Positions 1 through 47,079 of a DNA stretch of 47,079 bases are shown piece after piece. How positions within the stretch are numbered: position 1 is the first letter of the stretch; the number at the start of each line of letters is the position of its first letter. The notes under the pieces were generated by a model, which had not been told where the DNA came from, searched no databases, and saw only the letters and a list, made by a program, of their open reading frames with translations. Both the position numbers and the translations under genes were made by a program. Source of the stretch: Colwellia sp. (GTDB lineage: Bacteria; Pseudomonadota; Gammaproteobacteria; Enterobacterales; Alteromonadaceae); NCBI GenBank assembly GCA_029938115.1, contig JAPYOP010000036.1:1-47079 (forward strand). Reading direction: 5' to 3'.

Positions 1-43
1 AAAATAAAATAAAATAAAATAAAATAAAATAAAATAAAATAAA
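1..43. repeat. AAAAT pentanucleotide tandem array
   Basis: Eight perfect head-to-tail copies of AAAAT plus a partial unit sit at the very start of the window, so the array may extend further upstream. It lies about 170 bases before the outer-membrane protein gene. Arrays of this kind can change length by slipped-strand mispairing. Whether this one affects expression cannot be judged from one sequence. Confidence 0.95.
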
Positions 44-223
44 GATCGTTTAATTGGAATTAAGTCGTTGAACTTTCAGTTTATAGCCCTACTAAAGACA
101 AACATGAAAGACCAGCCACTCTAGAATTTATGGTACGGACATTACTGAGACGTATCCATAATATACTGTTAGTTTCGCAGCCCACGATTCTAGCTGTATT
201 TTTAACTGGGCATGGAGATTAAA

Positions 224-802
224 ATGAAAAAAGTAGTATTAGTATCAGCCTTATTGTTATCCCTAGGAACTGCACAAGCAGCAGAATCACCTCGTTGGGA
301 TAGAGCTTCAATTTCTTATCAATCAGTTGATATTGATGATGATGATAAATTAACAGGCTTTGCTGTTTCTGGTAGCAAGTTACTCGGTGAGGACTTCTTT
401 GTTGTTGGTAGTTATGGAAATGCGTCGGATGATATTGAAGGTATAGAATTCGATTTTAACACTTTGTCTGTCGGTTTAGGCTACCGTTATTCTATATCCC
501 AAAGCGCAGATCTTTTCGGTGTGGTTTCATATGAGGATATGGAAATTGAAGTATCATATCAAGGTAACTCCGCAAGCATTAGTGATAATGGTTACGGGTT
601 AAGAGTCGGTGTTCGCTCAATGCTCTCTGAAAAAGTTGAGTTAAGCGCTTCTCTTCAGTATGTAGATATTGCTGATGAAACAGAAACAGATTTTCGTGTA
701 TCGGCTTTATACAGTTTTACAGAGCAATTTTCAGTTGGTGTTGGTTATAGCAAAGCTGGTGATGTTGATACACTTTCGGTATCAGCAGTCTATTTTTTCT
801 AA
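224..802 (+). CDS. Small outer-membrane beta-barrel protein
   Basis: A 192-residue protein with a clear Sec signal peptide (MKKVVLVSALLLSLGTAQA, cleavage after Ala-Gln-Ala). The mature part alternates polar and hydrophobic residues in short strands and ends in Tyr-Phe-Phe, the terminal aromatic expected of a protein folded by the BAM complex. Size and pattern suit an eight-stranded barrel of the opacity/OmpA-like porin families; the exact family is not resolved. An in-frame ATG exists at 212, but the GGAG at 214-217 lies between the two ATGs with good spacing to 224 and the signal peptide begins there, so 224 is preferred. It appears to be monocistronic. Function unknown: adhesion, surface structure or small-molecule passage are all possible. 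Confidence 0.8.
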   Translation: MKKVVLVSALLLSLGTAQAAESPRWDRASISYQSVDIDDDDKLTGFAVSGSKLLGEDFFVVGSYGNASDDIEGIEFDFNTLSVGLGYRYSISQSADLFGVVSYEDMEIEVSYQGNSASISDNGYGLRVGVRSMLSEKVELSASLQYVDIADETETDFRVSALYSFTEQFSVGVGYSKAGDVDTLSVSAVYFF

Positions 803-1206
803 GTAATGCGAAACTAACAAATAAGAATAGGTGCCTGCTTTATAGGTAAATAAAGATTTCTTTTGTGAAGGGATGGGTATTCGTTATTTAGAATTTGAAA
901 CATGAAGTCTAGCTTTTCGATAATATAGCGGACATAAACTTCATACTTTCAGGTGTAACGCTGTAACATAGTTAAATAGGTTGTATTCTATTTCATCCCT
1001 TGCACTTGCTCCAAAAAAGACATTACTTAATACGTTATTGCAGCAATTGTATTACATTGAATGAAACCAAAATAGAATATTAACAGGTATTAAAGTTCTT
1101 GATACGACCGAAACAAGTGATATTTTAAGGTATAAAGACATAAATAAAATTTACTTATATATTTACTTTTAACAATCACAATTTAATAAAAAAAACGGGA
1201 TGTTAA
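803..1206. other. Gene-free intergenic stretch
   Basis: About 400 AT-rich bases between the beta-barrel gene and the lipoprotein gene. I see no convincing reading frame, no strong hairpin with a T-run and no repeat. It presumably holds the promoter of the downstream lipoprotein gene, but no box is clear enough to name. Confidence 0.5.
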
Positions 1207-2613
1207 ATGACTACTATCAATGGCTTTTCGAGTATATTTTTTATCATATTATTAGCAGCTTGCAGCCAAACTGATGACTCAAAAAAGTCAGCTGACATTC
1301 AACAAAAACTAGATAAGCCACAAGATAATTCCGTGCAAATAATATCACGCGCGGCCTATAAAGACAGCCTTTATAGTTTTTGGTTAGGACAAAATATTGC
1401 CAATTGGACTGGGCTCGTGACTGAAATGGATAAAATTGGTGGTGATGGCCCACCTGGTGAGTTTTATACCCGCGACGATTGGGGGAAAACTGATCAACCG
1501 AGCATATGGGGAGAAGGTATTCCTAGCTATTTATCAGAGAACATAGATTTTGTTTTTGAAGATGAGACAGGTGTTTGGGGCTCAGATGATGATACTGATA
1601 TTGAATATATGTACCAATACCTTTTATATACAAATAAAACTACGATACTCACTCCTGCACAGATACGTGATGGCTGGTTAAAACATATATACTCTGATGA
1701 AAACACCCCTTTTACCTCTAAAGGGAGGCCTGAAAATTATCTATGGGTATCAAATCAACGAGCTCATGACTTAATGGCAAACGAAGGTTTATTACCGCCA
1801 GAGACTAGCCACCCGGATAATAATAAAGAATACGAGATGATCGACGCACAGTTAACCACTGAAATATTTGGTTTTTTTGCCCCAGCCAGACCTGATATAG
1901 CATTAAAAATGGCATATTTACCTATTCGTACTACGGCTAGAGAAAACGCGGCTTGGGCCTCTGAGTTTTACGTGATTATGTATTCACTTGCTTCCTCTGT
2001 AGACAAATCATTACCAATGAAAGATCAAATTCAATGGATGGCTAACATCGCAAGACAACGTTTACCTAATGATTCTTATTCAGCCAAAATGTTTGATTTT
2101 GTTCAAAGTAGACATCAAGCCAGTGATAAATGGGAAGCAGTACGTGATGCTCTTTATCAAAAATACCAAGTTAATCAAGAGGACGGTTATAACATTACCT
2201 CTCGAAATATGTACTGTAATGGCTGCTTTGCTTCAGGTATAAACTTTGCGGCCAGTATCGTTAGTTTATTTTATGGTGAAGGCGACATTATTGAAACAAT
2301 AAAAATTGCCGCATTAAGTGGTTGGGATTCTGATAATCCTGCGGCGACTTGGGGAGGATTACTAGGTTTTATGATTGGTCGGTCAGGTGTAGAAAAAGCG
2401 TTTGACAGAACATTTTCTGATAAATTTAATATCCATCGAACACGCGGAAATTTTCCAAACAATGGCTTAGATGACTTCTCAAATATGGCTGAACAAGGTC
2501 TTGCAATAATAGATCGTGTTGTTGTAGAGCAAATGGGGGGGGAAATTGATCAAGAACATGATACATGGATTATTCCCAAGCTGAATAATGAAATAATACC
2601 TGCGAGCGATTGA
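1207..2613 (+). CDS. ADP-ribosylglycohydrolase-family lipoprotein
   Basis: A 468-residue protein. The N-terminus is a lipoprotein signal with lipobox LAAC and Cys19 as the lipidated residue, so the protein is predicted to be membrane-anchored outside the cytoplasm. The body resembles the ADP-ribosylglycohydrolase/crystallin J1 fold. An acidic DDDTDIEYMY stretch near residue 125 matches the family's first metal-binding Asp cluster. A second motif, GWDSDNPAATWGGLLG near residue 375, matches the late GGDTDTNAA-type metal site followed by the Gly-rich helix. Known members remove ADP-ribose from Arg or other acceptors using two Mg ions and are usually cytoplasmic, so a lipoprotein form is unusual. 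The substrate is unknown. No partner gene is adjacent. Confidence 0.75.
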   Translation: MTTINGFSSIFFIILLAACSQTDDSKKSADIQQKLDKPQDNSVQIISRAAYKDSLYSFWLGQNIANWTGLVTEMDKIGGDGPPGEFYTRDDWGKTDQPSIWGEGIPSYLSENIDFVFEDETGVWGSDDDTDIEYMYQYLLYTNKTTILTPAQIRDGWLKHIYSDENTPFTSKGRPENYLWVSNQRAHDLMANEGLLPPETSHPDNNKEYEMIDAQLTTEIFGFFAPARPDIALKMAYLPIRTTARENAAWASEFYVIMYSLASSVDKSLPMKDQIQWMANIARQRLPNDSYSAKMFDFVQSRHQASDKWEAVRDALYQKYQVNQEDGYNITSRNMYCNGCFASGINFAASIVSLFYGEGDIIETIKIAALSGWDSDNPAATWGGLLGFMIGRSGVEKAFDRTFSDKFNIHRTRGNFPNNGLDDFSNMAEQGLAIIDRVVVEQMGGEIDQEHDTWIIPKLNNEIIPASD

Positions 2614-2768
2614 TTTTAAGTCTAAAAGTTACCTATTCTTAAGTGTTCGACTACTTGGTGTTAATTTGCGTCTCCCAATTATCCACTTAGACCTATTAAT
2701 TGCAGTGAATATTGATCCGACCCATGTCGATATTTTAGTTAAGTTTAGTGGTATACCATTAATTTTAT

Positions 2769-2792
2769 TGGTTCAGTTTTTGGTTCAGTTTT
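2769..2792. repeat. 12-base perfect tandem duplication
   Basis: The unit TGGTTCAGTTTT occurs twice head to tail without mismatch. It lies in a gene-free region, and no function is apparent. Confidence 0.85.
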
Positions 2793-3104
2793 GGTGCAAC
2801 GACTGGGACAAATATAGATGCAATTTAACATGCATGGGCATGAACACCGCCAAGGATAGCGTAATGCTGAATGTGTCATTCTTTTATGCTTTATATTAGT
2901 AAATTCATTTCATTGTAATAATCTGCAACAGGTATTTTTACAATGTAGATAATCAGCCTATTCCTTGAATAATTCAAGTACTGGGTGTAGGGTGGTAATT
3001 CATTGATTGCATTGGATTTTAACGTTTTATCAGTGAAGGGTAAAGTAACCTTTTACAGAGTTTAAACCGCTATAGGGCTTTTAAATCAAAGGTTATTGAA
3101 AATT

Positions 3105-3137
3105 AGTTTTATTCATATTCAGGTTCAGAATAAAACT
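3105..3137 (-). terminator. AT-rich hairpin after the DUF2955 gene
   Basis: AGTTTTATTC and its exact reverse complement GAATAAAACT form 10-base arms around a 13-base loop, just past the stop codon of the minus-strand efflux operon. On the minus strand it is followed by AATTTT, a weak T-run. The stem is poor in GC, so termination efficiency is doubtful. Confidence 0.45.
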
Positions 3138-3150
3138 TAACAGATAGAAA

Positions 3151-4203
3151 TTAGGCTCTTGCTATTTTCTTAATCAGTGGGCTTGCGGCTATTGTAGCAA
3201 AGATAACATAACCGCATGCGCAACCAATTTGAACAATACGAGTATAAAATTTTTCATCGGCGTCGGCAGCGCTTAATGTTGCCCCAAAAATTAAAATAAT
3301 TATGGTAGAAAATGCCATGGCATAAAGTGGTGCTAACGCTTTATCTGAAAATATTATTTTAGCAAAAACAATCACAATTAATGAAAATAGTAGCATTAAA
3401 AAAGTAAAATTCGGAACAATGGTTAGTATGTTGTACATTGCAATAGCCACTAAACCACCAATGGCATTACCCACAAGTAAGGCTTTGCTTCCTTTCACTC
3501 CTGCAACTAAATCTGGCTTTTGCGCTAACATGGCAATAAAAGCCAGAATTAACACTGAGCTACTTAAGTTAAAAGAAAAGAAAAAAATCATTACTGGCAT
3601 TATCATTAATGTGCTTAATAAAGCGAATTTAACTCGATTTGGCTTATCAGCAAGTGCTTTTTTTTCATTGGCCTCGTTATTTGTTAAGTCAGTTTGCTTT
3701 GGATCGGCAATTAATTCATGCATGACCATGGTAATCGTTAGTGATAAAAAGCAGGAAAATAGAAAGCCAACGGTAAATACTTGCGCGACATCTTGATGCA
3801 GTAGTCCGAGCATCGGAATGACAGTAAAACCCACTAAAAGCATGGTGATTACTAACTCATTGCCGCCAGAATTATTCCAATAGGAAATCCAAAAAATAAG
3901 CAAGGTCATGACCAGCATGAACACGATAGGAAAGGGCAGTAATAACCTTGTAATTATTCCACCTAAAATAAATGCGCTGAGGATTATAAGAAATACAGCC
4001 AGCAACTTCTTAAAAGGAAGCTTACTGTTTTTACTTCCTAAAAATTTAGCAACAAAAACAGGGGTAATAAAAGCAAACGGCCAATTAAATATAAAAGCGA
4101 TTGCAATCGCAAATACTACTCCGACAAAAAATCGTAATATGCTGACTTCTCGTTGAGATAAGGTTGCTGTTTTTGGAAAAAAGCTGGCTAGTTGAATGTT
4201 CAT
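3151..4203 (-). CDS. DUF2955 (FUSC-like) inner-membrane protein
   Basis: About 350 residues, almost wholly hydrophobic, with two blocks of closely spaced transmembrane helices separated by a charged cytoplasmic segment near residues 165-195 (Lys/Asn/Glu-rich). This is the layout of DUF2955/FUSC proteins, relatives of the aromatic-acid exporter subunit AaeB. Such proteins work with an HlyD-type membrane fusion protein, and exactly such a gene lies immediately upstream with a gap of under 20 bases, so the two are almost certainly one transcript. A TTG two codons upstream (4209) could also initiate, but the ATG at 4203 is preferred. The exported compound is unknown. No outer-membrane TolC-type gene is present here. 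Confidence 0.82.
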   Translation of the reverse strand: MNIQLASFFPKTATLSQREVSILRFFVGVVFAIAIAFIFNWPFAFITPVFVAKFLGSKNSKLPFKKLLAVFLIILSAFILGGIITRLLLPFPIVFMLVMTLLIFWISYWNNSGGNELVITMLLVGFTVIPMLGLLHQDVAQVFTVGFLFSCFLSLTITMVMHELIADPKQTDLTNNEANEKKALADKPNRVKFALLSTLMIMPVMIFFFSFNLSSSVLILAFIAMLAQKPDLVAGVKGSKALLVGNAIGGLVAIAMYNILTIVPNFTFLMLLFSLIVIVFAKIIFSDKALAPLYAMAFSTIIILIFGATLSAADADEKFYTRIVQIGCACGYVIFATIAASPLIKKIARA

Positions 4204-4221
4204 TAACAATGACTTTAGTCG

Positions 4222-5304
4222 TTAGTACAAGTAGGCTAATTTACTAGTGAGCCAAATAGATATTTTACCTAAACCATTAAGAATAAAATTATCGCCAGTA
4301 TAAGTTATGATGTCAGCTTGACCTCCTTCTCTTAAAAACGATTTGTTAACATCGCTATTAAATTTAATAATAACGGTAAAACGTTGAGCTTCACGCATCC
4401 AACCTGTTGTTTTTTCAGGTGTAGGGAGTTCACCGGGGACGCTTTTATCAAAACTAACACCGTAACCAATGCTAACAACAGTGCCAGTGACTATTTCACC
4501 AGGTGAAGAATCTAGCACTATATCAACGGCATCGCCTTTTTTAATGTTTCCTAAATTATTTTCTCTGTAGGATGCTTCTACCCAAAAATACTCAGTGTTA
4601 ATAAAAGTCATTATTTTACTGCCTACAGCGGCATAATGACCAACATTGACTTTAGCATAAGAAATAACACCGTCACTTGGTGCAGATACTTTAGTTCGGT
4701 TTAAGTCTAACTGAGCCGCTGAAAGTACTGTTAAAGCACTTTGAATCTTTGTATTCTCACTGCCTTTCTTACCTAATAACTGTTGTGCTTTTTCATAAGA
4801 TGCTTGAGCATTCAATACATTTTGCTGTGCTCCGACTAGTGCCGATCGAGCTTGATCACCTTGTGCTTTAGACACAACACCTTGAGCTTCAACTTCAAAT
4901 ATTCGGTTTGCATTTGCTTCTTTCTCAATTAAGTTTGCTTTGGCTTTTTCTAAATTAGCTTTTGCAGCTGCTACCGATGCGGTATCTGCACCAACACTTT
5001 GTCCGGCAAGGTTCAAATCTGTTTGCGCTTTGTCTACTGCTAATTGATAATCGGTTGCCTCAATCTCAAAAAGTAAATCACCTTTTCTAACAATTTTATC
5101 GCCGCCAATATGAATTTTTGATATTTTCCCTGCTACTTGAGGCACTATCGGTGTTACAAAAGATCGTACGCGCGCTTGATCTGTAGTGGGAGTGAGGCGA
5201 TCACCAACTATATACCAAATAAAATAGAGTAAAGATAAGCTCAAAATAATCTTGGTCAGCTTTTGGGTAAAATCTGGTTTGTTTTTTGTTTTAGCTTCAG
5301 ACAT
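4222..5304 (-). CDS. HlyD/EmrA-type membrane fusion protein
   Basis: A 360-residue periplasmic adaptor. A single N-terminal transmembrane helix (about residues 14-32) is followed by a biotinyl/lipoyl-like half (GKISKIHIGGDKIVRKGDLL). Next comes a long Ala/Gln/Glu-rich coiled-coil hairpin (about residues 75-195), the second lipoyl half (VSAPSDGVISYAKVNVGHYA) and a beta-barrel region. This is the order in EmrA/AaeA. It should bridge the DUF2955 permease encoded directly downstream to an outer-membrane channel encoded elsewhere. The start has a GAGAA ribosome binding site. The 133 bases upstream separate it from the PerM-family gene and may contain its own promoter. Confidence 0.9.
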   Translation of the reverse strand: MSEAKTKNKPDFTQKLTKIILSLSLLYFIWYIVGDRLTPTTDQARVRSFVTPIVPQVAGKISKIHIGGDKIVRKGDLLFEIEATDYQLAVDKAQTDLNLAGQSVGADTASVAAAKANLEKAKANLIEKEANANRIFEVEAQGVVSKAQGDQARSALVGAQQNVLNAQASYEKAQQLLGKKGSENTKIQSALTVLSAAQLDLNRTKVSAPSDGVISYAKVNVGHYAAVGSKIMTFINTEYFWVEASYRENNLGNIKKGDAVDIVLDSSPGEIVTGTVVSIGYGVSFDKSVPGELPTPEKTTGWMREAQRFTVIIKFNSDVNKSFLREGGQADIITYTGDNFILNGLGKISIWLTSKLAYLY

Positions 5305-5437
5305 TTTATTCTCGTTATTTTGTCATGTGTTTCTTCGCTGCTTCCTTTGACGATCTTAGGATGAACGAAGGAGCTCTATGCTAACATCAGTGCACAGAGC
5401 GAATGGGAGGAGGAGGCAAATAGTTAGTGGCATTAAG

Positions 5438-6523
5438 CTACTTAGAATGTGCAAGCCAGTCTGTCATTAATTGATAACCTATTGCTAATACAACGGCACC
5501 AACAAATAGACCAATGATGCCAGATAATATCATGCCGCCAATAGCGCCGAGTAAAATAACTAACATAGGTATGTCCATTCCTCGTCCTAAAAACATAGGT
5601 TTAAGCACAGCGTCACTCATGCTAACTAATATACTAAAAACTAGAAATATAACGGCAGGTGTTGTATCGGCAACTGAAAAATAATAAGCAGCGATAGGAC
5701 CTAAAATAATGATAGGGGGCAATTGTGCGATGGCCAGCATAAGCACGACAACGGCCCAAACACCAGCAGCAGGAATGCCAGCGATAAGTATGCCAACTCC
5801 TGAAAGTAAAGACTGAATAATGGCAACCCCCAGCACACCTGTGGCTACACTTCTGATGGTTGCAATTGTTGTGGTAATAGTACGATCACCACTTTCACGC
5901 ATCAAGCGAGTCATTAACGCGCTGATGCCTTGATGACAGGCGTTAGATTTAGCCATAAATACCACAGCAATAATTAAAGAGACAATAAACTGGATAATAC
6001 TACCGCCGACACCTGCTGCTTTAGCAAGTAATGTCGTGGAAAAGCTCTTTATCTGCTCTGAATATTGGCTAGCAACTTTTTGAATATCTTTTGAGGCAGC
6101 CTGCCATAAATTATAAGTTTGTTCGCCTATTAGTGGCCACTCTTTTACGCTTTCATCAGCACTAGGGATTTTTAAAGTGCCCTCTTCAATACCTTGATAA
6201 AGGTGTTGCGCTGAATCAATAGATGATGTTGATAGGCTTATTGCGGGCAAAGCAATGAGAGATATGCCAACTAGGGCAATAATGGTAGATGCTAACTTTT
6301 TGTTTCCCTTTAAAAAACCACTTAACTTTATATGTAAAGGATGCAGTGCTACAGCCATAATAGCGCCCCAAAGAACAATGAGCACAAAAGGTTGTACTAT
6401 TTGAATACACCAGAATAAAATTAATGCCAAGGCGCTGAGTTTGATCGCAATGTCGATAATTCGGCGGTTGAATTCTGTATCTGAGGACGAGGTTGATTCA
6501 GCTAGCTCTTTTGGTTTTGACAT
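5438..6523 (-). CDS. AI-2E/PerM family transporter
   Basis: A 361-residue polytopic membrane protein of the AI-2E transporter (PerM, formerly UPF0118) family. Visible features are an N-terminal pair of helices (ALALILFWCIQIVQPFVLIVLW), a soluble segment around residues 100-165, a helix around 175-195, and a C-terminal block of hydrophobic helices with the conserved region DAVLKPMFLGRGMDIPMLV that typifies the family. Members export small molecules or act as Na+(Li+)/H+ antiporters; the substrate here cannot be deduced. An AGGATACATA ribosome binding site precedes the ATG. The gap to the ion-channel gene is 43 bases, which suggests cotranscription from the cpx side. Confidence 0.88.
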   Translation of the reverse strand: MSKPKELAESTSSSDTEFNRRIIDIAIKLSALALILFWCIQIVQPFVLIVLWGAIMAVALHPLHIKLSGFLKGNKKLASTIIALVGISLIALPAISLSTSSIDSAQHLYQGIEEGTLKIPSADESVKEWPLIGEQTYNLWQAASKDIQKVASQYSEQIKSFSTTLLAKAAGVGGSIIQFIVSLIIAVVFMAKSNACHQGISALMTRLMRESGDRTITTTIATIRSVATGVLGVAIIQSLLSGVGILIAGIPAAGVWAVVVLMLAIAQLPPIIILGPIAAYYFSVADTTPAVIFLVFSILVSMSDAVLKPMFLGRGMDIPMLVILLGAIGGMILSGIIGLFVGAVVLAIGYQLMTDWLAHSK

Positions 6524-6566
6524 TATGTATCCTGAGTATTGTTATTTTTATAAAGTTTTTATCGAA

Positions 6567-7235
6567 TTAATGTTTGTTTGATAAAGTGGACATTCTTGAG
6601 CCTACAAGACTAGCCACTAAAATAGCAAGATAAAATTGTCCAATAATGGCTTCTAAGTACACTAAAAACCGCGCAATAGGCAAGGTTGGAGAAATATCGC
6701 CAAAACCTAGTGTAGTAATAGTAACAAAGGAAAAATAGACAAAATCAGGAAACAGCATGAACCATTGATTACTATGTTGCATTGCTTGAAATGAGCCGGA
6801 GAATTCAAGCTGTAATAGAGTGAATAATACCGCCCAAATTAGTCCTAATAATAAATATAAACAAATAGCGCCGAGTATTTTATTGCCATCTATCTCGCCA
6901 GTAAATAGTACCTGTTTTGCTGTTTTAAAGGCAGTTGAGATAAAAAAGCTTAATAATAACAATAAATAAAGTTGATCAAATCCTGCATTGTCCAGCCAAC
7001 TTGAAAATATGGACACAGCAAATATTGCCAGCGGAAAGATAAAGGCTTTGCGTAAAATAAATTGTTTAGACTCAACTCCCCAAACAGCAACTAATAGGGT
7101 AATCACGGTGGTTGATTGCATGTATCTTTGTGCCGAATCATCGAAAAATTGCTGTGCTAAAGCTGTGCCTAGTAACAATAATATCAGTGAAAAAGTAAGA
7201 TAAATAAAATTGTCTTGTTGATCCATTGGCTTCAT
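6567..7235 (-). CDS. Two-TM-type potassium channel protein
   Basis: About 222 residues with several hydrophobic helices followed by a pore loop carrying the K+ selectivity filter TTLGFGD (near residue 178) and a last helix (FLVYLEAIIGQFYLAILVASLVG). The number of helices before the pore (four or five) gives a voltage-sensor-like layout, but no regular Arg ladder is seen. It lacks an RCK/TrkA-N regulatory domain. An earlier in-frame ATG at 7265 exists, but the ATG at 7235 has an AGAGAA Shine-Dalgarno-like site eight bases ahead and is preferred. The gene starts within a few dozen bases of the DUF748 stop codon, consistent with one operon. Confidence 0.85.
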   Translation of the reverse strand: MKPMDQQDNFIYLTFSLILLLLGTALAQQFFDDSAQRYMQSTTVITLLVAVWGVESKQFILRKAFIFPLAIFAVSIFSSWLDNAGFDQLYLLLLLSFFISTAFKTAKQVLFTGEIDGNKILGAICLYLLLGLIWAVLFTLLQLEFSGSFQAMQHSNQWFMLFPDFVYFSFVTITTLGFGDISPTLPIARFLVYLEAIIGQFYLAILVASLVGSRMSTLSNKH

Positions 7236-7271
7236 GTTTATTCTCTTTTGCTCTTGTATGGGCATTTAGTT

Positions 7272-9674
7272 CTAAACCGAGAGTTCGATACGCGGTTGAG
7301 CATTGTCGCTAGAATCTATTTTAGGTGCACATAACAATAACCTTGATGAAGCAATGTTTCCATGTTTGATAATATATTCTTTAAATGCTTCTTCTCGTTG
7401 TTCGGCAATATCTTTAAGCTGTCGAACATGATCTTTATCAATCACTTGACCTTTAGTAATTATACCTATATCGGCAGGCGTGCTGATGGCACAAATATTC
7501 ACTCGAGTATCTTCTTTGTCTTGCATTAATGCTATTAATTCTTGCAAGTATGTTTGTTGATTTTCATTGGGCTCTATCTGCTCAGCTTGATAAATTAAAT
7601 CATCAAAGCGTAATTTTAAGGCAAACTCCCCTACGGTCATTGCGACAGAGACAATATTAGCGTAAGGCACAAATGTAGTCATTAAATAGTCTTGAGTGGC
7701 CATCAAAATAGCTTTTTGAGTGATTAAAGTTATTACGCTACTCACGCCAAATTGAGGGTCTGAGATTGAGCCCGACAATGGTACATCAAGCTCGACATCG
7801 CCATGGCTATCTTTGAGCATACCTAATGCCATATTAAGCGGTAACGCCCCTTGGTCAATTAAAGCGCCTGCTTCATCACTATCTGCTATAGCCGTTTCCA
7901 ATCCTTGTAATAGAATAACAACGTTACCTTCAAGTTCATCACCGGTTAAAGTAAGATCAATATCAGTATTTAACTGGCCACTTTTTAATTCAATTTTCAT
8001 CGCCTGTTTCATATAACGAGAGATGGCAGGCAGGGAAAGTTCCTTTAATCCCCCTTGTAAATGATGCGTTGGAACTTGAGCGAAGGGTTGAGTAAAGCCT
8101 TTAAAGTCAAAATGAGCATACTTATTACTACGACCTATTAACTCAAATGGCGTTTGCTGCTCTTGCTTGGCTTTTGTGTTACTAAGCGCTCCTAAGTGCA
8201 AAGTATCAATATAGAGCAGGCGTTTTTTAACTGGCTCTACACTGTTATCTAGTAGAGATATTTGATTTTCACCTATGAATGAAAATTCATCTAGTGATAT
8301 TAAAAATTCGGCATTGTCTGGATTTATTTCATGATCTATTTCTTCTATAACTTCAATAGCACCTTCTTTTTCGGCTTGAGTCACTGGCAGCGTTACTAAG
8401 TTTGCTAGCACTTTATTTTTATCTAAAATCAGCTCGCTTTGCAGACTATCTAGAATAATTTTACGCACGGCTATTTGCTCCTCGCTCACTACAATATCGC
8501 TGATACTAAATTGCTTTATTGCAACGAGAGGTGGCAGGTCACTACTGTCATTTTTAGAAACATAGATGCCATCTACAACAAAACTAGATACTTTGATTTG
8601 AGGTGAACTATCGACATGAAAACTAATATCATTTAATGCTAATTGATCAAAGTGCACTAATTTTTGACTTGGTATTTGATGGTACATATCAACGTTATTA
8701 AGTGTTAATTGGCTAGAGCCACTGAGCTCAGTAATTTCGTTTTGACTAAATGTTAGCTTTAAATCGCTAATATTGTGTTCTAATTTTTCAAGACGGAAGA
8801 ATTGCTGCTGATAACCTATTACAAGATCGTTATTACTTAATTCAGCTTCAGATATGTGCAAATTAAGTTGCTCTGGCGCAATTGATATTTTTTGTTTGCT
8901 ACTAAGTGAAAAGAAGCCACTCAGCTCAGATAATTCGCTCGCATAGCGTTGTAACTTTTCAATAGGATAGTTGGTTATTAATAGTTGGCTATTGATCTCA
9001 CCTTTTCCCTGCTCAAAATTTGCATCGGCAATCAATTCCAAAGCCGTTTCATCAATAGTGCTGTGCAAAGACAATGTAGCTTGTTGAGATTGCAGACTGG
9101 CCTTTACTTGGCTAACTAATAATTCGTCGATGTTGATCTGGTGATGTTTTTCGTTATTTTTAACATCAATGATCACTTTTTCTAATGTTAACTCGGGTAA
9201 TAAAAGTTGATATAAAAATGATACAGCTTCATTTTTTTTCTTTCCTTCTAACTCATCATTGGCGCTTTTTTTGGCTAAATCAATACCGGCAATAATAAGC
9301 TGGGTAGGTGTTTTTTCAATTTTAAGGTAAGCACCATCTAACTCAAATTTACTCACCGCTATTTTATCAAGGAGTAATCGAAATAAAGTTACCCTAATGG
9401 CAAGTTTGTTTATCGACAGTACAGTTTTTTGCTTGGAGTTATTTAATGTTAAATCACTAATTGTTAGCTGGCTTAAAAAGGGGTTGTAACGAATGCTAGT
9501 TTCTGCAGAAAGAGTTAATCCCATTTCAAGTAATAATGGCTTGATGAAATGCTTGCTAAGAGGGGACGAAATTGCCCAAATAACTAGGTAGAGTGTTAGA
9601 AAGGTAGCCGCAAGTATTTTTATTAATTTATGGGAAAAAACAGATGGTTTTTTATTAAAAGCAGAAATGTTCAT
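7272..9674 (-). CDS. DUF748 AsmA-like envelope protein
   Basis: An 800-residue protein with one N-terminal transmembrane helix (about residues 18-38) and a long periplasmic region rich in short beta-strands. An AsmA/TamB-like start (LTISDLTLNNSKQKTVLSINKLAIRVTLFRLL) is followed by repeated strands and a C-terminal part (LPLNMALGMLKDSHGDVELDVPLSGSISDPQFGV) diagnostic of DUF748. The end carries an OmpA-like helix segment. Relatives of AsmA form hydrophobic-groove bridges for lipid transfer between the membranes. Whether DUF748 proteins do so is inference. It lies 35 bases after cpxA and abuts the ion-channel gene, so it may belong to the Cpx transcript. Confidence 0.85.
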   Translation of the reverse strand: MNISAFNKKPSVFSHKLIKILAATFLTLYLVIWAISSPLSKHFIKPLLLEMGLTLSAETSIRYNPFLSQLTISDLTLNNSKQKTVLSINKLAIRVTLFRLLLDKIAVSKFELDGAYLKIEKTPTQLIIAGIDLAKKSANDELEGKKKNEAVSFLYQLLLPELTLEKVIIDVKNNEKHHQINIDELLVSQVKASLQSQQATLSLHSTIDETALELIADANFEQGKGEINSQLLITNYPIEKLQRYASELSELSGFFSLSSKQKISIAPEQLNLHISEAELSNNDLVIGYQQQFFRLEKLEHNISDLKLTFSQNEITELSGSSQLTLNNVDMYHQIPSQKLVHFDQLALNDISFHVDSSPQIKVSSFVVDGIYVSKNDSSDLPPLVAIKQFSISDIVVSEEQIAVRKIILDSLQSELILDKNKVLANLVTLPVTQAEKEGAIEVIEEIDHEINPDNAEFLISLDEFSFIGENQISLLDNSVEPVKKRLLYIDTLHLGALSNTKAKQEQQTPFELIGRSNKYAHFDFKGFTQPFAQVPTHHLQGGLKELSLPAISRYMKQAMKIELKSGQLNTDIDLTLTGDELEGNVVILLQGLETAIADSDEAGALIDQGALPLNMALGMLKDSHGDVELDVPLSGSISDPQFGVSSVITLITQKAILMATQDYLMTTFVPYANIVSVAMTVGEFALKLRFDDLIYQAEQIEPNENQQTYLQELIALMQDKEDTRVNICAISTPADIGIITKGQVIDKDHVRQLKDIAEQREEAFKEYIIKHGNIASSRLLLCAPKIDSSDNAQPRIELSV

Positions 9675-9709
9675 ATCCGTGAATGTGTCTCTGTTGTTAT
9701 TGTAATTTA

Positions 9710-11140
9710 TTACAAATAAGGGATTTTAATGGTAACAGATAATCCTTTTGATGAGTTGTTTTTAGCCATAATATTACCTTGATGAGTGATGATAGCTTGT
9801 TTGGCTATTGCTAAGCCTAAACCTGTACCTCCGGTATTGCGATCTCTGGCAAGGTTTACTCGATAGAAAGGCGTGAATAAATGTATTAACGCTTGTTCTG
9901 GTACGCCGTTACCACTATCACTAATAACTAAGGTGACTTCATTTTTATCAGCAGATAAACCTACGGTAATGGTACTTTGTTCAGGGCCATATTTAATCGC
10001 GTTATTCAGTACATTGCTAATGGCGCTAGCCAGTAATACTTGATCGGCTAAAATACCGATTTCTTGAGTAGAGTTATTTTGAATCTCAATGGATTTTTCA
10101 TCGGCGACAAACTGTTCATCATGAATGATGTTTTTTACTAGTGCGGAAAGGTTAACTGGCTGAAAGTCAGTTGTTTGCAGGGTGTTCTCTAATCGTGAAA
10201 GAACTAAAACATCTTCTATCATTTTATCTAAGCGCTCAATCTCTCGCTGACAACGCTGTAAATACTGCTCTCGTGCTTCGCTAGTAGTTGATTTTTGTTG
10301 TGCCAAGCCTAATGCCATTTGTAACCTTGTCATCGGCGATCGTAATTCGTGGGAAATATCTCCTAATAAGCGCTGCTGTGCGTTTTGATGTTGCTGTAAT
10401 TGCTCTGCCATTTTATTGAAGCTGGTCGCAAGTTCTCCTAGTTCGTCATTTCTTCGAGTAATCTTTTCTACACGGGTAGTAAACTCACCTTGCCCTAATT
10501 TAGCCGTGGCTTTTTTAATAAGGCGAATAGGCTTACTAAAAGAGTGTGCTAGCAGTAAACAAAAGATGAAACTTATCAAGCCAGGAATAGCAATGAGTGC
10601 CCAAGAAGGTAACTCCCGTACTATTTGGCTAAAATTACGTTTGTGTTGTGGTCGAGAAATAAATAGTTGATATGAGTCTTTATTTATTTTTATGACTACA
10701 GGCCCAATTAAACGAGTATGGACGAAATCGCTGGTAATAGGATGATCAAATGACACATTAGTTAAGTAGTTAGTTAGTACTTGCTGACGTCCCGGCATTA
10801 ATGAATGCAAACTTGTTACTTTGGTGGGAGGGGCAATACTTTTTAGCCAAATATTAAAGGACATTTTTGCAAACTTTTTATGCTTGGCTGCTAGTAAGTC
10901 ATTAATACTCCTTATTTTACTGCGCTTAATGCGCATAGCCGTATTACGTAAATGACGTAGTTCATCATGTTTGGAGGTTTGGCTAACCACCTTGCTAATC
11001 GCATCATCTGATAATTGCTGAGAAATAAAGCGAGTGCTGACAATTGATATAATGGCAATGAGCCAAAACCATAAAAATAACTTGATGGTGAATGATGATA
11101 ATAGCGTTTTAATTTTTTTTAAAACATTTACTTTGGCCAC
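9710..11140 (-). CDS. cpxA: CpxA-like sensor histidine kinase
   Basis: About 476 residues: N-terminal transmembrane helix (SFTIKLFLWFWLIAIISIVS), periplasmic sensor of roughly 130 residues, second helix (WALIAIPGLISFIFCLLLAH), HAMP domain (PIRLIKKATAKLGQGEF), and HisKA with the H-box SHELRSPMTRL (His264 with this start). The HATPase carries an N-box (NNAIKYG), DSGNGVP and GGTGLGLAI, so all catalytic boxes are intact. CpxA senses envelope stress and phosphorylates CpxR. An upstream GTG at 11155 would overlap cpxR by 14 bases, but the GTG at 11140 has GAAGG correctly spaced before it, inside the end of cpxR, so it is preferred. The assignment rests on similarity plus the cpxR/cpxP neighbours. 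Confidence 0.88.
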   Translation of the reverse strand: MAKVNVLKKIKTLLSSFTIKLFLWFWLIAIISIVSTRFISQQLSDDAISKVVSQTSKHDELRHLRNTAMRIKRSKIRSINDLLAAKHKKFAKMSFNIWLKSIAPPTKVTSLHSLMPGRQQVLTNYLTNVSFDHPITSDFVHTRLIGPVVIKINKDSYQLFISRPQHKRNFSQIVRELPSWALIAIPGLISFIFCLLLAHSFSKPIRLIKKATAKLGQGEFTTRVEKITRRNDELGELATSFNKMAEQLQQHQNAQQRLLGDISHELRSPMTRLQMALGLAQQKSTTSEAREQYLQRCQREIERLDKMIEDVLVLSRLENTLQTTDFQPVNLSALVKNIIHDEQFVADEKSIEIQNNSTQEIGILADQVLLASAISNVLNNAIKYGPEQSTITVGLSADKNEVTLVISDSGNGVPEQALIHLFTPFYRVNLARDRNTGGTGLGLAIAKQAIITHQGNIMAKNNSSKGLSVTIKIPYL

Positions 11141-11141
11141 T

Positions 11142-11858
11142 TTAATTACCTTCACCAGTTAAAAACAAGTAACCAGCACCACGCACTGTTTTGATTTTTT
11201 CAACAGCGCAGAAAGGCAAAAATTTACGTCGAATATTGCCTATGTGAACATCAATGCTACGATCAAAGGGGCTAAGTTTTCGGCCTAAAATTTGCTCTGA
11301 AATAGTGTTTTTAGCAATTATCTGTCCGTGACGTTCAATTAATAGCGTTAAAATCTGATATTCGGTACCCGTTAATTCAATGATGCTACCGTGACAATAC
11401 ACGGCTCTAATTGCGTGATTTATTTCAATATCATTAGCAAATAAAGTAGCGTCTGTTTGTTGCAACGCTTGCTGATTTTGTTGGTTAACTAACTGAATAC
11501 GACGCAATATAGCGTTTATACGTGCTAATAACTCTTGATGATGAAAAGGTTTAGCTAGGTAATCATCAGCGCCAAGCTCTAGACCTCGCACTTTATCATT
11601 GTTATCACCTTTTGCGGTAAGCATAAGTACCGGCGTTTTGTATTCTGCTCCTAGTGCTTTTAATACTTCGAAGCCATTAAGTTTAGGCATCATTACATCA
11701 AGCAGAATAAGATCAAACTGATCAGTGTAAGCTTTTTCTAACCCTGACTGACCATCAAAACAGCAATGCACAATAAAATCTTGTTGGGCAAGGTAGTCTA
11801 CTAGTAACTCTGCTAATTCATGATCATCGTCAATAAGCAAAATATGTTTTTTATTCAA
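11142..11858 (-). CDS. cpxR: CpxR-like OmpR-family response regulator
   Basis: A 238-residue protein with an N-terminal receiver domain: acidic pocket Asp10-Asp12, phosphoacceptor Asp54 in LILLDVMMP, and the Lys of LAKPF. A C-terminal winged-helix DNA-binding domain follows (ELTGTEYQILTLLIERHGQI ... SIDVHIGNIRRK ... VRGAGYLF). It begins with TTG; no ATG is available before the first beta-strand, and MNKKHILLIDDD matches the usual CpxR N-terminus. It is translated together with cpxA, which starts at its stop codon, and is divergent from cpxP. The three TTTAC half-sites in the shared upstream region suggest that it controls both directions. Confidence 0.92.
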   Translation of the reverse strand: MNKKHILLIDDDHELAELLVDYLAQQDFIVHCCFDGQSGLEKAYTDQFDLILLDVMMPKLNGFEVLKALGAEYKTPVLMLTAKGDNNDKVRGLELGADDYLAKPFHHQELLARINAILRRIQLVNQQNQQALQQTDATLFANDIEINHAIRAVYCHGSIIELTGTEYQILTLLIERHGQIIAKNTISEQILGRKLSPFDRSIDVHIGNIRRKFLPFCAVEKIKTVRGAGYLFLTGEGN

Positions 11859-11934
11859 TTGAATCTCTTACCTTGTCACTGGATTAATATATCTTACCTT
11901 ATTCATTATCGGCTTATGACTTGGAGTTGTCACC

Positions 11935-11961
11935 TTTACTCAATCTTTACATTGGCTTTAC
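11935..11961. promoter_or_regulatory. Three phased CpxR half-sites
   Basis: TTTAC occurs at 11935-11939, 11946-11950 and 11957-11961, that is GTAAA on the minus strand, at an exact 11-base period. The known CpxR box is two GTAAA direct repeats separated by about five bases. Here there are three half-sites with six-base spacers, plus a degenerate TTTGC at 11967-11971. They lie between divergent cpxR and cpxP, just upstream of a TATACT -10 candidate (11983-11988) for cpxP. Confidence 0.75.
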
Positions 11962-11982
11962 GCTTCTTTGCGTTAGGTTACC

Positions 11983-11988
11983 TATACT
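11983..11988 (+). promoter_or_regulatory. Candidate -10 box of cpxP
   Basis: TATACT lies 38 bases before the cpxP ATG. No good -35 box is found at 17 bases, as expected for an activator-dependent promoter. The CpxR half-sites occupy the -35 and upstream zone. Confidence 0.45.
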
Positions 11989-12026
11989 CAATACCAGTTA
12001 ATTAATTTAAAACTTTGGAGTTTACT

Positions 12027-12518
12027 ATGAATATTATCAAACCGGTGAAAGCTATCGCTTCAATTTCAGCGTTATGCGCTGTTATGGCTCTTTCAAGTAT
12101 TTCTAGCGTCAATGCACTAGGCTATGGTGTTGCATCAGACTCACCACAACATCATCAAAAAAGAGGAAAGCATAGTAAACACATGATGAAGCGAATGATT
12201 AAAGAACTTTCGCTATCAGAGCAACAACAAGTACAGATTAAGGCAATAAGTACGCAAGCTAAAGCACAACATGAAACGTTACGTGAGGCGATGAAAAAAT
12301 TCAAAGGAGAAGAAAAAACGCTTCTCCAAGCTCAGGCATTTGATGAACAAGCTTATACGTCTTTGCATGCGGCTTATCAGCCAATTCATATGCAAATAGC
12401 ATTAACTCGAGCAAAAACTAAGCATGAGATATTTAATGTTTTAACGACAGAGCAACAAGAAAAGTGGTTAGCGCTAATGGAGAAGCGTAAAGAAAAATTT
12501 AGTAAAATGCGTGGTTAG
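12027..12518 (+). CDS. cpxP: CpxP/Spy-family periplasmic protein
   Basis: A 163-residue protein with an N-terminal signal peptide (hydrophobic stretch ISALCAVMALSSISSVNA) and a highly basic, Gln-rich helical mature part. The two LTxxQ-type motifs of the family appear as LSLSEQQQVQI near residue 65 and LTTEQQEKW near residue 145. CpxP/Spy proteins are cradle-shaped periplasmic chaperones; CpxP also inhibits CpxA. The ATG at 12027 follows TGGAG (12016-12020), whereas the TTG at 12015 overlaps that site and is rejected. Position opposite cpxR and the CpxR-like boxes upstream support the name, though Spy-like or zinc-responsive ZraP relatives cannot be excluded. The stop overlaps that of the convergent blaR1-like gene by four bases. 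Confidence 0.85.
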   Translation: MNIIKPVKAIASISALCAVMALSSISSVNALGYGVASDSPQHHQKRGKHSKHMMKRMIKELSLSEQQQVQIKAISTQAKAQHETLREAMKKFKGEEKTLLQAQAFDEQAYTSLHAAYQPIHMQIALTRAKTKHEIFNVLTTEQQEKWLALMEKRKEKFSKMRG

Positions 12519-14515
12519 CTTTGTAGGCTAAAAGCAAATACTTTAGACATTTGGCTTTCTACTGGTTGATCATCAACTTTAGCTGGTAGAAAACGCCATT
12601 TCTTAATGGCTGAACGTATAGAGCTTTTGAAATAATTAATTCTGTTTTGGCGTGTAAATTTAATATCTTTGATTTGACCGTCAACATCAATAGTAAAATT
12701 AACTTTTACTTCAATTTCAATCCCTTTACGTTTAGCAACGCTTGGATAAATTGGGTCAACAGATTTTAATTGTTCTGCACTTTTCCAGATAGGCAATGTA
12801 GATGTGATTTCTACTTCTTCAGAAAAACCAATGTTAGATAAGCTATTAGTTGATAAGTTAATATTTTTAGATTCAGCAACTTCGATATTTGTTAAAGGCA
12901 TTGTTTCAGCGTTTTTGTTTTCAAGTTGCCTGTAACTACTGCTCATTGTTACTTTGTTTAATAAATTATCTTGCTGTGTACTGTTCGTTTCTTCTATAGA
13001 CACTTCAACTATTGTCGCTTTTTGTGATGTAGCTAACAGTGCTATTTCTGCTTGATAAGGATTGCTTGAATTAGTTCGCTCAAATGCTTCTTCAACCATC
13101 ATTGAGTTAATAGTGATGCTACTGTTAATCATTTCTTTGGGCTGAATTGAAGTATTAGTAGATAGGCTGTCTAATTGTGCATTAAATTGTTTTGTTTCAC
13201 TTAAAATTGTTTGCTGCTTCGCTTGCGTCATTTGGCCTTGCTTGGCGATTTCAATATTAGATGTTTTCTTTACCACTGCTTTCTTTGTCGTTGAAAAAGT
13301 AGCTTGAGCTATAAAAGGTTGAGTTGTCTCATCTAATAAAGCTTGATTAGTTTGTCCGTCTTTTAGAGGCGTTAACAACTGTTGCGCAATTGAACTGTTT
13401 GGAAATTCATTACCATAAAGTTTATTACTTTTACCATGATTGGGTTGGTTCCATGGATTCTCATTATGCCAAATATCTAACAGCGGCATAGTTAGCATTT
13501 GCTTGCTTGAAAGTAACAACACCGAAAAAATAATGGTGGCGCTAGCAAACCATTTACTAATGTTATTTTTTGGGGCGCAGTGGTGATCAACTAAACGAAT
13601 AACACGTTGTTTTAAGTCTCCACCCGATGCCGCCATTGCCATATCAGGTATGGTGTGATGATGTGCTTTAGTACATAAAGACGCGGTGTCAGCTAATGTG
13701 TGGGCATAAGCAATAGCATCACCACAATGCTGTACAGCAATATCGTCACTACAATACTCACGTTCATTTCGCATTTGTTTTGAAACCCACAATACCGCCG
13801 GATGGAAGAACAGCAAAATTTCCACCAGTGTTTGCAAAAAGTTAACTAAATAATCATGACGCCTTATATGGGCGAGCTCATGTAAAATTAGCATTTCAAG
13901 CTGTGCACTATTTAGGCCGGTGATCATCGTTGCAGGTATTAACACTACGGGCTTAAGCCAACCTATTGCCATTGGCACTTCAACTTTCAGTGAAATAAGT
14001 AATCGCGGTGTTATGCTTAAATGGATTTGTTTAACTAATTCATTAAACCTAGCTTGCAGCTTATCGCTTGGCGTAAGAACGCGTTGCTGAGAAAGTTGAT
14101 TAACAGTAGAAACTTCAATTAATAACTTACCTGACAACAAAGTAATGGATGTTAGCCATAAAACAGAAATATAAGGCAGTAGTGCTGGGAAAACTTCAGT
14201 GAATTCTTTATAACTAAAGAGCGCGTCTGGCTGTTTTAACTCATGAATTAAATCATTCAACGCTATTGGGTTAATCATTGAGTTGACTGATGACAGTTCA
14301 GCACGATAAACAACAATAAAAGTAATGATAGGTAATAATAAGTTAACGAGCATAGCCAATGAAGACAGGGCATAACGCAGTTGAGGTCTATTATTATTGA
14401 AAACAAGTAATGCCGACTTTAATACAGCAGCCACTAAAAAACCTTGCCACAAAAAGTGCAATAAGGTCAGAGCTAAGCTGGTTAAAAATGGGCTATTAAT
14501 TAAGTTCTCTAGCAT
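12515..14515 (-). CDS. M56 (BlaR1-type) metalloprotease with TonB C-terminus
   Basis: A 666-residue protein. Transmembrane helices near residues 10-35, 45-70 and 110-130 precede the M56 peptidase domain with the zinc motif HELAH (His212, Glu213, His216) and the downstream NEREYCSDDIAV segment that supplies the third ligand. A further helix lies near residue 320. A long Ser/Thr/Asn-rich periplasmic linker (about 345-570) follows. The C-terminus (about 575-666: YPSVAKRKGIEIEVKVNFTI ... FKSSIRSAIKKWRF) is a TonB-like domain, not the penicillin-binding sensor of true BlaR1. In the Bla/Mec paradigm the protease triggers cleavage of the BlaI repressor encoded just upstream. The signal here is unknown and may come from an outer-membrane partner via TonB-like contact. 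Confidence 0.88.
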   Translation of the reverse strand: MLENLINSPFLTSLALTLLHFLWQGFLVAAVLKSALLVFNNNRPQLRYALSSLAMLVNLLLPIITFIVVYRAELSSVNSMINPIALNDLIHELKQPDALFSYKEFTEVFPALLPYISVLWLTSITLLSGKLLIEVSTVNQLSQQRVLTPSDKLQARFNELVKQIHLSITPRLLISLKVEVPMAIGWLKPVVLIPATMITGLNSAQLEMLILHELAHIRRHDYLVNFLQTLVEILLFFHPAVLWVSKQMRNEREYCSDDIAVQHCGDAIAYAHTLADTASLCTKAHHHTIPDMAMAASGGDLKQRVIRLVDHHCAPKNNISKWFASATIIFSVLLLSSKQMLTMPLLDIWHNENPWNQPNHGKSNKLYGNEFPNSSIAQQLLTPLKDGQTNQALLDETTQPFIAQATFSTTKKAVVKKTSNIEIAKQGQMTQAKQQTILSETKQFNAQLDSLSTNTSIQPKEMINSSITINSMMVEEAFERTNSSNPYQAEIALLATSQKATIVEVSIEETNSTQQDNLLNKVTMSSSYRQLENKNAETMPLTNIEVAESKNINLSTNSLSNIGFSEEVEITSTLPIWKSAEQLKSVDPIYPSVAKRKGIEIEVKVNFTIDVDGQIKDIKFTRQNRINYFKSSIRSAIKKWRFLPAKVDDQPVESQMSKVFAFSLQS

Positions 14516-14573
14516 TGTTTTTTAGTTATAAACCTTTTTATAATTATGGACTATAAACTCATTTCTCTATGGT

Positions 14574-14954
14574 TTATTTTTCTAGAGAGTTAAGTAACTG
14601 ACGAATATCATTAATTTCTTCGGCAGAAGTCGACTCATCAATTGCGCGCATAACTAACTTAGACGTTGAACCGCCAAATGCTTTGCTGATTAAATCTTTA
14701 ATTAAAGATGATTGGGTATGCATTTCGCTATTTGCTGCTGCATAAACATGAGCACGATTAGTTTCGTCACGAATAACTAGAGACTTTTCATGCATTATTT
14801 GTAATATTTTTAATACCGTTGTGTAACCCGTTTTTTGTGTTGCACTAACGATTTCGTGTATTTGTCTAACGGTAGCTGGACCCATTTGCCAAAGAACATT
14901 AAGTAAGGTTAACTCTGCTTCTGTTGGCTTTACTGCTGATTTGTCACGTGCCAT
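14574..14954 (-). CDS. BlaI/MecI/CopY-family repressor
   Basis: A 126-residue protein, the typical length for the family. The N-terminal winged helix (TEAELTLLNVLWQMGPATVRQI ... GYTTVLKILQIMHEKSLVIRD) is highly characteristic. The C-terminal helices (LIKDLISKAFGGSTSKLVMRAI) form the dimerisation and cleavage region. BlaI proteins bind palindromic operators as dimers and are inactivated through the partner M56 protease, which is encoded 58 bases downstream on the same strand. AGGA lies eight bases before the ATG. A perfect 7-base-arm palindrome upstream (14998-15017) may be its autoregulatory operator. Targets beyond its own operon are not visible here, and no beta-lactamase is adjacent. Confidence 0.92.
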   Translation of the reverse strand: MARDKSAVKPTEAELTLLNVLWQMGPATVRQIHEIVSATQKTGYTTVLKILQIMHEKSLVIRDETNRAHVYAAANSEMHTQSSLIKDLISKAFGGSTSKLVMRAIDESTSAEEINDIRQLLNSLEK

Positions 14955-14997
14955 GTATATTGTCCTGAATCGGTAATTTTTGAAAATTTCATCTTGA

Positions 14998-15017
14998 GTT
15001 ACGAATAAAATCGTAAC
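14998..15017. promoter_or_regulatory. Palindrome upstream of blaI-like gene
   Basis: GTTACGA, six bases, then TCGTAAC: a perfect inverted repeat whose near edge is 43 bases upstream of the start codon. Its position suits autorepression by the BlaI-like protein. The sequence differs from the classical TACA/TGTA BlaI operator core; a single ACTACTACA half-site follows at about 15016-15026. Confidence 0.5.
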
Positions 15018-15067
15018 ACTACTACACTCATCCTATCCTTTGTTGAATTAATGAGCAACATTTAATT

Positions 15068-15964
15068 TTATTTGCTATTATCAGTTTTTAAATGTGCATA
15101 TAATTCGCCTAATCGTGTAACTGTTTCAGGTCCTGCGTCAGCTGCAAAGTCAACCATATTAGGTGCAAAGGCGCTAACAACGGTTGAGCCTAATTTAAAA
15201 CGACCCATTTCATCCCCTTTCGAAAATGTTACAGCATCCATACCTTTTGCAGGATATTGCCATCTAAAAATGTCTCTTCCAGTAGGTGGTGTAATGGTGC
15301 CTGCCCAGGTGGTTTCTATGCTTGCTACGATGGTTGCACCTACTAAAACCATGGCAAGTGCGCCATGCTCAGTATCGAAAATAGTCACAACACGCTCATT
15401 GCGAGCAAATAAATCAGGTACATTATTAGCGGTTAGTGGATTAACCGAAAATAGCTCACCAGGTATGTAGATCATTTCACGTAAAGTGGCCGCCATTGGC
15501 ATATGAATTCTATGATAATCTTTAGGCGCTAAATAAATACATGAGAACTTACCATGTTGAAAAGGCGCAGAGCTTCGGGCATCTCCCCCTAATAAAGATG
15601 TTAGGCTGTAATCAAACCCTTTGGCTTGTATAAGCTTGCCTTCAACAATATCTCCTTGTTGAGAAATAGCGCCGTCAACAGGGTAACATAGCGTGCTAGC
15701 ATCTTGATCTATAGTACGAGCCCCGTCTTCTAATTCGCGCGTAAAAAAATCATTGAAAGTCGCAAAGTCGCTCGCCTTTTTAAATTTTGCTTCGTTCATA
15801 TTGATGCCATAAGCTTTGATAAAAGCATCAATTAATTTTGTTGTTAACCAACCCATCTTTGCTGCGGCTAACTTACCCACTAAACGTGAGAGTGCATGCT
15901 TAGGCATGGCGTATTGCAAGGCTATTTTAATTCTATCGCCTAATTTATTGTTCTTTGGAGACAC
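15068..15964 (-). CDS. psd: Phosphatidylserine decarboxylase
   Basis: A 298-residue proenzyme that makes phosphatidylethanolamine from phosphatidylserine at the inner membrane. The self-cleavage motif LGST is present, with Ser260 becoming the pyruvoyl group of the alpha subunit. Upstream signature regions include [25 protein letters not shown], and the Asp-His motif region [16 protein letters not shown]. Length is usual for the bacterial type I enzyme. Initiation is at a GTG preceded by AAAGGAA. It follows rsgA by 36 bases on the same strand, the arrangement also found in Escherichia coli, so the two are likely cotranscribed. Confidence 0.96.
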
Positions 15965-16000
15965 TTATTTTTCCTTTCGTTACTTATTATTTATCTAAAA

Positions 16001-17053
16001 CTAATCATTAAACCGTGAGGTTAATTTATTGTCGCCCAAGCTTGCTATGATTCGGTTAAAGCTAGCAAGACGCTTTGGATGAACATCTTGTTCACTAGCT
16101 GACGTTAATGCACAGCCAGGATCGGTTTGATGCTTACAATCTCTAAATTTACATAGTCCTTGGAATTGTTCAAATTCTCTAAAACCATTAAAGACTTGTT
16201 CTGGTGTTAAATGCCATAAGCCGAACTCTCGGATACCAGGAGAGTCAATTAAATCACCGCCATCATCAAAATGGTATAAGCGAGCCACCGTTGTGGTGTG
16301 CTGGCCTAAACCTGAATTTTGAGAAACTTCTTTGGTGATTACACCGAGATCTGGCATCAATGCATTCACTAAAGTGGACTTGCCAACGCCAGACTGGCCT
16401 ACAAATATACTGACATGTTGGCTAAGTTGACCTTTGATTTCACCAATGCCTTCATTGGTTTGACTGCTGCCATAAAGTACGTGGTAACCAATATCTTTGT
16501 ATATTTCTAGCTGTTGTTCTATTTCATCTCGCTCATTTTGGTGTAATTCACTAAACAAGTCAGTTTTATTTAAAACAATAACAGGGGTGATGCCTGTTTG
16601 CTCAGCCGCCACCAAATAGCGATCAATAATATCACTATTAAAAGCAGGTAATAATGAAGATACAATTAAAATTTGGCTAATATTAGCTGCAATCGGTTTT
16701 ACGCCATCGTAAACATCTGGACGACTTAATACCGAATCTCGCACATGTACAGCTTCAATAATGCCGCGAATACTGTGTTGGGTTTCTTTGCCAAGGCGCC
16801 AAAGCACTTTATCACCACACACTAATGAGCTTATCGAACGTCGTAAGTTACAGCGATATACAATGCCGTCCTCGCCCTCAACATCCGCATGCTGACCAAA
16901 ACGACTAATCACAGTGCCATTTTGAGTAACACCTAGCTCATCATCTTGCCACTGCACTTTATCTAATTTAGAGCCTACTTTTGAACGTAACTTTTTGTCG
17001 TGATTGGCTTTTATTTGCCGTTGCTGACTTTTGGTTAATTTTTTCTTAGCCAC
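16001..17053 (-). CDS. rsgA: Ribosome small-subunit GTPase RsgA
   Basis: A 350-residue circularly permuted GTPase that matures the 30S subunit. It has a very basic N-terminal tail (KKKLTKSQQRQIKANHDKK), an OB-fold (about 40-110), then G motifs in permuted order: NKTD (G4), GQSGVGKS (G1, P-loop), TTTVARLY and DSPGIREFG. The C-terminal zinc-binding cluster is CKFRDCKHQTDPGCAL. All key residues are present. The start is GTG with no strong Shine-Dalgarno site; the basic tail argues for this position. It is divergent from orn, with a nested palindrome between them. Confidence 0.96.
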   Translation of the reverse strand: MAKKKLTKSQQRQIKANHDKKLRSKVGSKLDKVQWQDDELGVTQNGTVISRFGQHADVEGEDGIVYRCNLRRSISSLVCGDKVLWRLGKETQHSIRGIIEAVHVRDSVLSRPDVYDGVKPIAANISQILIVSSLLPAFNSDIIDRYLVAAEQTGITPVIVLNKTDLFSELHQNERDEIEQQLEIYKDIGYHVLYGSSQTNEGIGEIKGQLSQHVSIFVGQSGVGKSTLVNALMPDLGVITKEVSQNSGLGQHTTTVARLYHFDDGGDLIDSPGIREFGLWHLTPEQVFNGFREFEQFQGLCKFRDCKHQTDPGCALTSASEQDVHPKRLASFNRIIASLGDNKLTSRFND

Positions 17054-17115
17054 AAGAGTTGATCATTTTGTTTAATCCTAGTTATTTGTCAGCTATTATA
17101 CTTATAATTACTAGT

Positions 17116-17164
17116 TATACTCAAATGAATCCTGAAACTCGTATTTCGAGTTCACCTGAGTATA
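17116..17164. repeat. Nested palindrome between rsgA and orn
   Basis: Outer arms TATACTCA (17116-17123) and TGAGTATA (17157-17164) are perfect complements, enclosing a second inverted repeat AACTCG-TATTT-CGAGTT (17136-17152). The 49-base unit lies in the 139-base divergent promoter region. It may be a small interspersed palindromic repeat, an operator, or a hairpin in the orn 5' leader. No second copy was noticed in this window. Confidence 0.7.
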
Positions 17165-17192
17165 TTACTTGTGCAATTTTTAAGGGATAAAT

Positions 17193-17738
17193 ATGACGTG
17201 TAGCGATACCAATTTAATTTGGCTTGATTTAGAGATGACAGGATTAGAGCCAAAAATTGATGTAGTGCTAGAAATTGCTACCATCATTACGGACCTTCAG
17301 CTAAATATATTAGCTGAAGGTCCCGTTTTTGCTATTAGTCAGTCAGATGACACTTTAGATAACATGAGTGATTGGTGTATTGAGCATCATGGAAAATCGG
17401 GTTTAACACAACGTTGTCGAGATAGCGTTGTTAGTTTGGCTGAAGCAACAATCCAAACGATAGCATTTGTTCAGCAATATGTTCCTCAGGGAAAATCCCC
17501 AATGTGTGGTAATAGCATTGGTCAAGACAGACGTTTTATTAACAAATATATGCCTGACTTTGAAGATTATTTCCATTATCGCAACCTAGATGTAAGCACG
17601 GTAAAAGAACTTGCTCGTCGGTGGAAGCCTGAAATATTAGATAAAGTTGTCAAAACAGGTGCACATTTAGCTTTGGATGATATTCGAGAATCTATCGCTG
17701 AATTAAAAGTTTATCAAGCGCACTTTTTTAAAATATAA
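17193..17738 (+). CDS. orn: Oligoribonuclease
   Basis: A 181-residue DEDDh 3'-5' exonuclease that degrades di- to short oligoribonucleotides and, in many bacteria, pGpG from c-di-GMP breakdown. Motif Exo [10 protein letters not shown] has Asp12 and Glu14. Exo II lies in [10 protein letters not shown], and Exo III with its His and Asp in [15 protein letters not shown]. Full length is conserved. A weak AAGGGATAA site precedes the ATG. It is divergent from rsgA. In enteric bacteria the next gene is queG after tRNA-Gly genes; here a long accessory insertion intervenes. Confidence 0.97.
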
Positions 17739-17782
17739 ATTTTTGACTGTAAGCATAAATACTCAACTACAGTGCAGCCTAC

Positions 17783-17807
17783 GGCGTACATCAATTTGAT
17801 ATACGCC
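17783..17807 (+). terminator. Imperfect hairpin downstream of orn
   Basis: GGCGTA-C-ATCAA-T-TTGAT-A-TACGCC forms a near-complete 25-base palindrome with one mismatch, 45 bases past the orn stop. No T-run follows directly, so it may protect the 3' end rather than terminate. Confidence 0.45.
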
Positions 17808-17810
17808 ACA

Positions 17811-17836
17811 TTATCAAATCTCCCTTTATTTGATAA
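17811..17836 (+). terminator. Second hairpin downstream of orn
   Basis: TTATCAAAT and ATTTGATAA are perfect 9-base arms around an 8-base loop, only three bases after the previous hairpin. TTTC follows. The stem is AT-rich; the tandem pair together is a plausible orn terminator or mRNA-stabilising structure. Confidence 0.45.
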
Positions 17837-17949
17837 TTTCTACTATGTTTTTCCTAATAATATAAAATAACACTTTACAGGTCTGACCAGTCTGCGTAAC
17901 AATAGCTAACATCACTACAATTCAGCTCATTCATCCTAAGGTTAATAAT

Positions 17950-18435
17950 ATGGCAAATCGATTTAGCTCCTTCGTTAATAAAGTAAATAAAGCGCCGCAG
18001 TTTATGCAGTCTTTTTTACTAACAACATTATTCACTTCTAAGGTTAAATTTGCAGGAACGACAGGGGTGAAAATTAAGAAGATTACTCACCAAGAAACAA
18101 TATTGTTTCTAAAAAATAAAAAATCCGTACAAAATCATATTGGTGGTATTCATGCGGTTGCTGCCGCGGTGTTGGCTGAGTCAACTACGGGCATTGTCTT
18201 TGGCATGAATGTTCCTGATAGTAGATTGCCTTTATTAAAATCAATGAAGATCAACTACATACGCCGAATGCAAGGAAACTTAAAAGCTGTTGCTAACTTG
18301 ACGTCAGCGCAAATAAAGGTGATTGAGCAACAAGATAAAGGTGATGTTATTGTGCCGGTAATCATTACTGATGAATCAGGACAGCAGCCTATAGAATGTG
18401 AGATGGAATGGGCATGGGTTAGTAAAAAGCGTTAA
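17950..18435 (+). CDS. DUF4442 hotdog-fold protein
   Basis: A 161-residue protein of the DUF4442 family, which adopts the hotdog fold of thioesterases. The typical helix-containing segment HIGGIHAVAAAVLAESTTGI (residues about 63-82) is visible, followed by the strand block MKINYIRRMQGNLKAVANL. The HIGG/HAxA region is where related thioesterases place active-site residues, but catalysis has not been established for DUF4442. AAGG stands before the ATG. It is the first gene of the accessory stretch between orn and queG. Function unknown; acyl-CoA or acyl-thioester hydrolysis is the obvious guess. Confidence 0.8.
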   Translation: MANRFSSFVNKVNKAPQFMQSFLLTTLFTSKVKFAGTTGVKIKKITHQETILFLKNKKSVQNHIGGIHAVAAAVLAESTTGIVFGMNVPDSRLPLLKSMKINYIRRMQGNLKAVANLTSAQIKVIEQQDKGDVIVPVIITDESGQQPIECEMEWAWVSKKR

Positions 18436-18438
18436 TGA

Positions 18439-18507
18439 AGCTATTATTTTCCTTATGCTTTGGTATAAACTAGAGCAACTAAGGAATTAAGAATAAAAAT
18501 AATAGCT
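18439..18507 (+). promoter_or_regulatory. 12-base inverted repeat ending at a start codon
   Basis: AGCTATTATTTT (18439-18450) and its exact complement AAAATAATAGCT (18496-18507) bracket 45 bases. The right arm ends on the base before the ATG of the pseudokinase gene. The only purine-rich site (AAGGA, 18481-18485) is too far upstream for a normal ribosome binding site. If the promoter lies upstream of the left arm, the mRNA leader could fold over the start. Confidence 0.6.
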
Positions 18508-21500
18508 ATGAGCGATATTGATGAGCCTGTTGAACAGTCTGAAAATGAAGCAGTACTAACTCAACCTGAACAGCAAATTAAATTAAAACCATTATACCGG
18601 TTATTTACCTCTAAATTATTGACATTATTGTTAACGATAGTGGTGATGTTAGGGCTACTCATTGTTTTATTTTACCAAAGTAACGCTCAAAACCAGTCAT
18701 TAGTAAAGAACCAATTAACCCCATTAACCCAACAAGTTAAGAGGATTGAAGCTTTACAAAAGGCGGATGAGCTTGTTAATAATTTATTGATTGCAGCGAA
18801 TGCTGAAAACTATGTTTCATTACATGCCAAATTAATCGTTATTGATCGGCAGTTGTTGCAATGGAGTAGCTCTAACGAGCAACTATTTCAACAATGGTTA
18901 AATAAGCACAAATCATCTGAAGATATTGTCTCTCGTATTCAAGACAGCCATGCACGTAACCAGCAATTAAAGCAAAGTAGCATTATTCAGCTACAACTCA
19001 TGCTATTTTCAATGGCGCCTATCATCGATGAAAAATTAGCGAATCAAAAAACACTACATAAAAATCTACAGGCGGCTCAAGCCCGCAGCAAAGTAAGCTT
19101 TAGCCGAGCAAATTCTTATATAGTGTCAGCTCAATACTTGAATAATTTACAGAAACTTCAATCATTGTTAGCTGAAATATTAGTAAGTTTTGAACAGTTG
19201 ACTATGTATACGCCCATTGCTGATTTTGAACTATTACGTTTGAATGTGGAGCAAGTGTTTATTCAGAATAAAGTGCTAAAAGACGGTAGCAATACCAATG
19301 CCATGATTGATGTTAATCAGCAAATAGATACTTTTGAACAAATTGTGTTAACCGAGCAGAGAGCCTTGGCAAAATGGCAAGGTTACATCCGCTTGGCTCA
19401 AGATTACCATACGAACTTAAAAGAGCAGCAACGAGCAGTAAATCAGTTGTTGCTTGTACCTTATGAGGCTAAGCAAGCAAGTCAGGTAGGTGTTATTAAA
19501 GTTGTGCTAATCAAACTTAATATTCAATTGTCGAATAAAAACATTACTGTTCTTTTAGTACTGGTTATTGTTTTATCGTTACTATTCTTCTGTTATTTGT
19601 TATGGCGATTGCGCGAACAAATTAAGCTGTCTGCGCAGGAAGGTGTTGAAATAATTCAGAACAGTTTGCAAAAGAAAGATGGAAATGTTGTTGCCAATTG
19701 TGCTGAAACTCAAGCAATAATGGCACAGCTACAAAAAATTGCTAAGCCAGAGCATAGTGAACAAGAATTTCAGGCTATTGCTGAGCAATATCAATCAAGC
19801 TTACAATTTATTGAGCAGAAAGAGCAAGAGCTCGAAAGAATAGAAAAATGCAATGAACAACAGCAAATAGACGCTAAAGATCAAATCACCAATGAATTAC
19901 AGCGTTATAAGCACTTGGAAATAGCGACACTACCAATAATACAACAGCAACAGTCTGTTGCCTTGAGTAGTTCTCTTAGTGAAAGTAAGAATGTTTTAAA
20001 TGAGAACAACAATAGCAGTGTTTCAACAAAGTTAGCTTTGTTATACCAACAGTTATTACAGTTCCATTTGACGCTTGAAGTGCAATTAGAACAGTCAGTA
20101 TTGAATCTTAATGATATTAATTTAGTTGATGAAATACATGCTATTTTATTTAATAAGCAAGCACAGCAGCAATACAATGATAACCAGTTGTTTGTGAGTT
20201 GTGACGAGCAGCTGCTTTCACAAGCCAAAATAGATTTTCGTTTATTTCAACAATTAATAAAACTATTTATTGATATATCACTAGACAATTGTCAGGCGAG
20301 CCAATTACTTTTACAGGTGCAGTTACAAGATAAAAGTGCAGGGCAGCAGCTAGTGCGCTTTGTTGCTAACGTAAAAACACAATCATCAGACGCTTTGCCT
20401 AGTTTAATTAGTCAACTACTTGAGCCACAAGCAACAAAGCATTCAGCATCACCATTAATTGCGGTGTTTAATATATTACTTGCCAAGCAGCACGGAAAAA
20501 ATATTGCCGCTCAACTTTTTGATGATGGCTTTCAAGTCAGTTTTGAGTTACCGCTAGCTGTTGCAGCAACTACTGCTAGTAAAGATAAGTCGGTCTTAAA
20601 AAACACTAAAGTCATGTTGTTATCAAACAGTTCTTTCTTAGCAGAGTTGATAGAAAACAGTGTGCAATCAGCGAAAGGAAAGTTTGAAAAACTCGCCCGA
20701 ATTGACAGTTTTCAACAACAAGTTAACGGGAAACAACTTAAACGGCATAAGCTTGATTTGTTAGTTATTGATAATGATATGGCGCTAAATCATCTTGATT
20801 TAATAACGCAGCAAATAAATGAACTACCTCAATCATTACAACCTAAGTTGATGGTATTACAAAGCTCGACCCTTAGTTATGATGTTTTTGGCTTATATTC
20901 TCAAGCGGAACACGTTTTATGTGAAGGTAACTTGCTACTTAATATTGAAGAATTATTAGCAAGTGATAAGTCAAATAATCAATTATACCCTTGTGAGCAG
21001 TTTACAAAAGGTAGCTACATTGATAATGAATTACCTTTGCTTTTAGCTATGCGTTCTCCAGAGCACTCTCGAAACTTGCAACGTTTATTAACTTGGCTTG
21101 GTTTTCAGGTGCAAGTTGTCGCCCATGAAGCGGCGCAAAATGCGCTTTGGCAAACGGGGCAGTTTAGTCTGCTCATTAGTGAATTTGCACAAGCAGCCTT
21201 ACTTGAAATGACAAGCACACCATTGATTGATGTTGGTGTGTTTAGTTTATCTGATGTCTTATCCAAAGATGAAAACAGCACTTACTTTGATAGTTGGCAT
21301 ATTGGTCAATTATCGAAAGAGGCTACATTAGCTGAATTAATTACTGCGCTGAAACCATGGTTAAAATTGGCACAACACATTGAAAACGCGCAAAACAACA
21401 GTGCGATTAATGAAAACGCATTAGAGGTGACAGAAGAGCATTTAGATGAATCAGAAGAATTTGTTATTACTGAAGTGGCGAGTGTATTAATTGAAAGTAG

Positions 21501-21858
21501 CGAAAACGGCAGTAATGATAAAGCCGTATTTAATTTTGCTCAATACTTACAACACCAAGGCACAGTGGAGCTAGCCCTATTTATGTTGGACGACTACACC
21601 CAAGATAATCACCAGCAACTTGATGCACTAATTGAAGCGATAAAAGCCAAAAATATAGAAGAAGCGCAATTGGCTATCTCAGCATTAGCAATCAATGCAA
21701 AAATACTCTCAGCCCAAGAGTTGCAAGTTTTGTGTGCTAAATGGTCTAAATTATTAACCGGCAGTGAAATCCCAAGCAGCTTAAAGAAAATAAATGCTTT
21801 ACTTAAGGAGACTCGAATAGCACTTAATGAAATTGATGTCTATGCGGAAGCTATTTAA
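18508..21858 (+). CDS. Degenerate hybrid histidine-kinase-like membrane protein
   Basis: A 1116-residue protein with the layout of a TorS/BarA-type hybrid kinase but without its chemistry. Transmembrane helices at about 34-54 and 346-366 flank a helical periplasmic domain; a coiled coil (about 415-460) follows. The region at about 500-685 aligns with a HATPase end (DALPSLISQLLEPQ ... VSFELPL), but DxGxG is replaced by NVKTQ and GTGLGL by ASPLIA. Receiver 1 (about 695-815) lacks the acidic pair (LLSNSS) and the Lys, keeping only Asp755 in LLVIDND. Receiver 2 (about 842-950) has no acidic pair and Glu892 in place of the phosphoacceptor Asp. The C-terminal Hpt-like helices (about 1008-1105) have Ser1058 where the HxLKG His belongs. 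No clear H-box is seen. It is a probable pseudokinase or scaffold. Which signal it senses is unknown. Confidence 0.75.
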   Translation: MSDIDEPVEQSENEAVLTQPEQQIKLKPLYRLFTSKLLTLLLTIVVMLGLLIVLFYQSNAQNQSLVKNQLTPLTQQVKRIEALQKADELVNNLLIAANAENYVSLHAKLIVIDRQLLQWSSSNEQLFQQWLNKHKSSEDIVSRIQDSHARNQQLKQSSIIQLQLMLFSMAPIIDEKLANQKTLHKNLQAAQARSKVSFSRANSYIVSAQYLNNLQKLQSLLAEILVSFEQLTMYTPIADFELLRLNVEQVFIQNKVLKDGSNTNAMIDVNQQIDTFEQIVLTEQRALAKWQGYIRLAQDYHTNLKEQQRAVNQLLLVPYEAKQASQVGVIKVVLIKLNIQLSNKNITVLLVLVIVLSLLFFCYLLWRLREQIKLSAQEGVEIIQNSLQKKDGNVVANCAETQAIMAQLQKIAKPEHSEQEFQAIAEQYQSSLQFIEQKEQELERIEKCNEQQQIDAKDQITNELQRYKHLEIATLPIIQQQQSVALSSSLSESKNVLNENNNSSVSTKLALLYQQLLQFHLTLEVQLEQSVLNLNDINLVDEIHAILFNKQAQQQYNDNQLFVSCDEQLLSQAKIDFRLFQQLIKLFIDISLDNCQASQLLLQVQLQDKSAGQQLVRFVANVKTQSSDALPSLISQLLEPQATKHSASPLIAVFNILLAKQHGKNIAAQLFDDGFQVSFELPLAVAATTASKDKSVLKNTKVMLLSNSSFLAELIENSVQSAKGKFEKLARIDSFQQQVNGKQLKRHKLDLLVIDNDMALNHLDLITQQINELPQSLQPKLMVLQSSTLSYDVFGLYSQAEHVLCEGNLLLNIEELLASDKSNNQLYPCEQFTKGSYIDNELPLLLAMRSPEHSRNLQRLLTWLGFQVQVVAHEAAQNALWQTGQFSLLISEFAQAALLEMTSTPLIDVGVFSLSDVLSKDENSTYFDSWHIGQLSKEATLAELITALKPWLKLAQHIENAQNNSAINENALEVTEEHLDESEEFVITEVASVLIESSENGSNDKAVFNFAQYLQHQGTVELALFMLDDYTQDNHQQLDALIEAIKAKNIEEAQLAISALAINAKILSAQELQVLCAKWSKLLTGSEIPSSLKKINALLKETRIALNEIDVYAEAI

Positions 21859-22025
21859 TTAAGTGTAGTAGCCATATTTGACCTGACAAATTTGAATGTT
21901 AGCTTATTTTAAAATACCAAGTATCCTTTTTACAAGTACAAAACCTTAACAAAGCTCATTCTGGAAAAAGTATTATTTATCCGTTATATTATTAATTCAA
22001 AATACAAAATCATTGAGGAAATCAC

Positions 22026-22430
22026 ATGAATTATAGACAACATGTTAGAGAGTTAACGTTGGTTGACTCTGCTATTGATTCATTGCATTCAGCCTATCGC
22101 TGGCTGTTTTGGTTAGTGATTATTTGGGGTGGAATTATAGGATATTCTTATTTTCAAATTGAAGCGGCGAATGAAGCAGTTTGGATGGAAAGTAATCTGA
22201 ATATCACTTCAACATTATCATTAGCCGCCATAGTTTACATCTTTTTAAGCTTTAGTTTTTTTGCATGGTCAATAAAAAGGAACATTAGAAGATCAGGACA
22301 AAAAAACTTCTTCAAAGGCTTAGGAAAAATACTTTTAAGTATATTCGCCGCCCCTTTTGTGATAATGCCGTTAGCTGGGGTTTATTACGCTTTTTATTTT
22401 CTCATTAACACCTACATTATTGCATTATAA
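22026..22430 (+). CDS. Small three-TM membrane protein of caspase operon
   Basis: A 134-residue protein I do not recognise. A soluble N-terminal helix (about 1-24) precedes transmembrane segments at about 27-45, 64-84 and 105-130; a basic cytoplasmic loop (KRNIRRSGQKNFFKG) sits between the second and third. GAGGAA lies upstream of the ATG at normal spacing. Its stop is nine bases before the ATG of the next gene, which itself overlaps the caspase gene, so the three are one translational unit. Its conserved neighbours suggest a membrane anchor or pore-forming partner of the caspase protein; that is inference only. Confidence 0.75.
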   Translation: MNYRQHVRELTLVDSAIDSLHSAYRWLFWLVIIWGGIIGYSYFQIEAANEAVWMESNLNITSTLSLAAIVYIFLSFSFFAWSIKRNIRRSGQKNFFKGLGKILLSIFAAPFVIMPLAGVYYAFYFLINTYIIAL

Positions 22431-22439
22431 GGATTGATC

Positions 22440-23330
22440 ATGTCTAAATTATTAAAAATTGATGGTAATGTATGGAAACCGGTGACATGCCAACATTGTG
22501 ATGAGCAATTTGTTTACAAGATGAATCGCAATGCAAAAGTTGAAATTGCTGACTTAGAAGATAAAGCACAAAAAAAAACGGCGACAGAGCAAGCAAAGTT
22601 AATTTTGAAACATCGTTTTAAGGAAGAGTTTGACGAAGTGCCTTGCCCAGGTTGTGGTCGTTTTCAACAAAACATGGTGTGGGCTAAACGCTATCGAGTG
22701 TTACCGCTGGCCGAAGGCTTTGCTTATGCCACCACTCTGATGAGTTTTATCTTTATCGCCTTTGCCATCTTGCTCAGTTTTGCTGAAGCACCAGACGATG
22801 AATTCATGACAATGGTGGCCACCATTGCAAAAATATTAGTACCATTGATTCCTACCATGATCTCGGTAATTTTATTCTGCTATATTGTCAGAATATTAAA
22901 AAACCCTAACCGTAAACCACAAACAGAAACAGCCGCACAATTGGTAAAAGACGGGGTGATTTTAGATAAAAACACCTTTAAAGCGGCAGCATCTGACAAA
23001 AGTAGTAATACAGGAATGATTTTAGGTGCGAGTGCTTTATTCGCCTTTAGTGCTTTTCAATTACATTCTACATTTGCAGACGATAGCACTGAAGAAAATT
23101 TAGCCAACAATACTGAAGATACCCTAGCAGCAGATGCACTAGCAGATGATATGATAGCATCTGATGAGGGCGCGGAAGCTACAGAAGTGTCAGAGATTGC
23201 AGATGTCGATGCAAACATGGATATGGCAATGGATGATTTAGATGCTCAAATAGATAGTTCATTCGACGAGATGGACATTGAAATTTCAGACAGTAGTGAT
23301 TTAATTGATGACATTCTCGACAACACTTAA
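22440..23330 (+). CDS. Zinc-ribbon membrane protein with acidic tail
   Basis: A 296-residue protein without a recognised family. The N-terminal part has a split zinc ribbon: CQHC near residue 16 and CPGC near residue 66, separated by a charged helix. Two transmembrane helices follow (about 87-107 and 120-145), then a cytoplasmic stretch, then a third hydrophobic segment (TGMILGASALFAFSAFQ, about 194-212). The last 80 residues are strongly acidic (repeated Asp/Glu with Ala and Met), predicted disordered. AAGG precedes the ATG at 22440; the TTG at 22434 is less likely. Its end overlaps the caspase gene by 23 bases. It may recruit or inhibit the caspase partner; unproven. Confidence 0.75.
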   Translation: MSKLLKIDGNVWKPVTCQHCDEQFVYKMNRNAKVEIADLEDKAQKKTATEQAKLILKHRFKEEFDEVPCPGCGRFQQNMVWAKRYRVLPLAEGFAYATTLMSFIFIAFAILLSFAEAPDDEFMTMVATIAKILVPLIPTMISVILFCYIVRILKNPNRKPQTETAAQLVKDGVILDKNTFKAAASDKSSNTGMILGASALFAFSAFQLHSTFADDSTEENLANNTEDTLAADALADDMIASDEGAEATEVSEIADVDANMDMAMDDLDAQIDSSFDEMDIEISDSSDLIDDILDNT

Positions 23331-24837
23331 GTCAAAAAAAAGCTGGATAGTAAAATTTTTAGGGCTGAGTAGTTTATTACTCAGCCTACAATTTTCTGTC
23401 AGTGCTTCTAACCGCCATGCCCTTGTTATTGGTAATGCCGATTATAAAATTGGACCATTAAAAAATCCCAGCAATGACGCCAATAGCATCTCAGCAAGTT
23501 TAGAGCGTTTAGGTTTTAAAGTTACAAAAATATTGAACAGCAATCGCAGATACATGCGAGAAGCAGTAAAGGATTTCGGAAAATCATTATCTTCTAATGA
23601 TGTTAGTTTATTCTTTTATGCGGGTCATGCCGTGCAAGTTGAACATACAAATTACCTTATTCCGCTTGGTGCAAATATTGAGAGTGAGACTGATTTCGAA
23701 TATGAAGCATTGCCACTTGATTATGTATTTGACACGTTAAAAGCAGCCAAAAACCGACAAAACATCGTTATCCTAGATGCCTGTCGTAATAACCCTTTTA
23801 AAGCACATTCAAGAGGTTTAGTGCGAGGTCTTGCTCAAACTGACGGACCCAAAGGTACACTGATCGCTTATGCAACGGCCCCTGGCGCCGTTGCGCTTGA
23901 TGGCATAGCTAATAATGGCGTATTTACTGGAGCTTTATTGGAACATATTGATACTGAAGGTATTTCACTTGAACAAGTTTTCAAACGTACCTTAGCAAAA
24001 GTTAATCAAGAAACGCGAGGCAAGCAAGTACCATGGATTTCATCCTCTTTTTATCAAGATTTTTACTTTAATGGCAAACAAGCGCTACCTCAGGCTTATG
24101 TAGCTCAAAAGAGCAAATACGTTCAAAATTCAATGGCGCAATTGACAATGCGTTCCAACATTTTCCAAGACCAAGTCACCATTGACGATAATAAATATGG
24201 TTCAACCCCTTTAACTATATCGCTTAAACCAGGTAATCATACCGTTAAAATTGAACGAACGGGTTTTACCACTTGGCAACAAGAAATCAATCTCAGTACT
24301 GGCAATCAAATTAAGTGGGCGCAACTCGCTAAAAAAGTAAAAGCGGTTAGTTATAAAAATGGTGACCGCTTTATCGGTACCTTGCTTAATAAGAAAAAAG
24401 ACGGAAAAGGCATATATATATACAGTAACAAAAGTAAGTTTGCTGGCGATAAATTTTATGGTGAATATAAAAACGGCCTAAAGCATGGATTTGGTAGTTA
24501 TATTCACGGTAATGGAGAGCAATATACGGGGCAATACTTACAAGGAAAACGTACAGGAAAAGGCACTATTACCTTTAATAACGGCAGCCAATATTATGGT
24601 GATTTTATCGCAGGAAAACAAACAGGTAGTGGCTCGATCATTTATTCAGATCAAAGCTCTTATAGTGGAAAATTTTTAAACGGTCATCGTCATGGTCATG
24701 GTATTTATTATTTTGCTGATGGTCATTCTTTTGAAGGAAGTTTCAACCATGGCAAAAGAAACGGAAAAGGTATTTGTACTGACATTAATGGTAATGAGAG
24801 TGAATGTAGTTATTTAGCAGATATAAGCGTTCAATGA
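23308..24837 (+). CDS. Caspase-PEGA-MORN protein (peptidase C14)
   Basis: A 509-residue exported protein. Signal sequence about 15-34 (FLGLSSLLLSLQFSVSAS), then a caspase-like p20 domain starting RHALVIGNADY (residue 36). The catalytic dyad is complete: His107 in FFYAGH and Cys159 in DACRNNPF. A PEGA-type beta domain (about 282-335, STPLTISLKPGNHTVKIERTGF) follows, then five or six MORN repeats (about 360-490; G-x-Y/F-x-G-x-x-x-x-G-K/H-x-x-G pattern). Bacterial C14 proteins (orthocaspases) usually cut after Arg or Lys. MORN repeats commonly bind membranes or partners. The start overlaps the zinc-ribbon gene by 23 bases, implying translational coupling. Whether the protein is periplasmic and what it cleaves are unknown. 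Confidence 0.88.
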   Translation: MTFSTTLKSKKSWIVKFLGLSSLLLSLQFSVSASNRHALVIGNADYKIGPLKNPSNDANSISASLERLGFKVTKILNSNRRYMREAVKDFGKSLSSNDVSLFFYAGHAVQVEHTNYLIPLGANIESETDFEYEALPLDYVFDTLKAAKNRQNIVILDACRNNPFKAHSRGLVRGLAQTDGPKGTLIAYATAPGAVALDGIANNGVFTGALLEHIDTEGISLEQVFKRTLAKVNQETRGKQVPWISSSFYQDFYFNGKQALPQAYVAQKSKYVQNSMAQLTMRSNIFQDQVTIDDNKYGSTPLTISLKPGNHTVKIERTGFTTWQQEINLSTGNQIKWAQLAKKVKAVSYKNGDRFIGTLLNKKKDGKGIYIYSNKSKFAGDKFYGEYKNGLKHGFGSYIHGNGEQYTGQYLQGKRTGKGTITFNNGSQYYGDFIAGKQTGSGSIIYSDQSSYSGKFLNGHRHGHGIYYFADGHSFEGSFNHGKRNGKGICTDINGNESECSYLADISVQ

Positions 24838-24981
24838 TGTCTCCAGTTAGACAGGGTTAAACCTTATGTCCGATGTATGACTAAAACGCTAAGTTGGTAA
24901 GATAAAATCCAGACTAATCCCAATCAGTATCTTGAGCTATTACAACTGCGTATTTCTAAATTAAGCTAATCACAAGCCAAA

Positions 24982-26202
24982 CTAAGCATCTCTAGGTAAG
25001 CCTTTTTCTACCGAACGAATCAATCGTGCATTGAGCCTAGCACTTGAACTATTCCCTTCGCTATTACTTGTATTAGTTAGGCTAGAAACATGTTTCAATG
25101 TTTGTTGTTCAATAGCCCAATTTATATGTTCAGCAACTAATGGAGATGCACTCGTTAATTTTTCTTCTAACGCTGTGATGATACTTGCATCAAAAGGAGC
25201 GTTCCCTAGGGCAACGGCAATATTACGTTGCCAACTTTGAAAACCTATTCTGCGAATCGGTGAGCCTGCTAGGTTTGATAGAAAATAGCTCTCATTCCAT
25301 GCAAAAAGTGCTAATAATGTTATTTCATCAAGTTGATGTCGAGCTTGAAAATCATCTTCTAAACTAAGTTTGGCGTATTTATTCCACGGGCAAATGAGTT
25401 GACAGTCATCACAGCCATAAATTCTATTACCCATTAATGGTCTTAGCTCAAGTGGGATAGGATCTGGAGATTCAATGGTAAAATAAGAAATACAGCGACG
25501 AGCATCAACCACATAAGGTGCAACTATCGCTTTAGTGGGGCATATTTTAATGCAAGCCACACAGCTGCCACAGTCGTTTTTGGATGTTGCTTCATCTATG
25601 GGTTCAATTGAAGTGACAGGCAAAGGGATATCTATTAGTAACTCACCCAGAAAAAACCAAGAGCCAGCTTCCTTGTTTAGTAATAAACTGTGTTTTCCAA
25701 CCCAACCTAAACCTGCCTTTTCAGCTAAAGGTCGTTCTAGAATTGGCGCAGAATCTACAAAAGGGCGAAAATTAAAATCTTCACCTGCTAATTTATCAAA
25801 ATACGTAGTGATTTTTTTACCAAGTTGTTGCAAGCGCTTACGCATCAACTTGTGATAATCTCGACCTAGGGCGTAACGACTAATATAGGCGTGATCTTTG
25901 GCTTTTAAAATTTTTGCACATTTCGCTTGAGTGGGTAAATAGTCTAAGCGAACACTAATAGCTCGAATAGTGCCGGCTTCTAATTCTGCTGGGCGTGCGC
26001 GCATTAAACCATGGCGAGCCATGTAATCCATATTCCCGTGATAATTATTAGCTAACCATTGTTCCAAGGCTTGTTCATGCTTAGATAAGTCAATATCGGT
26101 AATTCCAAGCTGAGAAAAGCCTAATTCTTTACCCCAACACTTGATTTTTTCAACCAATTCGGGATAGTTAATAGCGTGAATGTTAGCTGCAGTACTGGTC
26201 AT
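24982..26202 (-). CDS. queG: Epoxyqueuosine reductase
   Basis: About 406 residues; catalyses the last step of queuosine synthesis in tRNA, reducing epoxyqueuosine with cobalamin and two [4Fe-4S] clusters. The cluster ligands are visible as CGSCVACIKICPTKAI and CDDCQLICPWN. The family region YHGNMDYMARH, the cobalamin-pocket region and the C-terminal HEAT-like helices are present. The frame is open further upstream (to 26289), but that would overlap the divergent nnr gene; the ATG at 26202 begins just before the conserved N-terminus and is preferred, although its ribosome binding site is poor. It opens the conserved queG-nnr-tsaE block. Confidence 0.95.
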   Translation of the reverse strand: MTSTAANIHAINYPELVEKIKCWGKELGFSQLGITDIDLSKHEQALEQWLANNYHGNMDYMARHGLMRARPAELEAGTIRAISVRLDYLPTQAKCAKILKAKDHAYISRYALGRDYHKLMRKRLQQLGKKITTYFDKLAGEDFNFRPFVDSAPILERPLAEKAGLGWVGKHSLLLNKEAGSWFFLGELLIDIPLPVTSIEPIDEATSKNDCGSCVACIKICPTKAIVAPYVVDARRCISYFTIESPDPIPLELRPLMGNRIYGCDDCQLICPWNKYAKLSLEDDFQARHQLDEITLLALFAWNESYFLSNLAGSPIRRIGFQSWQRNIAVALGNAPFDASIITALEEKLTSASPLVAEHINWAIEQQTLKHVSSLTNTSNSEGNSSSARLNARLIRSVEKGLPRDA

Positions 26203-26231
26203 TATTAACTGAAATAAGGTGTGAATTACTG

Positions 26232-27809
26232 ATGAGTTTATCACAACAACCAAACGCAAAACATAACGGGCATTGTGCATATAGCGCAAAACAAGTTTTA
26301 GTCAACGAAGCACTTGCTGCTAAAAGTCAGCAATTGGCTATGTATACACTTATGGAGCGTGCAGGGACTGCTGCTTTTAATACACTCTGTCAGCGCTGGT
26401 CGAAGAAAATTCATATTCTGGTGCTTTGCGGCAAAGGTAATAATGGCGGTGACGGTTTTGTGCTTGCCCGTTTGGCGCATGTAAAGGGCATACCGGTTAG
26501 CGTCTTAATTAGTTGTGAAATTACTGATATTAAAGGTGATGCTTTAACGGCTTATCACGCAATGCTTGATGCCGGCGTTAGTGATGTTTTTACTGATAAA
26601 TTAGCCAAGCGCATTAATCAATTTATCGGTGAGGTGATTGTTGATGCACTCTTTGGTATTGGTTTTTATGGTGCTTTAGCGAAGCCACTGCAAGAAATAG
26701 TAACCGCAATAAATAAGCATGATGCCAACGTGTTGAGTATAGATATCCCTTCAGGATTATGTGCAACAACCGGTTTTGTTCGTGATGAACACGCTGTTAT
26801 TGCTGATGTCACGGTTACTTTTATTGTCTACAAGCAAGGTTTGTTAACAGGGCAAGCCGCTAACTTTGTTGGTGATTTGGTTTTGGCTGATATTGGCTTG
26901 GGAAATACTTTTAAGCAACTGGTCGCTAGCGATGTTACCTACCAAACAAGGTATCCATTATTAAATAATGCTAAGCCATTAAAAAAGCGACTGAAGACCT
27001 GCCATAAAGGTAATGTCGGGCAAGTATTATCTATTGGTGGTGGTAAAGGCATGCCCGGAGCCATTCGCTTAGCAAGTGAAGCGGCGTTACGATGTGGCGC
27101 TGCTTTGGTAGCCGTGAGTTGTCATCCTGACAATCAAATTTTTGTTGTTAACGGCAGACCTGAATTAATGCTAGCAGCTAGTGACGCTAAGCAACTGGCT
27201 AGCTCAGCAGTAATAAACAAAGCTAAAGTGATCTTACTTGGGCCAGGGTTAGGCCAAACCGATTGGTCAAAGGCGCTTTTTGATTTGGCTATTGCGTCTA
27301 TGGTCAATTCAAATTCGGCTAGTGCTCATGATGAAAGAGATGAAGATAAATTATTAGTACTTGATGCCGATGGTTTAACTTTGTTATCGCAAACCAAACA
27401 TTTTTGTTCCCGTTGGGTTTTAACGCCACATCCAAAAGAAGCCGCGAGTTTATTGGGCTGCGATGTCGCCACTATAGAAGCTGGTCGCTTTAGTGCGGTA
27501 CGTAATATTGCCAAAAAATATGGCGGCATTTGCATTTTAAAAGGCGCAGGCAGTTTGATATCTGATGGAAAGCACGTTGTCATTAATAGCACGGGCAATG
27601 CTGGCATGGCTGTCGGCGGTATGGGGGACGTACTTGCGGGCATTGTTGCGGCGTTAACTTTACAGGCGAGTGACTATTTTACGGCTACCTGCTTAGCTGT
27701 CTATATTCATGGCGCTGCAGGTGATATTATTGCTAACAAGTATGGAGAACTAGGTATGTTAGCGAGTGATTTATTTGTACCTTTGCAGCACTTGGTTAAC
27801 CAAGAATAA
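26232..27809 (+). CDS. nnr: Bifunctional NAD(P)H-hydrate repair enzyme
   Basis: A 525-residue fusion that repairs damaged NAD(P)HX. The N-terminal half (about 1-225) is the NAD(P)HX epimerase, with MERAGTAAFN and the nucleotide motif GKGNNGGDGFVLARL. The C-terminal half is the ADP-dependent dehydratase of ribokinase-like fold, with GGGKGMPGAIRLASEAALR, LTPHPKEAA and NSTGNAGMAVGGMGDVLAG. Both domains look intact. The start codon lies 29 bases from the divergent queG start. Eighteen bases separate its stop from tsaE, matching the classical yjeF-yjeE order. Confidence 0.95.
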   Translation: MSLSQQPNAKHNGHCAYSAKQVLVNEALAAKSQQLAMYTLMERAGTAAFNTLCQRWSKKIHILVLCGKGNNGGDGFVLARLAHVKGIPVSVLISCEITDIKGDALTAYHAMLDAGVSDVFTDKLAKRINQFIGEVIVDALFGIGFYGALAKPLQEIVTAINKHDANVLSIDIPSGLCATTGFVRDEHAVIADVTVTFIVYKQGLLTGQAANFVGDLVLADIGLGNTFKQLVASDVTYQTRYPLLNNAKPLKKRLKTCHKGNVGQVLSIGGGKGMPGAIRLASEAALRCGAALVAVSCHPDNQIFVVNGRPELMLAASDAKQLASSAVINKAKVILLGPGLGQTDWSKALFDLAIASMVNSNSASAHDERDEDKLLVLDADGLTLLSQTKHFCSRWVLTPHPKEAASLLGCDVATIEAGRFSAVRNIAKKYGGICILKGAGSLISDGKHVVINSTGNAGMAVGGMGDVLAGIVAALTLQASDYFTATCLAVYIHGAAGDIIANKYGELGMLASDLFVPLQHLVNQE

Positions 27810-27827
27810 TGACAATTTTGAGAAGCA

Positions 27828-28325
27828 ATGAAACAGTTAGAATACCTTTTAGCAGATGAAGCGGCGACCATTGCTGTTGGAGCAAACTTAGCTAAAGTAT
27901 TGCAATGGCAAAATGATCAGCAACTGGCACAGCAAGCACTAGTGGTTTTTTTAAATGGTGACTTAGGCGCAGGGAAAACAACATTAACACGAGGTTTTGT
28001 TCGGGGGATGGGACATCAAGGTAATGTGAAAAGCCCGACTTATACTTTAGTTGAACCTTATGAGTTGCCTCCTTGGGAGATTTATCATTTTGATCTTTAT
28101 CGTTTGAGTGACCCAGAAGAATTAGAATACATGGGAATTCGTGACTATTTTAGCGAAAATTGTTGTTGTTTTATCGAATGGCCAGAAAAAGGCGCAGGGC
28201 TATTGGCTAATGCCGATATAATCATTAATATGGTATATAAAGAAGAACAAAGAATTATTGATTTACGAGCTTGTTCGCTACGAGGTCAAGGTGTTTTACA
28301 GCAATTAGAGCAAATGTATTGTTAA
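27828..28325 (+). CDS. tsaE: tRNA t6A threonylcarbamoyltransferase ATPase TsaE
   Basis: A 165-residue ATPase needed with TsaB and TsaD for threonylcarbamoyl-adenosine at position 37 of ANN-decoding tRNAs. The Walker A motif GDLGAGKTT, the SPTYTLV switch segment and HFDLYRLSDPEELEYMGI are all present. GAGAAG precedes the ATG. It belongs to the nnr-tsaE-amiB run; amiB follows after 34 bases. Confidence 0.95.
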   Translation: MKQLEYLLADEAATIAVGANLAKVLQWQNDQQLAQQALVVFLNGDLGAGKTTLTRGFVRGMGHQGNVKSPTYTLVEPYELPPWEIYHFDLYRLSDPEELEYMGIRDYFSENCCCFIEWPEKGAGLLANADIIINMVYKEEQRIIDLRACSLRGQGVLQQLEQMYC

Positions 28326-28359
28326 TGCAGTTTAGAATTAAAGCTATTTAGGGTCAATT

Positions 28360-29691
28360 ATGCGTTTGTTATCCTACATTTTTCCATCGATATTTTGGCT
28401 ATTATTTGCTACGGCACTGTTGAACGCCAGCAATGTTGTCGCAAGTACAAATAGTATTGAAGGAATTCGTGTTTGGCCAGCCCCAGAAAACACTCGTATT
28501 GTTTTTGATCTTAAAAACAAACCTGATTATAAATATTTTACTTTAAGTAAGCCTAGCCGTTTAGTTATTGATTTTAAAGACACAAAAAATAACACGGCGT
28601 TAAAAACCTTAGCCAACAATGATCCACGAATTAAACTCTTTCGTACCAGTACAGCTAAATCGAAAGCAAATACTCGCTTGGTTTTAGAACTCACTAAATC
28701 CTATCAACTTAACGTATTTCCTCTTGCTCCAGCTGGTCAATATGGTGATCGTTTGGTTGTGGACTTACATGATAAAAATGAAAAAGCTAAAACGATAAAG
28801 AAAACGGTACCCAATGGTAAACGAGATATTATTATTGCGATTGTTGCTGGGCATGGGGGGTATGATCCTGGCTCTATTGGCGCTAAAGGCTCATATGAAA
28901 AGCGAGTAACCTTAGCCATTGCCAAAAAATTATCAATATTGATTAATCAAAGACGCGGCTTTAAAGCGGTTATGATCCGCAAGGGTGATTACTATGTAAA
29001 GCATAGTCGTAAAACAGAATTAGCTCGAAAAAACAAAGCCGATTTACTTATTTCTATTCATGCCGATGCGTTTGTATCGCCTAAGCCTCAAGGTGCGTCG
29101 GTTCTTGTACAGTCATCAAGACGAGCAAATTCTGAATTTACTCGTTGGATTGCCAACCGACAAGATGAATCTGAATTACTCGGCGGCGCAGGAGAAATGA
29201 TTAAGAAAACCACGGATAAAAACCTAGCCTTTACACTTGCTGACATGAAAAAAGAACATACCATGTCCAGTAGTTATGAGTTTGCATTGCATGTAATTAA
29301 ACAAATGAAGAAAGTTACTAAGCTTCATAAATCAAAACCAGAAGGTCTGAGCTTGGCTGTATTGAAGTCATCAGATATTCCATCGGTGTTAATTGAAACC
29401 GGTTTTATTTCTAACCCGATAGAAGAAAGAAATCTCAATAGCAAAAATCATCAGCAAAAACTTGCTAAAGCTATTTTTAAAGCGGTGGACAGTTATTTTA
29501 TTGAGAATACTCCTCAAGGTACATTATTGGCTGCGACCACAATGAAAAAGCATAAAGTGCGTAGTGGAGAGTCTTTATCAGTACTTGCTCAACGCTATAA
29601 AATTTCGATTGCTACAATTAAGTCAGTGAATAAATTAAAATCTAACGTATTACGAATTGGTCAAACGCTAAAAATTCCTCGTGCAGGCTAA
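28360..29691 (+). CDS. amiB: N-acetylmuramoyl-L-alanine amidase with AMIN and LysM
   Basis: A 443-residue cell-separation amidase. The signal peptide (about 1-29) is followed by an AMIN domain (about 35-125, IRVWPAPENTRIVFDL), which targets peptidoglycan at the septum. The zinc amidase_3 domain (about 148-375) contains VAGHGGYDPG, SYEKRVTL, SIHADAF and ETGFISNP, carrying the metal ligands and catalytic Glu. A C-terminal LysM domain (about 396-440, KHKVRSGESLSVLAQRYKIS) binds peptidoglycan. In E. coli such enzymes need FtsEX-EnvC activation. The gene sits before mutL as in E. coli; distinguishing AmiB from AmiC relies on that context and the LysM domain. Confidence 0.93.
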   Translation: MRLLSYIFPSIFWLLFATALLNASNVVASTNSIEGIRVWPAPENTRIVFDLKNKPDYKYFTLSKPSRLVIDFKDTKNNTALKTLANNDPRIKLFRTSTAKSKANTRLVLELTKSYQLNVFPLAPAGQYGDRLVVDLHDKNEKAKTIKKTVPNGKRDIIIAIVAGHGGYDPGSIGAKGSYEKRVTLAIAKKLSILINQRRGFKAVMIRKGDYYVKHSRKTELARKNKADLLISIHADAFVSPKPQGASVLVQSSRRANSEFTRWIANRQDESELLGGAGEMIKKTTDKNLAFTLADMKKEHTMSSSYEFALHVIKQMKKVTKLHKSKPEGLSLAVLKSSDIPSVLIETGFISNPIEERNLNSKNHQQKLAKAIFKAVDSYFIENTPQGTLLAATTMKKHKVRSGESLSVLAQRYKISIATIKSVNKLKSNVLRIGQTLKIPRAG

Positions 29692-29713
29692 TACTCTAAA
29701 AATAAGAAAAACT

Positions 29714-31648
29714 ATGACAATTGCAATACTTCCAGCCCGTTTAGCTAACCAAATAGCCGCTGGTGAAGTGGTAGAAAGACCAGCCTCGGTGATCAAAGAG
29801 TTAGTTGAGAACAGCCTAGATGCAGGCGCAACCAGTATTAATATTGATGTTGATAAAGGTGGGGTTAAGCGTATACGCATTAGTGATAATGGTATTGGTA
29901 TTGTTAAAGATGAATTAACTTTAGCGTTAAGCCGTCATGCGACGAGCAAAATAAAAGATTTACGCGATTTAGAAGCGATAGATAGTTTAGGTTTTCGTGG
30001 TGAAGCTTTAGCCAGTATTAGTTCAGTGTCTCGATTAACCCTGATTTCAAAACCAAAAAATCAAGATACTGCATGGCAGGCTAATGCCGAAGGGCGCGAT
30101 ATGGCGGTAACCATAAAGCCTGCCGCCCATCCTGACGGCACCACCATTGAAGTATTAGATTTATTCTTTAATACCCCGGCAAGACGCAAGTTTTTACGTA
30201 CAGACAAAACAGAATTCAATCATATTGATGAGGTTATTCGCCGCATTGCTTTAGCTCGTTTTGATGTTACTTTTTCATTAACTCACAATGGCAAAATGGT
30301 ACGTCAGTATCGAGCAGCAGCAACTAAAGCACAAAATGCTAAACGTGTTGCCATGGTGTGTGGACAGAAGTTTGTTGATAATGCCATCGAAGTTAATTGC
30401 GCGCATGATGATATGATTTTTTCTGGTTGGTTAGCCAAGCCGAGCTTTGCCCGTAATCAAAATGACCTTTGCTATAGTTATGTTAATGGCAGAATGATGC
30501 GTGATAAATTAATCAATCATGCTATTCGCCAAGCCTATGCTGATTTATTACCACCTGACACTTATCCGGCTTTTGTGCTATTTTTAGCATTAGATTACCG
30601 TGAAGTTGATGTTAATGTTCATCCGGCAAAGCATGAAGTGCGCTTTCATCAAAGTCGCTATGTTCATGACTTTATTTATTCTGTTTGCCATAAAGCGTTA
30701 ATTGAAAACAACCATCCTTTAGATTTTAATGAAGATGAGTCAACTCCGCTAGGTGTAAATCAACAGGCTATAACTGGGCAAGCAGTGAACTTTCAAACCG
30801 TGCAGCCTAGTGAAAATGTGCAATATGCCCGTCCTGAATATGTTAAACCACTGCAACAAATATCTGAACAGCAAGTCAATGAAACGGCCTATAAAGCTAA
30901 CTCTGTTACGGGTGGATATAGTTCAAGGCCATCGATAACTAAAGCGGCAGTAGAGAATTATCAACAATTGATGACACCTGCCACGAGTGAAAATAGTGCA
31001 CCAATAAATTCTGCTGAATTAAATTTGATTAACACAGAGCCTCAATTAACGAATGACTTCTTCCTAAGTGTTGAGCAAAAAAGTTATGGTGTATTTAAAC
31101 ATCAAGGCCGTTTACGTTTGTTATCTTTATGTGCGTTAGCGCTGCAAGTACATAAAAGTAAAGTAGCTATCAGTTGGCAAGCCAATGATTCAAAGGTAAA
31201 CAAGGGGTTAATTAGTCAACCGTTGCTATTGCCGGTAGTGTTAACGCTTTCAGAATTACAATTTAATGTCGCACAAACACATCAAGCAAAGCTGGCGCTA
31301 GCGGGTATCGTTTTCACTATTAATGATGGCGTGACTAAAAAAGGGCGAGTTCAAATACGTCAGTTTCCAGCGCTGTTACGTGATAAAGATATCAACAGTA
31401 CTTTTACGACTATTATTGATGAATTAGAACAATATAATCATGATGATAGCAGTGACGATAATAATATTATCTCTGCTGTTGCTAGCGTTTTAGTTGTGCA
31501 GAGTTATGATGAAGTGCAAGCGCAAGTTTTATGGCAAAGTGCTAAAAATGTACTTTGTGAGCAAAAAATAGAGTCAATACTCTTGAATTCAGCCACCTTA
31601 GACCTTACATCATCTATTAAGCAGTTAAAATCTATTACCGAACATTAA
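29714..31648 (+). CDS. mutL: DNA mismatch repair protein MutL
   Basis: About 644 residues. The N-terminal GHKL ATPase holds ILPARLANQIAAGEVVERP, ELVENSLDAGA, DNGIGI and GFRGEALASI; the transducer region ends in the highly conserved VNGRMMRD and VDVNVHPAKHEVRF. A variable Gln/Ser/Asn-rich linker (about 340-455) leads to the C-terminal dimerisation domain. The DQHAxxE endonuclease motif is absent, as in enteric MutL that works with MutH. Starting at the GTG 29681 would add 11 residues and overlap amiB; the ATG at 29714 matches the family start. Confidence 0.96.
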   Translation: MTIAILPARLANQIAAGEVVERPASVIKELVENSLDAGATSINIDVDKGGVKRIRISDNGIGIVKDELTLALSRHATSKIKDLRDLEAIDSLGFRGEALASISSVSRLTLISKPKNQDTAWQANAEGRDMAVTIKPAAHPDGTTIEVLDLFFNTPARRKFLRTDKTEFNHIDEVIRRIALARFDVTFSLTHNGKMVRQYRAAATKAQNAKRVAMVCGQKFVDNAIEVNCAHDDMIFSGWLAKPSFARNQNDLCYSYVNGRMMRDKLINHAIRQAYADLLPPDTYPAFVLFLALDYREVDVNVHPAKHEVRFHQSRYVHDFIYSVCHKALIENNHPLDFNEDESTPLGVNQQAITGQAVNFQTVQPSENVQYARPEYVKPLQQISEQQVNETAYKANSVTGGYSSRPSITKAAVENYQQLMTPATSENSAPINSAELNLINTEPQLTNDFFLSVEQKSYGVFKHQGRLRLLSLCALALQVHKSKVAISWQANDSKVNKGLISQPLLLPVVLTLSELQFNVAQTHQAKLALAGIVFTINDGVTKKGRVQIRQFPALLRDKDINSTFTTIIDELEQYNHDDSSDDNNIISAVASVLVVQSYDEVQAQVLWQSAKNVLCEQKIESILLNSATLDLTSSIKQLKSITEH

Positions 31649-31671
31649 TATCAAAGTGAGAGTTTTACTAA

Positions 31672-32613
31672 GTGTCAGTTATTAGTTCAGCCAAGCAACC
31701 TCCTGTTATTTGTTTAATGGGGCCAACGGCATCGGGTAAAACCGCATTAGCTATGGCTTTGCATGACGCTTTACCTTGCGATATTATCAGTGTTGATTCT
31801 GCGTTAATTTATAGAGATATGAATATAGGTACAGCTAAGCCAACGCCTGATGAACTATCGAAATATCCACACCGTTTGATAAACCTTCGTGATGCAGCAC
31901 AAAGCTATTCAGCAGCAGATTTTTGTCAAGATGCTTTAGCTGAAATCGCCAAAATTAGAGCTAATAACCGCATTCCTTTGTTGGTTGGCGGTACTATGAT
32001 GTATTTTAAAAGCTTAATTGAAGGGATATCGCCTTTGCCTGCGGCGAATAGTGATATTAGAGAGAAAATTGAAATTGAAGCAGCAGAGCAGGGGTGGGAA
32101 GTTATGCATCAGCAATTAACCGATATAGACCCTATTTCAGCTGAGCGTATTCACCCTAATGATCCGCAGCGTTTAACTCGAGCTTTAGAAGTTTTTCGCT
32201 TAACCGGAAACACTTTGACACAATTAACTCAAATTAAAGGTGATAAGCTTGATGGCGATGTTTTACAATTTGCTATAACGCCAAAAGAACGTAGCACTTT
32301 ACATAGTCGTATTGAGTTGCGTTATCAGCAAATGATAGCGCAAGGGTTTGAACAAGAAGTCATTAAACTGAAAAACCGCGATGATCTTCATGAGAACTTA
32401 CCATCAATTCGCTGCGTAGGTTATCGTCAAATGTGGCAATACCTTAATGGTGAGAATGATCACAAAGAAATGGTTTTTAGAGGTGTTTGCGCAACTAGGC
32501 AATTAGCCAAAAGGCAGCTTACTTGGCTTAGGAATTGGCCTGAATTACAGTGGTTAACAACAGATGATGAAACAAATTTGTCACAAGTTTTAGCTGCAGT
32601 TGGCAAATGTTAA
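31672..32613 (+). CDS. miaA: tRNA dimethylallyltransferase
   Basis: A 313-residue enzyme that prenylates A37 of UNN-decoding tRNAs. The P-loop GPTASGKT is at residues 17-24, followed by [19 protein letters not shown], the DMAPP/tRNA-binding region and [10 protein letters not shown] with the C-terminal [17 protein letters not shown] motif. It starts with GTG preceded by a GAGAG run. It lies between mutL and hfq as in other gammaproteobacteria. Confidence 0.96.
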
Positions 32614-32667
32614 TATTATTAACTATAAATATAGTAGCTATCATTAAGCAATATTAAAATATTGGTG

Positions 32668-32673
32668 TATAAT
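32668..32673 (+). promoter_or_regulatory. Candidate -10 box of hfq
   Basis: A perfect TATAAT sits in the 168-base gap before hfq, about 110 bases ahead of the start. A convincing -35 box is not seen at the usual distance (nearest TTAAGC). A promoter in this gap is expected, because hfq in relatives has its own. Confidence 0.4.
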
Positions 32674-32781
32674 TAGTTGGTTATATGCTGAGGATTAGCA
32701 CAATTTATCATTAATCAGATTCATAATTAAATAATGTTTTGATTAATAACTTTATCAATAATAAAAAAAAGGAGCCATATA

Positions 32782-33027
32782 ATGGCAAAAGGTCAATCTT
32801 TACAAGACCCATTTTTGAATGCTTTACGTCGTGATCGCATTCCAGTTGCAATTTATTTAGTCAACGGTATTAAGTTACAAGGACAAGTAGAATCATTTGA
32901 TCAATTTGTAATCTTGTTGAAGAACACCGTTAGTCAAATGGTTTATAAACATGCCATTTCAACCGTTGTTCCTGCACGTGCAGTAAATACCGCTCCAATG
33001 GCGAATCAAGTTGACTCAGAAGAGTAA
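32782..33027 (+). CDS. hfq: RNA chaperone Hfq
   Basis: An 81-residue Sm-like protein that pairs small RNAs with mRNAs. Sm1 ([37 protein letters not shown], here shown in part as [13 protein letters not shown]) and Sm2 ([12 protein letters not shown]) are canonical, including the distal- and proximal-face residues and the rim Arg pair. The C-terminal tail is short compared with the E. coli protein (102 residues). AAGGAG precedes the ATG. Confidence 0.98.
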
Positions 33028-33046
33028 GACATATTTTTAGTCTTAC
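33024..33046 (+). terminator. Hairpin overlapping the hfq stop codon
   Basis: GTAAGAC and GTCTTAC form 7-base arms around a 9-base loop. The left arm includes the hfq stop codon. CCTATTTTG follows, a weak T-run. Partial termination or 3'-end processing of hfq mRNA is possible. Confidence 0.4.
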
Positions 33047-33084
33047 CCTATTTTGACAGTCACTATTCATAAGGTTTAACGCAG

Positions 33085-34368
33085 TTGTTTGATCGTTTTC
33101 AAGCAGGTGAACAGGCTGTGCTTGTTCACTTAGATTTCCCCGATGAAAGTACCCGAGAAGATTTAACCGAATTTAAAATGTTGGTTTCTTCTGCTGGGGT
33201 AAATGAACTAACCGTAGTTTCTGGTAAGCGTAGTACTCCACATCCCAAATTTTTTGTTGGCTCCGGTAAAGCAGACGAAATAGCAGAAGCTGTTCGTTTG
33301 TTTGATGCTGATGTCGTACTGTTTAATCATAGTTTATCCCCTTCGCAAGAAAAAAATATTGAAGCCTTATGTCAATGTCGAGTAGTTGATAGAACTACGC
33401 TGATTCTTGATATATTTGCCCAGCGTGCACGTACCCATGAAGGTAAATTGCAAGTTGAGTTAGCCCAATTACGCCATATGAGTAGCCGATTAATTCGCGG
33501 TTGGACTCATCTTGAGCGACAAAAAGGTGGTATTGGTCTGCGTGGCCCAGGTGAAACTCAACTAGAAACCGATAGACGTTTATTACGTGAGCGCATGATT
33601 AACATTCGCAAACGATTAGAAAAAGTTGAAAAACAAAGACAGCAAGGTCGACGTTCTAGAACACGTGCCGAACTGCCAACCTTGTCACTTGTAGGCTACA
33701 CTAATGCTGGAAAATCTACATTATTTAATGTTTTAACTCGATCAACCGTTTATGCAGCGGATCAGCTTTTTGCCACTTTAGACCCGACCTTGAGAAGAAT
33801 TCAACTCGAAGGTGTCGGTGGCGTGATTTTAGCGGATACGGTTGGTTTTATTCGTCATTTACCTCATGATTTGGTCGCCGCATTCAAAGCAACATTAACC
33901 GAAACTCGTGAAGCTGAATTGCTACTCCATGTGGTTGATATTTCTGATGACAGACGCAGTGAGAATATTGAACAAGTTGAATATGTATTATCTGAAATAG
34001 ACGCGGATGAAGTTCCTCAGCTTATTATTTGTAATAAAATTGATAATTTAGATGATGTTGAACCACGAATAGACCGAGATGATCAAGGTCGACCAATAAG
34101 AGTTTGGTTGTCAGCGCAAGCTAATATTGGCATTGATTTATTTTTCACTGCATTAACAGAGCGTTTAGGCAGTCAAGTTGTTGAACAGCAATTAGTCATT
34201 CCCCCTATTGCCGGAAAACTGCGTGGAGCCTTGTATAAATTACAGTGTATAAAGCATGAATATTACGATGAAGAAGGCCTTTGTCACCTTAATATAAAGC
34301 TGCCAAAACGAGAATGGGATAGACTGGTAAAGCAAGAAGATAATGAAATTGAGCAATATATTAACTGA
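33085..34368 (+). CDS. hflX: Ribosome-splitting GTPase HflX
   Basis: A 427-residue GTPase that dissociates stalled or hibernating 70S ribosomes. The N-terminal HflX domain (KRSTPHPKFFVGSGKADEI ... HEGKLQVELAQL ... RLIRGWTHLERQ) is followed by the G domain with GYTNAGKST, DTVGFIRHLP and NKID. Initiation appears to be at TTG (33085) with AAGG ten bases ahead; no ATG or GTG lies closer to the conserved start. It follows hfq by 57 bases and precedes hflKC. Confidence 0.95.
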   Translation: MFDRFQAGEQAVLVHLDFPDESTREDLTEFKMLVSSAGVNELTVVSGKRSTPHPKFFVGSGKADEIAEAVRLFDADVVLFNHSLSPSQEKNIEALCQCRVVDRTTLILDIFAQRARTHEGKLQVELAQLRHMSSRLIRGWTHLERQKGGIGLRGPGETQLETDRRLLRERMINIRKRLEKVEKQRQQGRRSRTRAELPTLSLVGYTNAGKSTLFNVLTRSTVYAADQLFATLDPTLRRIQLEGVGGVILADTVGFIRHLPHDLVAAFKATLTETREAELLLHVVDISDDRRSENIEQVEYVLSEIDADEVPQLIICNKIDNLDDVEPRIDRDDQGRPIRVWLSAQANIGIDLFFTALTERLGSQVVEQQLVIPPIAGKLRGALYKLQCIKHEYYDEEGLCHLNIKLPKREWDRLVKQEDNEIEQYIN

Positions 34369-34511
34369 TACAGTTCTTTTTATTGTAAATTAATGTGTTA
34401 ATCCCCATATAGAGTCTTATAAAACAAATCGTTTTGTCATAAACTTGTTTAATTGATAAAACAACACCAGTAACAAGTATTTAAATAATTACTAACCTAG
34501 CGGAGAACAAC

Positions 34512-35666
34512 ATGGCTTGGAACGAACCGGGGAATAATGATAAAGACCCCTGGAAAAACAAAGGTGGTAAAAACCAAGGTCCACCAGACTTAGATGAATT
34601 ACTTAATGATTTAGGTAAAAAAGTCAGTGGTATCTTTGGCGGAAAAGGTGGAAAGTCTTCAGGTGGTTCAACACCGTCTGGCAAGAGCTTTTCCAGTATT
34701 GGTATCAGCTTAGTCGTTATTATTGCACTGGTTGTGTATGCTTTTAGTGGTTTTTACACCATCAAAGAAGCGGAAAAAGGCATTGTACTAAAATTTGGTC
34801 AGTTTTCAGGCACGGTTGATCCAGGTATTAATTGGAAGTGGACTTTTATTGACCGCATTATTCCGGTTGATATGCAAAGTACTCGTGAAATGCAATCATC
34901 TGGTTTTATGTTGACTCAAGATGAAAATGTTGTACGTGTTGATATGCAAATTCAATATCGTGTCGTTAATGCGCGCAATTATATTTTTAGTGTTACTGAT
35001 GCTGTTGATAGTTTAAATCAATCACTTGATAGTGCTCTGCGCTATGTTGTTGGTCATGCCATTATGGATGACATTCTAACCAGTGGTCGTGAACAAATTC
35101 GTCAATCGGTTTGGAAAGAGTTAGAGAAAATCATAGAACCTTATAACTTAGGTATAATGATTGTAGATGTTAACTTTAAAGACGCTCGCCCACCAAATGA
35201 AGTAAAAGATTCATTTGATGATGCCATTGCCGCGCAAGAAGATGAAGTGCGTTTTTTACGTGAAGCTGAAGCTTATGCTCGTGGTATTGAACCCCGTGCT
35301 CGTGGTCGTGTGAAGCGTATGGAACAAGAGGCTATTGCTTACAAAGATCGCACTGTGTTAGACGCACAAGGTGAAGTCGCTCGCTTTGAAAAAATTCTAC
35401 CGGAATATCAAGCTGCGCCAGAAGTAACACGTCAACGCTTATATATTGCAACCATGGAAAAAGTTTACAGCAATACCAGTAAAGTTATGGTTGATGTTGA
35501 AGGTGGTAATAGCATGATGTATTTACCGCTTGATAAAATTATGCAGCAGCAATCTACAACTCAGCGCACTGCACCGCAGTCATACTCGCAGCCGCAACAA
35601 CCCGATCTTAATTCATCACCCGCTAGTTCAGGGCGAAATGACAGATTTAACAGTGGGAGAAACTAA
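34512..35666 (+). CDS. hflK: FtsH modulator HflK
   Basis: A 384-residue SPFH-domain protein of the inner membrane that cages the FtsH protease with HflC. A Gly/Lys/Asp-rich cytoplasmic N-terminus (WNEPGNNDKDPWKNKGGKNQ) typical of HflK leads to one transmembrane helix (about 62-80). The SPFH/band-7 domain (about 82-260) and a long Ala/Glu-rich helix follow, and a Gln/Pro/Ser-rich tail closes the protein. GGAGAACAAC precedes the ATG. The stop is three bases before hflC. Confidence 0.95.
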   Translation: MAWNEPGNNDKDPWKNKGGKNQGPPDLDELLNDLGKKVSGIFGGKGGKSSGGSTPSGKSFSSIGISLVVIIALVVYAFSGFYTIKEAEKGIVLKFGQFSGTVDPGINWKWTFIDRIIPVDMQSTREMQSSGFMLTQDENVVRVDMQIQYRVVNARNYIFSVTDAVDSLNQSLDSALRYVVGHAIMDDILTSGREQIRQSVWKELEKIIEPYNLGIMIVDVNFKDARPPNEVKDSFDDAIAAQEDEVRFLREAEAYARGIEPRARGRVKRMEQEAIAYKDRTVLDAQGEVARFEKILPEYQAAPEVTRQRLYIATMEKVYSNTSKVMVDVEGGNSMMYLPLDKIMQQQSTTQRTAPQSYSQPQQPDLNSSPASSGRNDRFNSGRN

Positions 35667-35669
35667 GAT

Positions 35670-36557
35670 ATGAAGAATTTTTCCATTGCTATATTAGCGT
35701 TACTATTTACTTTAGTTGTCTCTTCAGTCTTTGTTATTTATGAAGGTCAGCGTGGTATTGTATTTCAATTTTCTAAAATTAAGCGAGATTCAGTTACTGA
35801 TGAAATGCTAGTTTATTCACCGGGCTTACATTTTAAATTTCCATTTATTGCCTCGGTACGTAAATTAGATGCACGTATTCAGACCTTAGATGAAGCGCCT
35901 GATCGTTTTGTAACCTCTGAGAAAAAAGATTTAATGGTCGACTCATTTGTAAAATGGCGCATTATTGATTTTTCTACTTATTATCTACGTACTTCAGGCT
36001 CTGTAGAAAATGCTCGAGCTTTACTTAAACAAAAAGTAAATAATGGTCTGCGTACTGAGTTTGGTAATAGAACCATTACAGAAATTGTTTCAGGTGATCG
36101 CGATGCCATTATGCAAAAAGCATTAGAAAGTGCAGCAAGCAGTCGTGAAGAACTTGGCATAGAAGTCGTTGATGTGCGTATTAAAGCGATTAACTTACCT
36201 ACGGAAGTGAGTAACTCTATTTATGACCGTATGCGTGCAGAACGTACTGCAGTAGCCAAAGAACATAGATCACAAGGGCAAGAACAAGCTGAAATTATTC
36301 GCGCTACTATTGATGCTAAAGTAACTGTAATGCTTGCTAAAGCACAAAAGAATGCTTCTATTACTCGTGGTGAAGGTGATGCCGAAGCTGCGAAAATATA
36401 TGCAGGTTCTTACTCAAAAGATGCTGAGTTTTATCGTTTTTATCGTAGTTTAGAAGCATATGAAAAAAGCTTTAATAGTAAAAGTGATATTATGGTTATC
36501 AAACCAGATAGTGACTTTTTTAGTTATTTGAAAGATGGCTCTAAAGCAAAGAAGTAA
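35670..36557 (+). CDS. hflC: FtsH modulator HflC
   Basis: A 295-residue partner of HflK. The N-terminal transmembrane helix (about 5-22) is followed by a band-7 domain (EGQRGIVFQFSKI ... PGLHFKFPFI) and a long helix with RAERTAVAKEHRSQGQEQAE and ITRGEGDAEAAKIYA, both strongly conserved in HflC. It is translationally coupled to hflK. Confidence 0.96.
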   Translation: MKNFSIAILALLFTLVVSSVFVIYEGQRGIVFQFSKIKRDSVTDEMLVYSPGLHFKFPFIASVRKLDARIQTLDEAPDRFVTSEKKDLMVDSFVKWRIIDFSTYYLRTSGSVENARALLKQKVNNGLRTEFGNRTITEIVSGDRDAIMQKALESAASSREELGIEVVDVRIKAINLPTEVSNSIYDRMRAERTAVAKEHRSQGQEQAEIIRATIDAKVTVMLAKAQKNASITRGEGDAEAAKIYAGSYSKDAEFYRFYRSLEAYEKSFNSKSDIMVIKPDSDFFSYLKDGSKAKK

Positions 36558-36628
36558 CCTTGTTGCCTAAATGAATAAGCCGTTTGTTCTGAATTTTTTA
36601 CAGGATGGCAAAATTTATTTTATAGTTC

Positions 36629-36655
36629 AAAGCCAGCATTATTGCTGGCTTTTTC
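36629..36655 (+). terminator. Rho-independent terminator after hflC
   Basis: AAAGCCAGC and GCTGGCTTT form 9-base arms with a 6-base loop, followed by a T-run. It lies 72 bases past the hflC stop and before the small yjeT-like gene. Confidence 0.85.
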
Positions 36656-36687
36656 ATATCTGGATATTAATAGGAATGGAGAAAATA

Positions 36688-36873
36688 ATGATAGATACAT
36701 TGTTGTTAGCATTTGGGTTGGTACTCATTGTTGAGGGAGTTGGTCCCGCGTTATTTCCAAATAAGTGGCGAAGTTATCTACTAAAAGTGACCGAGCAGCC
36801 TGCACAAGACATTCGAAATATCGGTTTTTTTATCTTAACCCTTGGCGCAACTATCATCTGGATATCACAATAG
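36688..36873 (+). CDS. yjeT: DUF2065 (YjeT-like) small membrane protein
   Basis: A 61-residue protein with two transmembrane helices (about 3-22 and 43-59) separated by GPALFPNKWRSYLLKVTEQP, the signature of DUF2065. The position between hflC and purA matches YjeT of E. coli. The ATG at 36688 has GGAG seven bases ahead; upstream starts would add residues outside the family. Function is not known. Confidence 0.88.
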   Translation: MIDTLLLAFGLVLIVEGVGPALFPNKWRSYLLKVTEQPAQDIRNIGFFILTLGATIIWISQ

Positions 36874-36901
36874 TTAAAAAGCCGAGTAAAAAAGAATGTT
36901 G

Positions 36902-36930
36902 ATAACCCCTTAACAACAAAGGTTATTTTT
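36902..36930 (+). terminator. Weak terminator-like hairpin after yjeT
   Basis: ATAACC and GGTTAT arms, 13-base loop, then TTTT. The stem is short and the loop long, so confidence is low. Confidence 0.35.
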
Positions 36931-36982
36931 GAAACTATTAAAAAAGCTGTTATTTTTCCTTGGACTGTAATTTGATCTTTGT

Positions 36983-36988
36983 TAGAAT
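36983..36988 (+). promoter_or_regulatory. Candidate -10 box of purA
   Basis: TAGAAT lies 31 bases before the purA ATG, with TTGGAC (36959-36964) as a poor -35 at 18-base spacing. The short leader TTTTCTTATGAAATAG has no clear ribosome binding site. Confidence 0.4.
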
Positions 36989-36998
36989 CCTCGCCTAA

Positions 36999-38315
<1,317 letters not shown>

Positions 38316-38340
38316 TATTTAAGTTTCACTCTTGATTTTA

Positions 38341-38367
38341 AAAACCAACCTTTAAGGTTGGTTTTTT
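38341..38367. terminator. Bidirectional terminator of purA and kinase gene
   Basis: AAAACCAACC and GGTTGGTTTT form 10-base arms with a 5-base loop. T-runs stand on both strands. It lies between the convergent purA and Reg_prop kinase genes and should serve both. Confidence 0.9.
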
Positions 38368-38385
38368 GCATTTTAAAACGCGGCT

Positions 38386-41300
38386 TTAATAGGGTATAGA
38401 AACACTAAAAGAAACACCTTTAAGTTCGTTATCATCTATTTTAATACTACCACCGAGTACTTGCGTTACTAAATTATAGACAAGGTGCATGCCTAGTCCT
38501 GAATTACCAGCGCCACGTTTTGTGGTCTCAAATGGATCAAAAATAATCTCTTTATATTCAGTACTTATACCGACACCGTTGTCCATATAATTAATAATGT
38601 ACGTATCATCAGTTTGAAATACTTTAATTGAAATAGTGCCCTTATCTATATTTTTAAAGCCATGTATAACTGAATTTAAAAGCAGGTTTGATATTACTTG
38701 TTTTAATACATCAGGGTAGCTGAGCATTTCTATGTTTTTATTACAATCAATTTTAATTTGGCATTCTTTATCCCATAAGTTTGACTTGAAAGAACAAACT
38801 ACTTCATCAAGAAGTAGAGCTAAATTGATTGTTTTTTTAATTTCTGTTTCTGGTTTTTTTGCGACTTGTTTAAATTTTTCAATTAAATTTGCAACACGGT
38901 TTAGGTTGTTCCTAATTAGTCCTGTTAAGTCTTCCCCTTCATCTAGAAAGGTCTTCATCTGACTTTTTGTGACATGTTGTCGTTCAAAACCATCAGCCAA
39001 AATTCGTATTCTGTCTTGCAATACAGACGAAGCAGTAATGCTCGTACCTATCGGTGTATTAATTTCGTGAGCAACACCTGCGACCATTTGCCCTAAAGAT
39101 GCCAGTTTTTCTTTTCTTACTAACTCAAGTTTTGAGTGCTCTAATTGTTCTATCACTTGCTCTAATTCATTATTAGATTTATTTAATGATCTATTGGATT
39201 GATTTAGCTCTACAGTTCTATTTTCAACCGCAATCTTCAATAGTTGTTCTTGTAACTTGTATGTTTTGACTCTCCATCGTAACCACAGATGTATAAACAT
39301 AAAAAAGCACAAAACTAATAATATTTGTATCCACAAAATTCTCCACCAAGGTGACATGATTTGTATAGAAAGTGTCGGATACTCAGTACTCCATATATTG
39401 TAGCTATTTAAGCCTTTGACACTAAATTGATATAGACCCGGATCTAAATTAGTAAATGTGGCTACCTGTAATTCCGATGGCGGACGCCATTCGTCAATAA
39501 GACCGCTTAACTTGTAACTATATAGGTTTTTTTCAGGTTCTAGATAATCTAAAGTTACAAATTCTATTTCTATTCGTTTTGTATTGTACGGAAGTTTTAG
39601 CACCTCACTTTTATTGCTCCTGTTAAAAGAGATTCTTTCGTCATCTACCAAAAGGTTCGTAATGAGTGTTTTAGGTGCGTAAGTAGAGCGCTCCATTTTT
39701 GCTAGTATAATTTTACTTAAGCCCTCACTGCCACCAAAAAAAATTGTATTGTTAATGCCTGGGGCAACATTTTTAGGGTAAAAGGAATTACTATTGAAAA
39801 TATCTCTACCACTGTAACTAGTAAATGAATCTTCACTTGACTTGTATTGCGATACTCCACTACGGGTACTTACCCATAAGTCGCCAAAACCATCTTCAAC
39901 CATGCTCTTAATATTGTTATCAATTAAACCATCTTTAACATTGTAATGCTGAATTTCGCCTGAAGCCATGTTGAGTCTATCAAGCCCTAATGGAGTGCCA
40001 AACCACATGTTTTTGTCTTGGGTTTGATAGATGTCAGTGATGATATTATCACTTAAACTAAACTTTAAATCGTCTTGTTTTTTTATGTGTAAAAAACTTT
40101 TAGTTATCGGGTCATATCGACTTACACCTCCTGTATTGGTGCCCACCCAAATACGTTCGTTGCTGTCTTCATATAGTTTGGTAATATTGTTTCCATTAAG
40201 CGAAGTGGGATCATTTTCATCAAATTGATACCATGAGCGCTGTCCAGATAAGTCATATAATATTACGCCTTGGTGTGTCATACCAATCCATATGTGATCG
40301 TGTGAGTCTACTAAAAGCTCATCAACAACGTTATTTGTTCCTCCTTCAATTACATCATTTCTAGCTATCAGTTTTGTACGACTCTTATCTAAAAAATATA
40401 GGCCTGAATAAGTACCTATCCATAAATTTCCTTTCGAATCCTCACCAATAGCACCAATGTTTGCATCCCATTCACTACCATCTATTTCTACTTTGGTTAT
40501 TGAGTCTGTTATCTGATCATAGCGTATAAGGCCATTAGGTGTTCCTATCCAAAGAATTTGATTTGAATCTGAAAATATTGTGTTTGCTCGATTGAATTTT
40601 TTGCTTGAGGTTCCTGATTTATAACTATTAATGTGTTCGAATCTGTTTGGCATCATATCGACTTTTATCAAGCCATTATATCGTGTTGCTATCCACAATA
40701 ATCCTGCGTGGTCAAACATAATATCTCGTATATCATTTTGTGCTAATAGTTGATATTTTCCCGTTTTGTTCCACAGGGAAAATTGCTTATCCTCAGGTTT
40801 ATATAAGTAAAGGCCGTTTAAAGTACCAATATATATATGACCTTTACTATCTTCCCGAAGACGGGAAATAATTGACGTGCCTGAATTATTAGTTAACTCA
40901 ATGCGTGTAAATTCATTGGTGTTGATGTCAAACTCACCAAAGCCACTTTGTGTTCCTACCCAAAGCCTACCACTACTATCGCTTAATAAACTCCTTACAA
41001 GACTATTATCTAATGAATTGTTTTTTTCATTATTTGCAAAAAAAGTAACGAAAGTGCCACTATTTATGTCTAGTTTGTTTAAGCCTTTTGATGTCGCTAC
41101 CCATATAGAGCCATTTCGGTCTTCTGCAATATTCCATACTCTATTGTGACTGATAGATCCTTTAATGTTTGGATCATGTTTATAACGAACAAAGTTGGCA
41201 GTAGACTCTTTAAAAATCGCTAAACCTCCTCCATTTGTGCCAATCCAAATATTGCCAGAACTGTCTTCAAAAAGGGTTTGAATACGATTGTTTGGAAGAG

Positions 41301-41757
41301 AGTCATTACTCGATGGGATGTTAACGAAATGATGTATCAAATTCATATTGATATCATACAAGCTAAGACCTTCGCCCCAGCTACCAACCCAAAGTCTCCT
41401 TTTGCTGTCGATCAAAATATTGCCAGCGCTAGAAGTATTTAAATGATTAGTATTATCATTTTGTTTGGAATATACCCTAAAATGATAGCCGTCATATCGA
41501 ATGAGATTTGAAGGCGTACCTAACCAAATAAATCCATCATGATCAGCAGCCATGCTAAATATAGTTGTTTCTGGTAAGCCATCACTAACTGTGATTTTGT
41601 CAATGGAGGAAAAGTATGTGCTTATACGAGCTGTTTGTTTCTGGCTTTCAGAGGCTTTAGTTTTTGTATTGAAAAACACATTATCACTAGCGTAAGCAAA
41701 TGGCAGTAAGCTAAATAAAATTATAAATGAATAACCTAAATAAATAGCATTTTTCAT
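38386..41757 (-). CDS. Reg_prop/Y_Y_Y sensor histidine kinase
   Basis: A 1123-residue sensor. The signal peptide (about 1-23) precedes a periplasmic part containing 14 Reg_prop repeats, each with a W-I/V-G-T-like core (examples FIWLGTPSNLIRYDG, NIWIGTNGGGLAIF, RIWVGTNTGGVSRYD), enough for two seven-bladed propellers. The Y_Y_Y domain (about 695-775), one transmembrane helix (about 785-805), a coiled coil, HisKA with VAHEINTPIG (His897), and HATPase with YMDNGVGIS and NSGLGMHL complete it. In hybrid two-component systems of this type (Bacteroidetes) a receiver and AraC domain follow; here neither is present, and no regulator gene is adjacent. GGAG precedes the ATG. Probable polysaccharide or metabolite sensing is inference. 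Confidence 0.93.
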   Translation of the reverse strand: MKNAIYLGYSFIILFSLLPFAYASDNVFFNTKTKASESQKQTARISTYFSSIDKITVSDGLPETTIFSMAADHDGFIWLGTPSNLIRYDGYHFRVYSKQNDNTNHLNTSSAGNILIDSKRRLWVGSWGEGLSLYDINMNLIHHFVNIPSSNDSLPNNRIQTLFEDSSGNIWIGTNGGGLAIFKESTANFVRYKHDPNIKGSISHNRVWNIAEDRNGSIWVATSKGLNKLDINSGTFVTFFANNEKNNSLDNSLVRSLLSDSSGRLWVGTQSGFGEFDINTNEFTRIELTNNSGTSIISRLREDSKGHIYIGTLNGLYLYKPEDKQFSLWNKTGKYQLLAQNDIRDIMFDHAGLLWIATRYNGLIKVDMMPNRFEHINSYKSGTSSKKFNRANTIFSDSNQILWIGTPNGLIRYDQITDSITKVEIDGSEWDANIGAIGEDSKGNLWIGTYSGLYFLDKSRTKLIARNDVIEGGTNNVVDELLVDSHDHIWIGMTHQGVILYDLSGQRSWYQFDENDPTSLNGNNITKLYEDSNERIWVGTNTGGVSRYDPITKSFLHIKKQDDLKFSLSDNIITDIYQTQDKNMWFGTPLGLDRLNMASGEIQHYNVKDGLIDNNIKSMVEDGFGDLWVSTRSGVSQYKSSEDSFTSYSGRDIFNSNSFYPKNVAPGINNTIFFGGSEGLSKIILAKMERSTYAPKTLITNLLVDDERISFNRSNKSEVLKLPYNTKRIEIEFVTLDYLEPEKNLYSYKLSGLIDEWRPPSELQVATFTNLDPGLYQFSVKGLNSYNIWSTEYPTLSIQIMSPWWRILWIQILLVLCFFMFIHLWLRWRVKTYKLQEQLLKIAVENRTVELNQSNRSLNKSNNELEQVIEQLEHSKLELVRKEKLASLGQMVAGVAHEINTPIGTSITASSVLQDRIRILADGFERQHVTKSQMKTFLDEGEDLTGLIRNNLNRVANLIEKFKQVAKKPETEIKKTINLALLLDEVVCSFKSNLWDKECQIKIDCNKNIEMLSYPDVLKQVISNLLLNSVIHGFKNIDKGTISIKVFQTDDTYIINYMDNGVGISTEYKEIIFDPFETTKRGAGNSGLGMHLVYNLVTQVLGGSIKIDDNELKGVSFSVSIPY

Positions 41758-41984
41758 CTACAATACTCCAACACTTATTAATTTCTTCACGAAGAAACTT
41801 ATATTATTTTATTTTAATATATATATCAAATAAGTAACCAACCTTTAATATAATCACCAGAGAGTGAGAGGGGGAAAGTACCAACATGTACTCGGGTTAG
41901 TGTGTGCCGCAAAAGGTACCACTTTTAGCTATGGATATATTAGTCATAGAGACTTAAAACTTGGCTAAACCTGCTTTCTTCCAA

Positions 41985-42803
41985 CTATAGACGGTAAATT
42001 TTTGAAACAACATTGGTTAATTCATTATATATTTCAATGTCATTAGATGAATTATGTTTTTTCCCCGTTCTTGACTCTAAAAAATTTGTCATCGAATAAT
42101 TATCGATATCTAAAGCTTTAACTTCTCGGATTAAGTTTTCATCTAGCTTTAAAATAGCTAAAGCGATAACAGTGTTCGCTTGATAGTTATATAAACCATA
42201 GTCTTTAATATTATCTATTACGGACTGATCAATGTTGTATTGCTTAAGTCTTAAAATTTCATTTTTATTGATCTCAGTCAAACCCAAGGAGTTCATTTCA
42301 TCAACAAAAGTCTGATTAATCTCTAGGAGGCTAAATGCGAGCATTTCACCTGCGTCTATATCAGTAAATCCAAGTTGATGAACCTCATTAACTTTATTCG
42401 TATCAATATTATGTTCATCAAAAGCTATCATCTCCCCTAATGAAATTGAATCGAAACCTAAAGCTTGAATTTCTTCAATGTATTGCTGCTTAATATCATG
42501 CTCTTTAAATGCTATCACTTCACCTGCATTTAAGTTTGAAAATCCTAATTGTCTAATTTTATCAACATACTTTGCATCAATATCGTGTTCCCTAAATGCA
42601 ATTAATTCTCCCAGCTCCAATTTTGTAAAGCCTAGGCTACGAACATGATTAATATAAGATGTTTTAATGATTTTCATTTGCTCATTGTCATGTTCTTGAG
42701 CGCGAACGCCCGATATGCCCATAATAAAAACCATACCGGCAATAACAATAGCGCTAAGTATTAAATAAAGTGTTTTTATTTTTGTATCAAAGTAAATATT
42801 CAT
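41985..42803 (-). CDS. Membrane-anchored protein of 29-residue repeats
   Basis: A 272-residue protein with one N-terminal transmembrane helix (about 12-33), cleavable or an anchor. It then has six consecutive repeats of exactly 29 residues, beginning at residues 57, 86, 115, 144, 173 and 202, with a partial one from 231. The consensus reads LGF...(L/I)..GE(M/V/L)IAF.EH(D/N)I....V.EI. Similar VDELIALKxHGV-type repeats occur beside or within BlaR1-family proteins in other phyla. An alpha-helical solenoid is likely. The ATG at 42803 has AAGG seven bases ahead; a GTG at 42848 is less likely. Partner unknown; the neighbour downstream on the same strand is the Reg_prop kinase. Confidence 0.75.
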   Translation of the reverse strand: MNIYFDTKIKTLYLILSAIVIAGMVFIMGISGVRAQEHDNEQMKIIKTSYINHVRSLGFTKLELGELIAFREHDIDAKYVDKIRQLGFSNLNAGEVIAFKEHDIKQQYIEEIQALGFDSISLGEMIAFDEHNIDTNKVNEVHQLGFTDIDAGEMLAFSLLEINQTFVDEMNSLGLTEINKNEILRLKQYNIDQSVIDNIKDYGLYNYQANTVIALAILKLDENLIREVKALDIDNYSMTNFLESRTGKKHNSSNDIEIYNELTNVVSKIYRL

Positions 42804-42938
42804 ATCAAAACCTTGTGTTTGTTTAATTCGAAAAAATAGTACTAACACTGTTAATGATATATACGTAAAAAAATTGAAAAGGTTGTCTGAATTCTTATTT
42901 TATTTTGAAGCGAAGTGTTACGTTGAAATAAAGAGACC

Positions 42939-42963
42939 AAAAAGGCAGCTTTGAGGCTGCCAA
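42939..42963 (-). terminator. Terminator of the serine hydrolase gene
   Basis: On the minus strand GGCAGC, a 6-base loop and GCTGCC are followed by TTTTTGG. It lies about 75 bases past the stop of the serine hydrolase gene. Confidence 0.8.
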
Positions 42964-43037
42964 ATAAGAAGGATAGTTAATCAATTATCAGACGTCATCT
43001 ACCGACTTCGCTTATAAATATTCCACTTCAATATTAA

Positions 43038-44480
43038 TTATTGTTCTGGAAAAACTGTTCGATAATGATAATTTTCCATATTATAAATTTTTATAACCTC
43101 TCCTTGTTTATCGCGGGAAAAATGAGTTTTCTCATCCGTCAGTTCACCATTTTCAACTAATTGAAAATTATCACCTTCAATATGTCGATATTGTCTCATC
43201 GAGTATTCGAGTGACTCTACTGGAAAGTGTAAACTAACCAAGTCATTTCCCCACTTAGCTACATAGTAATCGCTATTCCAAGGGTTTACGTTAAAAAAAC
43301 CGGTATATTGAGATAAGTCTACTTCGCTTTTTTCTTTTTGTTCTATTTTTTCAGCACGCTCTAAAATATTTATTATACGATTAACATACTTATATGGATT
43401 GCCACGGTTAGCACTGACAAGAAAGGCATAAGCCTTCTTATTCGTCACGTCCATTTTAAGAAAACTAACATAACCTGGACAAACCCCACCATGTATCGCC
43501 CAGTCACTACCTTTTTTGTCGGTATAAACTACGTAGCCAAAGCCGCGATCGTGTTCATCTTTGGCGGTTCCTTGATGTTTATACATACTCTTAAGGGTCG
43601 ATGGTTGCAATATCTCGGCCTTTGATGCATCAGCTAATCGAAACTGCCACATAGCAAATTTAGCCAAATCAAGCGCAGTACTCGATATGCCCATGGCTGG
43701 CAGCATCGCTTTACCTTGATAAAAATTAGCACGATTACGCTTTCCGTACCTATTGACTGCGGTATAACCTATCGCGTGTTTATTGCCATAGAGAGATGAT
43801 TGCATTTCTACAACTGAATTAGACATTTGAAGCGGCTGAAATAAACTAGATTCCACATAGTTTTTGTAGGTTGAACCGGTTACTTCTTCTATAATTTGCC
43901 CTAACAAAGCGTAGCCAACATTGCTGTATGAGACTTGTGTTCCAGCAGCTCGTTCGGTTGCTTGAGTTGAGAGACTTTCAAACAGTTCGTCTTCCGTTGG
44001 GAAAGCATGATCTGGACCACCCCAGTAACCATGCTTAGTATCGCGTGGTAACCCTGATGTATGAGAAAGTAACGACCGAACAGTGACTGAGCCACCTTCT
44101 GGATATTTTTGAATAACGGCATATTTAGGTAAAATATCTTTCACCTTGTCATCTAAGCTGATTTTACCTTGGTCAACTAATTTCATAATAGCCGTTGCCG
44201 TGAATACTTTCGTAGTCGAGCATATACTGCTCATTGTGCTTTCATTACCGGCCAGAGAGTCTTCAACGTTAGCATTACCAAAGGCTCCACTCCACACAAT
44301 TTGCTGGTTATCTACAACGACACCGGAAATAAATGGGATGTTGTTGTAGTCTTTTTCATAGTCTAACCAAACATAAATTAGTTTAGATACATCCGGATAG
44401 TTCTCTTTGTTTTCTTTGCTACAAGCGACAAAGCTATTTACGCATAAAAGTGTGAGTAGAATTAAATTAAATTTTTTCAT
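43038..44480 (-). CDS. Beta-lactamase-family serine hydrolase lipoprotein
   Basis: A 480-residue lipoprotein (lipobox FVAC, Cys20) with a class C beta-lactamase/DD-peptidase-like domain. The catalytic SxxK is Ser88-Thr-Thr-Lys91, the second motif is YSN (near residue 185, SYSNVGYALLGQII) and the third is HGG (near residue 332, WAIHGGVCPGY). The motif FSPGxxxxYSN-like arrangement suits the Pfam Beta-lactamase family of esterases, peptidases and lactamases. A C-terminal lipocalin-like extension (about 390-480) is present, as in D-aminopeptidase relatives. The substrate cannot be predicted; resistance is not implied. Transcription appears monocistronic, with a terminator downstream. Confidence 0.88.
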   Translation of the reverse strand: MKKFNLILLTLLCVNSFVACSKENKENYPDVSKLIYVWLDYEKDYNNIPFISGVVVDNQQIVWSGAFGNANVEDSLAGNESTMSSICSTTKVFTATAIMKLVDQGKISLDDKVKDILPKYAVIQKYPEGGSVTVRSLLSHTSGLPRDTKHGYWGGPDHAFPTEDELFESLSTQATERAAGTQVSYSNVGYALLGQIIEEVTGSTYKNYVESSLFQPLQMSNSVVEMQSSLYGNKHAIGYTAVNRYGKRNRANFYQGKAMLPAMGISSTALDLAKFAMWQFRLADASKAEILQPSTLKSMYKHQGTAKDEHDRGFGYVVYTDKKGSDWAIHGGVCPGYVSFLKMDVTNKKAYAFLVSANRGNPYKYVNRIINILERAEKIEQKEKSEVDLSQYTGFFNVNPWNSDYYVAKWGNDLVSLHFPVESLEYSMRQYRHIEGDNFQLVENGELTDEKTHFSRDKQGEVIKIYNMENYHYRTVFPEQ

Positions 44481-44810
44481 ATTAGTGTCTGAGTTTCCAG
44501 TTACGAATAACCACTTTATTCAAGTGGTGCTTCAGTTATATTTTTAATATGCGATTTACCCTTAAATAGATATTCGCAATATCACATTTTAAAACGTTCT
44601 TGTTTTCAGTAAACTCGAATAAATCAGTTTGAACTGTCGAGTTAATTGATAGATATTTGTTCTGATAGTTACTAATACGAAATTTTTAGTAAAAGGTTTA
44701 TTATTTTAAGAAAATAACTTATTGATTATTTGATGAGGGGGGTGACTAAATAAAAAGAAAGAAGCCCTAGAGCTTCTTTAATGGTAATTGGTAATATATC
44801 GCTAAAATGT
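44481..44810. other. Intergenic region with two hairpins
   Basis: A 330-base gap between the serine hydrolase and DUF4097 genes, both on the minus strand. It holds the terminator of the sigma operon (44758-44779) and a 7-base-arm hairpin ACCACTT-AAGTGGT (44510-44528) in the presumed leader of the hydrolase gene. No reading frame or further motif is supported. Confidence 0.6.
44758..44779 (-). terminator. Terminator of the ECF sigma operon
   Basis: AAAGAAGC, 6-base loop, GCTTCTTT; on the minus strand it continues with CTTTTTATTT. It lies about 30 bases past the DUF4097 stop codon. Confidence 0.82.
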
Positions 44811-45656
44811 CTATTTGCCTTTTCGGATGTACAAGTTACCACTATAGCTAATTAATGATAACGCTTGTCCGCCACCATTAACTTGCGCCTGCATTATTCC
44901 GCCAAGTACAACTTTTTGTTTTTGACCATTTTTGCTTTTCTTGATTTCATCAATCACAACAAAGTCTTTATCTAGACCTGAAAATACTTCACCTTTGTAA
45001 GTTTGAATATTTACATTAGCAGCAATGTTTTTTGCTAAGGTAATATCAACATTACCCATATGGCTTGTTAATGAAGAAGGACTGGTCTTGGTAAAATCTG
45101 AAAAACTAACCACAATATCTGTTCGCGCCGTTTCAGCAACAATTGGACCTGAAATGTTTTTTGCTATGATCATACCTCCGTACGCTTCAAGCTCTAAAGC
45201 ACCATTAATGCCATCAATATTGATGTCCCCACCTTTATGCAGATCAACCTCTACCGATGAACGTTGTGGTATTTTAATAATTAAATCAAGATGTTGATTT
45301 AAGGCTTCACTGCTTATTTCTACATCATTATTTTTCTCTTCTATCTCTAATCGCATCGACTGGCTTTTAACACTTTTCAATCCTTTAGTAGACCTTACTG
45401 AGGTGTTTTTATTTATAGTGTCCTTGACCTTTTTAAGACCTTTATCTTTATCTGAAAAAGCAGATGTTTTGGCACTTATTTCGATGGTATCTCCTTTATA
45501 GCCGATAAGAGTGACACTTCCTCGATATACTTCAATTTCAATCGAAACAGGCTCTCCTGGATTAGATAAAGGCAAACTATAGCTTTTCTCTGCTGCGCTC
45601 GCTAATTGAATACTTCCTGCTAGCATTGATAAAAATAATACTGATAATTTTTTCAT
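44811..45656 (-). CDS. DUF4097 beta-strand repeat protein
   Basis: A 281-residue secreted protein with a signal peptide (MKKLSVLFLSMLAGSIQLASA). The rest is a DUF4097-type right-handed beta structure built from short strands, such as VEVDLHKGGDINIDGINGAL, ending in LSLISYSGNLYIRKGK, which is the family's pattern. AAGGAG precedes the ATG. Third gene of the sigma/anti-sigma operon, following by 21 bases. DUF4097 genes recur beside ECF sigma operons in other bacteria, but the role is unknown; periplasmic signal or adhesin-like function is speculation. Confidence 0.85.
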   Translation of the reverse strand: MKKLSVLFLSMLAGSIQLASAAEKSYSLPLSNPGEPVSIEIEVYRGSVTLIGYKGDTIEISAKTSAFSDKDKGLKKVKDTINKNTSVRSTKGLKSVKSQSMRLEIEEKNNDVEISSEALNQHLDLIIKIPQRSSVEVDLHKGGDINIDGINGALELEAYGGMIIAKNISGPIVAETARTDIVVSFSDFTKTSPSSLTSHMGNVDITLAKNIAANVNIQTYKGEVFSGLDKDFVVIDEIKKSKNGQKQKVVLGGIMQAQVNGGGQALSLISYSGNLYIRKGK

Positions 45657-45677
45657 GGGTTACTCCTTAGGGTAAAA

Positions 45678-46514
45678 CTAAATATATGAAGCCATTAATT
45701 GCGCTTTAATAAATTCTCGTACTTCTGGTTTTAAACGTTGCTGATTTGCTTGTTCGGTTAATAAGGTTTTAATATCGACAGAGCCATAATTAAGCAATAA
45801 ACGACATAACTCTATTTGTACTAATAAGTTCTCTTCCTGTGTAGCCAAAGTAAAAAGTTGTTGCTCTGATGAGCCAAAATACTTTAATTGGCTCAGACTA
45901 TTGATGATTGCCAATCGCACCGAGGTAGATTTGTCTCGCACTAATAACTCAATAAGTTGTTCAACTAGCAGCGGATTTGATAAATCAGTTTGTCTGCTAT
46001 AAGCAACACCAGAAAGGCGCTCACTTGCCGAGTCTTTTTGCAACATCGACATAGCTAGTACTGTTGTTAAGGATGAAATGTCTTGCTGTAGTCCAATATA
46101 GGCTGCACTGCTTTTTTCATTATTCGGCGCTTGGTTTAAATTAAATCCAATAACAAAAACCAAGGTCAACGTTGCAAATTGTGCAATAGGCGTTGGCATA
46201 AACCAGCTTTTAACTTTATCCAGCAAAGATAATGGTCGCTCTTGGGAAGAATAATGAGAGTCATTTGCTTGCTGGGTTGTTTGTTGTTGAGTACTTTGAG
46301 CCCTAGATAGCATTTGATAAAAATTAACATCTAATTTGTCTGACGGCAAAACCAATGGCTTGACATCATCTGTCCAAAAATTTTCAATAAATAGCAATTC
46401 TTCTTGTAATTGACTGTTCTGCTCAAGATGATTTTGAAGCTCTATGCTTAATTCGCCGTTGTCATTATTAGCTAATGAGGCAATCTTCCAGTCGATAATT
46501 CTTTGATTTTTCAT
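45678..46514 (-). CDS. Putative anti-sigma factor with HEAT-like repeats
   Basis: A 278-residue protein. The N-terminal cytoplasmic part (about 1-105) resembles anti-sigma domains in size and in helical composition (LQNHLEQNSQLQEELLFIE), without the zinc ligands of ZAS domains. One transmembrane helix follows (about 110-130, FATLTLVFVIGFNLN). The exported half has HEAT-like helical repeats (about 165-278, KSTSVRLAIINSLSQLKYF ... LVQIELCRLLLNYGSV). Its start codon overlaps the sigma stop in TAATG, so the two are translationally coupled, the standard arrangement of an ECF sigma and its membrane-bound inhibitor. The role is inferred from this context. Confidence 0.78.
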   Translation of the reverse strand: MKNQRIIDWKIASLANNDNGELSIELQNHLEQNSQLQEELLFIENFWTDDVKPLVLPSDKLDVNFYQMLSRAQSTQQQTTQQANDSHYSSQERPLSLLDKVKSWFMPTPIAQFATLTLVFVIGFNLNQAPNNEKSSAAYIGLQQDISSLTTVLAMSMLQKDSASERLSGVAYSRQTDLSNPLLVEQLIELLVRDKSTSVRLAIINSLSQLKYFGSSEQQLFTLATQEENLLVQIELCRLLLNYGSVDIKTLLTEQANQQRLKPEVREFIKAQLMASYI

Positions 46515-47062
46515 TAGTTAACTTCTCCAACTAATTTCTGATAATTCATCTGTAATTTACTCAATGCATTTCGCATACGAGACTTTAAGGTATTTAAATT
46601 GCAATCTAACAAAGACGAAATTTCTTGATAGTTGAGCTGTTGAAAACGACTAAGCATAATTATCTCTCTATCTTCGGGCGAAATACTGGCTAAAGATTTA
46701 TTAAAAATGCTATTTTGCTGCTCAGTTTCAAATTCTTCAGCCAAAGTGTGTTTATTGCTTAACTCTTCATCATCGATATCACAGTTTAGTACTTGATTTT
46801 TATTTTTACGATAATGCTCAGCAACCGTATTTCTGGCAATACCATACATCCAAGACTTAAAGGTACTGGTGCCACTAAAACTGGTGCGATATGCGAGCAC
46901 TCTCATGAAGGTTTCTTGTACTAAATCTTCACTTAACGTACGGTTATTACCGGTACGTATAAAGTAATTAAAAAGTTGCACCTTATTATTTTCAAAAAGC
47001 GTGGCAAGTTTATCTAGTTGGCCGGCTTTGACTTGAAACATAAGTTCTTTTTCATCGAACAT
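46514..47062 (-). CDS. ECF-type RNA polymerase sigma factor
   Basis: A 182-residue sigma-70 family group 4 factor. Region 2 (about 20-90) contains FNYFIRTGNNRTLSEDLVQETF and GTSTFKSWMYGIARNTVAEHYRK, the -10 recognition segment. Region 4 (about 125-175) contains ISPEDREIIMLSRFQQLNYQEI and the helix-turn-helix ISSLLDCNLNTLKSRMRNALSKL. AGGAA precedes the ATG. Only 17 bases of upstream DNA are in the window, so its own promoter cannot be examined. It heads the operon with the HEAT-repeat membrane protein and DUF4097. Confidence 0.93.
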   Translation of the reverse strand: MFDEKELMFQVKAGQLDKLATLFENNKVQLFNYFIRTGNNRTLSEDLVQETFMRVLAYRTSFSGTSTFKSWMYGIARNTVAEHYRKNKNQVLNCDIDDEELSNKHTLAEEFETEQQNSIFNKSLASISPEDREIIMLSRFQQLNYQEISSLLDCNLNTLKSRMRNALSKLQMNYQKLVGEVN

Positions 47063-47079
47063 TGAGTTGTTGTTCCTAT

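Follow-up and report, generated by a model that had tools for sequence, protein, structure and literature searches.

Locus and protein layout

The window, a stretch of 47,079 nt from a Colwellia sp. contig (JAPYOP010000036.1), carries a gene for a 1116-aa protein that opens with ATG, has no internal stops and is flanked by orn, a DUF4442 gene and queG (Table 1). An intact frame of this length had been described in a sequence-only reading of the window, as had the positions of NVKTQ, ASPLIA, Asp755, Glu892 and Ser1058, all of which we find as described. Orthologues are present in 19 of 52 genera by our count, and almost every member read has a long open frame; queG lies nearby in 41 of 41 loci of the gene. 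A contig search with the window protein alone returned one locus, in Colwellia maritima. Within the genus, identity of the protein is 24–62% (best BLAST segment), whereas orn and rsgA reach 82–89% in loci L039 and L088–L090 of the same genus. No two-component gene adjoins it in the window or in same-genus loci, as judged by ORF sizes and matches.

Table 1. Positions of the gene, its encoded features and neighbouring locus markers in the window.
Feature	Position	Strand	Evidence
orn, upstream locus marker	17193..17738	+	NCBIfam-level annotation, locus comparison
DUF4442 protein, upstream neighbour	17950..18435	+	Pfam-level annotation, locus comparison
Whole gene, putative pseudo-hybrid histidine kinase	18508..21858	+	ORF reading and orthologues
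Transmembrane helix 1, residues about 36-57	18613..18678	+	hydropathy
Predicted periplasmic sensor region, residues 61-345	18688..19542	+	hydropathy and alignment
Transmembrane helix 2, residues about 346-368	19543..19611	+	hydropathy
Cytoplasmic coil at expected HAMP/DHp place, residues 373-515, without H-box	19624..20052	+	motif count, hhalign
HATPase-like domain, residues 516-690	20053..20577	+	hhalign, motif counts, dN/dS
REC1-like domain, residues 694-836; Asp755 kept, no acidic pair	20587..21015	+	hhalign
Asp755 codon, REC1 phospho-site column	20770..20772	+	alignment with L113
REC2-like domain, residues 838-956	21019..21375	+	hhalign, PDB matches
Glu892 codon, REC2 phospho-site column	21181..21183	+	aligned registers
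Linker, residues 957-1003, weakly constrained	21376..21516	+	dN/dS
Hpt-like domain, residues 1004-1116	21517..21855	+	alignment, PDB profile matches, Pfam
Ser1058 codon, Hpt phospho-histidine column	21679..21681	+	aligned registers, column counts
queG, downstream locus marker	24982..26289	-	annotation, locus comparison, queG tree

The protein shows two hydrophobic stretches with peaks at about 37–55 and 346–364, in line with the two transmembrane helices proposed before, which enclose the predicted periplasmic region and are followed by the coil and the HATPase-like, REC1-like, REC2-like and Hpt-like domains. In the family alignment, W290 of the sensor region is invariant and N151 and K289 nearly so, and neither hhalign nor the PDB provided a match for this region. 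In the Hpt-like domain, Y1013, A1023 and M1026 are invariant and Q1017, G1018, E1021, L1022 and Y1030 nearly so (alignment A1, 43 of the 48 members).

These counts refer to a 48-row set drawn from 57 candidate loci, to which the window was added. Dropped from it were frameshifted (L018, L039), partial (L022), core-deleted (L090) and pseudogene (L098) loci, L087–L089 (the same genes as L021, L020 and L019), L079 (identical to L025) and, needlessly, the complete L035. Sub-profiles A6, A7, A8 and A10 comprise 32 of the 48 members and A9 comprises 25. The canonical kinases are L001–L008 and nine of L109–L119, several of them cut at locus ends; L109 is itself a family member and hence not in the canonical set, and L115 was left out.

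Homology to hybrid histidine kinases

The window protein as a single sequence retrieved nothing relevant from Pfam, NCBIfam or the PDB, and a plasmid search was likewise unhelpful; its weak RXLR and SOR_SNZ matches were taken as noise. At the profile level, local hhalign of the core (48-member profile) against nine canonical hybrid kinases gave 99.6% with an E-value of 4.9e-25 over 559 colinear columns, and 98.3% against eight kinases of the window's own genome, compared to at most 0.9% for ten unrelated decoys from neighbouring families. For the HATPase-like part, the values were 89.8% (canonical), 75.9% (own genome) and 0.6% (best decoy); the corresponding values were 96.8%, 86.4% and 5.5% for the REC1-like, 95.2%, 39.4% and 1.7% for the REC2-like, and 71.3%, 1.1% and 0.4% for the Hpt-like part. 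An HMM alignment of the family was also colinear with the canonical kinases, including L113.

With E-values of 1.6e-4 to 0.021, the best eight of the 32 PDB matches listed for the Hpt-like profile comprise two chains named CheA, four named HPt proteins and two short ones, a 'Sensor protein' of 119 aa and a 'Histidine kinase' of 116 aa, both assumed to be Hpt domains. Pfam Hpt matches seven of 43 members at E-values up to 0.1 (best 1.9e-4), the next family four of 43. All five PDB matches of the REC2-like profile are CheY, response regulator or histidine kinase chains. No natural receiver was among the PDB matches of the REC1-like profile and no HATPase among those of the HATPase-like profile (HMMER), so that hhalign and colinearity are the basis of these two assignments. 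AlphaFold2 models, built from only two and three sequences, had pLDDT values of 41.5 and 37.5, too low for the models to be of use.

Judged by profile comparison, these data show that the core is homologous to hybrid kinases, with HATPase fold ancestry and the HATPase-REC-REC-Hpt order of the BarA/TorS layout. The TorS/BarA-like order suggested by the sequence-only reading is thus recovered from HATPase to Hpt by a profile-profile comparison in which all ten decoys fail, but only with the 48 members, as the single sequence shows nothing, and it does not extend to a HisKA/DHp helix pair, which is not recognisable: the local hhalign alignment begins downstream of the coil.

Loss of catalytic residues

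The H-box is found in 0 of 48 members compared to 17 of 17 canonical kinases, and the N-, G1- and G2-boxes are each likewise absent from all 48 and present in 17, 16 and 17 of the 17, respectively, confirming the proposed loss of catalytic chemistry. A looser SH[ED] pattern occurs in four of the 48 coils. In the window, Ile590 occupies the N-box Asn column and the G1 and G2 motifs are missing. Comparison with orthologues also answered whether close relatives carry the full catalytic set: none of the 48 aligned members does.

Neither receiver-like domain of the window shows the receiver signature of acidic pair, Asp and Lys. Asp755 falls on the REC1 phospho-site column in the alignment with L113 and lacks the acidic pair, and in REC2 the acidic-pair columns hold Met848-Arg849, the Asp column, in aligned registers, Glu892 and the Lys column, by our reading of the alignment, Lys937 (K in 6 of 48). 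The earlier statement that only Asp755 survives does not describe the family, as D is found in only two of the 37 members with a residue at this column (the window and L012; gap in 11 of 48). The Glu892 column holds E in 36, D in seven and Q, M, G or N in five of 48 members. Aligned registers also place Ser1058 on the Hpt His column, which holds eleven different residues across the family; His is found in two of 48 members (L060 and L064) and in none of nine short members described below, which argues against phosphotransfer. D849 occurs together with D892 in L073 and L092. Judging from these residues, partial phospho-chemistry may persist in some lineages, two with the Hpt His and two with D849 and D892.

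Selection and natural deletions

In ten hand-picked pairs of close relatives, the HATPase-like domain has dN/dS values of 0.06–0.24 in 10/10 pairs, indicating purifying selection, compared to 0.35–0.96 for the linker, which served as internal comparison, in the nine pairs where it was computable. The Hpt-like domain has values of at most 0.19 in eight of the ten pairs, and the REC2-like domain, where retained, is also under purifying selection.

On a queG tree of 60 of the 62 candidates (L146 and L149 lack queG), presence of the gene fits one gain (95*). Deletion of the core requires four changes by parsimony, two of them forced by starred branches, and REC1 loss two changes. The core was thus deleted more than once in separate lineages, which is new here. 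The resulting short forms of 525–611 aa kept the sensor and the Hpt-like domain in 9 of 9 seen, with sensor columns retained at 0.86–1.01, Hpt-like columns at 0.92–1.0, HATPase-like columns at 0.04–0.32 and REC1/REC2 columns at 0.00–0.11; they were found via the family profile, so that members without an Hpt-like domain may be missed, yet the sensor-poor L150, which keeps the core, was recovered.

The gene is dispensable in places: it is a pseudogene in G005, is frameshifted in G008 and L039 and has lost its core in G017 (L090). The argument that an intact frame implies selection is broadly correct but not the whole picture, given the loss of core parts in several lineages, the pseudogene and one frameshifted species. 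The non-catalytic role proposed earlier is supported by the lost chemistry together with maintenance by selection.

A proposed contact-based mechanism and its alternatives

We consider it very likely that the protein is a non-catalytic signalling protein. With somewhat more confidence than doubt, we regard it as a pseudo-hybrid histidine kinase that descends from a BarA/TorS-type kinase and now serves as an inner-membrane sensor signalling by protein contact. In this model, a BarA/TorS-type hybrid kinase would have lost autophosphorylation and relay; a periplasmic or membrane cue would alter the sensor, and this change would reach the C-terminal Hpt-like helical bundle, with the HATPase-like and REC-like parts as possible dimerisation, scaffold or tuning modules. 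The bundle is the likely output because core-less members keep it and the sensor. More tentatively, the bundle might dock on a partner receiver and block or hold it instead of exchanging phosphate; its conserved residues may also be structural or serve to bind a non-receiver.

In a different reading, the protein would have a structural or envelope role, with its Hpt-like bundle binding a non-receiver and its kinase ancestry irrelevant to its present working. The dispensability of the receivers and the HATPase-like part in short members, the sensor region without known relatives and the lack of an adjacent two-component gene in the window and same-genus loci would all fit. Nevertheless, we consider this unlikely, as purifying selection acts on the HATPase-like and REC2-like parts where they are kept, and a gene for a receiver-TPR protein adjoins the pseudo-kinase in 11 loci of other genera. 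Among the 20 loci L059–L078, 11 have this gene between the pseudo-kinase and queG, and in 11 of 11 copies read the phospho-Asp is replaced by Ser or Ala while the acidic pair and Lys are retained. It is not a general partner: judged by ORF size, there is no such ORF in L091–L096 or the same-genus loci. None was seen in the short-form loci either, some of which are cut by contig ends or lack queG. The window genome holds one relative elsewhere, with 24% identity. That dead kinase and dead REC-TPR protein form a phosphate-free two-component pair, in which Hpt-REC docking alone would convey the signal from the membrane into the cytoplasm, is a speculation to which we give little weight.

Slow decay of a dispensable paralogue that is being lost would account for the pseudogene in G005, the frameshifts in G008 and Colwellia maritima, the core deletion in G017, REC1 loss in two lineages and the fast divergence relative to orn and rsgA, but is improbable in view of the low dN/dS of the HATPase-like domain in all ten and of the Hpt-like domain in eight of ten pairs, and of the gene's presence in 19 genera, with long frames in almost every member read. 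We give even less credence to a phosphate sink acting via Asp755, or via the residual D892 or Hpt His of some lineages: passages of PMC5992135 offer a precedent in RetS, which combines a degenerate HATPase with a working REC2 Asp, and candidate residues are scattered through the family as listed above, but both window receivers lack the acidic pair, D755 is confined to two members, and the nine short members have neither receiver nor the Hpt His. Least credible is the earlier idea that Glu892 mimics phosphorylation and locks REC2 in a phosphorylated-like state as output; Glu is the commonest residue at its column, but 12 of 48 members have another one, the metal-holding acidic pair is gone and the gene persists in nine members without REC2. 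As a shared mechanism, both Asp755 and a Glu892 mimic are ruled out because short members lack both receivers and neither residue is shared by the whole family.

Comparison with known systems

The pseudo-kinase, as we prefer to read it, shares with BarA/TorS hybrids (NCBIfam NF008318, TIGR02956) the HATPase-REC-REC-Hpt order behind a membrane sensor, but has no recognisable HisKA, no N-, G1- or G2-box and no acidic pair, almost no phospho-sites and no NCBIfam match. Among six canonical kinases, the best NCBIfam match was BarA for L110, L111, L113, L114 and L119 and TorS for L117, all below cut-offs.

RcsD of enterobacteria, as portrayed in PMC7418988, is anchored in the membrane and has a periplasmic loop, an inactive HATPase and a C-terminal Hpt, and its non-Hpt regions are needed for regulation. 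In contrast to the pseudo-kinase, which has REC-like domains but no Hpt His, RcsD has a functional Hpt that relays phosphate. RetS of Pseudomonas is likewise a hybrid kinase with a degenerate HATPase and acts on another kinase, according to sections of PMC5992135. It keeps the H-box and a phosphate-taking REC2 Asp, whereas the window protein has neither there. DivL of Caulobacter differs from the pseudo-kinase by a Tyr in place of His and by its PAS domains. It is not known to carry a REC or Hpt domain. In PMC4211667, DivL is described as a pseudokinase that acts neither as kinase nor as phosphatase and instead binds a response regulator. AHP6 is a plant protein with Asn for His, whereas the pseudo-kinase is bacterial and membrane-anchored. 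AHP6 is soluble. This HPt without its His may compete for binding, as a passage of PMC7402358 puts it. Bacterial pseudo-receivers also retain a REC fold without key residues; portions of a 2025 perspective (PMC12632262) report a missing Asp in 2.0% of receivers and a missing His in 0.9% of the Hpt domains sampled, and call the switching of pseudo-receivers on and off a mystery. In the family described here, by contrast, degeneration extends over the HATPase, the two receivers and the Hpt within a single hybrid kinase, and in the window protein all of them fall below Pfam detection.

Pseudo-kinases and pseudo-receivers are already known, and no description of this family was found in open-licence PMC papers. 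Here, the joint degeneration of these domains occurs in a family tied to one locus, and naturally occurring deletions mark which parts can go. The family offers a clean test of phosphate-free signalling by two-component folds, and the short forms are small enough for study. If the phosphate-free pair with REC-TPR were true, a relay architecture would have been reused without its chemistry and elsewhere trimmed to a sensor and a pseudo-Hpt.

Conservation and genomic context of the pseudo-kinase family

The pseudo-hybrid histidine kinase gene is invisible to single-sequence tools: queried on its own, the window protein matched nothing meaningful in Pfam, NCBIfam or PDB, and the gene was not among the 91 matches listed in a HATPase_c search of the window's genome. 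The sequence-only reading had nevertheless spotted it, and its ORF, ORF length and named residues were all confirmed when the sequence was re-read and alignment columns were counted. The feature is real and goes beyond the first claim, representing a conserved family with natural deletions. No description of this family was found in the open-licence PMC literature searched.

Of 61 genomes searched with the window protein, 37 held a relative, every one of them belonging to the window's genus; across the taxonomic family, relatives occurred in 99 of 395 genomes (17 of 52 genera). A profile search added members from two more genera (genomes G072 and G092). The protein of Colwellia maritima, the single relative with a species name, shares its match values with that of G008 from the window's genus, which makes Colwellia or a close relative the most likely source of the window. 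Overall, the profile matched in 163 of the 395 family genomes and 61 of 394 in the order, and its sole match in the window's genome is the pseudo-kinase gene itself. Some of the remaining weak matches are kinases other than orthologues: the six examined are canonical hybrid kinases.

Although identity among relatives is only 22-62% (best segment), they are likely orthologues, given their shared locus and the queG tree. queG adjoins the gene or sits a few ORFs away in all 41 loci, with orn or DUF4442 on the opposite side in 34; at locus L062 (L-numbers denote fetched loci and their members), five ORFs separate the gene from the marker on that side. Nine further members have at least one of the three markers nearby. 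Ten gene-less loci carry queG with no family member within the stretch fetched, and in the queG tree (built by a quick search, with 20 forks left open) they group together on one side of a branch marked 95*, which fits a single gain of the gene. The three window proteins between the gene and queG have no matching ORF across the 41 loci.

Features in the window and a member with a reduced sensor region
Feature	Source	Positions	Strand
BlaR1-like peptidase M56 fused to TonB C-terminal domain, beside penicillinase-repressor family protein	window	12515-14954	-
Pseudo-hybrid histidine kinase, 1116 aa	window	18508-21858	+
Between gene and queG: 134 aa membrane protein; 298 aa protein (weak Zn-ribbon match); caspase-PEGA-MORN protein (caspase PF00656, 6.9e-39)	window	22026-24837	+
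Kinase, 1123 aa: two-component propeller (Reg_prop, Y_Y_Y), HisKA, HATPase_c	window	38386-41757	-
Member of 884 aa, dead core kept, sensor region much reduced; found by profile search	L150 (G092)	6256-8910	

Domain identity and loss of catalytic residues

Profile-profile comparison by local hhalign matched the core to canonical hybrid kinases at 99.6%, compared to at most 0.9% for ten neighbour-family decoys. Every part, the Hpt-like one included, outscored all decoys, although for the Hpt part the two sets of kinases gave no more than 71.3% and 1.1%. Pfam Hpt was found in 7 of 43 members, with E values no higher than 0.1 and a best of 1.9e-4, and the best 8 of 32 PDB matches of the Hpt-like profile comprised two CheA, four HPt proteins and a further two short chains carrying the names 'Sensor protein' and 'Histidine kinase'; these matches support the Hpt-like assignment independently of hhalign. 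Response_reg was detected in 2 of 43 members. Of the five PDB sequences listed for REC2 (E 0.017 to 0.14), two are CheY, two are short chains from histidine kinases and one is a response regulator. REC1 and HATPase-like profiles were negative against PDB, a DHp helix pair was not recognisable in the family, and two structure models of the protein were too poor to read a fold.

The catalytic losses are shared among the 48 aligned members. H-box, N-box, G1 and G2 motifs occur in none of them, compared to 17, 17, 16 and 17 of 17 canonical controls; the looser pattern SH[ED] occurs in four. At least one canonical-like residue at the five places checked is present in 14 members, a working set in none. 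Asp755 and Glu892, singled out in the sequence-only reading, do not represent a shared mechanism: the REC1 Asp column holds D in 2 members, other residues in 35 and a gap in 11, and the REC2 Asp column E in 36, D in 7 and others in 5. D849 and D892 are both kept in L073 and L092, which looks like a remnant of the ancestor's working receiver. Eleven different residues occupy the Hpt His column. The sole members with His there are two long ones, L060 and L064.

Natural deletions and selection

REC1 is absent from a sub-clade of the window's genus (frames of 948-1020 aa) and, separately, from L091. Nine short members of 525-611 aa retain the sensor and the Hpt-like domain and hold 0.00-0.11 of the REC1/REC2 columns and 0.04-0.32 of the HATPase-like columns; as members were recruited by profile match, Hpt-less forms might be missed. 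On the queG tree, REC1 loss takes two changes and core loss four, of which well-supported branches force two each. The orthologue in G005:C57 (L098) is a pseudogene with several stops, and in L018 and L039 (Colwellia maritima) a break close to the Hpt-like region divides the orthologue into two frames.

Among ten pairs of relatives, dN/dS was 0.06-0.24 for the HATPase-like part. The Hpt-like part gave ≤0.19 in eight of ten pairs, the exceptions being 0.39 and 0.78 at dS 0.21 and 0.05, and the linker 0.35-0.96 in nine computable pairs. Whole-gene dS exceeds 1.6 when the window, L010 and L011 are compared with one another, and the ratios of these three pairs are rough. The low values of the HATPase-like and Hpt-like parts indicate that the dead domains are maintained wherever present.

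Proposed output and a candidate partner

Since core-less members retain the sensor and the Hpt-like domain, output is most likely through the latter, and the free variation of its His column argues against a phosphate-based output. The simplest use of that fold would be to dock to a receiver. That dead kinase or Hpt parts can regulate through binding is illustrated by RcsD (PMC7418988), RetS (PMC5992135), DivL (PMC4211667) and AHP6 (PMC7402358).

In some genera, a candidate partner is the receiver-TPR protein (545-565 aa) from the next gene, encoded between the pseudo-kinase and queG in L059, L060, L061, L063, L064, L072, L073, L074, L076, L077 and L078. All 11 copies have the phospho-Asp replaced by Ser (8) or Ala (3), with the acidic pair and Lys retained, and nine aligned copies are 60-86% identical to that of L059. 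Among three paralogues listed, this position is Asp in L165 and L167 and Gly in L168, which belongs to the window's genus. The pseudo-kinase family falls among the pseudo-two-component proteins, a kind already known.
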